From: Siphonodentalium dalli
Lineage: Eukaryota > Mollusca > Scaphopoda > Gadilida > Siphonodentaliidae
Direction of reading: 5' to 3'
Length of the DNA: 64,000 bases
NCBI GenBank assembly: GCA_032622095.1
Contig: CP136063.1
Location: 25,298,987-25,362,986 of the forward strand
Numbering within the stretch: position 1 is the stretch's first letter; each line of letters begins with the position of its first letter. This document shows, piece after piece, positions 1 to 64,000 of the stretch. Made by a program: the position numbers and the translations under genes. The notes beneath the pieces are model-generated. The model was not told the DNA's origin and searched no databases. It saw only the letters and a program-made list of their open reading frames with translations.

Positions 1-127
1 TGCAGCGTACGTTACTTCACAAGAGGAGGAGACGGTTCCAAAATTAATAGATTGTGAAGGGAAGACTGAGGCAACGATAACTATACACGAGTATGACATA
101 AGTAACGGATATTATCGACAACGAAAT

Positions 128-331
128 GTGACGTCTTATTGTGTTATATCCAACAGGTTTCCGATGAATGGCAACAAGCCATATTTCCGACTAAATCCTG
201 AAAAACAACAAACAAAACTAACAAATCATCTTCAAGACAAACTTAAAAACACTGATTACATGAGGACAGGCTCTTCTCAGAGAAAAGGTGGCACCCGGCC
301 ATCTTATGTTTCAGTGGTGTATGGACCATAA
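128..331. repeat. Fragment related to a foldback MITE, repeated in each unit
   Basis: The segment containing ATGAATGGCAACAAGCCATA, followed by a run ending in AATCCTGAAAA, recurs at 3811 and 7843. It resembles one arm of the foldback element at 25,573-25,777 and a fragment near 24,490. A 67-codon frame is open in all three copies. Its relation to a hairpin element and the absence of any recognisable domain make coding unlikely. Confidence 0.5.
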
Positions 332-400
332 ACTTGAACTGTCGTTTAAGGACATCTTAAAGGATACATTTTTCACATCCATTGAAAATAATGTTGAAAA

Positions 401-868
401 CGAGCGTCGCACAGCAACTGCATTTATCCCGTCGGGTCGCTAAAACATGACAGCTAGAGAGACACGTTTGCATTTGTTTACCAAAACTAAGAATAGAACC
501 AAAACAAGATCACGTGCCCGATTGTGTCAGTTGCTAAATAAAGATGTGATGGATCACGCGGATCGATACACAAATTCCATTGGTGGGATTAACATGCAGT
601 ACTATATGATCATTAATAAGATTTAATAAGGCAACATCTGCCTGGTAATTTATTCGCAAGGTTACCAAAAACTCTCAGTAGCATCAGGGTAATATAATAT
701 AACCAAGGCTCTGATCGTTCTCAGTAAATCGGGAGAGCAGAACTATATCGCCGGAGGCACGTGATCAAGTCGTTAGAGGGCCAAGGTCTTTTCGCAAGAT
801 TCGAAAATTGGGGAAAGTATGTTTTTGTTAGAGCTCTCCGTTTTTTTGTATTTTGCCCGTCTTCCACG
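401..868 (+). mobile_element. 5' leader of SGNH/YR element, copy 1
   Basis: Homology among the copies inside the units (401, 4084 and ~8121) and the deleted copy at 15,142 begins at the word CGAGCGTCGC. Upstream sequence in copies 1-3 is unrelated to that of the deleted copy, so this is either the true left end of the element or its first base inside a terminal repeat. The leader runs to the SGNH start codon and has no long frame of its own. Confidence 0.6.
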
Positions 869-1508
869 ATGGTTCGTGTGCTCGTTCTCGGCCATTCTTT
901 TGTTAATCGTCTGGGGTGCCATTTATACGGAGGGCCAAGGTGCAGGACATTCCCCAAATGGACCAATTTCGCCTGCAAGTTGAACATTAGTTCTCATCGG
1001 CGTAATGATAACAGTCCTTTGCGACACGTGTGCGTCCGATTCCTGGGTCGTTCGGGGGCGACAGTACGGCAGTTAAGGGACGACTGCGAAGTAAAGAGAA
1101 CTCTTGAGCGTTTCCGTCCAGATTTAGTGGTGTTACAGGTGGGGGCAAATGACCTTTGTTCCCTGGGTCCGGAAGTGGTCGCCTGCGAGATAGACGAGTA
1201 TGTGACCCACCTGCGTGCACATTATGGAGTTTCGGCCGTCTTTGTGAACCGCCTATTTACACGCCGTACGATTTCACGCCGATTCTCTGCCATCACCTTA
1301 GACGTCCTTAACCAGCGGATTCAGACGACAAACGTTATGCTGGGTAACTACTTCGAAGGCCGACCCAGTACTCTGGCGCCAGACCCGACTCGAGAGGGCA
1401 GTCCGGTACTTCTTGGCGGACGGCGTCCATTTCAACCTTGGGGGGATGCAGAAGTATTACTGGGGCGTCCGCGGAGCATTGCTCTTTTTCCTCAATCACA
1501 ACTATTAA
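869..1508 (+). pseudogene. SGNH hydrolase-like gene of a YR retroelement, copy 1 (frameshifted)
   Basis: The chosen ATG at 869 begins the conserved block VRVLVLGHSF. The frame is also open upstream, but that sequence is leader. Visible SGNH/GDSL blocks are GHS with the nucleophile serine at residue 10, GAND in LQVGANDLCSL (block III), and a DGVH block V at 1419-1430. Block V lies in a different frame from blocks I-III, so there is a frameshift between about 1,340 and 1,395. The block V frame ends at TAA 1506-1508. Copy 3 carries the same shift, so it predates the unit duplication. SGNH domains are known in Ngaro-type and some other retroelements, where their role is unclear. Assignment to that element type rests on the recombinase downstream of copy 3. 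Confidence 0.8.
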
Positions 1509-1636
1509 ACATTAACCTTGTATGTTGTAAATTACAAGAATTGATAAACTTAAAGTTACTCAATCCGATTTTGCTGGTCCCCATATCATCAGATACCAAC
1601 AACAATTATGACACCCAGAATGGGGATAAAGTAGTC

Positions 1637-2641
1637 CCCTGCGAACCGTTCGAGGTTCGGTTCGATTCGAAACCGCCGAGATGATTCGGTCCGGTTCGAA
1701 ACCTTATACTGGATTCATTTATATTGAACCTTTTCTTTAGTCCCGCAAAATGGGCAAATTTTACGTACTGGGAATTGTATATTGATTATATACCGTATAT
1801 TGATTGGTTTACATACAACTGTGTGATACTATGATTTTATGTTTACATTTGACATAATTAATTTGATCATTACTCACTGGGTGATATTTCATTTTGGCAT
1901 AACTTTATTCCATTCTCGCTAAACTAATAGCCAATAAGTTATGATTATTGATGAATACAGATCGAACAAGCTTTTTTTAATTCCGTAAACTGGCTGAAAC
2001 TGAATAGGTATATCCCGGGCAGCACTGGGATTCAACCAATCACAGTGAGGAGAAGGTGTGGTCATTGTTTATCAGCATAAATGATTGACATGATTATGTA
2101 GCCTGGTGTGCTTTGTCTTGTGACACATAATTGCTACAACACGACATCAGCACGCTTCGATCTTTGTCATGTGTTGTCACAGTTATATATTGACGAGCCT
2201 GTTAATAGTTACTGAGTGTCGACATTACAATAATAATATGCCGTACGGGTACTTAATTTATTCACAAGATAAAATTCACCCTGCACAGTGCTGATTATGG
2301 GACCCTACGTACATGTATGTTACTTTACCGATAAAAAATCATATTCGCTTGCAAAAACAGAAAATATCAGAACACAAAATGCGTAGATTTGAAACCAAAG
2401 TCGCAAACGAATAAACAGACTACCCATCTCCAATATAAAATAATTCTTTGTTGTGTAGTTATCTTATAGCTGTGTAGATGGGCAATAATTAAATAACCGT
2501 TGATTTTACTATAATATTGTCCACTCTATCCCTAGTCTACAACAACAAGGTCGGTGTTTGGATTCGAGGTTCGAATCGATTCGAAACCGAGACGATTCAG
2601 TTTCAAAGTTCGGTTCGACCTAAAATTTAAGGTTCGCAGGG
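1637..2641. mobile_element. TIR element with CCCTGCGAACC ends, copy 1
   Basis: The segment starts CCCTGCGAACC and ends GGTTCGCAGGG, an 11-bp perfect inverted repeat. Next to both ends lie clusters of TTCGATTCGAAACC-like words. No transposase frame is present. A clean target duplication is not visible: related but non-identical GGATAAAG words lie on both sides, and a short AAATTACAAG..GATAAACT block occurs on each side. The superfamily is undecided. The same element is in unit copy 2 at 5599-6621. Confidence 0.7.
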
Positions 2642-3683
2642 CCCTAGGATAAAGATAAATATATAACAAATTACAAGGATGGATAAACTCAATGATTAAA
2701 GTATTATACTGATCTGTTCAATCAGGGGTTTACATAGAGCAATTTTATCGATTACAGACAATTAAGCGACCGAGCCCCAGTGTCTAGTTAACCAATGTCG
2801 TTATTAGATCTGCATGGAACATGATCAGAAAACATTTTCCATGGGACAGATTCTCAGACTCTGCTTGGATCAGAAAACTCTGGGATTCTTCTGTTGTGTC
2901 AGAACTTCATACGGTTTTCCAGAAAATTTAAAGACATATTATGGACTTGTTCAGGTGCATTAAATTGTTAAGTTAGTATTCAGGCGGTATGCCAGCTGGA
3001 GGAATATAGCATTCTACTACATCGCCAAAAATCTCAAACAGATCGACCGTACCACCCAATAGAAACATCATCTGAACTATGCTCAATTGTAAATATTTAC
3101 TTCTCGATTCGGGACGCAACTATCGGCGACAAAGTAACGAAAACGATTTTGCCATCAAGAGTCACTGAATTTAATTTATATATAATAATGGCGGTGTGTG
3201 TTATTCAGTTTGGATTTAAGATTTGTAAAAATAACTACATGTACTTTGAGCAAGATATTCTCCATTTCTATTGGTTCACTCTACCGGAGTGTTTAATATC
3301 ACTTTAAGAGGATATTGTAAGAGATATCCAGCTCGAAAACATATACATACGAAAACACAGGAAATGTTTAACTTCCTCACGTGGTCAGGCTCGTAAGAAG
3401 AAAAACAGTCGTAATTATCATAATTACCATGCTTCCATTTACTGCAGAAAAAAGGTACAGCACATAAGTTCCAGCCAGAGGTGACAGAAATTCTAAAAAA
3501 CAAACAACCCGACTTCACAAAGTTACGAAAACTTGGAGATCACAAAAATAACCAACTGACAGTAGCACCCAAAGTAAGTGTACATGTATATTTAAATGCA
3601 CACGAAATCCGGACATGTCTGGGACCAAATTTTTAGCAGCACTGGTAACTTGTGACTTGATTTCAACAGAAGACGAGAAAAAC
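2642..3683. other. Unit spacer, no recognised gene
   Basis: AT-rich spacer shared by unit copies 1 and 2 (the counterpart is 6622-7715). It has short frames such as 80 codons on the minus strand at 3276-3518, which is preserved in the other copy because the copies are recent. I see no domain and no element ends. Confidence 0.5.
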
Positions 3684-4551
3684 TGCAGCGTACGTTACTT
3701 CACAAGAGGAGGAGACGGTTCCAAAATTAATAGATTGTGAAGGGAAAACTGAGGCAGCGATAACTACACACGAGTATGACATAAGTAACGGATATTATCG
3801 ACAACGAAATGTGACGTCTTATTGTGTTATATCCAACAGGTTTCCGATGAATGGCAACAAGCCATATTTCCGACTAAATCCTGAAAAACAACAAACAAAA
3901 CTAACAAATCATCTTCAAGACAAACTTAAAAACACTGATTACATGAGGACAGGCTCTTCTCAGAGAAAAGGTGGCACCCGGCCATCTTATGTTTCAGTGG
4001 TGTATGGACCATAGACTTGAACTGTCGTTTAAGGACATTTTAAAGGATACATTTTTCACATCCATTGAAAATAATGTTGAAAACGAGCATCGCACAGCGA
4101 CCGCATTTATCCCGTCGGGTCGCTAAAACATGACAGCTAGAGAGACACGTTTGCATTTGTTTACCAAAACTAAGAATAGAACCAAAACAAGATCACGTGC
4201 CCGATTGTGTCAGTTGCTAAATAAAGATTTGATGGATCACGCGGATCGATACACAAATTCCATTGGTGGGATTAACATGCAGTACTATATGATCATTAAT
4301 AAGATTTAATAAGGCAACATCTGCCTGGTAATTTATTCGCAAGGTTACCAAAAACTCTCAGTAGCATCAGGGTAATATAATATAACCAAGGCTCTGATCG
4401 TTCTCAGTAAATCGGGAGAGCAGAACTATATCGCCGGAGGCACGTGATCAAGTCGTTAGAGGGCCAAGGTCTTTTCGCAAGATTCGAAAATTGTGGAAAG
4501 TATGTTTTTGTTGGAGCTCTCCGTTTTTTTGTATTTTGCCCGTCTTCCACG

Positions 4552-4698
4552 ATGGTTCGAGTGCTCGTTCTCGGCCATTCTTTTGTTAATCGTCTGGGGT
4601 GCCATTTGGATAAACAATTTGTAATGTATCCTTCGCTACAAAGAAAACTTTCAGTTACCAGACGCAAATCTTTTCTGCTTCAGCATTTTTATATCTAA
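4552..4698 (+). pseudogene. SGNH hydrolase-like gene, copy 2 (cut after ~19 codons)
   Basis: It matches copy 1 from the ATG through GHSFVNRLGCHL. Homology stops after 4607, where unrelated sequence begins, and the frame runs on to a stop at 4696-4698. The GAND and DGVH blocks are absent, so no SGNH function is possible. Unit homology resumes near 5,490. Confidence 0.8.
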
Positions 4699-4868
4699 GG
4701 ATATAGAACATGTACATGTATAAGGAGAAAAATTTGTGTCTTGTTTTTTCTCTTAATTCTACGATGTGCGAGATAAGAAGTATATAACCATTAGTTCATT
4801 CAGTGACAGAGATATAATTCCTATCATTGTAGGTAGATTCTCTAAGTGGGAAGCTACACCAACTCTTA

Positions 4869-4950
4869 TATCCAGTGCAAGTCAGTCAGCACTCCGCAGC
4901 CCATTCTTATATCCAGTGCAAGTCAGTCAGCACTGCGCAGCCCATTACAC
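4869..4950. repeat. ~46-bp tandem duplication
   Basis: Two adjacent copies of a segment containing TCCAGTGCAAGTCAGTCAGC, differing at a few bases. It lies in the foreign insert of unit copy 2, just upstream of the Myb/SANT-like exon. Confidence 0.8.
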
Positions 4951-5024
4951 TCTTTATTTTGATCATTTATTTCTTAAGATGGTTATATCTGTTTTATTTT
5001 GTCAACATGTTCATTATCTTGTAG

Positions 5025-5230
5025 ATGGGAAAAGTAAAATATGCAAAGAGACGTGGACTGACCATGAAAATGAGGTGTTTTGGTCTTTACTTGAAGAATC
5101 ATTAAAGAAAAAGACTGTGCCAAAAAGTCATCTATTACAACAAGTTGCTGATGCATTTAATAGCAGCAGGACCATAGCTCAACTGAGGACAAGATGTCAT
5201 AATATTAATAACAAGAAACACAACTTCTAG
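5025..5230 (+). pseudogene. Myb/SANT-like DNA-binding exon fragment
   Basis: After a splice-acceptor-like TTATCTTGTAG at about 5014-5024, an open frame encodes KETWTDHENEVFW followed by a basic stretch, SSRTIAQLRTRCHNI, and a stop at 5228-5230. The pattern of W, acidic residues, aromatic and then RT.AQ.RTR is that of the Myb/SANT-like domain found in many animal transposon-associated and regulatory proteins. Only one exon-sized piece is here, inside sequence that replaces most of the SGNH gene of unit copy 2. The frame is also open upstream to 4766, but that part shows no domain. It is probably a transposed fragment. I cannot say whether it is transcribed. Confidence 0.5.
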
Positions 5231-5598
5231 ATTTTTCCTTCATATTTAGCTCAACAAATCAAGATATGCTATTGCCTCAAGCCTCTGTGTGTGCATAAAA
5301 TACTTCCTTTAGATAGAAGATACAAGGCATGGGTAACAAATCATGTCAAAGATTAAAATGGTAATAATCGAATCAGAATCGATCGCTGAACATTTAGTTT
5401 TATAAGGAGTATAACATATCATCTGTAAAATTGCAAGAAAATAGTAACACAATGAAAATTAGAATGGGGATAAATATAAGTATATTTAACTAATTACAAG
5501 GATTGATAAACTTAAAGGTACTCAATCCGATTTTGATGGTCCCCATATCATCAGATACCAACAACAATTATGACACCCAGAATGGGGATAAAGTAGTC

Positions 5599-6621
5599 CC
5601 CTGCGAACCGTTCGAGGTTCGGTTCGATTCGAAACTGCCGAGATGATTCGGTCCGGTTCGAAACCTTAGACTGGATTCATTTATATTGAACCTTTTCTTT
5701 AGTCCCGCAAAATGGGCAAATTTTACGTACTGGGAATTGTTTATTGATTATATACCGTATATTGATTGGTTTACATACAACTGTGTGATACTATGATTTT
5801 ATGTTTACATTTGACATAATTAATTTGATCATTACTCACTGGGTGATATTTCATTTTGGCATAACTTTATTCCATTCTCGCTAAACTAATAGCCAATAGG
5901 GCTATGATTATTGATGAATACAGATCGAACAAGCTTTTTTTAATTCCGTAAACTGGCTGAAACTGAATAGGTATATCCCGGGCAGCTCTTATGTGTCAAC
6001 AATGGGATTCAACCAATCACAGTGAGGAGAAGGTGTGGTCATTGTTTATCAGCATAAATGATTGACATGATTATGTAGCCTGGTGTGCTTTGTCTTGTGA
6101 CACATAATTGCTACAACACGACATCAGCACGCTTCGATCTTTGTCGTGTGTTGTCACAGTTATATATTGACGAGTCTGTTAATAGTTACTGAGTGTCGAC
6201 ATTACAATAATAATATGCCGTACGGGTACTTAATTTATTCACAAGATAAAATTCACCCTGCACAGTGCTGATTTTGGGACCCTACGTACATGTATGTTAC
6301 TTTACCGATAAAAAATCATATTCGCTTGCAAAAACAGAAAATATCAGAACACAAAATGCGTAGATTTGAAACCAAAGTCGCAAACGAATAAACAGACTAC
6401 CCATCTCCAATATAAAATAATTCTTTGTTGTGTAGTTATCTTATAGCTGTGTAGATGGGCAATAATTAAATAACCGTTGATTTTACTATAATAATGTCCA
6501 CTCTATCCCTAGTCTACAACAACAAGGTCGGTGTTTGGATTCGAGGTTCGATTCGATTCGAAACCGAGACGATGATTCGGTTTCAAAGTTCGGTTCGACC
6601 TAAAATTTAAGGTTCGCAGGG
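5599..6621. mobile_element. TIR element with CCCTGCGAACC ends, copy 2
   Basis: Counterpart of 1637-2641 with the same 11-bp inverted ends and small indels. No protein frame is recognised. Confidence 0.7.
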
Positions 6622-6657
6622 CCCTAGGATAAAGATAAATATATAACAAATTACAAG

Positions 6658-6786
6658 GATGGATAAACTCAATGATTAAAGTATTATAATGATCTGTTCA
6701 ATGAGGGGTTTACATAGAGCAATGGATAAACTCAATGATTAAAGTATTATACTGATCTGTTCAATCAGGGGTTTACATAGAGCAAT
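6658..6786. repeat. 64-bp tandem duplication
   Basis: Two adjacent copies of a block that begins GGATAAACTCAATGATTAAA and ends in TTTACATAGAGCAAT. They differ at two bases. Unit copy 1 has a single copy, so the duplication followed the unit duplication. Confidence 0.9.
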
Positions 6787-7715
6787 TTTATCGATTACAG
6801 ACTATTAAGCGACCGAGCCCCAGTGTCTAGTTAACCAATGTCGTTATTAGATCTGCATGGAACTTGATCAGAAAACATTTTCCATGGGACAGATTCTCAG
6901 ACTCTGCTTGGATCAGAAAACTCTGGGATTCTTCTGTTGTGTCAGAACTTCATACGGTTTTCCAGAAAATTTAAAGACATATTATGGACTTGTTCAGGTG
7001 CATTACATTGTTAAGTTAGTATTCAGGCGGTATGTCAGCTGGAGGAATATAGCATTCTACTACATCGCCAAAAATCTCAAACAGATCGACCGTACCACCC
7101 AATAGAAAACATCATCTGAACTATGCTCAATTGTAAATATTTACTTCTCGATTCGGGACGCAACTATCGGCGACAAAGTAACGAAAACGATTTTGCCATC
7201 AAGAGTCACTGAATTTAATTTATATATAATAATGGCGGTGTGTGTTATTCAGTTTGGATTTAAGATTTGTAAAAATAACTACTTTGAGCAAGATATTCTC
7301 CATTTCTATTGGTTCACTCTACCGGAGTGTTTAATATCACTTTAAGAGGATATTGAAAGAGATATCCAGCTCGAAAACATATACATACGAAAACACAGGA
7401 AATGTTTAACTTCCTCACGTGGTCAGGCTCGTAAGAAGAAAAACAGTCGTAATTATCATAATTACCATGCTTCCATTTACTGCAGAAAAAAGGTACAGCA
7501 CATAAGTTCCAGCCAGAGGTAACAGAAATTCGAAAAATCAAACAACCTGACTTCACAAAGTTACGAAAACTTGGAGATCACAAAAAAAACCAACAGACAG
7601 TAGCACCCAAAGTAAGTGTATAATTAAATGCACACGAAATCCGGACATGTGTGGGACCAAATTTTTAGCAGCACTGGTAACTTGTGATTTGATTTCAACA
7701 GAAGACGAGAAAAAC

Positions 7716-9240
7716 TGCAGCGTACGTTACTTCACAAGAGGAGGAGACGGTTCCAAAATTAATAGATTGTGAAGGGAAGACTGAGGCAGCGATAACTACA
7801 CACGAGTATGACATAAGTAACGGATATTATCGACAACGAAATGTGACGTCTTATTGTGTTATATCCAACAGGTTTCCGATGAATGGCAACAAGCCATATT
7901 TCCGACTAAATCCTGAAAAACAACAAACAAAACTAACAAATCATCTTCAAGACAAACTTAAAAACACTGATTACATGAGGACAGGCTCTTCTCAGAGAAA
8001 AGGTGGCACCCGGTCATCTTATGTTTCAGTGGTGTATGGACCATAAACTTGAACTGTCGTTTAAGGACATCTTAAAGGATACATTTTTCACATCCATTGA
8101 AAATAATGTTGAAAACGAGCGTCGCACAGCGACCGCATTTATCCCGTCGGGTCGCTAAAACATGACAGCTAGAGAGACACGTTTGCATTTGTTTACCAAA
8201 ACTAAGAATAGAACCAAAACAAGATCACGTGCCCGATTGTGTCAGTTGCTAAATAAAGATTTGAAGGATCACGCGGATCGATACACAAATTCCATTGGTG
8301 GGATTAACATGCAGTACTATATGATCATTAATAAGATTTAATAAGGCAACATCTGCCTGGTAATTTATTCGCAAGGTTACCAAAAACTCTCAGTAGCATC
8401 AGGGTAATATAAGATAACCAAGGCTCTGATCGTTATCAGTAAATCGGGAGAGCAGAACTATATCGCCGGAGGCACGTGATCAAGTCGTTAGAGGGCCAAG
8501 GTCTTTTCGCAAGATTCGAAAATTGGGGAAAGTATGTTTTTGTTAGAGCTCTCCGTTTTTTTGTATTTTGCCCGTCTTCCACGATGGTTCGTGTGCTCGT
8601 TCTCGGCCATTCTTTTGTTAATCGTCTGGGGTCCCATTTATACGGAGGGCCAAGGTGCAGAACATTCCCCAAATGGACCAATTTCGCCCGCAAGTTGAAC
8701 ATTAGTTCTCATCGGCATAATGATAACAGTACTTTGCGACATGTGTGCGTCAGGTTCCTGGGTCGTTCGGGGGCGACAGTACGGCAGTTAAGGGGCGACT
8801 GCGAAGTAAAGAGAACTCTTGAGCGTTTCCGTCCAGATTTAGTGGTGTTACAGGTGGGGGCAAATGACCTTTGTTCCCTGGGTCCGGAAGTGGTCGCCTG
8901 CAAGATAGACGAGTATGTGACCCACCTGCGTGCACATTATGGAGTTTAGGCCGTCTTTGTGAACCGCCTATTTACATGCCGCACAATTTCACGCCGATTC
9001 TCTGCCATCACCTTAGACGTCCTTAACCAGCGGATTCAGACGACAAACGTTATGCTGGGTAACTACTTCGAAGGCCGACCCGGTACTCTGGTGCCAGACC
9101 CGACTCGAGAGGGCAGTCCGGTACTTCTTGGCGGACGGCGTCCATTTCAACCTTGGGGGGATGCAGAAGTATTACTGGGGCGTCCGCGGAGCATTGCTCT
9201 TTTTCCTCAATCACTACTAGTATTAAACATTAACGTTGTC
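7716..9240. repeat. Tandem unit copy 3 (3' truncated)
   Basis: Third direct copy. It matches copy 1 through the SGNH gene and diverges at about 9,240, where YR-element sequence not seen in copies 1 and 2 begins. Copy 3 may therefore be closest to the original insertion. Confidence 0.85.
8584..9220 (+). pseudogene. SGNH hydrolase-like gene, copy 3 (nonsense plus frameshift)
   Basis: It has the same blocks as copy 1: GHSF near the start, GAND, and DGVH in another frame. In addition a TCG serine codon has become TAG at 8947-8949. The block V frame ends at TAG 9218-9220. It shares the older frameshift with copy 1. The gene lies upstream of and on the same strand as the recombinase remnant at 9570-9931, the order expected if both belong to one element. 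Confidence 0.8.
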
Positions 9241-9569
9241 GTCACTGCTTATATCGATATTCTCGGGTCGTGGCAGGGGCTTTGCCCCTCAGTCACTCCT
9301 CCATGCCCTTTCGTCGGGTAGCATACCGATTGGGTGGGCCCCGGTTTTTTATTTTCCAGGGGAATACAGGTATAATTTTTATTTTCCAGGGGAATCCAGG
9401 TATATATATGTCACTTCTGTCCCTCCATAACTCGTCGTATTTAATATTTCCTTTCCTTAGGACGGCGCCACGCACCAATTCCCCTCGCTTCCCGTAAGAA
9501 TACAGGGTTCATACGAGTGCTTGTATATCTTGAAAGTGCTTAAATTTGGTTTTGGATTTTTCAAGCTCT
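9241..9569. other. Mixed transposon sequence between SGNH and YR genes
   Basis: It contains a TATTCTCGGGTCG word also found near 22,520, two copies of a TTATTTTCCAGGGGAAT-type 31-bp direct repeat at about 9,350-9,405, and a stretch at about 9,505-9,570 rich in CTTGAAAGT-like words. That last stretch resembles hAT terminal sequence at 44,127 and 50,664, and it appears to have replaced the 5' part of the recombinase gene. Confidence 0.5.
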
Positions 9570-9931
9570 TGAAAGTCATTGAATTGTCTCTCAAACAGAC
9601 AAACACGCTGTGTTCCCCATCGTATTCGCGTCGGGGCCAGCCGCACACCTATTTGCCCCATCGAGGCCATGCGCAGTACTTGCGCTTCCGAGGCGCTCAT
9701 CCTGGTCCCTTGTTTAGCTGGCCCGATGGCCGCCCTTTATTATATGGCCCCTTCGCCGCAGTGTTGCGAACGTGCCTCACCTATTGCGCTTTAGACCACA
9801 TCCTGATTAAGGCTCATAGTTTTCGGATTGGTGCGGCTTGCTGGGCGGCGGGGAGAGGGTATTCTGATGCCCAGATCCGGTTGATGGGGAGGTGGAAGTC
9901 AAATGCCTTTATGTCATACATCCGGGGTTGA
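9570..9931 (+). pseudogene. Tyrosine recombinase, C-terminal domain (5'-truncated, frameshifted)
   Basis: The C-terminal half of a phage-integrase-type tyrosine recombinase, as in DIRS/Ngaro retroelements and Cryptons. Visible signatures in order are LSLKQTNT; HRIRVGASRTPICPIEAMR in a second frame; LRFRGAHPGPLF; a basic AVLR helix; and the catalytic region HSFRIGA (H-x-x-R), GRWKSNAF (W in place of the second H) and a terminal Y in SYIRG. The first catalytic Arg lies upstream and is missing, because sequence before about 9,570 is foreign. At least one more frame change occurs near 9,675, between IEAMR and LRFRG. The stop is at 9929-9931. It would join, cut and integrate the cDNA circle in a YR element, but this copy is dead. 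Assignment to Ngaro rather than DIRS rests on the SGNH neighbour and is inference. Confidence 0.85.
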
Positions 9932-10680
9932 TACAGGTCCCTCTTGGTTTCACTTCGCCTGAGCGAGTGGAATATCGCACCCACACCCCGTTTGCATATT
10001 TTACATTTGTAACAGTCACTTATTGAGTCTGCCCGTTGTTTGAGCGCGGTCAGCCTTGCTTGCCTATTCCTCAATGTTATTATGTTATTCCTTACTGGCT
10101 TTCTAATAAAATTTGCAACCGAAACTGAGCGCTCGTGCTTCCTTTGCCCGGGGGCAGGCTAGTCGTTCCCTGTGGTGACAGGCTCTGTAGCACGTTGCTT
10201 GAGCGGGTGCGACAGGGGCTGTCATCCAGCTTTTCATCGCGACTTCAGATATAGTTTCACTGCGATTTCACCGGGAAATAGCTACCCCTTCCAGCCAGGA
10301 CTTAGTTGCGGCGGTGGGGACCTCCTCACTTCTCCCCTTCGGTTATTTGTCGTTCACTCCAGTGGTGGCCCCTGGGGCGCTTTGTTTGAGCAAGTGCTGC
10401 AGGGTACCGTCTCTCCACATCAAACCATTAATTCATTTTCATTTCGCCTCTGCGGAACTCTTGGCCCTTCGCTTGTGCGAGGTCCAGTTTTTATTATATG
10501 TCCCACCTTCCAGCACTCACCCCCCCTTTTTTGGTGGGATCGAAATGCATGCTCAGCATGCAGTTCGATTTTGGCGCATTGTGGGCCAAAAAAGGAAGAC
10601 GCGAAGCAAGCAATGGATAACTGGACAGTGAACATCCTACCAATAATTTCGCGACTACCTTTTTGATTAATAATTCATTA
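9932..10680 (+). mobile_element. 3' region of the SGNH/YR element, copy 3
   Basis: A non-coding tail that includes AATAAAATTTGC at about 10,106, a possible polyadenylation signal. A near-perfect hairpin at 10,539-10,569 has arms ATCGAAATGCATGC and GCATGCAGTTCGAT. The block from about 10,576 (GCGCATTGTGGGC) to TTAATAATTCATTAAAT is shared with the deleted copy at 15,697-15,807, which fixes the right end of homology at 10,682. A 164-codon frame across this region shows no domain and I do not call it. Confidence 0.65.
10539..10569. other. Hairpin in the YR-element tail
   Basis: Arms of 14 bases, ATCGAAATGCATGC and GCATGCAGTTCGAT, pair with one mismatch around a TCA loop. It is not present in the deleted copy at 15.1-15.8 kb. 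Confidence 0.8.
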
Positions 10681-10709
10681 AATGAAAGTGTCAATGACAC
10701 TGTATCTCA
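10681..10709. repeat. Palindromic motif AGTGTCAATGACACT
   Basis: A 15-bp palindrome with a free central base, flanked by AATGA and GTATCTC. It directly follows the shared right end of the YR element. The reverse complement of the same extended motif occurs twice at 61,571-61,710, next to a second YR element. Confidence 0.8.
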
Positions 10710-11099
10710 ACTTGGAAAGGGAATAATTTAATGTATTACAGTCAATGGAGCGATTAGGAATGTGGAAAGTTGAATGTCTAATACTAGTTTATAGACATGA
10801 AGAGAAAAGTAAAATCCAAGATGGCTGCTGACGGCCATGTCTTCGGCCGAATGACCCCAAAATGATTGTATCCCATCCACATGTCATCGTTAACATCCAT
10901 GACAAATTTTATGACGATCAGACTAAAGGTACGACTTGTAGCCCATGGTAAAGAATTTAGTCATACAAAGAGTAAAATCCAAGATGGCTGCTGGCGGCCA
11001 TGTTTTTTGGACAAATGACCCCAAAATGACTCGTACCCATCCACATGTCATTGTTAACATCCAGGACAAATTTTATGATGATCAGACTAAAAGTACGAC

Positions 11100-12072
11100 C
11101 TGTAGCCCGTGCTAAATGATTTAGTCATACAAAGAGTAAAATCCAAGATGGCTGCTGGCGGCCATGTTTTTTGGCTGAATGACCTCAAAATGACTCGTTT
11201 CAATCTACATGTCATTGCTAACATCCATGACAAATTTTATGATGATCAGACTAAAGGTACGACCTGTAGCCCGTGCTAAAGGATTTAGTCATACAAAGAG
11301 CAAAATCCAAGATGGCTGCTGCGGTCATGTTTTTTGGCCGAATGACCCCAAAATTAATCGTTCCCATCTACATGTCAATATTAACATCCATGATAAATTT
11401 TATGATGATCAGACGAACAGTACGACCTGGAGTCTGTGCTAATGGATTGAATTTTGAAATCAAAGATGGCCACTTGCGGCCATGTTTTTCATCCAAATGA
11501 CCCCAAAATGACTCGTTCCCATCTACATTCCAATTTCAACAGCCACGAAAAATTTCATGATGATCAGACTCAAGGTACGACCTGTAGTCCGTGCTAAAGG
11601 ATTTAGTCATACAAAGAGTAAAATCCAAGATGGCTTCTGGTGGCCATGTTTTTGGCCAAATGACCCCAAAATGACCCGTTCCCATCTACATGTCATTATT
11701 AACATTCATGACAAATTTTATGATGATCAGACTAAAAGTACGACATGTAGCCCGTGCTAAATGATTTAGTCATACAAAGAGTAAAATCCAAGATGGCTGC
11801 TGGCGGCCATGTTTTTTGGCCGAATGACCTCAAAATGACTTGTTCCCATCTACATGTCATTGTTAACATCCATGACAAATTTTATGATGATCAGACTAAA
11901 AGTACGACCTGTAGCCTGTGCTAAAGGATCTAGTCATACAAAGAGTAAAATCCAAGATGGCTGCTGGCGGCCATGTTTTTTGGCCGAATGACCTCAAAAT
12001 GACTCGTTCCCATCTACATGTCATTGTTATCATCCATGACAAATTTCATGATGATCAGACTAAAGGTACGAC
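11100..12072. repeat. 973-bp higher-order repeat, copy A
   Basis: Six monomers form a block repeated at an offset of 973 bp (for example 11,209 against 12,182). The two blocks appear identical or nearly so, including variant monomers with CTTGCGGCC and TTCTGGTGGCC. The left edge is near 11,100, where AAAAGTACG meets AAAGGTACG. Confidence 0.9.
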
Positions 12073-13050
12073 CTGTAGCCCGTGCTAAATGATTTAGTCA
12101 TACAAAGAGTAAAATCCAAGATGGCTGCTGGCGGCCATGTTTTTTGGCTGAATGACCTCAAAATGACTCGTTTCAATCTACATGTCATTGCTAACATCCA
12201 TGACAAATTTTATGATGATCAGACTAAAGGTACGACCTGTAGCCCGTGCTAAAGGATTTAGTCATACAAAGAGCAAAATCCAAGATGGCTGCTGCGGTCA
12301 TGTTTTTTGGCCGAATGACCCCAAAATTAATCGTTCCCATCTACATGTCAATATTAACATCCATGATAAATTTTATGATGATCAGACGAACAGTACGACC
12401 TGGAGTCTGTGCTAATGGATTGAATTTTGAAATCAAAGATGGCCACTTGCGGCCATGTTTTTCATCCAAATGACCCCAAAATGACTCGTTCCCATCTACA
12501 TTCCAATTTCAACAGCCACGAAAAATTTCATGATGATCAGACTCAAGGTACGACCTGTAGTCCGTGCTAAAGGATTTAGTCATACAAAGAGTAAAATCCA
12601 AGATGGCTTCTGGTGGCCATGTTTTTGGCCAAATGACCCCAAAATGACCCGTTCCCATCTACATGTCATTATTAACATTCATGACAAATTTTATGATGAT
12701 CAGACTAAAAGTACGACATGTAGCCCGTGCTAAATGATTTAGTCATACAAAGAGTAAAATCCAAGATGGCTGCTGGCGGCCATGTTTTTTGGCCGAATGA
12801 CCTCAAAATGACTTGTTCCCATCTACATGTCATTGTTAACATCCATGACAAATTTTATGATGATCAGACTAAAAGTACGACCTGTAGCCTGTGCTAAAGG
12901 ATCTAGTCATACAAAGAGTAAAATCCAAGATGGCTGCTGGCGGCCATGTTTTTTGGCCGAATGACCTCAAAATGACTCGTTCCCATCTACATGTCATTGT
13001 TATCATCCATGACAAATTTCATGATGATCAGACTAAAGGTACGACCTGTA
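12073..13050. repeat. 973-bp higher-order repeat, copy B
   Basis: Second copy. Identity ends near 13,050, where copy A reads GTAGCCCGTGCTAAATG and copy B reads GTAGCCTGTGCTAATGG. Confidence 0.9.
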
Positions 13051-13502
13051 GCCTGTGCTAATGGATTGAATTTTGAAATCAAAGATGGCCACTGGCGGCC
13101 ATGTTTTTCATCCGAATCACCCCAAAATGACTCGTTCCCATCTACATTACAATTTCAACAGCCATAACAAAATTTATGATGATCAGACTAAAAGTACGAC
13201 CTGTAGCCCGTGCTAAATGATTTAGTCATACAAAGAGTAAAATCCAAGATGGCTTCTGGTGGCCATGTTTTTTGGCCGAATGACCCCAAAATGACTCGTT
13301 CTCATCTACACGTCATTATTAACATTCGTGACAAATTTTATGATGATCAGACTAAAGGTACGACCTGTAGCCTGTGCTAAAGAATTTAGTCATACAAAGA
13401 GTAAAATCCAAGATGGCTGCTGGCGGCCATGTTTTTTGGCCGAATGACCCCAAAATTACTAGTTCCCATCTACATGTCATTGTTAACATCCATGACAAAT
13501 TT

Positions 13503-14308
13503 AACTAGAGGTGTGACTGTCCCAATGGGACTACGGATACCCCCCTTTTTTAAAAATACTAAGATGTTTGACATGTCAGTAAACATTTAGTTAAAATAAT
13601 GAAATAACAGTTCCCATTGCAGGTGTACAACCATAACCCTAATCTTAAACCTATTGACCGAAAATTGTAGGAATAAAAGCTTGGACAAAATTATGTATGT
13701 TGCGAAATAAATTCTAAGTCGAAAATGGGGAATAACTCCACACAAAAAATGTCGGACAGACGTCATAATTGCAGGTGCACAGGTTCCCATGGTACTAAAT
13801 ATCAGTGCCAAGATTAAAAAACATTGACCGAAAAATGTAGGAATAAAAGCTCGGACAAAATTATGCATGTTGCAAAAAAAGTTTCTAAGTTGAAAAAGGG
13901 GGATAACTCCACCAAAAAATGTCGGACAGATGTCATAATCCCAGATGCACAAGTTCCAATGGTACTAAATATCTGTGCCACGTTTGAAAAAAATTGACCA
14001 AAAAATGTAGGAATAAAAGCTCGGACAAAAGTATACATGCTGCGAAAATTTTCTAAGTCGAAAAAGGGGGGATAACTCCAAAAATAAAAGTCCAACAGAC
14101 GTCATAATCGCAGGTGCACAGGTTCCCATGGTGGTTGATGTCTGTGCCAAGTTTCACGGAAATTGATCAAAAAACGACTGAGAAAAACTCCGGACAAATT
14201 TGTGTCCACGGACGGACGGACGACGGACGACGGACAGACGGACGACGGACGGACGGACGGACAAGCTGACTCCAGTATACCCCCCCTAACTTCGTTGCGG
14301 GGGGTATA
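13503..14308. mobile_element. Nested pearl/Helentron-like non-autonomous element
   Basis: Satellite homology stops after GACAAATTT and resumes with ATGATGATCAGAC, so 13,503-14,308 is an insertion. It starts AACTAGAGGTGTGACTG. It carries about four degenerate repeats of ~150-175 bp containing GTCATAAT.GCAGGTGCAC and GTAGGAATAAAAGC, then an ACGG/GACGG microsatellite at 14,207-14,262, then a hairpin with arms ATACCCCCC and GGGGGGTAT close to the 3' end. There are no inverted ends and no obvious target duplication. This design fits pearl-type and other Helitron-like elements known from bivalves. Family membership is inference. Confidence 0.75.
14207..14262. repeat. ACGG/GACGG microsatellite
   Basis: A run of GGAC, GACGG and ACGG words inside the nested element, just 5' of its terminal hairpin. 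Confidence 0.9.
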
Positions 14309-15000
14309 ATGATGATCAGACGAACAGTACGACCTGTGGCCTGTGCTAATGGATTAAATTTTGAAATCAAAGATGGCTGCTGGTGGCCATGTTTTTTGTC
14401 CGAATGACCCCAAAACGACTCGTTCCCATCTACATTCTAATTTCAACAGCCATTACAAATTTCATGATGATCAGACTAAAGGTACGACCTGTAGCCTGTG
14501 CTAAAGAATTTAGTCATACAAAGAGTAAAATCCAAGATGGCTGCTGGCGGCCATGTTTTTTGCCCGAATGACCCAAAAAAGACTCGTTCCCATCTACATG
14601 TCATTGTTAACATCCATGACAAATTTTATGATGATCTGACCAAAGGTACGACCTGTAGCCCGTGTCAAAGGATTTAGTCATGCAAAGAGTAAAATCTAAG
14701 ATGGCTGCCGGCGGCCATGTTTTTTGGTCAAATTACCCCAAAATTACTCGTTCCCATCTACATGTCAATATTAACATCCATGACAAATTTCATGACAATA
14801 AGACGAACGGTACAGCCTGTAGCCCGTGCTAATGGATTGAATTTAGAAATCCAAGATGGCCACTGTCGGCCATGTTTTTTTTCCGAATGACCCCAAAATG
14901 ACTCGTTCCCATCTACATGTCAATGTCAACATCCATGACAAATTTCATAATAATCGGACCAAAGGTACGAACTGTAGCCCGTGCTAAAGGAAATTGTTGA

Positions 15001-15082
15001 CGCATCACGCACACACACACACACGGACGACGGATACCAAGCCATGGCAATAGCTCAAACTTTACAAAGTAAAGTTGAGCTA
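15001..15082. mobile_element. 3' terminus of the satellite-bearing element
   Basis: The last monomer is followed by an (AC)n run, ACGGACGACGG, and a hairpin of TAGCTCAAACTTTAC with GTAAAGTTGAGCTA ending at about 15,082. The order tandem core, ACGG-like microsatellite and subterminal hairpin repeats the plan of the element nested within the same array. The satellite array is therefore probably the expanded core of one transposon. Confidence 0.65.
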
Positions 15083-15141
15083 ATAAAGGTAGTCAATCAG
15101 GCAAACCTGTCTTTGTTGTGTTACGACCCTGTGGGATAAAA
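15082..15141. repeat. 60-bp direct repeat, left copy
   Basis: Begins AATAAAGGTAGTCAATCAGG and ends GGATAAAA. It matches 15,805-15,864 except for about two substitutions. The pair brackets the deleted SGNH/YR copy. Confidence 0.9.
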
Positions 15142-15804
15142 CGAGCGTCGCACAGCAACCGCATTTATCCCGTTGAGTCGCTAAAACATGACAGCTAGAG
15201 AGACACGTTTGCATTTGTTTACCAAAACTAAGAATAGAACCAAAACAAGATCACGTGCCCGATTGTGTCAGTTGCTAAATAAAGATTTGATGGATCACGC
15301 GGATCGATACACAAATTCCATTGGTGGGATTAACATGCAGTACTATATGATCATTAATAAGATTTAATAAGACAACATCTGCCTGGTAATTTATTCGCAA
15401 GGTTACCAAAAACTCTCAGTAGCATCAGGGTAATATATAACCAAGGCGCTGATCGTTCTCAGTAAATCGCCGGAGGCACGTGATCAAGTCGTTAGAGGGC
15501 CAAGGTCTTTTCGCAAGATTCGAAAATTGGGGAAAGTATGTTTTTGTTGGAAATTTACCCCCCACCCTCCCCCTTTTTGTTTGTGATTCTGCGGCATTCG
15601 CTTGGCACTGACCAGCAGACGTCAGTAACCAGGGGGTCTAGTGTCTCGTTTCAGGTCCTGGTTCCCCACGGACTCAGCTTGCTTGTTTGTGGCCATGGCG
15701 CATTGTGGGCGAAAAAAGGAAGACGCGAAGCAAGCAATGAATAACTGGACAGTGAACATCCTATCAATAATTTTGTGACTACCGTTTTGATTAATAATTC
15801 ATTA
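15142..15804 (+). mobile_element. Internally deleted SGNH/YR element (solo derivative)
   Basis: The left 0.4 kb matches the 5' leader from CGAGCGTCGC to GTATGTTTTTGTTGG (15,549), ending about 25 bp before the SGNH start codon. The right part from about 15,697 matches the 3' tail of copy 3 (10,576-10,680). The 150 bp between shows no match in the window. All coding sequence is gone. It shows which sequences define the two ends of the family. Confidence 0.75.
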
Positions 15805-15864
15805 AATAAAGGTAGTCAATCAGGCAAACCTGTCTTTGTTGTGTTACGACCCTGCGGAATAAAA
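15805..15864. repeat. 60-bp direct repeat, right copy
   Basis: Right partner of 15,082-15,141, directly after ATTCATTAA. Its first bases (AAAGGTAGTCAATCAGG) also resemble GAAAGTGTCAATGACAC, which follows the same end in copy 3. It may therefore be a terminal repeat of the element rather than a host duplication. Confidence 0.85.
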
Positions 15865-15907
15865 GAACTTTATATAAAAAAAAATTGGCCCAAAAAAGAA
15901 CTACATG

Positions 15908-16925
15908 AACTGAAATCACTGAAATAATGCGAAAAGAGTTAACTTTCACTGAAATCACCGAAATAATGCGAAAAGAGTTAACTTTCACTGAAATCACTGA
16001 AATAATGCGAAAAGAGTTAACTTTCACCGAAATCACTGTGAAATAATGCAAAAAGAGTTAACTTTCACTGAAATCACTGTGAAATAATGCAAAAAGAGTT
16101 AACTTTCACTGAAATCACTGTGAAATAATGCAAAAAGAGTTAACTTTCACTGAAATCACTGAAATAATGCAAAAGAGTTAACTTTCACTGAAATCACTGT
16201 GAAATAATGCAAAAGAGTTAACTTTCACCGAAATCACTGTGAAATAATGCAAAAAGAGTTAACTTTCACTGAAATCACTGTGAAATAATGCAAAAAGAGT
16301 TAACTTTCACCGAAATCACTGTGAAATAATGCAAAAGAGTTAACTTTCACCGAAATCACTGTGAAATAATGCAAAAAGAGTTAACTTTCACCGAAATCAC
16401 TGTGAAATAATGCAAAAAGAGTTAACTTTCACCGAAATCACTGTGAAATAATGCAAAAGAGTTAACTTTCACCGAAATCACTGTGAAATAATGCAAAAAG
16501 AGTTAACTTTCACCGAAATCACTGTGAAATAATGCAAAAAGAGTTAACTTTCACCGAAATCACTGTGAAATAATGCAAAAAGAGTTAACTTTCACCGAAA
16601 TCACTGTGAAATAATGCAAAAAGAGTTAACTTTCACCGAAATCACTGTGAAATAATGCAAAAAGAGTTAACTTTCACCGAAATCACTGTGAAATAATGCA
16701 AAAAGAGTTAACTTTCACCGAAATCACTGTGAAATAATGCAAAAAGAGTTAACTTTCACTGAAATCACTGTGAAATAATGCAAAAAGAGTTAACTTTCAC
16801 TGAAATCACTGTGAAATAATGCAAAAAGAGTTAACTTTCACTGAAATCACTGTGAAATACTGCAAAAAGAGTTAACTTTCACTGAAATCACTGAAATAAT
16901 GCAAAAAGAGTTAACTTTCACTGAA
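15908..16925. repeat. 41-bp minisatellite, about 25 copies
   Basis: The unit is AACTTTCACYGAAATCACTG followed by TGAAATAATGCAAAAAGAGTT. Variants of 38-40 bp lack TG in the TGTGAAAT segment or one A. Each unit holds GTTAAC across its junction. The central ACCGAAATCACTGTGA form is nearly uniform, and both edges carry more variants, which fits homogenisation in the middle of the array. Confidence 0.95.
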
Positions 16926-17217
16926 GGCGGTTTCAACCCCAAGAGATCGCCTGGAACAAGATGGATTTTATTTAAGCTAAATGCCTTTGTGAATGGTTGT
17001 GGACAAGTATGGAGTTTACATGAAGCACTCCGAACCACTTGCTGCATGTGATGTGAAAACTAAAGCACTTCTGAGGACGGCGAGGAAGAACAAGTACCTT
17101 CTCTACACTGCATTTTTCTATGACTTATCGGGTCCACCATCCTAACTGTCGAAGGCTTTCTAAGATGACGGAGTTGATATTATGAGTGCCATTTCAGGTG
17201 CAAGAAAACAAAAGCTC
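16926..17217. other. Spacer, no recognised gene
   Basis: Short sequence between the minisatellite and the Mutator-like element. I see no domain or repeat ends. Confidence 0.4.
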
Positions 17218-17226
17218 TTATGGAAT

Positions 17227-18167
17227 TAGTCCAAGTCTTCTTGTACTAAAACCAGCTAAGATATTGGGATGGCGATGCTGGCGTTTAGTCCAAGCCCGCT
17301 TGCATACCAATCCTACCACACGACTTACGCCCACGATCTGTGGCGGGAATCTGTGGTGTATTTTACTCGATTTACCTCGCAAATCAATACATGATGCTAT
17401 ATACATCGGAAAGGCTTACATCTTATGGTCACAATGGTGTATAATAATCTAACTTTAATGTTAAATTACACATAGAATATTCCGGTTGATTGCCATAAAC
17501 ATCGTTGTTTTTTTCTGTTTGTTTACTTAACTGAAAGCCGAACTCAGGTTCCGAAGAACTTCGGCATTGTCCGGTGTTTGTTTTGGCCGAGGCGAATTTC
17601 GATACAAACAAAATGGCGGCCCCCATGATATTCTAATGGTCATTGTGTTTACACTGTTTTAAACTGTGACTAGTGTGAGATGGTTATAATTCCCGTAATT
17701 TATTTAATGTATTACATTTATATCTTCAATATGTATTTAATCTATGTATTTATTTATTTATTGTCACGTATAATTACGATTACAATGGAGAATTCATCGT
17801 GCGTGGTTGATTGAAAATCTACGGAATATTTTCACCGGAAAATGCCGAACGCAGTTCGCAAGGTCAACTGAGTTCGCATACTTAAAAAAAATTGTAAACA
17901 TTGAGGTAAATGTCTCTTTTCGCATTAAATTACCGTTTTAAATTCACAACTGATGTGGGTTTCAGATAAAATAGCATGTCTTCTGCGGAAAATATCCGTT
18001 TATTGTCGCAATTGTGATATTTTATTTCATATAATTGTGGTTTTATTTGAGCGGGTCACTAACGCTTAAGCCGTGTCATAAGCGAGCATATAGGGCGGTC
18101 TTGGACTAAACGCCAGCATCGCCATCCCAATATCTTAGCTGGTTTTAGTACAAGAAGACTTGGACTA
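17227..18167. mobile_element. Mutator-like non-autonomous TIR element (941 bp)
   Basis: The ends are TAGTCCAAGTCTTCTTG and CAAGAAGACTTGGACTA. The inverted repeat continues for about 70 bp and includes GGGATGGCGATGCTGGCG. The element is flanked directly by TTATGGAAT at 17,218-17,226 and 18,168-18,176, a perfect 9-bp target duplication. A 9-bp duplication with long TIRs is typical of Mutator-like elements. There is no transposase frame. The word TAGTCCAAG recurs inside each arm, so the outer end is partly doubled. Inside are CGAACTCAGG and CCGAACGCAG words with weak symmetry. Confidence 0.88.
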
Positions 18168-18265
18168 TTATGGAATCTGCAGCAGCTAAAGATGTCAGAG
18201 ATATATCAGCAGTTAACTATGTGCTTTGACAAAAATACAATACAACGAAAAGAAGGACAACTTAA

Positions 18266-18425
18266 GGGAGATTAAGGGAGATAACCCAGCCTGGTCGCCG
18301 AATAAGGTACTATGTATGTGTCATCCACAGGCCGATTAAGGGAGATAACCCAGCCTGGTTGATAAGGCTTTATGTATGTGTCGTCCACAGGCAGATTAAG
18401 GGAGGTAACCCAGCCTGGTTGTTAC
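18266..18425. repeat. AAGGGAGATAAC tandem repeats (about 3 copies)
   Basis: Units contain GATTAAGGGAGATAACCCAG, CCTGGTT, TATGTATGTGTC and TCCACAGGC. The same units, and the same downstream GTTACTAGCAGACACTCTAT, recur at 52,290-53,045, so the two are dispersed copies of one repeat family. Confidence 0.9.
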
Positions 18426-19177
18426 TAGCAGACACTCTATACATGAAAGTCTTAATTCTGCATCTCAGTTCATTCATATGACACCGTCAGGCTTTAGTTT
18501 GTACATCACATGAAAGCCTCAAACTCTAGTTAGATAGATACTTTATTTCACAAAATGCCCAATAAACAGAACAACGTAAACCCTGAAATACAAAAACAAA
18601 TTGGAATACAATGAAATGAAAATATAAAACACATACATGACAATAACTGCAAGGCACTTTGCCTGAGACAGACAGCACTATAGCAGTGGTCTTCCTGTCT
18701 GACCCAGCAGCATTTAACTAAATAATTAAAGTGGGATGTTATAGATTTGGTCACCAGCAGAATGATTCCCCCGAGTTGCGCCCCACCCCGATATGTGTGC
18801 CGCCGCCACAGAGGCCGTCGGTCCGTCCCCGGTACTTGAGTCATCTTATCCAAGCGATGAATTGATGAGACCCAGAAGTTGAAGCAGTTGACCCCCTCCC
18901 CCACACATGGAAATTTACTCTTCATGGCACATTGATATATAATTGAGACTATATGCTGTATATGTGTGTAGCAGGCCTGCAGATTTCGGGCGAACGACCG
19001 TTCAGTTCGCCTCTCGGTTAGGCAAAATTGTTGTTGTTCTTCTAACTGCTTGGACTCTTAAAGTCATTTCAGTAATGGTCTCGTTGTACTCTCTTCGTGT
19101 AATTTCTCGTGTGTGCTTAACTCTATGTGCTGCGATACACTTGTACATTTAGATTGAAAACAGGTGAATGGAAAGTT
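18426..19177. other. Unassigned repeat-like region
   Basis: It begins with sequence shared with 53,030-53,080. A 125-codon minus-strand frame at 18,548-18,925 ends beside TTAGATAGATACTTTATT, a TAGA-rich tail like the 3' end of some retroposons. No domain is recognisable, so I do not call a gene. Confidence 0.3.
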
Positions 19178-19302
19178 GGTCGCCCAAAAAAGTAACCTAT
19201 TCTATGCGACCCATTTTTATATTTTGTTTGAGCGCCATTCTTTAGTTATCGATCTTTACTGCGTGTCTGGTCGCCTAATAAAATGACCTACTCTTCGCGA
19301 CC
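19178..19302. repeat. Pair of 34-bp GGTCGCC..GCGACC blocks
   Basis: 19,178-19,211 and 19,269-19,302 each start GGTCGCC, contain ACCTA.TCT and end GCGACC, so each can fold on itself. They are separated by 57 bp of unrelated sequence. Confidence 0.6.
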
Positions 19303-19947
19303 AGATTGTTAATGTATCGAGCGTCACTTCCAGTCCTACAATGGTAGCCAATAATAAAAATAATTTCTTCTGAAAACGTATCAAAAATGGGAGTTTACGA
19401 AAGACTTTAGTACTCTGGAACAGCGCGATGGTTATGTTATGAAAATTCCTTGTAATTTGTGTGCAAAATACTTGGCGAAAATCAGAAACGAAGCGAAACT
19501 ATGGAACATCAGGGGTTCAAGCGTTGGAAGAAGCCTTTACTTTGTTGAAGAAATGAAGTTATAAATAAAAATCAACCATGACCAATAATCACACTTAATC
19601 CCACTAACTTATGAAAAATGGGTCTGAGATATCTGAGAGATTGAGAAACTCCAGCCAAGTTGGGTTGGGGAATCATCAAAATCAAAAACCAACAAGACAC
19701 ATCAATGAAGCTTTATTTTTTTACTTCTATCATTCAAGGAATATGTGCTTAGAGTTTCTATTCTTTTATAATATTTCAAAAATTCAAAAAGTCCTTCTAC
19801 AGTTGGGTTGGTAGCTCTCATTTTACATGAGTATATCAATTTTCTATACAATATTGTACAGATATCGAGAGTATCCTTGGGATATATGTCTCCTCTCCAT
19901 GCATACCAAGACAATTTACTGTCTCCATGCATACCAAGACAAAACAA

Positions 19948-20375
19948 GGCAGACTAAAGACAAACAAGTCGATAAATATGAAAAACTAGAAAATCTGTAC
20001 AAGTGTAAAGACTTCAGCGACATCACAAAATGTTTTGTACAGTTACATCAGTCCATAGGCGGTCGGTTGGATTGTGTTGAGAAGATAGTGGTGGAACTTA
20101 CAAAAAAAGTGGAAATTGTGGAAAAAACATCAAAAGATACAGCCAAGTCTGTTAAATCTCTGCGTGAGGACACTAATGTTATAGAAGAGAAAGTTTCCAA
20201 ACATGATGAAACACTGGAAGAATTTAAGATCAGTATAGATTTCATACGTGAAGATCTGAGGGAAAAGATCAAAGAATGTGGTTCTGAATCAATAAATGCA
20301 CTTGAGGACAAAGTAAATTCCCTTTCTGATAAACTGAACAACTTGGGATCAGCCCATACAAAACTTGATTTATGG
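19948..20375 (+). pseudogene. Coiled-coil ORF, possibly LINE ORF1-like fragment
   Basis: Within an open frame running from 19,827 to 20,546, the part after an acceptor-like CAAGGCAG encodes a charged heptad-rich stretch: VEKIVVELTKKVEIVEK, VIEEKVSKHDETLEEF, and LEDKVNSLSDKLNNL. A long coiled coil ending in a LEDKVN..LNNL block is the usual lead-in to the RNA-binding part of LINE ORF1 proteins, but here it runs into unrelated residues. No RRM follows. It could also be an exon of a host coiled-coil protein. Length and composition argue for real coding ancestry. The function is not known. Confidence 0.4.
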
Positions 20376-20680
20376 GGACAATACAGAGTTATTAACCCTT
20401 TTCGACTTGGAAAAATTCAACATTTTTTTAAATTTAACTCGCCACGTTTTCGGGAGACACTGTGGTCGGCAGACCTTTTATTCATTTGTCAGCCTTCCTC
20501 AACAGTGATGTGCACGATAACCCCACTTACAAATAAATTAAAATGACATTGTGCAAACTTCAAATTATAATGTTATGTCATGGGTTATTCCATATCAATA
20601 GGTCGCTAATCTGATTGATAAAACATAGCTATGAAATGATATAAATTTTCTCATCGAGGCTAAATATTTGTTTATTTCAG

Positions 20681-20798
20681 TTTTTCGCTGAAGATATTCC
20701 AGACATCTGCATTCGACTGCCGCCCGAATCAGATTCGGATATCGAAGATTGCAACGTGAAGCAACCTGATGACAAGCAGCACATTCAGCCAAAGAGAC
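20681..20798 (+). pseudogene. Exon-like segment A of a duplicated pair
   Basis: It is flanked by a good acceptor (TTTATTTCAG, ending 20,680) and a consensus donor (GTAAGT at 20,799). The open frame reads FFAEDIPDICIRL, ESDSDIEDC and ends in a basic QPKRR segment. The acidic SDSDIED stretch has no family assignment from me. About 150 bp including the intron end (20,607-20,756) is repeated at 21,140-21,288. It may be an exon of a small host gene or of a transposon gene. Confidence 0.4.
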
Positions 20799-21212
20799 GT
20801 AAGTGTACTCAACGTGTGTGTGCCTCCTGTCAAACACTATCCACAGATGACTTTTTGTTGACATCCAGAAATATTGTGGCTGAGGAGTTAGTCACCAGTG
20901 TCAACAGAAACAACAAAAAAACACAGACAACTATCACTGATACCATTATGTTATTTAATAGTTGCATGCATTTAAAATGACTCAATTCTCCTAAAATTAC
21001 CTCAATGACATTGCGTCGGCTGAGTGTTATTTTGTTCTATGTCAACTTTGGAGGGTAATGAGTTTTTGGTATCGTTAGATTCGTCTCGCAATTCTCTATT
21101 AGAAAAATTCCCGATATCGTGCACGTTATGCACTAAATTTGAATGATTGATAAAACATAGCTATGAAATGATATAAATTTTCTCATTGAGGCTAAACATT
21201 TGTTTATTTCAG

Positions 21213-21320
21213 TTTTTCACTGAAGATATTCCAGAAATCTGCATTCAACTGCTGTCAGAATCAGATTCTGATATCGAAGATTGCACTAAGACTAAGACCC
21301 TTTGTCCAGTGAATCCTCCA
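21213..21320 (+). pseudogene. Exon-like segment B of a duplicated pair
   Basis: Duplicate of segment A with the same TTTATTTCAG acceptor, encoding FFTEDIPEICIQL and ESDSDIEDC and then diverging to a stop. The donor is weak. The protein changes between A and B include conservative ones, which hints at past coding. Confidence 0.35.
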
Positions 21321-21439
21321 AAGGGTGACATGATATATTAATAACATTTGACCCAAGATTGATATCAACAGCCAGAAGCTGACATTGTGGTGTGTAATGA
21401 GGGAGCTCAGTTGTAAAGTTATAATGGTGTTCAGATTAA

Positions 21440-21775
21440 AGCATGATTAGCACGAGTCGCATGCCTATAAAACAGTCCATTATTAAATAAATCATTACAA
21501 GAGTTGCATGCCTATAAAACAGTCCATTATTAAATAAATCATTACAAGAGTCGCATGCCTATAAAACAGTCCATTATGAAATAAAGCATTGCAAGAGTCG
21601 CATGTCTATAAAACAGTCCATTATTAAATAAATCATTACAAGAGTCGCATGCCTATAAACAGTCCATTCTTAAATAAATCATTACAAGAGTCGCATGCCT
21701 ATAAAACAGTCCATTATTAAATAAATCATTACAAGAGTCGCATGCCTATAAAACAGTCCATTATTAAATAACCAA
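21440..21775. repeat. 47-bp minisatellite, about 7 copies
   Basis: The unit holds ACAAGAGTCGCATGCCTATA, AAACAGTCCATTATTAAA and TAAATCATT. Copies are nearly identical. There are no unique spacers, so it is not a CRISPR-like array. Confidence 0.95.
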
Positions 21776-21863
21776 GTAGATAAACTGGTTTTCTAAGTCA
21801 CAATTTTTATGTGAAAGAGCCATATACCAAATACGAATGGAAAATTTCATATTTTTATTACAG

Positions 21864-22057
21864 GAACAGTTGATTATAAGATCGATGTTACAACCACAGA
21901 TATTGAAGCTTTGAGAAACGAATGCCAGAAACAGTTGATTATAAAATCGATGTTACAACCACAGATACTGAAGCTTTGAGAAACGAATGCCAGGCTCAAT
22001 TGTCAGTTAGTGATTTATCAATAAATTATTTGCAGTCAAAAATAATGGATACATGGC
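21864..22057 (+). pseudogene. Exon-like segment with 65-bp internal duplication
   Basis: After a TTATTACAG acceptor, a 65-bp block (ACAGTTGATTATAA...AATGCCAG) is present twice, at 21,866 and 21,931, with few differences. 65 is not a multiple of three, so the duplication breaks the frame. From the second copy the frame reads TVDYKIDVTTTDTEALRNEC, then QLSVSDLSINYLQSKI, to a possible donor at 22,058. The family is not recognised. Confidence 0.4.
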
Positions 22058-24099
22058 AGGTTTTTAATAATATACATTTTAAAAGATCCATTTGGAAACG
22101 ATCAATCATATCTCATAGATCTGTGGTATAATTACGGTATTCCCACGACGTCGACAAATTGAACCCCGTGTGTTGGGTCACGTGGGTCTTTACCCGGATG
22201 ACGGACCTCTTGGGAAAAATAACGAGACTCAGACGAGACCAGACAAAACCAGAAGTGTGCTGCAAAATCAGACAGACAGCAGCCGGCCGCTAGTAATGGT
22301 ATTGGAGTCATAACACAAGGTGAGTGAACCTGAATTGCATTCACAACCTTGCGGTAGGAAAATATCGTGGAGAGACACGAAATCTCAATATTGGCACTGC
22401 TTGCCTTCTCCAACGTATCGTCGGGAAATTCCACTTTGATTTGTGTTTCAAATTGGCCGCCATTTTCGGCGAATGTACAACGTGGTTTGTGTGTGATTGA
22501 TAATCGATCTTTATCGATTATTCTCGGGTCGCATCCGACCCGATTGATTGCACATTATTAAATATACTGTAGGCAGCGAGTTGGGGAGCTGGAGAGGGCC
22601 TTCGGAGTCAGCCACGCTAAGGCCACCAAATTTGATGTTTACGGGAGGGTGCTGACCCACCCAGTGAATATAACTCTCCTTTTTCATTGGAGAGTGCTTC
22701 GCTGGGTGGCAGCATGGTTGTGGCGGGCCGGTTTCTTAGCCGATGGGGATCCGCGGGCATCAACGCCCCGGGCCCCACAGGTCGGGAAACCCGATTCAGC
22801 TCTGCCATCTCCCCGCGGTGTCGCGGGTGCAAACATTAAAACCACCGTACATATGAATGTGATGCTACCGATCATAACTATGCGGAAAGTAAACAAAGTT
22901 TGCAGTATATGAATGAACCTCCTTCGGATGCCGAACCTGATGTGGATGAACCTCCCACAACTAGTATTCCTACGCTTGACTGATCTATGAGGCGATCGCG
23001 TAAGAGAACACGCCAGCCAGTCGAATGGAAACGCAACATTCGGAAGTGACGGCGAAAGTGTGTCTTAAAACATATGTGAAAACTAAGAAAGATTTCCAAG
23101 ATAAATGCAAATTCAAATAACGTGTCACCTCACACTCTTGTCTATACCGATCTATACGTTCCGCTATACTAAATCTATTTTCAATCAATTTCTTCCCATT
23201 ATTCCATTAGAAAAACAATCTCATTTTGATATATCTATCGATCCAGCCCACACTGTGAGTAGCTGAGTAACATATATACCAACAACGATCTTGTATGAAC
23301 ACAACTACCTGTTATGTTATCATTCTCACAGTGTGGGCCTATTCACACGTAATCGAAAACGACCCCAATAAGCTTTATGTCGGATCCCCTCCATAAACCT
23401 ATATTCATGACTTATATCTTTTTTTGTTACATCCACTGTATTTGAATTTTATGGAATAAATACATATCAGGGGAAAAAAAGGCATTTTATGCGAGTACCA
23501 CAGAGCGAACAATTAAAATGCGTTGCCATGCGAGGCAAACAACAACTCAACGGGAAAAGTTTTCTATCACGTATAACTTTATTGTTAATGAGACCAAAAT
23601 CCGTGTCTGTAAAGAATATTACCTGACAACACTTGATATCAGTCAGCGCCGTGTCAGCTATTTTCATGAAAATTAAAATGGTTTCTCGGAAAATCACGAG
23701 AAACACGTAAAGAGGCGCATACCCATAATCTCTCGAGATCGTGTGAAGGAGCATATTGATTAATTTCCAAAAGTCCCATCCCATTATTGCTGATCATCTA
23801 CTGAACGTGAATACATGGAAGCGGGGTTGAATCTATCCAAGATGTATTTTCTTGGTGTGGCGAAAAGAACTATTCCACCAAGAAAGAACATCTGTATCGC
23901 AATATATTCTATACCGAATACAATATCGGATTTCATGTCCCTAAAAAGGACAAGTGCGATCATTGTGAAGAATATAAAGTTTTACAAACAGCACATGGGA
24001 CACAAGAACAGATGTAATGCCAGTTACACAAGGTACAGTAATGCCCTAAATAATTCCAGTGAATGGTTGCTGGTAACACAAGGTACAATAATACCCTAA
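22058..24099. other. Mixed region without a recognised gene
   Basis: It contains a hairpin (GATAATCGAT..ATCGATTA, then CGGGTCG..CGACCCG) at 22,498-22,545, a GC-rich island at 22,563-22,835, and a 14-bp inverted pair GCCCACACTGTGAG/CTCACAGTGTGGGC at 23,248-23,261 and 23,325-23,338. ACAGTAATGCCCTAAAT words near 24,035 and 24,085 resemble the foldback ends at 25,573. Short open frames show no domains. Confidence 0.4.
22563..22835 (+). other. GC-rich island with open frame, unrecognised
   Basis: It is markedly GC-richer than its neighbours and open from 22,649 to 22,912, with peptides such as KFDVYGRVLTHPV just upstream in another frame. GC-rich coding DNA in this window otherwise belongs to the YR elements, so this may be a fragment of one. 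It is preceded by the TATTCTCGGGTCG word also found at 9,260, beside the SGNH/YR element. Confidence 0.3.
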
Positions 24100-24420
24100 A
24101 TAATTCCAGTGACTAGGTGCCACACAAGAAAAAATCCGAACAAATTTTGTCACTGGCATTTGACCGAGGTTGAAGCAAAAGCCAGACACATCTGATAAAA
24201 AATGTTATCACTGGCATTATGCAGAGGTTAAAGCATAAAAAGCCAGACACATCAGATTTGAATCAAATATAGGAACTCATCAGAAAAATGTTGTCACTGG
24301 CATTACCCAGAGGTTGAAGCATTAAAAGCAAGACATATCAGATTTGAATCAGGATCTCATCATAAAAATGTTGTCACTGGCATTACCCAGAGGTAATAGA
24401 AGTAAAACCAAGTCACATAA
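24100..24420. repeat. Degenerate ~80-bp tandem repeats
   Basis: About four copies of a unit containing TGTCACTGGCATTA, CCAGAGGTTGAAGCA and AGACACATCAGATTTG, with length variation. Confidence 0.75.
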
Positions 24421-24532
24421 TATTTCAATCTGGTGAGGTGAAAATATGGATCTCATCAGCTACAGTAATGCTCCAAGAGAGCTTTCCAATGAATGGGAAC
24501 AAGCCATATTCCTATCCAAATCCTGAACAGGT

Positions 24533-24720
24533 GTGCAGTGGGAAAGCATTTCTGGCTAAACAAAATGTGTGTTTTTGTTCTGATGAACTGAAGAGGGATG
24601 CATGGGGATCTGAATACGACAGCATTTTTCAATATCTGGATTCTATCAAAATTTGAGAATGGGAAGGAACTTGTTCAAGTTCGATCTGCCCAAGTAAGCT
24701 GGTTAAAAGAACTAGCCGAC
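24533..24720 (+). pseudogene. Exon-like fragment, paralogous to 52,120-52,290
   Basis: An open stretch encodes FLAKQNVCFCSDELKRDAWG and EYDSIFQYLDS. After one frame change it reads FENGKELVQVRSA before GTAAGC. The segment at 52,120-52,290 aligns with it at the DNA level (GGCTAAACA..GTGTG, GGGATCTGAATA, AACTTG.TCAAGTTC) but has more stops. Both sit next to other repeats. They are probably fragments of one multicopy gene. The family is not recognised. Confidence 0.4.
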
Positions 24721-24739
24721 AAATCATATTGAGGCGAGA

Positions 24740-25527
24740 TGCCGACCAATCATATTGAGGCGAGATGCCGACCAATCATATTGAGGCGAATGGGTCCCAA
24801 CATTAGTGATGAACTAGCCGACCTATCATATTGAGGCGAGATGCGTCCCAACATTAGTGATGAACTAGCCGACCTATCATATTGAGGCGAGATGCGTCCC
24901 AACATTAGTGATGAACTAGCCGACCTATCATATTGAGGCGAGATGCGTCCCAACATTAGTGATGAACTAGCCGACCTATCATATTGAGGCGAGATGCGTC
25001 CCAACATTAGTGATGAACTAGCCGACCTATCATATTGAGGCGAGATGCGTCCCAACATTAGTGATGAACTAGCCGACCTATCATATTGAGGCGAGATGCG
25101 TCCCAACATTAGTGATGAACTAGCCGACCTATCATATTGAGGCGAGATGCGTCCCAACATTAGTGATGAACTAGCCAACCTATCATATTGAGGCGAGATG
25201 CGTCCCAACATTAGTGATGAACTAGCCGACCTATCATATTGAGGCGAGATGCGTCCCAACATTAGTGATGAACTAGCCGACCTATCATATTGAGGCGAGA
25301 TGCGTCCCAACATTAGTGATGAACTAGCCGACCTATCATATTGAGGCGAGATGCGTCCCAACATTAGTGATGAACTAGCCGACCTATCATATTGAGGCGA
25401 GATGCGTCCCAACATTAGTGATGAACTAGCCGACCTATCATATTGAGGCGAGATGCGTCCCAACATTAGTGATGAACTAGCCGACCTATCATATTGAGGC
25501 GAGATGCGTCCCAACATTAGTGATGAA
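24740..25527. repeat. 51-bp minisatellite, about 15 copies, extremely uniform
   Basis: The unit is GATGAACTAGCCGACCTATC, ATATTGAGGCGAGATGCG, TCCCAACATTAGT. Only the first units and one base (CCAACC for CCGACC near 25,175) differ. 51 is divisible by three, so the minus strand stays open as 17-residue repeats (SSLMLGRISPQYDRSA). I treat that frame as a by-product: there is no signal, no context, and the array edges are non-coding. Confidence 0.97.
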
Positions 25528-25572
25528 AAGGATATCAGTGTTCACAAATTAGCAAAATACTGAAGCTAACAT

Positions 25573-25777
25573 ACAGTAATGCCCTAAGTAATCTACCTCT
25601 TAACCAAAGCAGAATTATGGTTAACTTTTCAGGATTTAGTCAGAAATATGGCTTGTTGCCATTCTCTCGGCGAGAGATTTCAGATGAATGGCAAAAAGCC
25701 ATATTAACGAATAAGTCCTGAAAGGTTACCCATAATTCTGCTTTGGTTAAGAGGTCGATTACTTAGAGCATTACTGT
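25573..25777. mobile_element. Foldback MITE (~205 bp hairpin)
   Basis: Two arms of about 95 bp begin ACAGTAATGCYCTAAGTAAT and pair almost throughout around a loop near CGGCGAGAG. AACAT flanks both sides, a 5-6 bp duplication. The inner arms contain GAATGGCAAAAAGCCAT, related to fragments at 160, 3843, 7875 and 24,490. Confidence 0.85.
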
Positions 25778-26334
25778 AACATCTATCAATGGTAGATTGT
25801 AAATCATATTGCAGGTTCTGCCAAATGGGTAGTATCTACACATCATCTTATGCACAAAAATTAAAATGGGACAATTCCTTGAAATTGAAGAATGGGAAGA
25901 TCGTCATATTGAAATATATATATGCTGTTCATCTGTAATGTACATGTGATACAGTACTTCTACAGCCTGTCGATGTGAGAAAGAAATTTTCTTATTTGGC
26001 AGCGAATTGGTGCGTTCACATAGCACAAAGGGTGGACAGACTTCAATATAGTGAAGCTAACATAACATCAGATAGGTGGATCAATATCGTCGGTGACGTT
26101 CAACGAGAAGAGGAAGGAAGGGGCCATGGCCCCTTGTTTATTTGCCCAAATGACATTAAGGGGCCAGGATATTGTTGTCCAAAGACTTTTAAAAAATGGC
26201 CCTGTATTTATGTGTCCATAGAGTTTAATTCAATTCAATTCATTGAACGGAAGAATTGTTGCATTAGATATTATCTTTCAATATTTTTCAGAATTGTAGT
26301 GCTACTGATAACACAACGAAATGATAATAGTGAT

Positions 26335-26515
26335 GTGCTTCTACTTGGAACATCGAATATAAAACACATCGAGGCTGATGGAACATCCGTGAAAGAATTT
26401 AACATTTTCACAGCAAGGAAGCAGTTAATTTCTTAGATAAAACTGAAACGGAGACACCACCCAAAGTTGTTGTGCTACATGTGTTGACAAATGCAAGACC
26501 ATCAACTGGTTGAAA
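26335..26515 (+). pseudogene. Second type of SGNH-like fragment, degenerate
   Basis: Following a splice-like TTTTTCAG at 26,284-26,291, the frame reads SDVLLLGTSNIKHIEADG, a form of the first SGNH block, and ends at 26,436. A nearby stretch encodes PKVVVLHVLTN, which sits where an L.VGTND-type block III would be. The spacing is short and the frame changes between them. The sequence differs clearly from the SGNH genes at 869 and 59,136. It may come from a non-LTR element or a host esterase-like gene. Only the two blocks support the call. Confidence 0.35.
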
Positions 26516-26519
26516 ATAA

Positions 26520-29109
26520 GATGGATACAGGTCAAGAAGAATTATCCTGATAGTATATTCGTAAATTATGGATTTGACTTAAACATTGTTTAAAGAAATA
26601 TAGGTGACAGCAGGCCCCACGCTAGGAGTCGACTCGGGCGAAGGTGAAAACGACGTCGCCTTCCAAATTTGACAAAACTATCTTAGGAAGGATTTACGGT
26701 AATTTTACCGGTGAAAATTTGTCTCGTATTGCAAAAAAATATATATATATATAGTCTCAACTGTTCCAACGAGGCATTTTATTTATCAATTATACATGGT
26801 GTACCCTATCCACATATTCTAATCAAATTGGGTGTTTTTGGAAATGGCAAATTGCGCTGAGCAACGAAGTTTATGATGAGCTACTGTTTCGTTTTAAGGA
26901 GACTGGAATTTAGACATTACTTTGTTCCGTCGGATCATTTTGTAACCGCAAATTGTATAGCCATACATGGTCATCACCGCTCCCCCAGTAGCCAATGTGG
27001 ACAAATAATACTGTCTTTGAATTTAAACTAAAACATATCTATGAATTTTCAATTTTACAAAAGTAGTTTGTGTCGGACTCCGTTTCCAAATCCAACTTTT
27101 TTACTTTTTGGAATTGCACATTTTTATTTATATGTTTACAAACAAGAACACATGCTTGCTTACTATTAAACACAGACGTTTGAATGTGCATTGGAAGTAA
27201 TTAATTTAATGTTCTCAGTTAAATCAAAGATCTACATAATAAACTATTACTATCCAAACTCATTTAAAAGGATTAATTTGTGTCAAAACTATGTGTTAAT
27301 TGCAACTTACAATTGTTGTCAATCTATCGCTCGGGCCACGTGCTCGTATATACGTCTGTCAACGGTTGCAAATTAATTGCATGTAGGCCTACTTTGTTAC
27401 AATGCAGTTATTTAAATAACCTGCTGTTATATATTATAAGCTCAACTGGTCTCTGTTAAGAACACATTACTAGTAATCACTACATATTGTGACACAGCTA
27501 TTGTGGCATCTTTTTGACGCTATCTGTCGCCGGTGAATTTCACCGGCGTCAGATCAGAGGTCAAGGCCGAAGCTTAATTTCCCGCCTCACTTTGACAAGA
27601 CCATGAAACAAGACAGACACACACGAAACGTATACTGGGAGAATAAAGAAGATTGCCTGCAGGCTTAAAGAAAACTACACACCAAATAGTGTAAGTATAT
27701 CTGGCTATTTGCGGGGCAAGTGTTGTAGCCGAGGAACTACACTATCAAACTCGTCAAGTTTATTGCTTTAATCGGATTATCATCAGACATAAATGATGGC
27801 ACACAGTCGTGATGTTGGTATTCAACAATAAACTCTTTAGAAACAAAATTAAAAGCTTTTACACCTCCTTAATTAGTCCTTATTGTTTATTTTAACGGAC
27901 ACCCACAATACAGCAGCTGCCAAAAGCCATTTCCAAAAAATTTATAATAATAATCCAGTCTCAGATATTAAAAGTTATGAAGTCAACAATTAAATTATCA
28001 GTTCAAATTAAATATTGTTTAAACCAACAATTAATTTCTTCAGATAAAGTCAACAGTTTAAAAAGTTATTAATTATTAAAGTTATCAATTTAGTTAAAAT
28101 TTCAGATTATCGTGAAGTCTCCCTAAATTTCCTGGAGGAAGACTTCAAGTCTCCCTGTTCTGAACCTCTAGCCTGAGGCCTGGGTGACAGACTCGCGAAG
28201 AAATGCCCCAGCACCATCAAACAGCCATATTTAAAAAAAAATTTGTATCTGTATTTCACAGAGACAAGTATTGTTTGGGCGTATGACTCTTTGAAGACCG
28301 TCTCTGAGACATTCGCAAGTACATGGCAAGTTACACAGGTTTGAGTGACCATCAGATACAGTGGGTCCTGAATCATCTTGGACATACTATGGATGTCCAT
28401 AAGATTTATTACAGGTACATCTTTGCTTTTCTTGAATTCAGTTACTGTTAATCGCATAGCCTCCATTTTATAAAAATTTTTAGTAGATAAAGAACAAATT
28501 TAATTAAGCGGAATTTGACATGAACTTAAATTTAAAATATACGTGAATTATTGTTAAATATTGATGTGAATTAATCGGAGAACCTATGATAAACACACTT
28601 TCATTATTGTTGTCGGGAGAAAATCGTTATCTTGTGCAACATCGTGGGTTATAAAGATTTAATACATGCATGGATGTCTCTTTTTGAACTCGGCTCCACC
28701 TCGGGGGCTCACAATTGACACCCAAGTATGAAATTTTCATGTACCCCTGATGTTGCCGAAGATCACTATAATAATATCACATATACACAATAGATTATAA
28801 AGCATTCGCCAACATCTCGGTCCAAATGGAAATTGTACAGCTTCTTGGTTTTGAAAGAGAGGTGTCCACAATATAATAGTATACCATCGATTGTCATAAA
28901 AACGTGCATTTAAGTATTCCATCTATTTTATTGCAGATCATGATCAGAGTTAAATTCATTAGTCCGATAACGGAACATCTCAACAACAGAGGGGGAACAT
29001 ATCTAAGTTCTTTTGTGGTAACGAATGCCACAATAAAGCGCATAACGTTCGACCCATTGCCAGAGCCCGTGGAAAATGGGCCGATTGGAATTGGCAAAGT
29101 GGCAACAAT
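26520..29109. other. Long AT-rich stretch, no convincing gene
   Basis: It holds a palindrome CGCCGGTGAATTTCACCGGCG near 27,520. A frame at 28,904-29,122 follows a TTTATTGCAG acceptor and encodes IRVKFISPITEHL, family unknown. A 119-codon minus frame at 28,107-28,466 has no domain. I see no element ends that pair. Confidence 0.4.
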
Positions 29110-29169
29110 CGATAACCAATGACCTGATACAATGCTTTACAAACAAAGGGGCATCGGTAAGTTAGATAA
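29110..29169. repeat. Dispersed ~57-bp repeat (GATAACCAATGACCTGATAC)
   Basis: The block GATAACCAATGACCTGATAC..GGGGCATCGGTAAGTTAGAT occurs here once. It occurs again as tandem copies at about 44,031-44,126 and 45,503-45,640. Confidence 0.85.
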
Positions 29170-29532
29170 GTTAGTAAATTCCGCTTTATTGCATAGTGTC
29201 GGTGCATGGCCTTTCCCATGCATATAACCGAATATGCATAAAGCCGAAATCACCCCATCACCCCATTTGAGGGTCTTAAGATTGTTTAGTTTGTACGGTA
29301 CGTAGTACCACGAAATGGCGAAATCATTAGATTGCTGTATCATATTTTCATCTCATACCTTGTTGTAAATTACTATTATGTCAATAAACTGATTCATTAA
29401 CATCTTTATTTGTTGTTACATGTATAAAATGATTACATTAATCATTATCACACACAAAAAAACATTAAGAAAAAAAACCATTTTGTGAACATGTTGTTTT
29501 TAATTTCCCATCCCATAATTTTATAGATAAAT

Positions 29533-29646
29533 ATGTATGGGAGGCCAGACCAAACACATTCGTTGTTATTTCCATTACAGAATGGATATGTATGGGAGGC
29601 CAGACCAAACACATTCCTTGTTATTTCCATTACAGAATGGATATGT
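29533..29646. repeat. ~56-bp tandem duplication
   Basis: Two copies of TATGTATGGGAGGCCAGACC...TTTCCATTACAGAATGGA, differing at one base. Each ends in a TTACAG acceptor-like word. Confidence 0.9.
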
Positions 29647-29782
29647 ATTGAGTACGCAATTGTGGTTAATACTTTATTTTAATTTAAACGAACATGATAA
29701 AAACAGCAAAAACAACAATTACAACAACAACATCAATAAATCACATTTACAGAATCTGCGTCTTTGTATTGTATTGTATTTA

Positions 29783-29898
29783 TTTCAGGCAAGATATGCC
29801 GGTTCGTTGTCGCTTTCGATGGGGGTTGCATTTAGACTCAAATAGTCGGATGATCTCATCTTTCTTCGGTTGGATACGTGAGACCTGGGACTGAGAAC
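29783..29898 (-). pseudogene. Tigger/pogo-like transposase, second half of N-terminal HTH
   Basis: Read on the minus strand from 29,898 downward, the frame gives SQSQVSRIQPKKDEIIRL and CNPHRKRQRTG, then leaves the family and stops. This is the recognition-helix half of the CENP-B/pogo N-terminal DNA-binding domain. It continues the domain begun at 31,568-31,673. The two halves are separated by the 1,661-bp element at 29,899-31,559. The rest of the transposase (second HTH, DDE domain) is missing. Confidence 0.75.
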
Positions 29899-31559
29899 GG
29901 TATCCAGCTAACTGGGACCTTGGCTAACTGGGACCTTGGCTAACTGGGACCTCAAGTCAGGCTAACTGGGACCTTGGCTAACTGGGACCTTGGCTAACTG
30001 GGACCTTCAGATATATTATTAATTATTTCATTAAAATCAATTTTTATTAAGTCATGAGATGAAAATACTTGAAAGGTTTTTGAGAAATTTGATATGTGTT
30101 CCCAAGTGATATATATTGCACTGGTGATTACAGGTGTTTTTCCTCCGATATATGACCTCAATGCATATTGTCAAAAATCGTTCAGGAAAGGACATTTTTT
30201 TAAACAATGATAAATCAATTTTTTTTACATTACTAGTGTGTTACATACTAAACTTTCTGTTAGTTATGTCTGTCATGCCATCTAATGCCATTATTAAAAT
30301 TTACTTTCCTTGTTAAGGTGGCTGGTAATGAGAAAATTTCAGAAAAAGCCATGTTCAGGAAAGGACATTTTTTAACGGAATTTTTGTCATCACTAATCAA
30401 AGAACTAAAAAAATCACTAATTTTTAATCACAGAAATAATAGCACATCTATATTATATATCATATCCTTATTGTTGAAAATACACCATATGTGACATATT
30501 TAATGGTGTTTTCTTCAATACTGGCTGTAGTTGATTTGATTTTGGTGTTTTTTTTTATTTTTTTAACGGAATGTCTCCAAAATAACAAAAATTGACATAA
30601 AATTACATATTTTTGACATTTTTACATGAAATTTTCACTAATAAGAACAGAATGTCTTAGATTATAATTACTGTATGAAACTTGTTTCCTTTGTACTATA
30701 TATTTTCTTATAATCACCTTATTATTGAGACCATTTCCTGTTTGGCACAGAGAAAATGGCAAAATAATGCACATTTCTGGTCATAAAATTGCAAAAAAAT
30801 AGTCATATTCAGCTGAAATTTACTGCTCCGGTCACATAAATATACCTTTATATGATAAAAAATGAATGGTAAGTTGGTCATACACTGAACATGAATTTAA
30901 GGGAGATATGTGTCCAATTCCTTCATGCTACACTTCCCGTGAAATCACCCCCTATCCCATTATCGTTAGATCTATATATACATGCATGTAGAACATGACA
31001 TGTATGTAAAGCTTGGAATGTCCTGCATATTTATTTTCCTACACTATATACATGAACAAACTGTATTTGACTTATTCTATATACCTGTAAACTATAACCC
31101 TGACCTATTGCATGCCAACTTGAATTTTTAACAAAGTTGGGGGGAGACCCGCAAATCCCCGGCGCCACTTTATTGCATCTTAACTGTGAATGCCCATAAT
31201 AACCATCACTTTATTGACTTTATTAACAATAAATATTCATAGAAATATATAAGATACAAATAAGATACAAATAAGAAATTAAAATAGTGACCTTCAGTTT
31301 TATAGATTGACAATATTTTTTTTTTATTAAGTCAGGTTGAAACAAATCTAAAACATTTTTGAAGCAATAACATACATAAAACAAACAATATTCTATTATC
31401 AATGTTCTATTCTACTAATATATGTAATAAATATAACCAAGGTCCCAGTTAGCCAAAGGTCCCAGTTAGCCAAGGTCCCAGTTGGTCATGGTCCCAGTTA
31501 GCCAAGGTCCCAGTTAGCCCAAGGTCCCAGTTAGCCAAGGTCCCAGTTAGCTGACATTC
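29899..31559. mobile_element. 1,661-bp TIR element with terminal CTAACTGGGACC arrays
   Basis: It lies inside the Tigger-like reading frame. CTGAGAAC occurs directly at 29,891-29,898 and at 31,560-31,567, an 8-bp target duplication. The left end (29,905-30,005) is about six copies of CTAACTGGGACCTTGG, once broken by CTCAAGTCAGG. The right end (31,440-31,554) has about seven copies in inverted orientation. The first six bases of each end (GGTATC and ACATTC) do not pair. The inside is AT-rich with no transposase. An 8-bp duplication suggests hAT-like mobilisation, which is inference. Confidence 0.85.
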
Positions 31560-31567
31560 CTGAGAAC

Positions 31568-31673
31568 CCAGTTTCTTTGCGATTTCTGTCTGTGTGAATT
31601 TTTGCTCTAAAAGCTTAATCACTTCGTACTTGTCAGCTAAGGAAAGGTCGTTGCGTTTTCGTTTTGAAGACAT
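31568..31673 (-). pseudogene. Tigger/pogo-like transposase, N-terminus
   Basis: The minus-strand ATG at 31,673 begins MSSKRKRNDLSLADKYEVIK, then LLEQKFTQTEIAKKLG, the standard start of pogo/Tigger transposases and CENP-B-related proteins (basic leader, then the first helices of the HTH). After KKLG the frame enters the inserted element. The TSD and the continuation at 29,898 show that this was one reading frame before the insertion. The whole element is otherwise not recognised, so the copy was already partial or has since decayed. Confidence 0.85.
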
Positions 31674-32154
31674 GATGAATGATATGCTTTACACTGATAA
31701 CCAATAGCCTTTATACTGAGAAATGTTTTGATAAAACCCGACAATAAATCATAGTGAACCATTGTTACACTAATGAGTTGAAATCATTGTAATGTGATGT
31801 CAACCAGCTGTTCATTGAATGATAAGCCATCACTATGTAAACATGTTTCTATTCATTAAATTATTGTCGGCTCAGAAACAAAGAGATCACTGTGTTGGCC
31901 TTCTTTTTGTGTCGGCGACCTTGACACTTTATTGATAGAATTCGCGGAAGCGTCCTTTCACATTCAATAGGAATTCTAACTGCAAGTGTTTACAATCGTT
32001 TTTATTTTTACACAAAACAAATATACAAGCTTTAATAATTCATATAATTCACACAGAAATAAGGAAACATACAGGAAATGTTTGTGAACAGAAGCATGTT
32101 AGAAGAAATAGAAAAGCACTTTCGGTTTCGGTTTAGTTCACTTCCTTGTTGGGG
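31674..32154. other. Flank of Tigger relic and of the 11.3-kb element
   Basis: 31,674-31,900 is probable Tigger 5' sequence. From about 31,938 the sequence (AATTC.CGG, then CCTTTCACATT, AAACATACAGGAAATGT and GAAGCATGTTA) is a diverged direct copy of what follows the 11.3-kb element at 43,493-43,690 and 44,970-45,170. Confidence 0.7.
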
Positions 32155-32162
32155 AATTCCCG

Positions 32163-32285
32163 GGGAGTGACTAAAATGCAGAATGGGACGATGGGACGGG
32201 ACGGTATGGGACGGTATTGGGACGGTATTTGGGACGGCTTGGGACGGCTTGGGACGGTATTGGGACGGTATTAGAAAACCGGCTG
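32163..32285. repeat. GGGACGG terminal array, left
   Basis: About nine GGGACGG words spaced by TAT, TATT, TATTT or CTT. The inverted counterpart is 43,400-43,492, and a third copy ends at about 44,960. Confidence 0.95.
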
Positions 32286-32596
32286 TTTATCAATAATACA
32301 GCATGTAGCGGCATCAAAATGGTTATATATAGTCGGCATTAACATTGCGTACATGGAGCAACAATTTAATAGTCTCATTCGCCAACACAAAGCTCATATT
32401 ATCGGCTAAAAACAGACACGACGGAAATAGGCGATTACGGTCAAACGCAGAACGAAAATGTAAACACCAAATCACCCCATACATTCATATTTCCCTGTCC
32501 CACGGTGATATTTTTGCATAAAATGTTAGATTAACATCTTTTCGACATCACTGTAGCATTTTATTGACCATAATCAAGATGAAAACAATTTTTTTC

Positions 32597-35453
32597 CGGT
32601 CCTACTAAACAACGAACACAAACGAACACAAACGAACATAAACGAACACAGGTCTAAAAAGCGGAATAGAAGGGTGAAATTTGGTTTGTGGGTGCGTGTG
32701 GGTCCATTATATGTGTATGTGGTGTTATTTCCAACTTTGATGACTTATTTTTCGAGTTATAAGCATTATTTGAATGCAAAGCTACTAAACAACGAACACA
32801 AACGAACATGAGATTAGCCGTATTGCAAAGGTGTTAATAAAGGTGTTAATTAACTACCGCCTTCTCTATGGCTTATACTCTGTCTCTTTGTCACTGAGTT
32901 GTTTTGACTTAGTTAGTTTGTCTTATTATTACTTCGTTTAACTTCCCTGGCATCACACTGCTCTTTCAGTAGAGCTTCAGGTACTAGAATCAAAGTTTGT
33001 TTTATATGCAATCGAATATTTATATATTATTTTACACTGACGCAGCCCCGGCGGAACGATGGGCAGAGTTTGTTCTCCTTGAAGTCAGTGCATGGATGAT
33101 CGTCTTGGTTTTTGATGTCTTCACTCTTTCCTTTTTTTTGTCCATTTTTTTTTTGCCAGAACGGTAGTTTTGGGTATAGTTAATTGTCATCAGTTGAAGT
33201 TTGGAATTTGGAATTGTCACTCACAAAATTAAGAAGTCTTCGCATTAGTCTGTCTCGTTGTTCGGCCGTCATATTTGTTCAAATTTCGTGTCTCACTGTG
33301 CCAATACGGGTACATATAACTCTTAAGGCTATCAGAACGGTTTGATTATTTATATACAACAAAGTCAATAATGTTCAATCATCGTCATCTGGGTTTCTCT
33401 TCTTGTCGTCTGCTTGGTTTATGGCCTTCTTCCGTCTTCATAGGTTGGGTGTATCTGCTTGTCTTCTACTCGGTTGAGTTCCGGTTGAGTTTATCTTCCT
33501 GTCGTCTGCTCTTCTTCTTCTTGCGTCGGCGCATCAGTGGGACGTTGTTAGAACCACAAGAGTCATAATGTTACCTTGTGTTCACGTCCATACTTTCGGC
33601 TGTTTTTCCTAGCGTCCGAGAATTCTTGATTACTCGCTGTGTGGTCAGATAGAAACTGGTTCTGGATGTCGGCTTGCTTCTTACTAAAATACCCAGCGGC
33701 CGTTAATGACGGCCATGTGGATCTTCACGGCGCGTCGATTCCAGACGTACTTAGGGTAATTGAGTTATCGTCATCTCCCCATGGGTCCTATTAACTCTCC
33801 TGGTTTCAGTAGCTTTTCTAGGCGATACATCTGGTCTTGCTTAATCCTCAAGACCGTTCTGTTTACTCCACAGCTGTCTTACTATGTATGTATCGGCCTG
33901 GTTACTGCATATTCGTTTTGATGTCCAGTATTTCGCAATGTTGATGTGGTCAGCAGGGGCGCTAGTATGTGTGGTAAACTAGCGGCTCCCGCGACTAAGA
34001 GATTGCCTGTATTCTTCCCGGGTTGAAAGTTATGTCCCTGGGGTTGTCTTGGCACATCACTTCCAAAGATGATGCAATGCCTGATAATGTAAAATCCCCT
34101 CCACTCGAATGTCAAGCAGTTGATCAGTCACTGTTTCATTTAAATTGTCTGTAAACTCAGTCAATTTTTTTGTTAATTATATTATTAAAGGCACGGGAGG
34201 CCTTAGTTGTCGAAAATATTCATATTTGTTCCAATCACCGTAAACAGAAAAACACTAAAACGCATACAGTTTCGTTCATCGTGACGTCGTGTAAACAGCA
34301 TGCTATCATAAAGACCTACTATATATTACCTAAGCAAGAGCCTGATTGTGTTACAGAAGACAGCACCGTACGTGTTACTGGCTAATCACACACAAATGAT
34401 ATAAACGATCTTTATTAGTTCCATATCAGGAATTCAGCAACAAAGAACGCTCTTTATGTTTACCATCATAATATAAACAAACACCAGGAAAGTAACTTTT
34501 TATGCTTTTGTTTACACAATGGTCAAACATATGACAATAACATACTTTTATGCGATATTTCTTATTTGTATACGGACAAAGTCTGTCTACATTTTCTTTT
34601 TGTGTCGGTTTTTGACCGTTGGAAATTTTTCACAGCATATATACCCACTGCCAAGGACTCCCGCACCTTTAATGCTTTCATAATTGTTATTTGTCCAACA
34701 TTTCGGAATTGTTGAATTTTGTTTTCTAGCATTGAAAACTTTCGTCTTTAGTCTTTCCATAAATGTAAGGTATCGTCTGTTGTCACATATATTTGTCAAT
34801 TATGTCTGTCTGTATTTCGTCATAAATGATTTTGTTTTCTATTGTTACCAAGCCGCTCTCGCTATTGAATACTTTTCCATCTTATTGACAGTTTGATCAC
34901 TGTCTGTTTTACTTAAATTACGATTGAGATTTTCCTTAAGATGCCTGGTACATAGCGTATGCGTGTATCAGGAAAGCAAGCAGATATAGCATTTACCAGA
35001 GTGATCTCCGAGACTGAGAAAATATATATAGTCATCTCAGAGACTGACAACAATGAATCACTCACATTCACTCAAATGTTTTGTTAGCTATGCATTAAAA
35101 CGCCGACCTCTGATGTTTCCCCGTGTTTTTATTGCTATCAGTGATAAAATTGACAATCATCTTGCAGTAAAAACAAGGAGACAGAGTAAGCCGTAGTTAA
35201 TTAACACCTGCATGGTAACCTCTGCACTGCCGCTAATCTTGTGTTCGTTTGTGTTCGTTGTTTAGTAGTTTTGTATTCAAATAATGCTAATAACTCAAAA
35301 AATAAATCATAAAAGTTGGAAATAACACCACATACACATAGAATGGACCCACGCGCACCCATAAACCAAATTTCACCCTTCTACTCCGATTTTTGGACCT
35401 GTGTTCGTTTATGTTCGTTTGTGTTCGTTTGTGTTCGTTGTTTAGTAGGACCC
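32597..35453. mobile_element. CGGTCCTAC-type TIR element, copy 1 (nested, 2,857 bp)
   Basis: It starts CGGTCCTACTAAACAACG and ends with the inverted form GTTTAGTAGGACCC. Both ends have arrays of CGAACACAAA words. Left flank TTTTTTTC and right flank CTTTTTTC are an 8-bp duplication with one change. The uninterrupted sequence, inferred from the opposite arm of the host element, is ACAACTTTTTTCGTCG. Long TIRs of a few hundred bp contain a second CTACTAAACAACGAACAC block. There is no transposase and the internal frames are short. Confidence 0.85.
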
Positions 35454-35936
35454 CTTTTTTCGTCGATGGGACGGAAGCGAAATTGCAGAACGAAAATGTA
35501 AACAAACACCAAATCATCCCATGCATTCACATTTCCCCGTCCCGCGGCGATATTTTTACATAAAATGTTAGATTAACATCTTCTCGACATCATTGTAGCA
35601 TTTTAATGACCATAATCAAGATTAAAACATGTTTTTATTCGCTGATGGGACGGAACGGAAGCGGTATTAAAGCGCAGAACAACCGTAGGAAATTGCAGAA
35701 CGAAAATGTAAACAAACACCAAATCACCCCATGCATTCACATTTCACCATCCCGCGGCGATATTTTTACATAAAATGTTAGATTAATATCTTCTCGACAT
35801 CATTGTAACATTTGAATGACCATAATCAAGATGAAAACATGTTTTTTTTCGCTGATGGGACGGAAGCGAAATTGCAGAACGGGATGGGACGGTATTAGAT
35901 AGGATGGGACGGTATTATAAAACGCAGAACAGCTAA
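33114..35936. repeat. 2,823-bp direct duplication, copy A
   Basis: From GATGTCTTCACTC to GCAGAACAGCTAA. It contains most of the nested element and part of the host element. Copy B follows immediately. The copies appear almost base-identical; one difference is CATAGCGTATG against CATAGAGTATG. Confidence 0.93.
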
Positions 35937-38759
35937 GATGTCTTCACTCTTTCCTTTTTTTTGTCCATTTTTTTTTTGCCAGAACGGTAGTTTTGGGTAT
36001 AGTTAATTGTCATCAGTTGAAGTTTGGAATTTGGAATTGTCACTCACAAAATTAAGAAGTCTTCGCATTAGTCTGTCTCGTTGTTCGGCCGTCATATTTG
36101 TTCAAATTTCGTGTCTCACTGTGCCAATACGGGTACATATAACTCTTAAGGCTATCAGAACGGTTTGATTATTTATATACAACAAAGTCAATAATGTTCA
36201 ATCATCGTCATCTGGGTTTCTCTTCTTGTCGTCTGCTTGGTTTATGGCCTTCTTCCGTCTTCATAGGTTGGGTGTATCTGCTTGTCTTCTACTCGGTTGA
36301 GTTCCGGTTGAGTTTATCTTCCTGTCGTCTGCTCTTCTTCTTCTTGCGTCGGCGCATCAGTGGGACGTTGTTAGAACCACAAGAGTCATAATGTTACCTT
36401 GTGTTCACGTCCATACTTTCGGCTGTTTTTCCTAGCGTCCGAGAATTCTTGATTACTCGCTGTGTGGTCAGATAGAAACTGGTTCTGGATGTCGGCTTGC
36501 TTCTTACTAAAATACCCAGCGGCCGTTAATGACGGCCATGTGGATCTTCACGGCGCGTCGATTCCAGACGTACTTAGGGTAATTGAGTTATCGTCATCTC
36601 CCCATGGGTCCTATTAACTCTCCTGGTTTCAGTAGCTTTTCTAGGCGATACATCTGGTCTTGCTTAATCCTCAAGACCGTTCTGTTTACTCCACAGCTGT
36701 CTTACTATGTATGTATCGGCCTGGTTACTGCATATTCGTTTTGATGTCCAGTATTTCGCAATGTTGATGTGGTCAGCAGGGGCGCTAGTATGTGTGGTAA
36801 ACTAGCGGCTCCCGCGACTAAGAGATTGCCTGTATTCTTCCCGGGTTGAAAGTTATGTCCCTGGGGTTGTCTTGGCACATCACTTCCAAAGATGATGCAA
36901 TGCCTGATAATGTAAAATCCCCTCCACTCGAATGTCAAGCAGTTGATCAGTCACTGTTTCATTTAAATTGTCTGTAAACTCAGTCAATTTTTTTGTTAAT
37001 TATATTATTAAAGGCACGGGAGGCCTTAGTTGTCGAAAATATTCATATTTGTTCCAATCACCGTAAACAGAAAAACACTAAAACGCATACAGTTTCGTTC
37101 ATCGTGACGTCGTGTAAACAGCATGCTATCATAAAGACCTACTATATATTACCTAAGCAAGAGCCTGATTGTGTTACAGAAGACAGCACCGTACGTGTTA
37201 CTGGCTAATCACACACAAATGATATAAACGATCTTTATTAGTTCCATATCAGGAATTCAGCAACAAAGAACGCTCTTTATGTTTACCATCATAATATAAA
37301 CAAACACCAGGAAAGTAACTTTTTATGCTTTTGTTTACACAATGGTCAAACATATGACAATAACATACTTTTATGCGATATTTCTTATTTGTATACGGAC
37401 AAAGTCTGTCTACATTTTCTTTTTGTGTCGGTTTTTGACCGTTGGAAATTTTTCACAGCATATATACCCACTGCCAAGGACTCCCGCACCTTTAATGCTT
37501 TCATAATTGTTATTTGTCCAACATTTCGGAATTGTTGAATTTTGTTTTCTAGCATTGAAAACTTTCGTCTTTAGTCTTTCCATAAATGTAAGGTATCGTC
37601 TGTTGTCACATATATTTGTCAATTATGTCTGTCTGTATTTCGTCATAAATGATTTTGTTTTCTATTGTTACCAAGCCGCTCTCGCTATTGAATACTTTTC
37701 CATCTTATTGACAGTTTGATCACTGTCTGTTTTACTTAAATTACGATTGAGATTTTCCTTAAGATGCCTGGTACATAGAGTATGCGTGTATCAGGAAAGC
37801 AAGCAGATATAGCATTTACCAGAGTGATCTCCGAGACTGAGAAAATATATATAGTCATCTCAGAGACTGACAACAATGAATCACTCACATTCACTCAAAT
37901 GTTTTGTTAGCTATGCATTAAAACGCCGACCTCTGATGTTTCCCCGTGTTTTTATTGCTATCAGTGATAAAATTGACAATCATCTTGCAGTAAAAACAAG
38001 GAGACAGAGTAAGCCGTAGTTAATTAACACCTGCATGGTAACCTCTGCACTGCCGCTAATCTTGTGTTCGTTTGTGTTCGTTGTTTAGTAGTTTTGTATT
38101 CAAATAATGCTAATAACTCAAAAAATAAATCATAAAAGTTGGAAATAACACCACATACACATAGAATGGACCCACGCGCACCCATAAACCAAATTTCACC
38201 CTTCTACTCCGATTTTTGGACCTGTGTTCGTTTATGTTCGTTTGTGTTCGTTTGTGTTCGTTGTTTAGTAGGACCCCTTTTTTCGTCGATGGGACGGAAG
38301 CGAAATTGCAGAACGAAAATGTAAACAAACACCAAATCATCCCATGCATTCACATTTCCCCGTCCCGCGGCGATATTTTTACATAAAATGTTAGATTAAC
38401 ATCTTCTCGACATCATTGTAGCATTTTAATGACCATAATCAAGATTAAAACATGTTTTTATTCGCTGATGGGACGGAACGGAAGCGGTATTAAAGCGCAG
38501 AACAACCGTAGGAAATTGCAGAACGAAAATGTAAACAAACACCAAATCACCCCATGCATTCACATTTCACCATCCCGCGGCGATATTTTTACATAAAATG
38601 TTAGATTAATATCTTCTCGACATCATTGTAACATTTGAATGACCATAATCAAGATGAAAACATGTTTTTTTTCGCTGATGGGACGGAAGCGAAATTGCAG
38701 AACGGGATGGGACGGTATTAGATAGGATGGGACGGTATTATAAAACGCAGAACAGCTAA
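35937..38759. repeat. 2,823-bp direct duplication, copy B
   Basis: Second copy, ending in GCAGAACAGCTAAG before ATAGACCCCT. It carries a 5'-truncated second copy of the nested CGGTCCTAC element. Confidence 0.93.
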
Positions 38760-38760
38760 G

Positions 38761-40110
38761 ATAGACCCCTAAACTTGCTGTTTAGCAATAATACAGCATG
38801 TAGCAGCACCAAAATGGCTCTATATGGTCATCAGTGCAGCATTTTATTGGTGATCCCATTTTATTGACCATAATCAAGATGAAAACATGTTTTTTTTCGC
38901 TGATGGGACGGAAGCGAAATTGCAGAACGAAAATGTAAACAAACACCAAATCACCCCATGCATTCACATTTCCCCGTCCCGCGGCGATATTTTTACATAA
39001 AATGTTAGATTAATATCTTCTCGACATCATTGTAACATTTTATTGACCATAATCAAGATGAAAACATGTTTTTTTTCGCTGATGGGACGGAAGCGAAATT
39101 GCAGAACGGGATGGGACGGTATTAGATAGGATGGGACGGTATTAGAAAACGCAGAACAGCTAAGATAGACCCCTAAACTTGCTGTTTAGCAATAATACAG
39201 CATGTAGCAGCACCAAAATGGCTCTATATGGTCATCAGTGCAGCATTTTATTGGTGATCCCATTTTATTGACCATAATCAAGATGAAAACATGTTTTTTT
39301 TCGCTGATGGGACGGAAGCGAAATTGCAGAACGAAAATGTAAACAAACACCAAATCATCCCATGCATTCACATTTCCCCGTCCCGCGGCGATATTTTTAC
39401 ATAAAATGTTAGATTAATATCTTCTCGACATCATTGTAACATTTTATTGACCATAATCAAGATGAAAACATGTTTTTTTTCGCTGATGGGACGGAAGCGA
39501 AATTGCAGAACGGGATGGGACGGTATTAGATAGGATGGGATGGTATTAGAAAACGCAGAACAGCTAAGATAGACCCCTAAACTTGCTGTTTAGCAATAAT
39601 ACAGCATGTAGCAGCACCAAAATGGCTCTATATGGTCATCAGTGCAGCATTTTATTGTTGATCCCATTTTATTTACCATAATCAAGATGAAAACATGTTT
39701 TTTTTCGCTGATAGGACGGAAGCGAAATTGCAGAACGAAAATGTAAACAAACACCAAATCACCCCATGCATTCACATTTCCCCGTCCCGCGGCGATATTT
39801 TTACATAAAATGTTAGATTAATATCTTCTCGACATCATTGTAACATTTTAATGACCATAATCAAGATGAAAACATGTTTTTTTTTCGCTGATGGGACGGA
39901 AGCGAAATTGCAGAACGGGATGGGACGGTATTAGATAGGATGGGACGGTATTAGAAAACGCAGAACAGCTAAGATAGACCCCTAAACTTGCTGTTTAGCA
40001 ATAATACAGCATGTAGCAGCACCAAAATGGCTCTATATGGTCATCAGTGCAGCATTTTATTGGTGATCCCATTTTATTGACCATAATCAAGATTAAAACA
40101 ACTTTTTTAT
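38761..40110. repeat. 404-bp tandem repeats (three full, one partial)
   Basis: ATAGACCCCTAAACTTGCTG occurs at 38,761, 39,165, 39,569 and 39,973. Units include GGGACGGTATTAG, CCCGTCCCGCGGCGATAT, TCTCGACATCATTGTA and CAAAATGGCTCTATATGG. One inverted unit is at 42,125-42,480. Confidence 0.95.
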
Positions 40111-41418
40111 TAGATAGGATGGGACGGTATTAGAAAACGCAGAACAGCTAACATCTTTTCGACGTCATGATCATTAAAGATTAAAACAACTTATCTCGCT
40201 GATGGGATAGCAGCGGCAAAACGCAGAACGCAGTCCCAATCGTCCAAGGTCCCAATCGTCTGGATACCCAACGATATGGGACAGAAGAGCTATGGTAAAA
40301 CGCAGAACGATCGAAACATAACAAAATCAGTTTTTACTTACAAATTGTGTGGTAAATCCAAATATCACATGCGAGTACTATAAGAATTCACTATTAATGA
40401 ACGTACAAGGAGAAACCAATATCAAAAATGTTTGACACGGCGTTCAGTTGTTCACACTCTGTTCACGTCGGCACTGAGCTTGAGTTTACGTTGGCACTAA
40501 GCTTGTGTTTGCATAACTGGTGGCAGATGACACAGACTCTTTAGGGTGATGATATCGTCTCAGTGAGAATTACTCGCTGTTTGTGTTATGCACTTCCGAA
40601 TGGTGTTGAGTGTTCTACTATTCATGTATTTGAACGCTGTTCGAACCAGCAACATGTGGTTAATGGCAAACACATATCTCATGGGTTATATAATATAAAC
40701 TAAGAAACGCTCTTTATTATAATTACAAAACAACAAATTCATTCATATTTCGCCGTCCTATGACGACTATTCTTGACATATGTTAGATTTATATATTCAC
40801 GACATCAGTGGAGCATTTTAATCTAGTTTAAAAGAACTTGTTTCGTCGATGGGTAAAACGCAGAACGATAGCATTTTATTGACCATAATCAAGATTAAAA
40901 CAACTTGTTTCGCTGATGGGACGGAAGTTGTAAAACCCAGAACAGCTTAGGAAATTGCAGAACGAAATGGTAAACATCAACATCATTCACCGCATTCATA
41001 TTCACCCGTCCCACAGTGATGTGAGATTAAAAAAATTTCAGCTTCGTTGTTGAATTTTAATGACCACAATCAAGACTAAAACAACTTATTTCGCCAATGT
41101 GACAGCAGTCGTAAAACGCAGAAGAACCTTTGGAAATTGTAGAACGGTATGGGACGGTATTAGATGGGATAGGGCTGTATTAGAAAACGCAGAACAACTA
41201 TAAGATGGTCCCCAAAGATGGGATGGACAACACTTGCTGTTTATCGAAAATACAGCATGTAGCAGCTCTATATGGTCATCCGTGTAGCATTTTATTCAAA
41301 GAAGTGAATGGTCAAACGCACAGCAGCCGTGGTACAATGGATATGTAAACAACAAATTCGTTCATATGTCGCCATAACAACTTGCTTCGTCGATGGGACA
41401 GACACGGTAAAACGAAGA

Positions 41419-41421
<3 letters not shown>
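40111..41421. other. Diverged arm sequence of the 11.3-kb element
   Basis: It contains scattered GGGAC, CGCAGAACG and TCAAGATTAAAAC words related to the 404-bp repeats, and about 0.35 kb (40,330-40,720) without them. No coding potential is recognised. Confidence 0.6.

Positions 41422-41462
<41 letters not shown>
41422..41462. repeat. Poly-G run, 41 bases
   Basis: Uninterrupted G after AAGAACC and before TACATAGG. It sits near the centre of the large inverted repeat. It could form G-quadruplexes, and the exact length in the source genome is uncertain because homopolymers are error-prone. Confidence 0.85.
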
Positions 41463-41463
<1 letters not shown>

Positions 41464-41511
41464 ACATAGGCGTAAAAAAAATTACACATAATTTGTTTCC
41501 TTATTCATTTA

Positions 41512-41512
<1 letters not shown>

Positions 41513-41553
<41 letters not shown>
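41513..41553. repeat. Poly-G run, 41 bases (second)
   Basis: A second run of the same written length, 50 bp downstream, after CATTTAC and before TTGTCGG. Shorter runs follow at 42,007-42,027 (21) and 42,071-42,082 (12). Confidence 0.85.
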
Positions 41554-41555
<2 letters not shown>

Positions 41556-42124
41556 GTCGGAAAAAATTTGCATGTAATTTTTTCCAAATATGTATTTTCA
41601 GACTCACAACTTAAATTTTCTCTAATTTTATAGAATATGGATTAACCTTAATATCAAAATCATATATACATGAGTAGTACAATCCACATAAAATAATTTT
41701 GGATAACCACTGTCTTGGTTTACATGTGATATTGACCCCATTAACCCTCTTAATAATGCCGACAATGTCAGTGTCTACCAGTCGAATGCAGAATTCTACC
41801 CTGCGATCGCTTATCTGGCAAATTTTTACTGCAGAACTATCCCATGTAATAAACAATTTCTCCTCCAATGGTATCAGAAAACATAATAATAATAATAATC
41901 TAAACTAAGTTACCAAGCACCTTCTCGTGAATTGTATGCTCCGGTGTTTTTTTCGGTTTCTGGTAAAACCGAGTTGTTGTCCGGCTGGGGTAGATTCGAT
42001 TTTTCTGGGGGGGGGGGGGGGGGGGGGTGTCGCAATGGTCAGTGAAAAAAAACTGCAGTTTTTGTTGTTTGGGGGGGGGGGGTACCCAAACCGAAGAAAA
42101 CAGTTTTTTCCACCCTGCAATGTG
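41554..42124. other. Centre of the 11.3-kb element
   Basis: Unique-looking AT-rich sequence with an (AAT)n run at 41,884-41,899 and two shorter poly-G tracts. Open frames across the G runs are glycine or proline artefacts. Confidence 0.6.
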
Positions 42125-43492
42125 TCTGCGAAAAAAAACATGTTTTCATCTTGATTATGGTCATTAAAATGTTACAATGATGTCGAGAAGATATTAATCT
42201 AACATTTTATGTAAAAATATCGCCGCGGGACGGGGAAATGTGAATGCATGGGGTGATTTGGTGTTTGTTTACATTTTCGTTCTGCAATTTCGCTTCCGTC
42301 CCATCAGCGAAAAAAAACATGTTTTCATCTTGATTATGGTCAATAAAATGGGATCAACAATAAAATGCTGCACTGATGACCATATAGAGCCATTTTGGTG
42401 CTGCTACATGCTGTATTATTGCTAAACAGCAAGTTTAGGGGTCTATCTTAGCTGTTCTGCATTTTCTAATACCGTCCCATCCCGTTCTGCAATTTCGCTT
42501 CCGTCCCATCAGCGAAAAAAAACATGTTTTCATCTTGATTATGGTCAATAAAATGTTACAATGATGTCGAGAAGATATTAATCTAACATTTTATGTAAAA
42601 ATATCGCCGCGGGACGGGGAAATGTGAATGCATGGGGTGATTTGGTGTTTGTTTACATTTTCGTTCTGCAATTTCGCTTCCGTCCCATCGACGAAAAAAG
42701 TTGTTTTCATCTTGATTATGGTCAATAAAATGCTACAGTGATGTCGAGAAGATATTAATCTAACATTTTATGCAAAAATATCGCCGCGGGACGGGGAAAT
42801 ATGAATGCATGGGGTGATTTGGTGCTTGTTTACATTTTCGTTCTGCAATTTCCTACGGTTGTTCTGCGCTTTAATACCGCTTCCGTTCCGTCCCATCAGC
42901 GAATAAAAACATGTTTTAATCTTGATTATGGTCATTAAAATGCTACAATGATGTCGAGAAGATGTTAATCTAACATTTTATGTAAAAATATCGCCGCGGG
43001 ACGGGGAAATGTGAATGCATGGGATGATTTGGTGTTTGTTTACATTTTCGTTCTGCAATTTCGCTTCCGTCCCATCGACGAAAAAAGTTGTTTTCATCTT
43101 GATTATGGTCAATAAAATGCTACAGTGATGTCGAAAAGATGTTAATCTAACATTTTATGCAAAAATATCACCGTGGGACAGGGAAATATGAATGTATGGG
43201 GTGATTTGGTGTTTACATTTTCGTTCTGCGTTTGACCGTAATCGCCTATTTCCGTCGTGTCTATTTTTAGCCGATAATATGAGCTTTGTGTTGGCGAATG
43301 AGACTATTAAATTGTTGCTCCATGTACGCAATGTTAATGCCGACTATATATAACCATTTTGATGCCGCTACACGCTGTATTATTGATAAACAGCCGGTTT
43401 TCTAATACCGTCCCAATACCGTCCCGCGCCGTCCCAAATACCGTCCCATACCGTCCCGTCCCATCGTCCCATTCTGCATTTTAGTCACTCCC
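42125..43492. repeat. Right arm of the 11.3-kb element
   Basis: Inverted counterparts of the left-arm repeats, ending in the GGGACGG array (as CCGTCCC) and CTGCATTTTAGTCACTCCC. The region 43,040-43,492 mirrors 32,163-32,596 and also shows what the left arm looked like before the nested element entered. Confidence 0.88.
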
Positions 43493-44126
43493 AATTCCCG
43501 GGAATCTTCCTTTCACATTGAATTCTCAGAATTGCAACTGGAACTTCAGGTGTTTACAAACTCAACAAACAACCAAATAAATATTCAAATTTTAATAAAT
43601 CATACAATTCACAAATAAATATGTAAACATACAGGAAATGTGTGCCAACAGAAGCATGTTACTGAGAAGAGATAGAAAACCACGTGTGTTATGAAATTGA
43701 AAATTGCCGTCTTCGCTCTCGCGATGGTCATCTTCAACAACTTTGCATTAAGTTTTCCCATAAAAAACGTTTTTCAAGGTAAATAATTTTACAAATTGCT
43801 ATAATTTCGACACCGTCAGGTGACTTTTTACCCCTTCTCATCAACATTTTTGGCGATTTTCGTATGCATAAAAACGGAATAGAGTCCGACCCTTATGCAA
43901 ATAAACGATTAAAAAATAGTCTTTTTATGAGAAAATGGTTTGGTGCATGCATATTGTATGCAGATAGCCGAAATATGCATTTAAACGATATGCAATTAAC
44001 TGAAATTGACTGTAGTACCAACGATAACCAATGACCTGATACAATGCTTTACAAACAAAGGGGCATCGGTAAGTTAGATATATAGTACCAACGATAACCA
44101 ATGACCTGATACAATGCTTTACAAAC
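43493..44126. repeat. ~1.48-kb duplication, copy A flank
   Basis: From the TSD AATTCCCG through GAATCTTCCTTTCACATT, AAGCATGTTACTGAGAAGAG and GGAATAGAGTCCGACCC to the GATAACCAATGACC tandem copies. It is repeated at an offset of about 1,479 bp. Copy A ends where a hAT terminus begins, after TTTACAAAC. Confidence 0.9.
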
Positions 44127-44899
44127 CAGGGTTCGTACACCTCCTGAAATTCCTTGAAACTCCTTGAATTTGGTAATAACCTTTCAAGGGCCCTGGAAAA
44201 CTCCTTAAATATATAAAGGTATATGAATCTCCTGGAAAACTCCTTAAATTTTAGTATTATTGGTTCATGATGCCCTTTTAATGTTAATAATATTTATTTA
44301 GAATCTTCCGTAGTCGCCAATCTAGCGACAAATTATGTCTACCACATACAGAGCATTTATAATGAAACAGACTATAGTTGGGGTATGCAGTAACACTGGA
44401 AATCCCCAATCTATTATTGTATATTTTTACCAGGAAGAAGTTAAATTATGGTATATCTTTTGTGTTTTACACACGTGCGTGAAGCGTGAAAATTGTGTCA
44501 AATTCTTTTGTCAATAACAATGCCCGATGGGAAGTGTATTTTTAATCCGGATTGGCTAACAAAGGATCAATACAAACTATGGGTTCAGCGTCATGGTTCA
44601 GATAAACATCGTGCGTATTGTGTCCTTTGCAAAAGTTCGTTTGATGTAGCGAATATGGGTGAATCGGCGTTGGTCAGCCACACCAAATCAAAAAAGCTCA
44701 GGACAGCCAGTGGCGGACAGACTTCATCGCAGACGCTTGCCAACTTTAATTATCAAATGCCAGCATCTTCATCAAATAACAGTACCACTCCTTCTACAAG
44801 CAATGCTAGTATGACAAATCAAAATGTACCCACGCAGCAGTCGCAATTGCCTATTTCCGCGGCAGCAGCTAAAACCGATACACTGACGGCAGAGAGACG
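44127..44899 (+). pseudogene. hAT-like transposon 5' end and BED-finger ORF (truncated)
   Basis: The left terminus is CAGGGTTCGTACACCTCCTG, followed by CCTTGAAACTCCTTGAA repeats. An ATG at 44,520 begins MPDGKCIFNPDWL, with a BED-type zinc finger: CVLCKSS, then HTKSKKL. The last ligand His of the usual HSKSKKH is Leu here. A serine/asparagine-rich linker follows to AAAAKTDTLTAE. Where the catalytic part should start, at about 44,893-44,900, the sequence switches to the CCGTCCC end array of the 11.3-kb element type, so the transposase is lost. It is homologous to the longer copy at 50,664-52,084. Confidence 0.8.
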
Positions 44900-45640
44900 T
44901 CCCAAATACCGTCCCATACCGTCCCAATACCGTCCCGTCCCATCGTCCCATTCTGCATTTTAGTCACTCCCAATTCCCGGGAATCTTCCTTTCACATTGA
45001 ATTCTCAGAATTGCAACTGGAACTTCAGGTGTTTACAAACTCAACAAACAACCAAATAAATATTCAAATTTTAATAAATCATACAATTCACAAATAAATA
45101 TGTAAACATACAGGAAATGTGTGCCAACAGAAGCATGTTACTGAGAAGAGATAGAAAACCACGTGTGTTATGAAATTGAAAATTGCCGTCTTCGCTCTCG
45201 CGATGGTCATCTTCAACAACTTTGCATTAAGTTTTCCCATAAAAAACGTTTTTCAAGGTAAATAATTTTACAAATTGCTATAATTTCGACACCGTCAGGT
45301 GACTTTTTACCCCTTCTCATCAACATTTTTGGCGATTTTCGTATGCATAAAAACGGAATAGAGTCCGACCCTTATGCAAATAAACGATTAAAAAATAGTC
45401 TTTTTATGAGAAAATGGTTTGGTGCATGCATATTGTATGCAGATAGCCGAAATATGCATTTAAACGATATGCAATTAACTGAAATTGACTGTAGTACCAA
45501 CGATAACCAATGACCTGATACAATGCTTTATAAACAAAGGGGCATCGGTAAGTTAGATATATAGTACCAACGATAACCAATGACCTGATACAATGCTTTA
45601 CAAACAAAGGGGCATCGGTAAGTTAGATATATAGTACCAA
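44900..45640. repeat. ~1.48-kb duplication, copy B
   Basis: It begins inside the CCGTCCC array, repeats AGTCACTCCCAATTCCCGGG and the whole flank of copy A, and ends with the GATAACCAATGACC tandem copies. At the point where copy A has the hAT terminus, copy B reads straight on (CAAACAAAGGGGCATCGG). Confidence 0.9.
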
Positions 45641-45874
45641 TAATATCAGTGCATACTATATCATCACATCCTGCAACTGTATACTACCCAACATGTAATA
45701 TGTACAGTACAGATTACCAAGCATCTCACCAATGACAGTTTGCTAAACATTGAACCATGTAAATCTCTCACCAGTTCCATTTACAAGGAATAGAACTTCA
45801 ATTTATAAATTTTGCCTTTTATGATTATATCATTGATTGTGTCTCTAAATTCCTTCATTCCATTTTACTTCCAG

Positions 45875-46090
45875 GCAACAGCTTACAGCTGTTTCTTTAA
45901 ATGTACGGATGTGCAAAGTGGACTAATCTCAGCTGGACTGAAAAGGATATGGAACATTATAAAGACCAGTAAACAGCGAGGAGATAACCTACATGTGGAT
46001 ATGGAGTCTGACATTGAATTTCGCCAGAATCCGGAACTGAAGATTAGGCCAAACAAACAAAATAATATGTTTCTCAAGTATCGCCGCGTC
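45875..46090 (+). pseudogene. Exon-like N-terminal fragment of a multicopy metazoan protein family
   Basis: After the acceptor ACTTCCAG the open frame reads SCFFKCTDVQSGLISAGL, KRIWNIIKTSKQRGDNL and so on. The pattern of aromatic/Lys, then KRI..I.K.SK.R.D.L, resembles the N-terminal segment of a large uncharacterised animal family. I believe the remnants at 49,951-50,655 are a later part of the same family. That link comes from memory of the family's motifs, not from alignment. The rest of the exon is ordinary in composition. There is no zinc-binding His/Cys downstream because the sequence leaves the frame. Confidence 0.35.
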
Positions 46091-46262
46091 CGCAAAATTC
46101 CCCCGCTGGCTACTTTTTATAGCTTACAACAAATAAAAATTTAAAAACATGCCGCCGCACAAAATCTTGGCGATGTCGATACCCGCAAACAACACGAATA
46201 AGCTCAAGTCGTCTCTGCCATCAATGCAAGGGCAGTAACTCTAAAATGAAAGCATTCCTTGC

Positions 46263-48611
46263 CGGTCCTACTAAACAACGAACACAAACGAACACAAACG
46301 AACATAAACGAACACAGGTCCAAAAAGCGGAATAGAAGGGTGAAATTTGGTTTGTGGGTGTGTGTGGGTCCACTCTATGTGTATGTGGTGTTATTTCCAA
46401 CTTTGATCACTTATTTTTTGAGTTATTAGCATTATTTGAATACAAAGCTACTAAACAACGAACACAAACGAACATAAGATTAGCCGTTTTGCAAAGGTGT
46501 TAATTAACTAGGGCTTACTCTTTGCACATCTGTGAGTTGTTTTTACTGCAATGTGATTGTCAGTTTTGTCACTGATGGCAATAAAACACGGGAAACATCA
46601 GAGGTCGGCGTTTTAATGCATATCTAACAAAACATTTGAGTTGCTCTTTTTATCGACCTTATAAATCGTCGTGTGAGAATCAGATGGTTCTATCCAACAT
46701 TAATCATTTTGTTGGGAAATCGATGTTGAAATTTCGAGACGGGAATTACCAAGTAAATCGTTTTCAGTGTGTGTCGTCATGTTTCAAAATGTTAAAGCTA
46801 ACTAAAATATTATTATATCCGAAGTCTCAGTTCTAGAAACTCGCCAGTTTTATAATAAAAGACACTACGAAAAATGTGTTTAGAGATAGAACCCTTTTGC
46901 TTACGAAACCATCGTCTCGCTTCCGGATCAGAGTGCACATGGAGATAGAACTCTCTAGCCTGAATTTTTCCTCCATTTTAAGTAGTAGGCCTATGTGGTT
47001 AAATTCGACAGCATGCAGTTAATCAAGAAATATGTTGTATTTTCTCTCGCGGTTTGTGAGGGGATTGTGTTAGAGTATATGAGCGAGTGGTCACTATTCT
47101 TTGCCATTTTGGGAAACGAATGGTTGTCTCTTTCAATTTAATGGGTAAGAATGCATATATATAGGCCTTAAAATGGCGTGACGCGAAGAATAACTTCTCA
47201 CATTTTCCAGGCTCACAAGCATTCACGCACCATGGAAATGAACGAAACAATAATTTCCAATCAATCGATTATTTATATTATTCTGTCTTACTGTAAAATG
47301 TTTGTCAAATGTTTAAATATGTTATTATTTTGATTGGAATAAAATATGTTTACACTAAACATATAATATTATATTTCAACTGCAAAAACCTCAAAGGAAT
47401 AGGAACAAAAATAGGTTTGGAGCTATGTCTCGCGCACAGTATCAGACAAGCCTGGGGAAAGGTTAGGTGCACTCTAAACTAGTATTTATTATTTTCCGAA
47501 GAAGGAGCGAATATTTTCGGTAGATACACGTAACAGAATCTCCCTAATAACCAATTTCACCAAAAACAAAAACATGAAAGCCAGACTGGTTCCATCCTTT
47601 GGATTTTCGAAGGAACAACTCAGTTAATAACTAACGTTGAGGTATTTTGATAATGCTTTGGTTCACCATCTGGTAGACTGCTGGTCGCATTGATTTGTTC
47701 TCCAACAACACAATATTCTAAAGATGGTTTCTCGGTTATAGTTATTACTGTGGACGGGTACATGAGACATCTATATATAGTTCCATGCCCACAAAATATG
47801 ATCGATCAACAAACGAAAAAGGTCCGAAACATAATACATATACATGTATACGTGTGGTCTGAGATATTCTCGCTACACCAATTCAAATCAGAAAACAACT
47901 GCGCTTCCGCATTGCGGAAAGAGGCAAAACAGACACAAGTCTGGCGAACTGTCATCTCCATTATAAAACACAACAACCGATCGAACTACATAAATTTTGT
48001 TCAACTTCATGTCGCTGCAATTCGATGTCTAAACTACGACGGGACTGACCTTACCTGTAGTATCTTAAGATGGAAGTTGAACAAATTTGATGTGCAACTT
48101 TTTCGACTGATAAAAATAACGAACATAATATCCTCTATCGAGGAGAAGTGGAAAATCAAACGACGAAATTAAACTTAGAAAGAACCATATGTATGTGTGG
48201 CTATGTGCGAAACAATAGTTCGTACTTCGGATCACATTCATACATGAATTCATACATACTGCCGACCTCTGATGTTTCCCGTGTTTTTATTGCCATCAGT
48301 GACAAAACTGACAATCACCTTGCAGTAAAAACAACTCACAGATGTGCAATTAACAAGGAGACAGAGTAAGCCGTAGTTAATTAACACCTTTGCAGTGTGG
48401 CTAATCTTATGTTCGTTTGTGTTCGTTGTTTAGTAGTTTTGTATTCAAATAATGCTAATAACTCAAAAAATAAGTGATCAAAGTTGGAAATAACACCACA
48501 TACACATAGAGTGGACCCACACGCAACCACAAACAAAATTTCACCCTTCTATTCCGCTTTTTGGACCTGTGTTCGTTTATGTTCGTTTGTGTTCGTTGTT
48601 TAGTAGGACCC
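46263..48611. mobile_element. CGGTCCTAC-type TIR element, copy 2 (complete, 2,349 bp)
   Basis: It starts CGGTCCTACTAAACAACG and ends CGTTGTTTAGTAGGACCC. TTCCTTGC lies directly outside on both sides (46,255-46,262 and 48,612-48,619), a perfect 8-bp duplication. The inverted arms are about 350 bp long, with CGAACACAAA arrays and CGACCTCTGATGTTTCCC. The central ~1.6 kb differs from copy 1, and its 160-codon frame at 47,690-48,172 has no domain. It sits between fragments of one protein family at 45,875 and 49,951. Confidence 0.92.
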
Positions 48612-49950
48612 TTCCTTGCGTGCTCCGAATTGCCAATCGAGTTCACCCGTAACGCGCCAGCGAACACGCGGTAAACAAATAACCAGCATGGCGCTGATAA
48701 GTATGTGTCAGAAGGGGACTTAAATTTGTTTGTCCCTGCACAATTACGGAAATTAATTCGTCTGACAACATTTCCCGACGCGGCAATGTGTTCATAGAGA
48801 ACCACTGTGAAACTATTGCTGATTGTGATGTGTATATTAGTGGGATTTCTGTTGGAAAGTCTCAGGATTCACAGGACTTTCAGTTTGTTTGCCAGAATCT
48901 AAATTCGGTCCAGGTTGCAGATATATTCGGCTGCTATTTGCGGATTACATTGGAAGATGCCACACCAGTGTCTGTTGAAAACGGTGGGGAAAAATGCATT
49001 TTCTGTTCTCATGGACTCAAACAATAAAACTGTTTTAATACCCAATTTCAAAACAAACAACAACAGCAAGGACGAAATGATACAAAAATTCATCAATTTC
49101 CTTGAAGATAAACTAAGAGATGTTGTCACATTCCGGATGGACTTCAAATTTTTCTTGGATACAATGATCCCAGAAAAAGTAAACACAAACTGCCGGTGCT
49201 TGAACTCTCAAAAATGTTAGAATATTCTGTCCAACTTGTTGCTGTAATGGAACAACCCTTCACACAAAAACCAAATTGGTGAGGCGTAAAGGATCTCCTG
49301 AATAAGCTTGTGAATAAGGTAGACTGGATATGTTTTAAACCAAAATATTCTTGTTATTGTTAAACATCTGTTATTTCTGCAATAAATTTTAATGCTATAA
49401 ATGAGAGATCTTCTTATTTTAATACAGCATCCATAGGGTACATAACTTTGCATATATATAAAATAAACAACTTCATTTTCCAACAACATATGAAAACAGA
49501 TCATGATCATGAACAAACAAGGTAAATATACATTACACACCATGTTACGATTACGAACAGCCAAACCTCGTCTTAAGTCAATCTTTAATCATAAAAGCAT
49601 GCCTGCCCATCATTTTTATACCTAAAAATTCAGCATAAAAAACCTGCCTGCCGGTAAAATTCAGCCCAAAAAATAAAAATAAAAATCTGCCTGCCTGCTG
49701 GGTTTTTTTGAAAAAAAACTTGAGAAACACAATATTTTTTTTGTGTGGCCTTAGCTGCCACAAAAATTGTGTAATTACAACAAACAGAGTAGTCTTTCAG
49801 AATGTTTATTATGTGTTTTTCTCGCAACATGACACCCATAGCTATCTGTAATGGTGTTAATCGGTTGGTCACACAGTATGAAATTATGTTCCCAATGAGT
49901 AAAGACGGTAGTGAATAATTATCCAAAATGGAAGAAAATCTACACATGGA
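48612..49950 (+). other. Region with exon-like frames, unrecognised
   Basis: 48,788-49,027 encodes CETIADCDVYISGISVGK and FQFVCQNLNSVQVADIFGCY. After a +1 change, VLMDSNNKTVLIPNFK and FINFLEDKLRDVVTFRMDF follow to 49,220. Composition looks like protein, and the neighbouring family remnants suggest it could be a middle part of the same old gene. From 49,220 to 49,950 I see only AT-rich sequence with LINE-like tails at most. Confidence 0.35.
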
Positions 49951-50655
49951 ATGGCAATCATCATCACGCAAGCAGGCAGTAATTACGGCCAGCAAAATGT
50001 TAATCCTGGTCAAGTCAACTTACCGCACCTGAAGAAAAGTGAAACGTCTCAACCAATTTATCGGGATATACCGACATCAGTTTATGAAGGACCAAAGAAA
50101 CCACCAATGCCGGCATCAGCTTGCAAGAAATCTGCGATATCATTGAAGCTAATGTGCGAACAAACATTGTCAGTGCTTAGAACAAAGCAACTGGATTTCC
50201 AATTCCTTCGTGCCATTGTCAACATTCTAGATACACCAGAATATGGTGGCTATAACCCACGGTTACTGCGCGAGGAAGGAAAGGCGAGTCAACCAAAGAC
50301 AAATGTCAGCTACAGACCACTGATTGACATGAAACCCAACAATCACAGCACAATGCTGACTGTCATGCAAGAATGTCAAAATCTCAAATAAATGCGGACA
50401 AGTTTTTACAGTTTCAACCAATGACCAATGTTTATATAAGTATGCAGTTGACGTGAGTTGGGTGTATCCAAATCGGTTTTAAAATTTTGTGAATAGGCTA
50501 GGCGGAATGCACCTTCTGATGAGCTTTGTTGATTGTGTCGGTAATCTGATGGCTGGCAGCGGAATGGAGGAGATCTTGTCTTCTGTTTTTGGTGGTGTAC
50601 CCAAGATGCTCGTTGGCAAAAACTTTCCACAAAATGTGACTTTTAACTGAGGAAT
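49951..50655 (+). pseudogene. Multicopy metazoan protein-family remnant (GYN / RLGGMH / LMAGSG)
   Basis: The frame from 49,951 to 50,391 ends with GGYNPRLLREEG, VSYRPLIDMKPNNHSTM and LTVMQECQNLK. After a frame change, the next bases encode YAVDVSWVYPNRF, NRLGGMHLLMSFVDCVG, LMAGSGMEEILSS and GVPKMLVGKNFPQNV to about 50,640. I recall this motif order from a very large family of uncharacterised proteins in cnidarians, molluscs and fish. Its function is unknown to me and its copy number suggests mobile origin. This copy has at least two frame changes and is cut by the hAT terminus at 50,664. Confidence 0.55.
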
Positions 50656-50663
50656 GCATTAGA

Positions 50664-52084
50664 CAGGGTTCCCGCGGGTCCTTGAAACCCTTAAATTCCA
50701 GTACCAGCCCTTGAAAACCCTTGAATGTGAACCTAATATATAAACACAAGATAGAAGGTATACACCAGGTTATAACGCAATGCGAACACACGATGTCAAC
50801 TTGCATAGAGACATACGGAACACAGTGACCTAACGACCTGTGACCAACTGACATAGAATGTAAATAGTGGCTATTACGCGCTATGAATTTCACACTGTTA
50901 ACAGTAGTAACAATCGATCGAGTAATTATGTATTGCTCATTGTGATTGGTCAATGACTATCCCCTCCAGCTATTAACAAATCAAATTGCACGTAACATAT
51001 CCGAAGTCGGCTGAAAACACAGCGTGTCACCAATGCTCGAAATAGAAATATGACAGGAGGGAAATACAAATTCAATAATAAATGGCTCTCAAATCAAGAG
51101 TATTCTGCATGGCTACGCGCAGTAGCCGACAACAAACACAATGCAAGGTGCTTATTCTGTCAAACGAATATAGACCTCTCTGTCATGGGGGAGCATGCCA
51201 TTAAAAGTCATACTAAAAGTGACAAGCATAAAAAAGCCGTCAGAGAAAGGGGGAACTTAATAACCATTTCTTCTGCCTTGAATTCCACTGCCAGCTCAGA
51301 CCAACAACAACAACAAGAGCAGCGCAATACTAGTACTACCCAACCTGTAACTATTAGCACTGTGTCGTCCCTGGTGACCAGCAGCGATGTACTCAAGGTT
51401 GAACTTTTGTGGTGTGCAAACATGTGTGCAAGTCATTACAGCTACAACAGCTGTTCAACTGTATCTAAAGTATTTCATCAAATGTTTCCTGATAGACAAA
51501 TAGCTAGGCAGCTGAGTTTAGGGGAAAACAAATCGATGTATTGAACTGTGTTTGGTCTTGGTGCATATTACCAGAATATTACTCTGGACAATATAAAATC
51601 TTCAAACATGAACTATATTGTCCTTATGTTTGATGAGTCCCACAACAGGTCATTAGAAAAGAAACAGCTAGATGTGTATATAAGATACTGGGACGTCACA
51701 ATCAGTGTGAAAACAGTATATTTCAACTCGGAATTTCTAGGGCATGGACGCGCCGATCACTTACTGCCTGTCTTGTTGTCAAAAATCGAAAAGGTGGATG
51801 CCTTCCATAAAATGATTCAACTATCAATGGACGGGCCCAATGTGAACTGGAAGGTATGGGAGTTGATGCTGTCAACCATAGCTGATAAATCTGAAAATTC
51901 GAAGCTTCTGAATGTTGGAAGTTGTGGTTTACATACTGTCCATAACTCGTTTAAGAACGGTTTCGCCAATGATAGTGTTGCAAAAGTCTTGAAATCTTTG
52001 TTCTGGCTTTTTAAAGGTGCACCAGCTCGATGGGATGACTATATTCATCAATATGTTTACAGACGGCAACATATATCTTGTTGA
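50664..52084 (+). pseudogene. hAT-family transposase with BED finger (one in-frame stop, 3' truncated)
   Basis: Terminus CAGGGTTCCCGCGGG at 50,664, then CCTTGAAACCC repeats. The ATG at 51,050 begins MTGGKYKFNNKWLS. A BED-type zinc finger follows: CLFCQTN, then HAIKSHTKSDKH (C2HC/H2 ligands intact). After a Q/T/S-rich linker, LLWCANMCASHYSYNSC and FPDRQIARQLSLGENK lead to TGA at 51,542-51,544. The same frame continues with FGLGAYYQNIT, VLMFDESHNR (probable first catalytic Asp), LDVYIRYWD, SMDGPNVNWK, NVGSCGLHTVHNSFK and KGAPARWDDY. The match to a common animal hAT/ZBED transposase family is by recalled motif order. The frame leaves the family after about 52,065, so the C-terminal dimerisation part and right terminus are missing. 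Confidence 0.8.
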
Positions 52085-52119
52085 AAGTCACGAATATGAT
52101 TGAATGTGGCAAGTTCGCA

Positions 52120-52290
52120 GGGGAAAGTGTGTCTGGCTAAACACAGTGTGTGGTTTTTGTCCTGATGAAGTGAAGTCGGTTGTATAGGGATCTGAATATA
52201 ACATTGTTCAACATCCAAACTCTTATCAAACTCAGAGAATGGAATGAACTTGCTCAAGTTCCATCTTTCTGAGTAAGCCGAAAAAAAGTG
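52120..52290 (+). pseudogene. Paralogue of the 24,533-24,720 fragment
   Basis: GGGAAAGTGTGTCTGGCTAA, GTTTTTGTCCTGATGAA, GGGATCTGAATA and GAACTTGCTCAAGTTCC align in order with 24,540-24,705. It is more broken in frame than its partner. Confidence 0.5.
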
Positions 52291-53045
52291 ACTGATCATT
52301 TTGAGGCTCTGATATAAGGCTCTGTTGAATGTGTCGCCAACAGGCAGATTAAGGGAGATAACCCAGCCTAGTTGCTGAATAAGGCTCTGATGTATGTTTC
52401 GCCAACAGGCAGATTAAGGGAGATAACACAGTCTGGTTGCTGAATGGAGCTCTGATGTATGTGTCGTCGATAGACAGATTAAGAGAGATAACCCAGCATG
52501 GTCACTGAATAAGATACTGATCTATGTGTTGTCACAAGCAGATTAAGGGAGATAACAGGCCTCGTTTTTTTAAATAAGACTCTGATGTATGTGTTGTCCA
52601 CAGGTGGATTAAGGGAGATAACCCAGTCTGGTTTTTAAATAGGGCTCTGATGTATGTGTCGTCCACAGGCAGATTAAGGGAGATAACCCAGCCTAGTTGC
52701 TGAATAAGGCTCTGATGTATGTTTCGCCAACAGGCAGATTAAGGGAGATAACACAGTCTGGTTGCTGAATGGAGCTCTGATGTATGTGTCGTCAATAGAC
52801 AGATTAAGAGAGATAACCCAGCATGGTCACTGAATAAGATACTGATCTATGTGTTGTCACAAGCAGATTAAGGGAGATAACAGGCCTCGTTTTTTAAAAT
52901 AAGACTCTGATGTATGTGTTGTCCACAGGTGGATTAAGGGAGATAACCCAGTCTGGTTTTTAAATAAGGCTCTGATGTATGTGTCGTCCACAGGCAGATT
53001 AAGGGAGATAACCCAGCCTGGTTGTTACTAGCAGACACTCTATAC
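52290..53045. repeat. AAGGGAGATAAC tandem array (~65-bp units, about 12 copies)
   Basis: Units contain CAGATTAAGGGAGATAACCC, AGTCTGGTT, GGCTCTGATGTATGTGTC and GTCCACAGG. A block of five or six units is itself duplicated: 52,310-52,660 reads like 52,665-53,010. Downstream sequence GTTACTAGCAGACACTCTAT is shared with 18,420. Confidence 0.95.
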
Positions 53046-53319
53046 ATTAAAGTCTTAATTCTGCATCTCAGTTCATTCATGGATCAAAATGCACATCACA
53101 GGGAAACCTCAAACTTTAGTTTGTAGATCACATGAAAACCTCAGCCTCTAGTTCATACATCACTTGAAAACCTCAACCTTTAGTTTATAGATCACATGAA
53201 AACCTCAACCTCTAGTTTGTACTAAATAATCACACACAGAACATATGTTGTGCTGCGTCAGCATTTGTGGAACTCTTGGTTGACTCATGTTAATACTCTT
53301 AACCAAATTTCTCATTAAT
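53046..53319. repeat. Short degenerate repeats of CACATGAAAACCTCAACC
   Basis: Three or four degenerate copies (about 28-30 bp) between 53,085 and 53,220, then spacer. Confidence 0.6.
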
Positions 53320-53885
53320 TGTCACCAATGGTATGGCTCTCTGTCACCAATGGTAGGGCTCGTTGTCACCAATGGTATGGCTCTCTGTCACCAATGGTAG
53401 GGCCCCATCAATGTACCAGTAGTTACACCTCCCAATCCATTAATTGGTAGGACTCGCTGTCACAAACGGTTGGGCTCCATCAATGTACCAGTAGTTACAA
53501 CTCCCCATCCATTAATTGTCACCAAAGGTAGGCCTCGCTGTCACCAATGTTTGGGCTCTTTATCACCACTGGTTGGGCTCGCTGTCACCACTCGTAGGGC
53601 TCCATCAATGTATCAGTAGTTACACATTCCCATCCATTAATTGTCACCACTGGTAAGGCTCTCTGTCACCAATGGTAGGGCTCGCTGTCACCACTGGTAG
53701 GGCTCCATCAATGTACCAGTAGTTACACATTCACATCCATTAATTGTCACCACTGGTAAGGCTCGCTGTCACCAATGTTTGGGCTCGCTGTCACCACTGG
53801 TAGGGCTCCATCAATGTACCAGTTGTTACAATTCCCCATCCATTAATTGTCACCAAAGGTAGGGCTCGCTGTCACCAAAAGGTCT
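53320..53885. repeat. Nested tandem array of GTCACCAATGGTAGGGCTC
   Basis: Short ~25-bp words (GTCACCA.TGGTAGGGCTCGCT) alternate with longer ~110-bp blocks carrying CATCAATGTACCAGTAGTTA and CCATCCATTAATT. Confidence 0.9.
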
Positions 53886-54035
53886 TCAAAACAGTTGTTT
53901 AAATGGGTATTGTAGGGTTTCATCTTTCTAAATTTTGATAAAGATCCCCTGTTTGAAGGGATGAGACCTTATCTTCTATACAGTGTTCTATAGAGAAATG
54001 TTTTAAGGTTCTAATTTGAAAGAATATTATTCAGA

Positions 54036-54138
54036 ACAGACATGCTGCCATGAGACCGAAGGTCGAGGCGAGGTATTGGTGTCGTGCTGGTTTGGATAGG
54101 GTTGAGTTCAGGCTGAAGTACATATCGGATCACAAAGG
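54036..54138 (+). pseudogene. Exon-like fragment (possible)
   Basis: The open stretch HAAMRPKVEARYWCRAGLD, RVEFRLKYISDHK ends at a GTGAGG donor-like site at 54,139. It precedes another exon-like piece at 54,484, but the simple join of the two is not in frame. No family is assigned. Confidence 0.3.
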
Positions 54139-54483
54139 TGAGGATTGTTTGCAGTGCATTCTAGCAAATATTTCATCTGTTGATTTAATTTTTGTTTCTA
54201 ACATATTGTATCAATAATGATTATTATTATATAACTTACTCTAAAGCACTTCAATTAATTGCTGGCTTCTGATTGGATAAAAGATAAAATTTCTGACAGA
54301 TTAACCACCATAAACCTGTCGTAAATTTGCGAATGTCAAGACCACCAGTAGTAATCACTCTCAGGCTTTGCATATTAGAGCTAGCTAGAGCTTTATTAAT
54401 ATCAAGAATTTGTTTCTTTTATATTATGCTCACATCATCCATGCACATGTATCATTAATCCATATTCTTTTGTCGTTTTGCAG

Positions 54484-54682
54484 TCTGGCAATGCCGCTCA
54501 TGAACAAGATTTTGAAGATGCGGAAAGCATTCAAATCCATATTACAGCCATGGATACAGAATGTGGAAAAAATAGACCAAATCTGTCATATGTTAAAGAG
54601 AAAATGTCAAAAACAAGAAGCATCTGAAGCATACCACAGAGGAATCGATTGAAAAATTCCCAGCTCTGAAGGTTCCAGAAAT
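54484..54682 (+). pseudogene. Exon-like fragment ending at a transposon-hit splice donor
   Basis: Acceptor TCGTTTTGCAG, then SGNAAHEQDFEDAESIQIHI and NRPNLSYVKEKMSKTRSI to a stop. One frame over it continues TTEESIEKFPALKVPEM up to GGTATGTT. The order of a coiled linker, basic K..R and then FPAL resembles a recurrent module in uncharacterised animal proteins, but I cannot name the family. One frameshift is needed, so it is not functional as written. A palindromic element sits directly at the donor. Confidence 0.4.
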
Positions 54683-54690
54683 GGTATGTT

Positions 54691-54937
54691 CAAGCCTTGA
54701 AATAGGGTGTCTGTCATTTGCAGAATGAGGTCCCCAGAGGGTGAATTTAGTGATAGCATAGCGGGCTAGCATCACCAAATTCACCCTCTGGGAACCTCAT
54801 TCTGCTGAGGTGTAAGCAGAATGAGGTCCCCAGAGGGTTAATTTGGTGATGCTAGCCCGCTATGCGGGGTAGCATCACTAAATTCACCCTCTGGGGACCT
54901 CATTCTGCAAATGACAGACACACTATTTCAAGGCTTG
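54691..54937. mobile_element. Palindromic MITE (247 bp) with 8-bp TSD at a splice donor
   Basis: The ends are CAAGCCTTGAAATAG and CTATTTCAAGGCTTG. Flanks GGTATGTT at 54,683-54,690 and 54,938-54,945 are a perfect 8-bp duplication. The inside is two successive hairpins, each made of GCAGAATGAGGTCCCCAGAG and its complement with GCTAGC..GCGGG loops. Confidence 0.92.
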
Positions 54938-55144
54938 GGTATGTTCAGTTATCCCTACTCACAGGCATTCATGCAAACCCTTGAATGTGATTGATCACCT
55001 GACTTGTCCGTGATTAACCCTTTGAGAGCCACGGGCCGATCTCATCGGCCCTAAGCCTACAAAATAAGTCTGTTAAAGAATCTAAGAATAAATTATTAAA
55101 ATTGTAAAAAATTGTAAAAAAAATAAAAAAATAAAAATTGTTAG

Positions 55145-55213
55145 GCCAATGCATTCTCTTATATATGCGAGGCGACCTATGGTCGACTCGCATATATGAG
55201 AGAATGCATTGGC
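55145..55213. other. Strong hairpin (27-bp arms)
   Basis: GCCAATGCATTCTCTTATAT continues to GCGAG, then a 15-base centre containing CGACCTATGGTCG, then the complementary arm. One mismatch. I see no target duplication. Confidence 0.9.
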
Positions 55214-56498
55214 ACAGGGTATATGGGTTGATACAAAAATCGACCTGACACTTAATCTTTCTTTAAAAATGATATAGCATCTACCATGATAGAAAAAGGC
55301 ATAGTGATGATATGTCTCCTTAAGCTTTCATCTGATGAAAACCATAAACGAGTATTAAAAGTGATTTGAACCACATGGTGAGGGCACGGCCGACAAATTT
55401 GCAGGAACCTATGCCGGGGTGGTGGGTGGCCCGAGGGACAAAAAACATGTTTTTTACCAAAGACCTTTTGTGCCCTTATATGACTTTTGTAACAATTTAA
55501 AACATAAGAATTTATATCTGCAAAACACCATATTTATGTTACTGGGACCTCATATGGGCCTTAGTAGAGATGACAATGAACTAAATAGTATGTTGCATAT
55601 GGGGCAGTGGGGTGAAAAAATCCCTTCCCGACACCCTTATGAAAGTAGATTTGAGAAATGAAAACTGAAATAAATAAACTTGTCTTGATGTAAGGCCAAA
55701 CTTTGTTATTTTTCTGCTTTACGGATTTTTTTAACCTTGTTTTGGTAGGGTCGGTCGGAAAAAAAAAAATAAAAAAAAAATGCTTGAAGCATTTTTTTTT
55801 TTTTTTGGACATTCGCTAAGGTGGTAATTGTGTCTTTGTAATTCTCTGTCAGTCCCTTACAAGTTACAGAGAACAGTTTTCGGATGTATATCACAAATTT
55901 CAAATCCAGTACTATTATTTGAAACATAGCTCAGATTATTGAATAATATTGAAAAACTGCAGAAGTAATGAGTTTGTTTAACATTTTAATTATTGAATAA
56001 ATGGACTCCCCCTTTCAGTTATAATATATACATTGAAAAAGTCCATTATTCATCTGGATGGATGTCATGGAAAAATAAGTAGCCGACAGATAATATATTT
56101 GCAGAAGGATTCCTATTAGTTGGTGGGAAATGTTCACATAATAATAAATTTGTTTAGAACTTGATGAACTTATTATCTGAACATTCCTAAGGAATATACT
56201 TGTCTGGTCAATGAGTATTTAGTATAGAAAGGGTTAATACACACATGGGAATGCTGAGATTAGTGGTAGTGATAAAAAGTGAATGTATAGTTAACTTGAG
56301 CAAACCCACATACTCATTAGCTTGTCATTCCTATCTGAGAAACCTTGTGGACTGTTATTCATAATTGGTCTTCAGTAATAAAGATCACCATAAATTCCCA
56401 GGAATACAAAATGTATTCTAAAGGCCATATAATGTTTTAAAGAGATGTCAAGATTCATAGAAAGCATACAGGTATCTTGGTGGCAGAAGCATATATAA
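55214..56498. other. Spacer with one arm of a distant inverted pair
   Basis: It holds the repeat TAAGGCCAAACTTTG..GCTTTACGGAT at 55,691-55,755 (inverted partner 57,904-57,963) and A/T homopolymers. No gene is recognised. Confidence 0.5.
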
Positions 56499-56506
56499 AC
56501 TCAAGC

Positions 56507-57703
56507 CAGGGTTGGGGTAATCGTAATCAGTAATTGTAATCAAAGTAATCGATTACAAAATTTGGAGTAATCATCTGTAATCAGTAATCATGACATTTCT
56601 TGATTACAAGTAATCGTAATCGTAATCGATTACATTCAAATGTACCTGTAATCACGATTACATTTTGATTACTTTTTGATTACTTTTACTAAAATATCCG
56701 TATGGATGGCTATTGGATACTCATAGTCTCATACTGTGGTACTATGGAGCGTGCAAAGATACATACACCATATTAGAAAGTTAATACAATTTTGTCATGT
56801 CTTATGTTAGTGGTACAGTGTGTATGTACATTCTGGCAGTGGACACAGATAACAACACACAATTGTTGAATACAGCATGAATAGCAATAAACTTGTGATA
56901 CAGACAAATGAAATGTTCTAATATGAATAAATAGGGTAGCCAACTTCAACTAAGATTAAATTGAATTGGGATTGCTGCAGACAATGGCTGTAAAGTCACA
57001 CTGGTACAATAGGGCTAATTAACTGAACAAAGAATGTGTGAAGTACATCGGTAGACCTAATTAGCTGGTTTGTCATTTACTGCACCCATGGAGTTAAGCC
57101 TAATTTAATCCTCATCAGGATTAACAACGGATGATCATCAAATAAATCTTAATGTTATCTTCATTGTGTTGGGTATTGAATCTAACAGAACATCCAAATA
57201 TTTTATAATTGTTTCTGGTGATATTTTCATAAATATTATGCGTTCGTTTGAATGCATGTAAGAAAATTTAAAATATATTAAAAATTATTTACAGAAATAA
57301 ATACAAATAAAACATAATGTATTCCCAATAAGTTGGTGTATAACTTCATGATGAAACCTTTCCAATACATGTAAATGTAAAAAAAAGTTTTTATGTTTTT
57401 TGCTTGCATCTTTCTATTGTTTCAGTCGTTTCTTGTTTCCATGTTATGCAGTGATGTCTTTATTCAATCATATTAGACATGTTAATTTGAATTATTTCAT
57501 TATTTATTCCTATGCGATCAAAATGGTTGGAAACCAACAATTGTAATAAGATGTAATCAAAAAGTAATCGATTACATTTACTAAAGTAATTGTAATCATA
57601 ATCGATTACATTGAAAAAAATGTAATCAGTAATCGTAATCATGTAAATCAAAAGTAATTGTAATCGTAATCGATTACATTGGTATGTAATCGCCCCAACC
57701 CTG
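56507..57703. mobile_element. Non-autonomous hAT element (1,197 bp)
   Basis: Ends CAGGGTTGGGGTAAT and GCCCCAACCCTG, flanked directly by ACTCAAGC at 56,499-56,506 and 57,704-57,711, a perfect 8-bp duplication. Each end has many GTAATCGATTAC and TAATCAGTAAT words, themselves palindromic. The middle is AT-rich with no transposase. The CAGGG start and 8-bp duplication fit hAT. Confidence 0.93.
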
Positions 57704-57711
57704 ACTCAAGC

Positions 57712-59135
57712 TGACTTCTCAGTTTTCATCTTGGATGTAGTTAAAAGTAATTAAAGCCAGAGATGTATATAGTTGGGGGTGTCCTAGGCATCTTTAATCA
57801 CCAGTGAAATGTGGTTAGATAATTTGTTACTGATAAGCAGAAACAGCTATGGTCGGCTGTGAAAATAAAAATAAAAATTATATTTGATTTTTATTTCCTT
57901 ATCAGGCCACAGAAAACAGGGTCGGCGGATCCGTAAAGCAGTAAAATAAAAAAGTTTGGCCTAACTAAAGCCAAGATCTTTGTGTGCATGGAAAAAGAGC
58001 GAGCAACTCTCTCAAACATTAATGTGACTATCAATGGCTGTTCATCAGTGCATCAAGCCAATCAGTGAAATATTTGCATGTCTATCAACTCATATGATCT
58101 GTTACTCTCACAACACCTAAAATATCCAAGTATGGCATAGTTGCTGTTAGTCATTTATTATAACAGAGGTTGCTCCAGTAGAATTAACAATAGTGTTGAG
58201 GCATTATGCTAGATAATGGGCTGGTTAACAGACTAATCGGGAAATGGTTAGAAATTATGGAACTGTGTGTATCCTGTACAATGACCTAAGTTAGCATATA
58301 TAAGTAAACTTGTCCTGATGTAACTAATGCCTAGATCATTGTGTGCATGTAAAAAGAGCGAGCAACTGTCTCAAACATTAATGTGACTATCAATGGGTAG
58401 AAAATATCTGTCATCAGTGCATCAAGCTAATCAGTATTTGATTATTTAATGGCCATTAATTAAGTATTTTAAGAATTTGATACCCAGTTCAGGTCAAGGT
58501 CTAGACATGAACGCCCCTTTTGAGTTTCTTGAAAAAGGATTAATTTTATTAACAAAATTTAAATTTCTTTGCTTTTCAGCTCATTACTAAAAAAAAAATA
58601 TTTTCTTTTTTTTTTCAAATGTTTTTTTATCTTTAAAAAAATGCGAGTAATGAGGGCAAATCGCCGACATTAGTCTTTTATGAATCTGTCCTGTCTATTT
58701 TTAACAGTAATGGAATAGGAATATTTGTTTCTTAGTTTTGAGTTATATTAATGGGCATAACATAAGTTTAGTCCCTTGAGCACGATAGCAAATAGTTAGG
58801 AAATAAAACGTCAGTACGATAATTATAACACATTAGATTTCGCGTTTTGAAAAGGAACTATTTTTCGAGTCTGACTACATTACTTGAGGAGCGAGACAGG
58901 CATATGGATACGGCCTCTTTTCTGCGAATATCAGGCTGACAATTCCACCAAAACATCGCTCAGCAGCAGAAAAGAGCACGTTATTCTCATTAAACATAAC
59001 AGGTAATCTGACTTTTTAATTTTACTTATTATTAACATTTGTCGGATTTTATTTACACTATTTACGGTATTTCTACGCTGCTCATTTCCACGTAATTTGA
59101 AGTTACAAAAAACAAAACCATTGAAAGTTGGAACA
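57712..59135. other. Spacer with a diverged direct duplication
   Basis: 57,975-58,075 and 58,330-58,440 share AAAAAGAGCGAGCAACT, CTCAAACATTAATGTGACTA and CATCAGTGCATCAAGC. The inverted partner of 55,691 lies at 57,904. The rest shows nothing. Confidence 0.6.
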
Positions 59136-59898
59136 ATGACTCAGCGTCATTTTCACACACGAGTGGCTGCGATTGGCCATTCCTTTGTTGTGCGTCTTGG
59201 TCGTTTCCTCCGACGCAGGTATGCTCGTCAGCATGGACACAGAGTCTTTCCCGGTGATCGCTTGTATAATTATGCCAATGCATTCAAGTTAAAACAGCAT
59301 AATGGCCGGCCTCTCGATATTCAGTTTTTTGCCAAAGGTGGCAATACGTTGGCGGACGTTTCGGCCTATCTTAACCGCCTCCGAAAATTTTGGCCTCACA
59401 TAATCATACTACAGATCGGCTGTGCACCAAATTACCTCAGTCTGTCGGGAGTATCACCAATGATTTTGTTGGTGAAGTTCTGAAATGCAAATCTGTCAGG
59501 ATGGTTATGGCGTGTCAAGCTTTTTATCGAGTTCGGATCCATGGAGGAAAGGAACCGGCCATCTATGATAAACATGTAGACATGCTGAACCAATATAACT
59601 CGGTTGTGCTCCCCGACAGTCTAGTTCGGTGCACACCTGGCATCATGGCCGGTTACAGCCAAAAGCAAGGGCCTTCTTCTATGATGGCATTCATTTTAAC
59701 CCCCTTGGGGAACATTTATATGCCAAGAGCCTTAGGGGAGCTATTTATTTTATTTGCATTGAACAGGGTAACTTGGTATTAATGGCACTTGTCTCAGCCA
59801 CACAACCTTTTGCTGACCGGCTTGTGGCCAGCTACAGGTCTATTTTAATTTTATGCCTTTTGCACTGGCTGATATTACATCTAATCATATTCATATGA
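59136..59898 (+). pseudogene. SGNH hydrolase-like gene of a second YR element (two frameshifts)
   Basis: The ATG at 59,136 begins MTQRHFHTRVAAIGHSF (block I GHS), followed by VVRLGRFLRRRYARQHG and FFAKGGNTLADVSAYLNRL. At IILQIG the frame shifts, and the G-x-N-D block is destroyed there. The next frame gives LCTKLPQSVGSITNDFVGE and VRMVMACQAFYRVR. A third frame carries YDGIHFNPLGEHLYAK (block V D-x-x-H) and stops at 59,898. It is clearly homologous in plan to the gene at 869 but divergent in sequence, so it belongs to another subfamily. It precedes a gag-like frame on the same strand. Confidence 0.8.
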
Positions 59899-60283
59899 CC
59901 ATATAAACAATGATCACGATCTTTGCCTTGGCTTGCTTAATCACACATTGTTACTTTGAAAATCGTTATCGTCAGGGTTTGTTCTCTTTCTCCATTAACA
60001 TACGAATATAATTACCACTTACAGTGCCACAGTTTGAGTCTCAGTGTTTAGTTATTTTCACCACACCCCCACCAAATGTGCTACCAAATATTCAATATAT
60101 AGGTACTGGCTGTGGCACCGGCATTTATACCAGGAATTCATGGTGGTTTAATATTTACTATAATTCATGGCGACCTATACCATCTTATCATACCTTAACC
60201 ATTAACGATTATTGTAAATCATGGCACTCAATTATCATGTATTGACCTCCTTCTGCTTTGGTTACTCTTCTTTTCACAGCCTA
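59899..60283. other. Intergenic part of the second YR element
   Basis: AT-rich, ending in TTCTTTTCACAG, an acceptor-like sequence directly before the hairpin at 60,284. It has GGCACCGGCATTTATACC-like words but no gene. Confidence 0.4.
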
Positions 60284-60351
60284 CCCCCGCTTCTGTACAA
60301 TTCTGCGTTTCTTTGGAGACAAAGAAGCGCAGAATTGTACAGAAGTGGGGG
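60284..60351. promoter_or_regulatory. 32-bp-arm hairpin at the start of the gag-like frame
   Basis: CCCCCGCTTCTGTACAATTC continues to TTCTTTG, loop GAGA, then the complementary arm to GTGGGGG, with two mismatches. It covers the junction between the acceptor-like site and the first open codons of the gag-like ORF. A role in translation or reverse transcription is conceivable but unsupported. Confidence 0.7.
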
Positions 60352-61550
60352 CGTCGTGCGGTCACAGATATAGTAAATTCCACGGCCGATGATTCTTCCA
60401 GGACGGTGCCACTGGACTTATCACTTCCATACACTGGGAATGATACGACACAACTTAATATCCAATCACCGGCACACAACTCACATTCTTTACCGGTACA
60501 AATACCGGTCTGGGACCTTTCTTGTTCTCATTCAATGTCGGTGCCTACTAGTTTATCAAACCCGACAGTTCTGGCACCGATTAATTATCAGATTCCGGCA
60601 TATTCATCAGTTCCGGCACCAGCAACAACAAACACTTCTCACATGCATATGCCAATATTTTTCAGTGCCTTAACATTCCAGTGTCCTATATAAACACTCC
60701 AGCTACATCAACCATCCGGCCGTTCTGGACAGTTTCTAATCCGACCGTCCCAGTTCATTCTCTGAACCCGCTTCCATGGACTTGCAGCACGTACACGGAT
60801 CCATCCGTGCATATGAACATTCCATCGACCAGTGACGTTCAACCTGTGTCAAACTCACATGTACATGTAGTTACCAGTGCTGTTGCAGCCTCTCATCATG
60901 AACTATCGGACAATCATGACATTTCATGTGATAATTTGCCATCACAGGTTGCCTCGGCAATCACCACCGTCATGCAGGAAGCAGGTAATACTGTCAGGGA
61001 TATTCTCAGTTTTCAATCAGAACTTCAGCAGGTCATCTCATCCTTTTTACATGCTGACAACAACAGTAGCCAGGGGCCAAGGGTTGATATTATTCCAAGT
61101 CCAATTGTCCCTCTCATCCCTCAAATGGCAACACCCGCTGTAGCTGGCACAGCAAATACATCATCAGCCCTCCATACGGCCACCACTGTGCCATTTTTGA
61201 TCACATCACATGTGCCCTTACAAGTCAAAACACAAATTTGGGCTAATGAGCCCATCAATTTAGCCATACTTCTCCCCAGCAACCAATCAGATGAGCCCAC
61301 TTGTGACCCATCTGGTCCGCCATGGGGCCATATACAGGGTCAACCTCATCCTGTGGTGTATGTCCCCAATCCACCCCGCAAAATTACAACATTATATCAG
61401 CCGAAAAAGGTTATGACTGGCTATTATATGACCGGGAATTCCGCGCTCTTAGAGCGACTACATTAGACTTGCCTTGGCAAACCACCAACTAGGATCTACA
61501 CGAGCGGGCTTTGCCATTAGTTCCATTGCATAGCACTATCATCAGAGATG
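60313..61550 (+). pseudogene. gag-like ORF of a YR (DIRS/Ngaro-type) retroelement
   Basis: The first frame (to 60,693) starts with basic TKKRRIVQKWGRRAV and becomes Pro/Ser/Thr-rich. After a frame change near 60,685 the second runs to 61,466. Within it are AITTVMQEAGNTVRDI, VPLQVKTQIWANEPINLAIL and PPRKITTLYQ. The K-x-I-W-x-N-E-x-x-x-L-x-x-L-L motif is one I recall from gag-like proteins upstream of YR-element polymerases. After ITTLYQ sequence is missing, and another frame continues YDREFRALRATTLDLPW to about 61,550. No reverse transcriptase or recombinase follows, so the element is 3'-truncated. There is no clear ATG at the start. Confidence 0.6.
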
Positions 61551-61570
61551 ATGCTTGTTAAAATGAAAGT

Positions 61571-61710
61571 GAGATAAGTTACAGTGTCATTGACACTTTC
61601 ATTTAATCCATGTATGGTATTCATTGTGACAACTACAGTAGACAATGTTGCTGTATTTTGATCAGTAATGTCAAGAGATAAGCTACAGTGTCATTGGCAC
61701 TATCATTTAT
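61571..61710. repeat. Two direct copies of GAGATAAGYTACAGTGTCAT
   Basis: 61,571-61,607 and 61,675-61,710 each continue TGRCACTWTCATTTA. They are the reverse complement of the motif at 10,681-10,709. The central AGTGTCAnTGACACT is palindromic. They lie directly after the gag-like gene. Confidence 0.85.
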
Positions 61711-63739
61711 AATTAGATAGTGAAGATGTGGAACATGTATATGGATGACTGAAAAATAGTTGAGAAATGAGTTGAAAAGGGTTAATAATTCTGTCAAATA
61801 AAACTACTTTTTCATCATGTATATACACGTTGCGAACCTCTAGTATGTGGGTAATGATATTATGAAGTTTCAAGTCAATACAATCCAAATTGTAGGAGTG
61901 GATTACACCGTGTTGGAACGGACACAGCTAAATGTCCAAAGACTGTACTGCATTCAGTTGATCTGCCAATAAACTTTAAACTTCAATTTTACATTGTATT
62001 TTTACTGATCAGGCATTCCAAATTATTTTTTGGGTTTTTCGCCTCGTAGGAGACACTCTCATGTTCAAATTTCTGCTTCATTACTACTATTTTTCAAAAT
62101 TTAGAGAGTGCTCATTCTTACTAACGACATCACCAACTTAAAACCAAGTCAGTAAAGCTGATTATACACATTCATGGAGTCAGTACGGTAAATCTTACAT
62201 GGCTGATTATACACATTCATGGAGTCAGTACGGTAAATCTTACATGGCTGATTATATCCCACCATGGATGGAGTTATTTGTAAACTGCCCTGACAGACAT
62301 GTTTTATGTTCATGAAATAACTTTATTTCCCACGCTGTACGCAGTAGGTGCAGGGTGATTTTTTATTTATTCGTGTTTGTGAACTTCTGTGACACTTTGG
62401 ATTCGTCATTCATCAACTAGCAACTTAGTATTCGTAATTCATAAATTGGGAATCATTTCAACACGGTGGATACAGAATTTTATTACAAAGAGGGAATAGT
62501 GATGTGAAAATGGATTTAACCGAAAATATGGTGCAGCAATTCTCAATAGGCCGGAAACTACACTGATGACCGGAGTTGAAATAAAGCGGACCAGAGATAG
62601 AAAGAATTCAGACCGAAAACAGAAACCAAACCGAACAGACGTATTTCTTCAATAATCTCCAGATTATTATCCTTTGTATTAATCCTTGTGGATCCAAAAT
62701 GTATTGATAGTAAGTATGTTTATTATTTAATATTCTATTGTAAATGTTTATATATACCGCCAATTTTTACAATATGGATTGATATCGGATGTTATGAGGA
62801 ACCGAGTACATCAATCGAGTTATCGAGATATCTGTTTAAATAAATTCGAGAACTTTTATCTTGATGCTTCATTAGCAACACATAGCAGGAACTCAAACTT
62901 GAGTGTTTTGTGGGGACTGATCGCACCATCGATCGATCGTTCCAGTGGGTAACATCAACCTAATGTTCCCAGGATGCTATGCAATAGCAGACAGGAAGTC
63001 ACATGATTTTTAACCCAATTTTCTACGCCTCTCCAGATCGCGTCGTATTTCTGTTTCATGGTATTGTAAAAAATAATGTCATTCATGCCTAAACTTGAAA
63101 AGCAACAACGCGCCTGGTTGCTATCATTTAGGGAGAGATCATGTTATTCTTTCTAAAAATACGAAGTATGGTGTTCAGCATGGCTCATTTATGAATTTTG
63201 CACTACCCGCTATGTACACACTATGCAATAGAGTCCTACATGTAACTGAGCTGGAACACAAAAATCACAAAGCAAAAATGTATTACATACAATTGTACAT
63301 CCGCATAATGCCATCTCAAATTTATTAATGTATTTCTTTCAGATTCAGCATGAAGCATCATCAAGTATCTACTGTCAAGATTCAACATACATGTACATTA
63401 TCTGGAGATGTCATCTGGATCATGTGAACTGGACAACTCAATAACATGACTTCTGCTCTAACCCAGTCTTATTGTGAATTTTTCCAAAACTCTCTACATG
63501 TGATTGTATACCAAACAAGTTTTGTTTAGGACAACTATGTACTACACCACTTAATATAATACTTCACAGAAGAATATCAATATTTAATACATCCCTAGCT
63601 GAGTGTTAGTCAAGAATAAATTACATGGGGAAGAATAAATCTTGTTTTCCATACAGGTTTGAAGTAAATTCAAGTAATTGAATATTTTGAATTTTTTTTA
63701 AGTTATTGATTTGCTTTCTGATTTCGGAAGTATATTAAG
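61711..63739. other. AT-rich region, no recognised gene
   Basis: The only clear structure is a 50-bp direct duplication at 62,158-62,262 (GCTGATTATACACATTCATG, GAGTCAGTACGGTAAATC). Short frames show no domain. Confidence 0.5.
62158..62262. repeat. 50-bp tandem duplication
   Basis: Two identical adjacent copies of GCTGATTATACACATTCATG...TCTTACATG, followed by a diverging GCTGATTATA. Confidence 0.93.
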
Positions 63740-63963
63740 TTCGTCGTAAAAGTAAAACACCCGAGACTGTTGACAAAAATACTACTAATACCACTAGACA
63801 GTCTGCAACAAATGCTCTGCAACTACTGATGGAAAAGTCAAAACAGTTACAGCAACAACAAGTTCTCACTGCGATGTTTGATGAAAAGCCGAAGGAAATT
63901 CCAAATCTCTATCAGAGCAAACTTTCCACCTGGACGCATCTTAACAATTATATTGATTTTTAA
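63739..63963 (+). pseudogene. Exon-like open frame without start codon
   Basis: The frame VRRKSKTPETVDKNTTNTTR, SATNALQLLMEKSKQL, QQQQVLTAMFDEKPKEIP, LYQSKLSTWTHL runs to TAA at 63,961-63,963. It has no ATG at the front and is preceded by a weak TATATTAAG acceptor-like site. The composition is typical of a charged, Gln-containing coding exon. The last residues lie in the short TTAACAATTATATTGATTTT repeat, so the true exon may end earlier. No family is assigned. It could be the first of more exons beyond the window. Confidence 0.35.
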
Positions 63964-64000
63964 CAATTCTATTGATTTTTAACAATTATATTGATTTTTA
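63941..64000. repeat. 20-bp repeats at the window end
   Basis: Three copies of TTAACAATTATATTGATTTT, one with a C for an A, reaching the last base of the window. Confidence 0.9.

What the first reader, a model, noticed from the sequence alone, without database searches (positions are those of the whole stretch)
32163..43492. An 11.3-kb composite element: GGGACGG-array ends, 8-bp TSD, no transposase
Seen: inverted ends starting GGGAGTGACTAAAATGC, each followed by an array of GGGACGGTAT words, and AATTCCCG directly outside both ends. Between them are only repeats, a nested second element and poly-G runs. Without the nested copy and the tandem duplication the element would be roughly 5.7 kb. Inference: a large non-autonomous element, perhaps hAT-like because of the 8-bp duplication, whose end arrays could be transposase-binding sites. 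I know of no described family with this end.
Basis: partly seen in the sequence, partly recalled or inferred. Interest (0 to 1): 0.8.

Follow-up and report, generated by a model that had tools for sequence, protein, structure and literature searches.

The report
Non-autonomous foldback transposon with repeat-array ends
This is a large "jumping gene" with no enzyme of its own that could be found, ending in stacks of short repeated words where such an enzyme probably binds; it is real, but its build matches a known group of foldback transposons.

Summary
Inverted ends GGGAGTGACTAAAATGC lie at 32163 and 43492, each followed by GGGACGG words mostly 10-12 bp apart, with AATTCCCG directly outside both. 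The outermost ~0.4 kb of the two arms agree at 410 of 413 aligned bases, with gaps only in the array. Without the nested element and one duplication unit the element is 5,650 bp.

The hAT guess is not supported; a foldback architecture is. The window holds four insertions of three families with one plan: G-rich terminus, short tandem array, 8-bp target duplication. They are el1; el2 (one copy nested in el1, one at 46263-48611); and el3 (29899-31559), whose empty site restores a CENP-B-type helix-turn-helix frame. None of their 8 ends fits the hAT pattern YARNG.

The closest published match is the Phantom/Muta branch of Mutator-like elements: 8-9-bp duplications, TIRs over 100 bp, 9-15-bp subterminal tandem repeats, heterogeneous interiors (PMC5225508). 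No transposase was found and no host genome is held, so the superfamily is inferred. Most likely: non-autonomous type-2 foldback MULE families, new members of a known kind.

The parts
32155..32162 (.). 8-bp target-site duplication of element 1, left copy (AATTCCCG)
32163..32596 (+). Left TIR of element 1, outer piece: 17-bp terminus, array of 9 GGGACG words, then ~320 bp non-array
   Evidence: (410 of 413 aligned bases identical to the right end)
32597..35453 (+). Nested element 2a: ends CGGTCCTACTAAACAACG / GGGTCCTACTAAACAACG, 4 ACGAACA words at 10-bp spacing at each end, ~270-bp TIRs, target duplication TTTTTTTC/CTTTTTTC (7 of 8); the uninterrupted right arm of element 1 shows the empty site with CTTTTTTC
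35454..35936 (+). Continuation of the left arm of element 1 (35454-35881 matches 43087-42662 inverted, 413 of 426 bases)
35937..38762 (+). Second copy of a 2823-bp tandem duplication (first copy from 33114), 1 difference in 2826 positions, 3-bp GAT shared at the junction; holds a left-truncated copy of element 2a
38512..40127 (+). Inner left arm: four 404-bp tandem units, each with a degenerate copy of the terminal module (GCAGAACGGGATGGGACGGTATTAG)
40128..42124 (.). Middle domain of element 1 with poly-G runs; no Pfam match above cut-off in the two of its 11 pieces scanned
42125..43079 (-). Inner right arm: inverted copies of the same units (period ~387)
43080..43492 (-). Right TIR of element 1, outer piece: same terminus, 7 GGGACG words
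43493..43500 (.). 8-bp target-site duplication of element 1, right copy (AATTCCCG)
44909..45605 (.). Repeat of right end + duplication + flank (43429-44126), 99.4% identical; source of the third end at 44971
29899..31559 (.). Element 3, same architecture: unlike outer 7-mers (GGTATCC/GAATGTC), then 6 and 7 AACTGGGACC words, mostly 16 bp apart; target duplication CTGAGAAC; inserted in a minus-strand CENP-B_N helix-turn-helix frame
46263..48611 (.). Element 2b: same ends as 2a, no interior match to 2a of 120 bp or more, target duplication TTCCTTGC

Best explanation
Element 1 is a non-autonomous, type-2 foldback DNA transposon, most likely mobilised in trans by a Mutator-like (MULE) transposase of the Phantom/Muta kind. 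Shown: precise inverted ends, an 8-bp target duplication, end arrays with words mostly 10-12 bp apart, and long modular inverted arms whose repeats carry degenerate copies of the terminal module; no coding capacity was detected in what was scanned. Inferred: the array words are transposase-binding sites repeated about once per helical turn; the transposase pairs the two ends, cuts and pastes, leaving the 8-bp duplication; the arms grew by tandem duplication of the subterminal segment. Elements 2 and 3 in the window belong to the same architectural class but to different sequence families.
For: Exact ends and duplication. Outer arms identical at 410 of 413 aligned bases, with three gaps (21 bases) in the array. 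Six internal copies of the terminal module besides the two ends (one of the six lies in the tandem-duplicated copy). Four insertions of three families with 8-bp duplications and array ends. The element 3 empty site restores an open CENP-B_N helix-turn-helix frame. The element 2a empty site is read in the uninterrupted arm. Published parallels: 14 Muta families with 8-9-bp TSD, 12 of 14 with TIRs >100 bp, 10 of those 12 with 9-15-bp subterminal tandem repeats, derivatives with heterogeneous interiors (PMC5225508, sections 6-7 read). Muta1 is called a type-2 foldback and has a 10-bp terminal motif plus 9 copies of a 12-bp repeat with 3-4-bp spacers. Tm1, with a Phantom-like transposase, has 8-10-bp TSDs in 45 of 53 elements, arrays of mostly 13-15-bp units and unlike 7-bp outer motifs (PMC3169594, passages); element 3 also has unlike outer 7-mers. 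Tm1's motifs are CGGTTAA and CCTACCC; if the second is written on the top strand (the passages do not settle it), it reads inward as GGGT..., like the CGGT/GGGT pair of element 2.
Against: No transposase, MULE domain or autonomous copy was found; only 64 kb could be read and no host genome is held. 8-bp duplications and GG termini also fit Merlin (PMC8101967, passages). A hAT-like element in the same window (56507-57703) also has repeated words near its ends and an 8-bp duplication, so array ends plus 8 bp are not diagnostic of MULEs. All four duplications here are 8 bp, whereas Muta families mix 8 and 9 bp and Tm1 mostly has 9.
Confidence: 0.6

Rival explanations
1. A non-autonomous Merlin (IS1016-like) element family.
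For: Merlin has conserved terminal 5'-GG, 8-9-bp duplications and TIRs of 24-462 bp, and some Symbiodinium families carry tandem repeats of 12, 52 or 163 bp (PMC8101967, passages). Element 1 starts GGG at both ends and has an 8-bp duplication.
Against: Element 2 starts CGG at one end and element 3 starts GA at one end. The passages seen do not describe arrays of short words next to both termini.
Confidence: 0.14
2. A hAT element.
For: 8-bp duplication. A hAT-like element in the window also has repeated words near its ends. ORF fragments that look hAT-like to me from memory lie at 44490-44963 and 50996-52084 (no Pfam match above cut-off). Element 3's duplication fits nTnnnnAn.
Against: None of the 8 ends of elements 1, 2a, 2b and 3 fits YARNG; AATTCCCG, CTTTTTTC and TTCCTTGC do not fit nTnnnnAn (both rules recalled). 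The hAT-like element at 56507 fits YARNG at both ends, but this control is imperfect: of the four other 8-bp candidates, 1632 and 5594 fit at one end and 26611 and 54691 at neither. The ORF at 44490 sits beside a CAGGGTTCGTACA end at 44127 and meets the third GGGAGTGAC end only through the repeat junction at 44908/44909.
Confidence: 0.09
3. A DNA transposon of another or undescribed superfamily with 8-bp duplications (P, Zisupton, Novosib or new; duplication lengths of these recalled), with foldback ends reached by convergence.
For: Foldback ends arose in more than one superfamily: Galileo is a P-superfamily element (PMC3688188 and PMC3573991, passages). No transposase is known here.
Against: P elements start CA (recalled); none of these ends do.
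Confidence: 0.15
4. A satellite/tandem-repeat block with accidental edges or an assembly artefact, not a transposon.
For: Repeats dominate the interior; the 2823-bp duplication (1 difference) and the repeat holding the third end could be assembly or haplotype errors.
Against: Exact ends with an adjacent 8-bp duplication, and the same pattern in three further insertions including one with a frame-restoring empty site.
Confidence: 0.02

Closest known systems
Muta1-Muta14 (Mutator-like elements of Aedes aegypti, grouped with Phantom; PMC5225508 sections 6-7 and passages; PMC6446971 passages)
   Same: 8-bp (or 9-bp) duplications; in Muta1 and Muta5 a short terminal motif followed by a tandem array of short words; TIRs over 100 bp in 12 of 14; non-autonomous derivatives with unrelated interiors
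   Different: Muta families have known transposases; Muta1 words are 12 bp with 3-4-bp spacers, Muta5 words 15 bp; Muta1 and Muta5 are 3.2 and 3.5 kb, element 1 is 11.3 kb with satellite-like arms of 177-404-bp units; Muta sequences were not compared here
Tm1 Mutator/Foldback family of root-knot nematodes (PMC3169594, passages)
   Same: Composite TIRs with arrays of mostly 13-15-bp units in variable number, 8-10-bp duplications, unlike outer 7-mers (as in element 3)
   Different: Most commonly 9-bp duplications, a known Phantom-like coding member, much shorter elements (class means 431-2593 bp)
Tetris, foldback transposon of Drosophila virilis (PMC4079207, section 10 and passages)
   Same: Long TIRs with tandem ~220-bp repeats, suggested to come from the flanking domain; variable middle domain without apparent coding capacity; 8-10-bp duplications
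   Different: No array of ~10-bp words next to the terminus is mentioned in the parts seen; its superfamily is also unproven
Galileo (P-superfamily foldback; PMC3688188, PMC3573991, passages)
   Same: Long internally repetitive TIRs; transposase-domain binding sites shown in the repeats
   Different: 7-bp duplications, P-type transposase with THAP domain
TU elements of the sea urchin and FB of Drosophila (recalled; cited in PMC4079207)
   Same: Foldback arms with short tandem repeats; TU recalled to have 8-bp duplications

Membership tests
Type-2 foldback transposon | Long composite TIRs containing short tandem repeats of variable number | tested here: met
   9 v 7 GGGACG words; outer arms 410/413 identical
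Type-2 foldback transposon | Target-site duplication flanking the arms | tested here: met
   AATTCCCG on both sides
Phantom/Muta MULE | 8-10-bp target duplication | tested here: met
   8 bp in 4 of 4 insertions; in element 2a 7 of the 8 bases match
Phantom/Muta MULE | Subterminal tandem repeats of about 9-15 bp behind a short terminal motif | tested here: met
   mostly 10-12 bp (element 1), 10 bp (element 2), mostly 16 bp (element 3); present in 10 of the 12 long-TIR Muta families, so not universal
Phantom/Muta MULE | MULE DDE transposase (FLYWCH or SWIM finger in Muta) in an autonomous member | not testable with these tools
   No host genome held. 9 of 41 stop-free pieces of at least 55 aa from the four interiors were scanned; none above a Pfam cut-off
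hAT | Terminus YARNG (recalled) | tested here: not met
   0 of 8 ends of the four insertions
hAT | 8-bp duplication with nTnnnnAn preference (recalled) | tested here: inconclusive
   Length met; preference met by 1 of 4 insertions (element 3), not by element 1
Merlin | Terminal 5'-GG | tested here: inconclusive
   Element 1 GG at both ends; elements 2 and 3 at one end each
Merlin | 8-9-bp duplication | tested here: met
Merlin | IS1016/IS1595-type DDE transposase in an autonomous member | not testable with these tools
   no host genome
P superfamily | Terminus starting CA (recalled) | tested here: not met
   0 of 8 ends

The most novel reading that the evidence does not exclude
Elements 1, 2 and 3, with unlike words but the same plan (G-rich terminus, CTAAA or CTAAC within positions 9-14, array of about 10- or 16-bp period, 8-bp duplication), are clients of one transposase lineage that reads array periodicity more than word sequence, or of an undescribed superfamily. 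The terminal likeness of elements 1 and 2 is suggestive only: 10 of 17 bases with the right end (9 with the left), reached by 654 of 200,000 random 17-mers of the window, or 1,859 if a shift of one base is allowed; elements 1 and 3 share only 8 of 17, elements 2 and 3 only 5-7.
Probability: 0.1. Interest if true: 0.6.

Novelty: new member of a known kind. Interest (0 to 1): 0.35.

Why it matters
Foldback elements with array ends can stay unclassified because their partner enzyme is unknown, as for Tetris. A window with four insertions of three such families, one nested in another and one with a frame-restoring empty site, gives exact ends and an 8-bp duplication with which the autonomous partner can be sought in the host genome. 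The arms also suggest a transposon turning its subterminal module into satellite-like units of 177-404 bp, a process proposed for Tetris.

Tried and rejected
hAT assignment rejected on termini. The third end at 44971 was considered as an independent insertion or a 'coding relative' (an ORF lies just inside it) and rejected: right end, duplication and flank are repeated together at 99.4%, and the ORF belongs to a CAGGGTTCGTACA-ended, hAT-like fragment starting at 44127 (identification from memory).

Host genome search failed: none held. Scans of public collections: GGGAGTGACTAAAATG gave 5 viral contigs, none with a GGGACGG word within 300 bp, so read as chance; single patterns from elements 2, 1 and 3 gave none in viral contigs, and from elements 2 and 1 none in genome contigs. 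Rfam: no match at gathering threshold. Pfam on 10 window ORFs, 10 pieces and 10 more ORFs, that is, part of what the window holds: no transposase domain above cut-off except CENP-B_N at the element 3 target. Literature: 0 papers for four literal end strings; 0 for a Phantom/MULE/mollusc search asking 5 of 6 terms; a foldback/MULE/bivalve search asking 3 of 5 terms returned only PMC5225508. These cover open-licence PMC only; Repbase could not be searched. Passages of PMC9587614 (Kolobok) were seen and not used.

Limits of the end scans. The first seeded scan gave 31 rows at 8 bp with at least 9 of 16 terminal identity, 26 of them pairings of arm repeats next to AACATGTT; at 10 bp it counted 26 rows with at least 10 of 16, not listed. 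The later scans left out pairs wholly within 32700-43200 for that reason. With seeds, 5 rows remain at 8 bp. Without seeds, rows with at least 11 of 16 (at least 13 in brackets) are 64 (4) at 7 bp, 38 (9) at 8 bp, 10 (3) at 9 bp and 7 (1) at 10 bp; I read most as chance or tandem repeats. Element 2a is in none of these lists because its duplication is 7 of 8 and the scans ask for exact repeats.
Full report
What was checked. Element 1 spans 32163-43492 (11,330 bp) with AATTCCCG on both sides. Removing the nested element (2857 bp) and one duplication unit (2823 bp) leaves 5650 bp.

Ends and arms. Over the outermost ~0.4 kb the two ends align with 410 of 413 bases identical plus three gaps, 21 bases in all, in the array region. 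The array has 9 GGGACG words on the left and 7 on the right; successive GGGACGG words lie 10-12 bp apart after a first step of 5, that is, about one helical turn. Past the nested insertion the left arm continues and matches the right arm at 413 of 426 bases. The inner arms are made of ~177-404-bp units in inverted orientation. Besides the two ends, a pattern search for the terminal module found six degenerate internal copies, five on the + strand and one on the - strand; one of the five (38697) belongs to the tandem-duplicated copy. The arms therefore look grown from the subterminal segment itself, as suggested for TIR-220 of Tetris (PMC4079207, passages).

The third end. GGGAGTGACTAAAATGC also lies at 44971 with the same duplication, because 43429-44126 is repeated at 44909-45605 (99.4%). 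The first copy of the flank is broken at 44127 by a CAGGGTTCGTACA-ended fragment with an ORF (44490-44963; no Pfam match above cut-off; hAT-like by my recollection), and the junction 44908/44909 joins that ORF to the array. I read this as one insertion seen twice, either truly duplicated or as two haplotypes joined in assembly.

Other elements of the same plan. Element 2 occurs nested in element 1 (32597-35453) and at 46263-48611, with the same ends; the self-comparison shows no interior match of 120 bp or more between the two (which listed rows of at least 120 bp). Its termini are CGGTCCTACTAAACAACG (left) and GGGTCCTACTAAACAACG (right), with 3-4 ACGAACA words exactly 10 bp apart. Target duplications are TTCCTTGC (8 of 8) and TTTTTTTC/CTTTTTTC (7 of 8); for the nested copy the uninterrupted right arm of element 1 reads CTTTTTTC at the homologous place. 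Element 3 (29899-31559) has 6 and 7 AACTGGGACC words, mostly 16 bp apart, unlike outer 7-mers, and the duplication CTGAGAAC. It interrupts a minus-strand frame whose upstream piece matches CENP-B_N (E 0.00016, 21.7 bits, cut-off 21.2); joining the flanks at one copy of the duplication gives a continuous MSSKRKRNDLSLADKYEVIKLLEQKFTQTEIAKKLGSQSQVSRIQPKKDEIIRLFESK.... This independently confirms the 8-bp duplication for this architecture. The same listing shows no match of 120 bp or more between elements 1, 2 and 3 apart from the shared boundary of the nested copy.

Controls. Seeded scans for inverted ends flanked by exact direct repeats, leaving out pairs wholly within 32700-43200, give 5 rows at 8 bp with at least 9 of 16 terminal identity: element 1, its third-end pairing, element 2b, element 3 and a 247-bp palindromic element at 54691. 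They give 5 rows at 7 bp, 2 at 9 bp, none at 10 or 11 bp, and 9 at 6 bp, five of these being shifted readings of the same elements. An unseeded scan gives 38 rows at 8 bp with at least 11 of 16, 9 of them with at least 13: element 1 (two rows), element 2b, 54691, and candidates at 1632 (two rows), 5594, 26611 and 56507. Of those other 8-bp candidates, 56507 fits YARNG at both ends, 1632 and 5594 at one end, 26611 and 54691 at neither.

Coding capacity. Of the 62 stop-to-stop ORFs of at least 90 aa in the window, four lie in element 1, two of them the same ORF in the two duplication copies. Of 41 stop-free pieces of at least 55 aa in the four interiors, nine were scanned; the best Pfam match was 15.4 bits against a cut-off of 25. 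The repeat arms were not scanned. No transposase was found in what was scanned.

What it most likely is. Muta families of Aedes aegypti combine 8-9-bp duplications, TIRs over 100 bp (12 of 14), 9-15-bp subterminal tandem repeats (10 of those 12) and non-autonomous derivatives with foreign interiors; Muta1 is called a type-2 foldback (PMC5225508, sections 6-7). A later survey groups Muta with Phantom and lists 8-10-bp duplications and TIRs of 18-613 bp or none (PMC6446971, passages). Tm1 has arrays, 8-10-bp duplications, unlike outer 7-mers and a Phantom-like transposase (PMC3169594, passages). The three families here fit that group better than hAT (no end fits YARNG) and somewhat better than Merlin (GG termini only in part; some Merlin families also carry tandem repeats). 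The superfamily remains inferred: a hAT-like element in the same window (56507-57703, CAGGG ends, ACTCAAGC duplication) also has repeated words near its ends, so this architecture alone is not proof.

Mechanism. Inferred, by analogy with Galileo, where THAP-domain binding sites were shown in the TIR tandem repeats (PMC3688188, abstract and passages): each array word is a binding site, repetition raises occupancy, the transposase pairs the ends and inserts with an 8-bp stagger. None of this was tested here.

Verdict. The feature is real and its end letters were not found in the open-licence papers searched, but its kind is known. Interest 0.35.

Noticed in passing
29899-31559: Element 3, an array-ended element with an 8-bp duplication inserted in a CENP-B-type helix-turn-helix coding frame; the empty site restores the frame.
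   Followed up: yes
32597-35453 versus 32163-43492: The nested element 2a has TIRs 245/269 identical (element 2b 231/240), while the outer arms of its host element 1 are 410/413 identical: the later insertion looks older. Arm-to-arm gene conversion in element 1, or unlike TIRs in the incoming copy, would explain it.
   Followed up: partly
43429-45605: Right end, target duplication and flank of element 1 repeated at 99.4%, joined through a truncated CAGGGTTCGTACA-ended fragment (from 44127); possibly two haplotypes joined in the assembly.
   Followed up: partly
56507-57703: hAT-like element without a listed ORF of 90 aa or more: ends CAGGGTTGGGG, duplication ACTCAAGC, many GTAATC/GATTAC words near the ends, so array-like ends occur in another kind of element in this window.
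   Followed up: partly
17227-18167: 941-bp element with long matching inverted ends (TAGTCCAAGTCTTCTTGTAC...) and a 9-bp duplication TTATGGAAT.
   Followed up: no
1-9239: A roughly 4-kb segment repeated at 97-99% identity (1-924 = 3684-4607; 1-1521 = 7716-9239; 2679-4607 = 6722-8639), with a GDSL-hydrolase-like ORF (Pfam E 2.1e-08) and 8-bp-duplication candidates at 1632 and 5594.
   Followed up: no
31946-32119 and 43501-43683: The two flanks of element 1 are similar to each other (diverged repeat). By my own reading the right flank leads, about 190 bp on, into MKLKIAVFALAMVIFNNFALSFPIKNVFQ before a GTAAAT, like a signal-peptide exon, so element 1 may sit just upstream of a gene.
   Followed up: partly
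54691-54937: 247-bp near-palindromic element with duplication GGTATGTT.
   Followed up: no
50996-52084: ORF fragments that resemble a hAT-type transposase to my eye; no Pfam match above cut-off.
   Followed up: no
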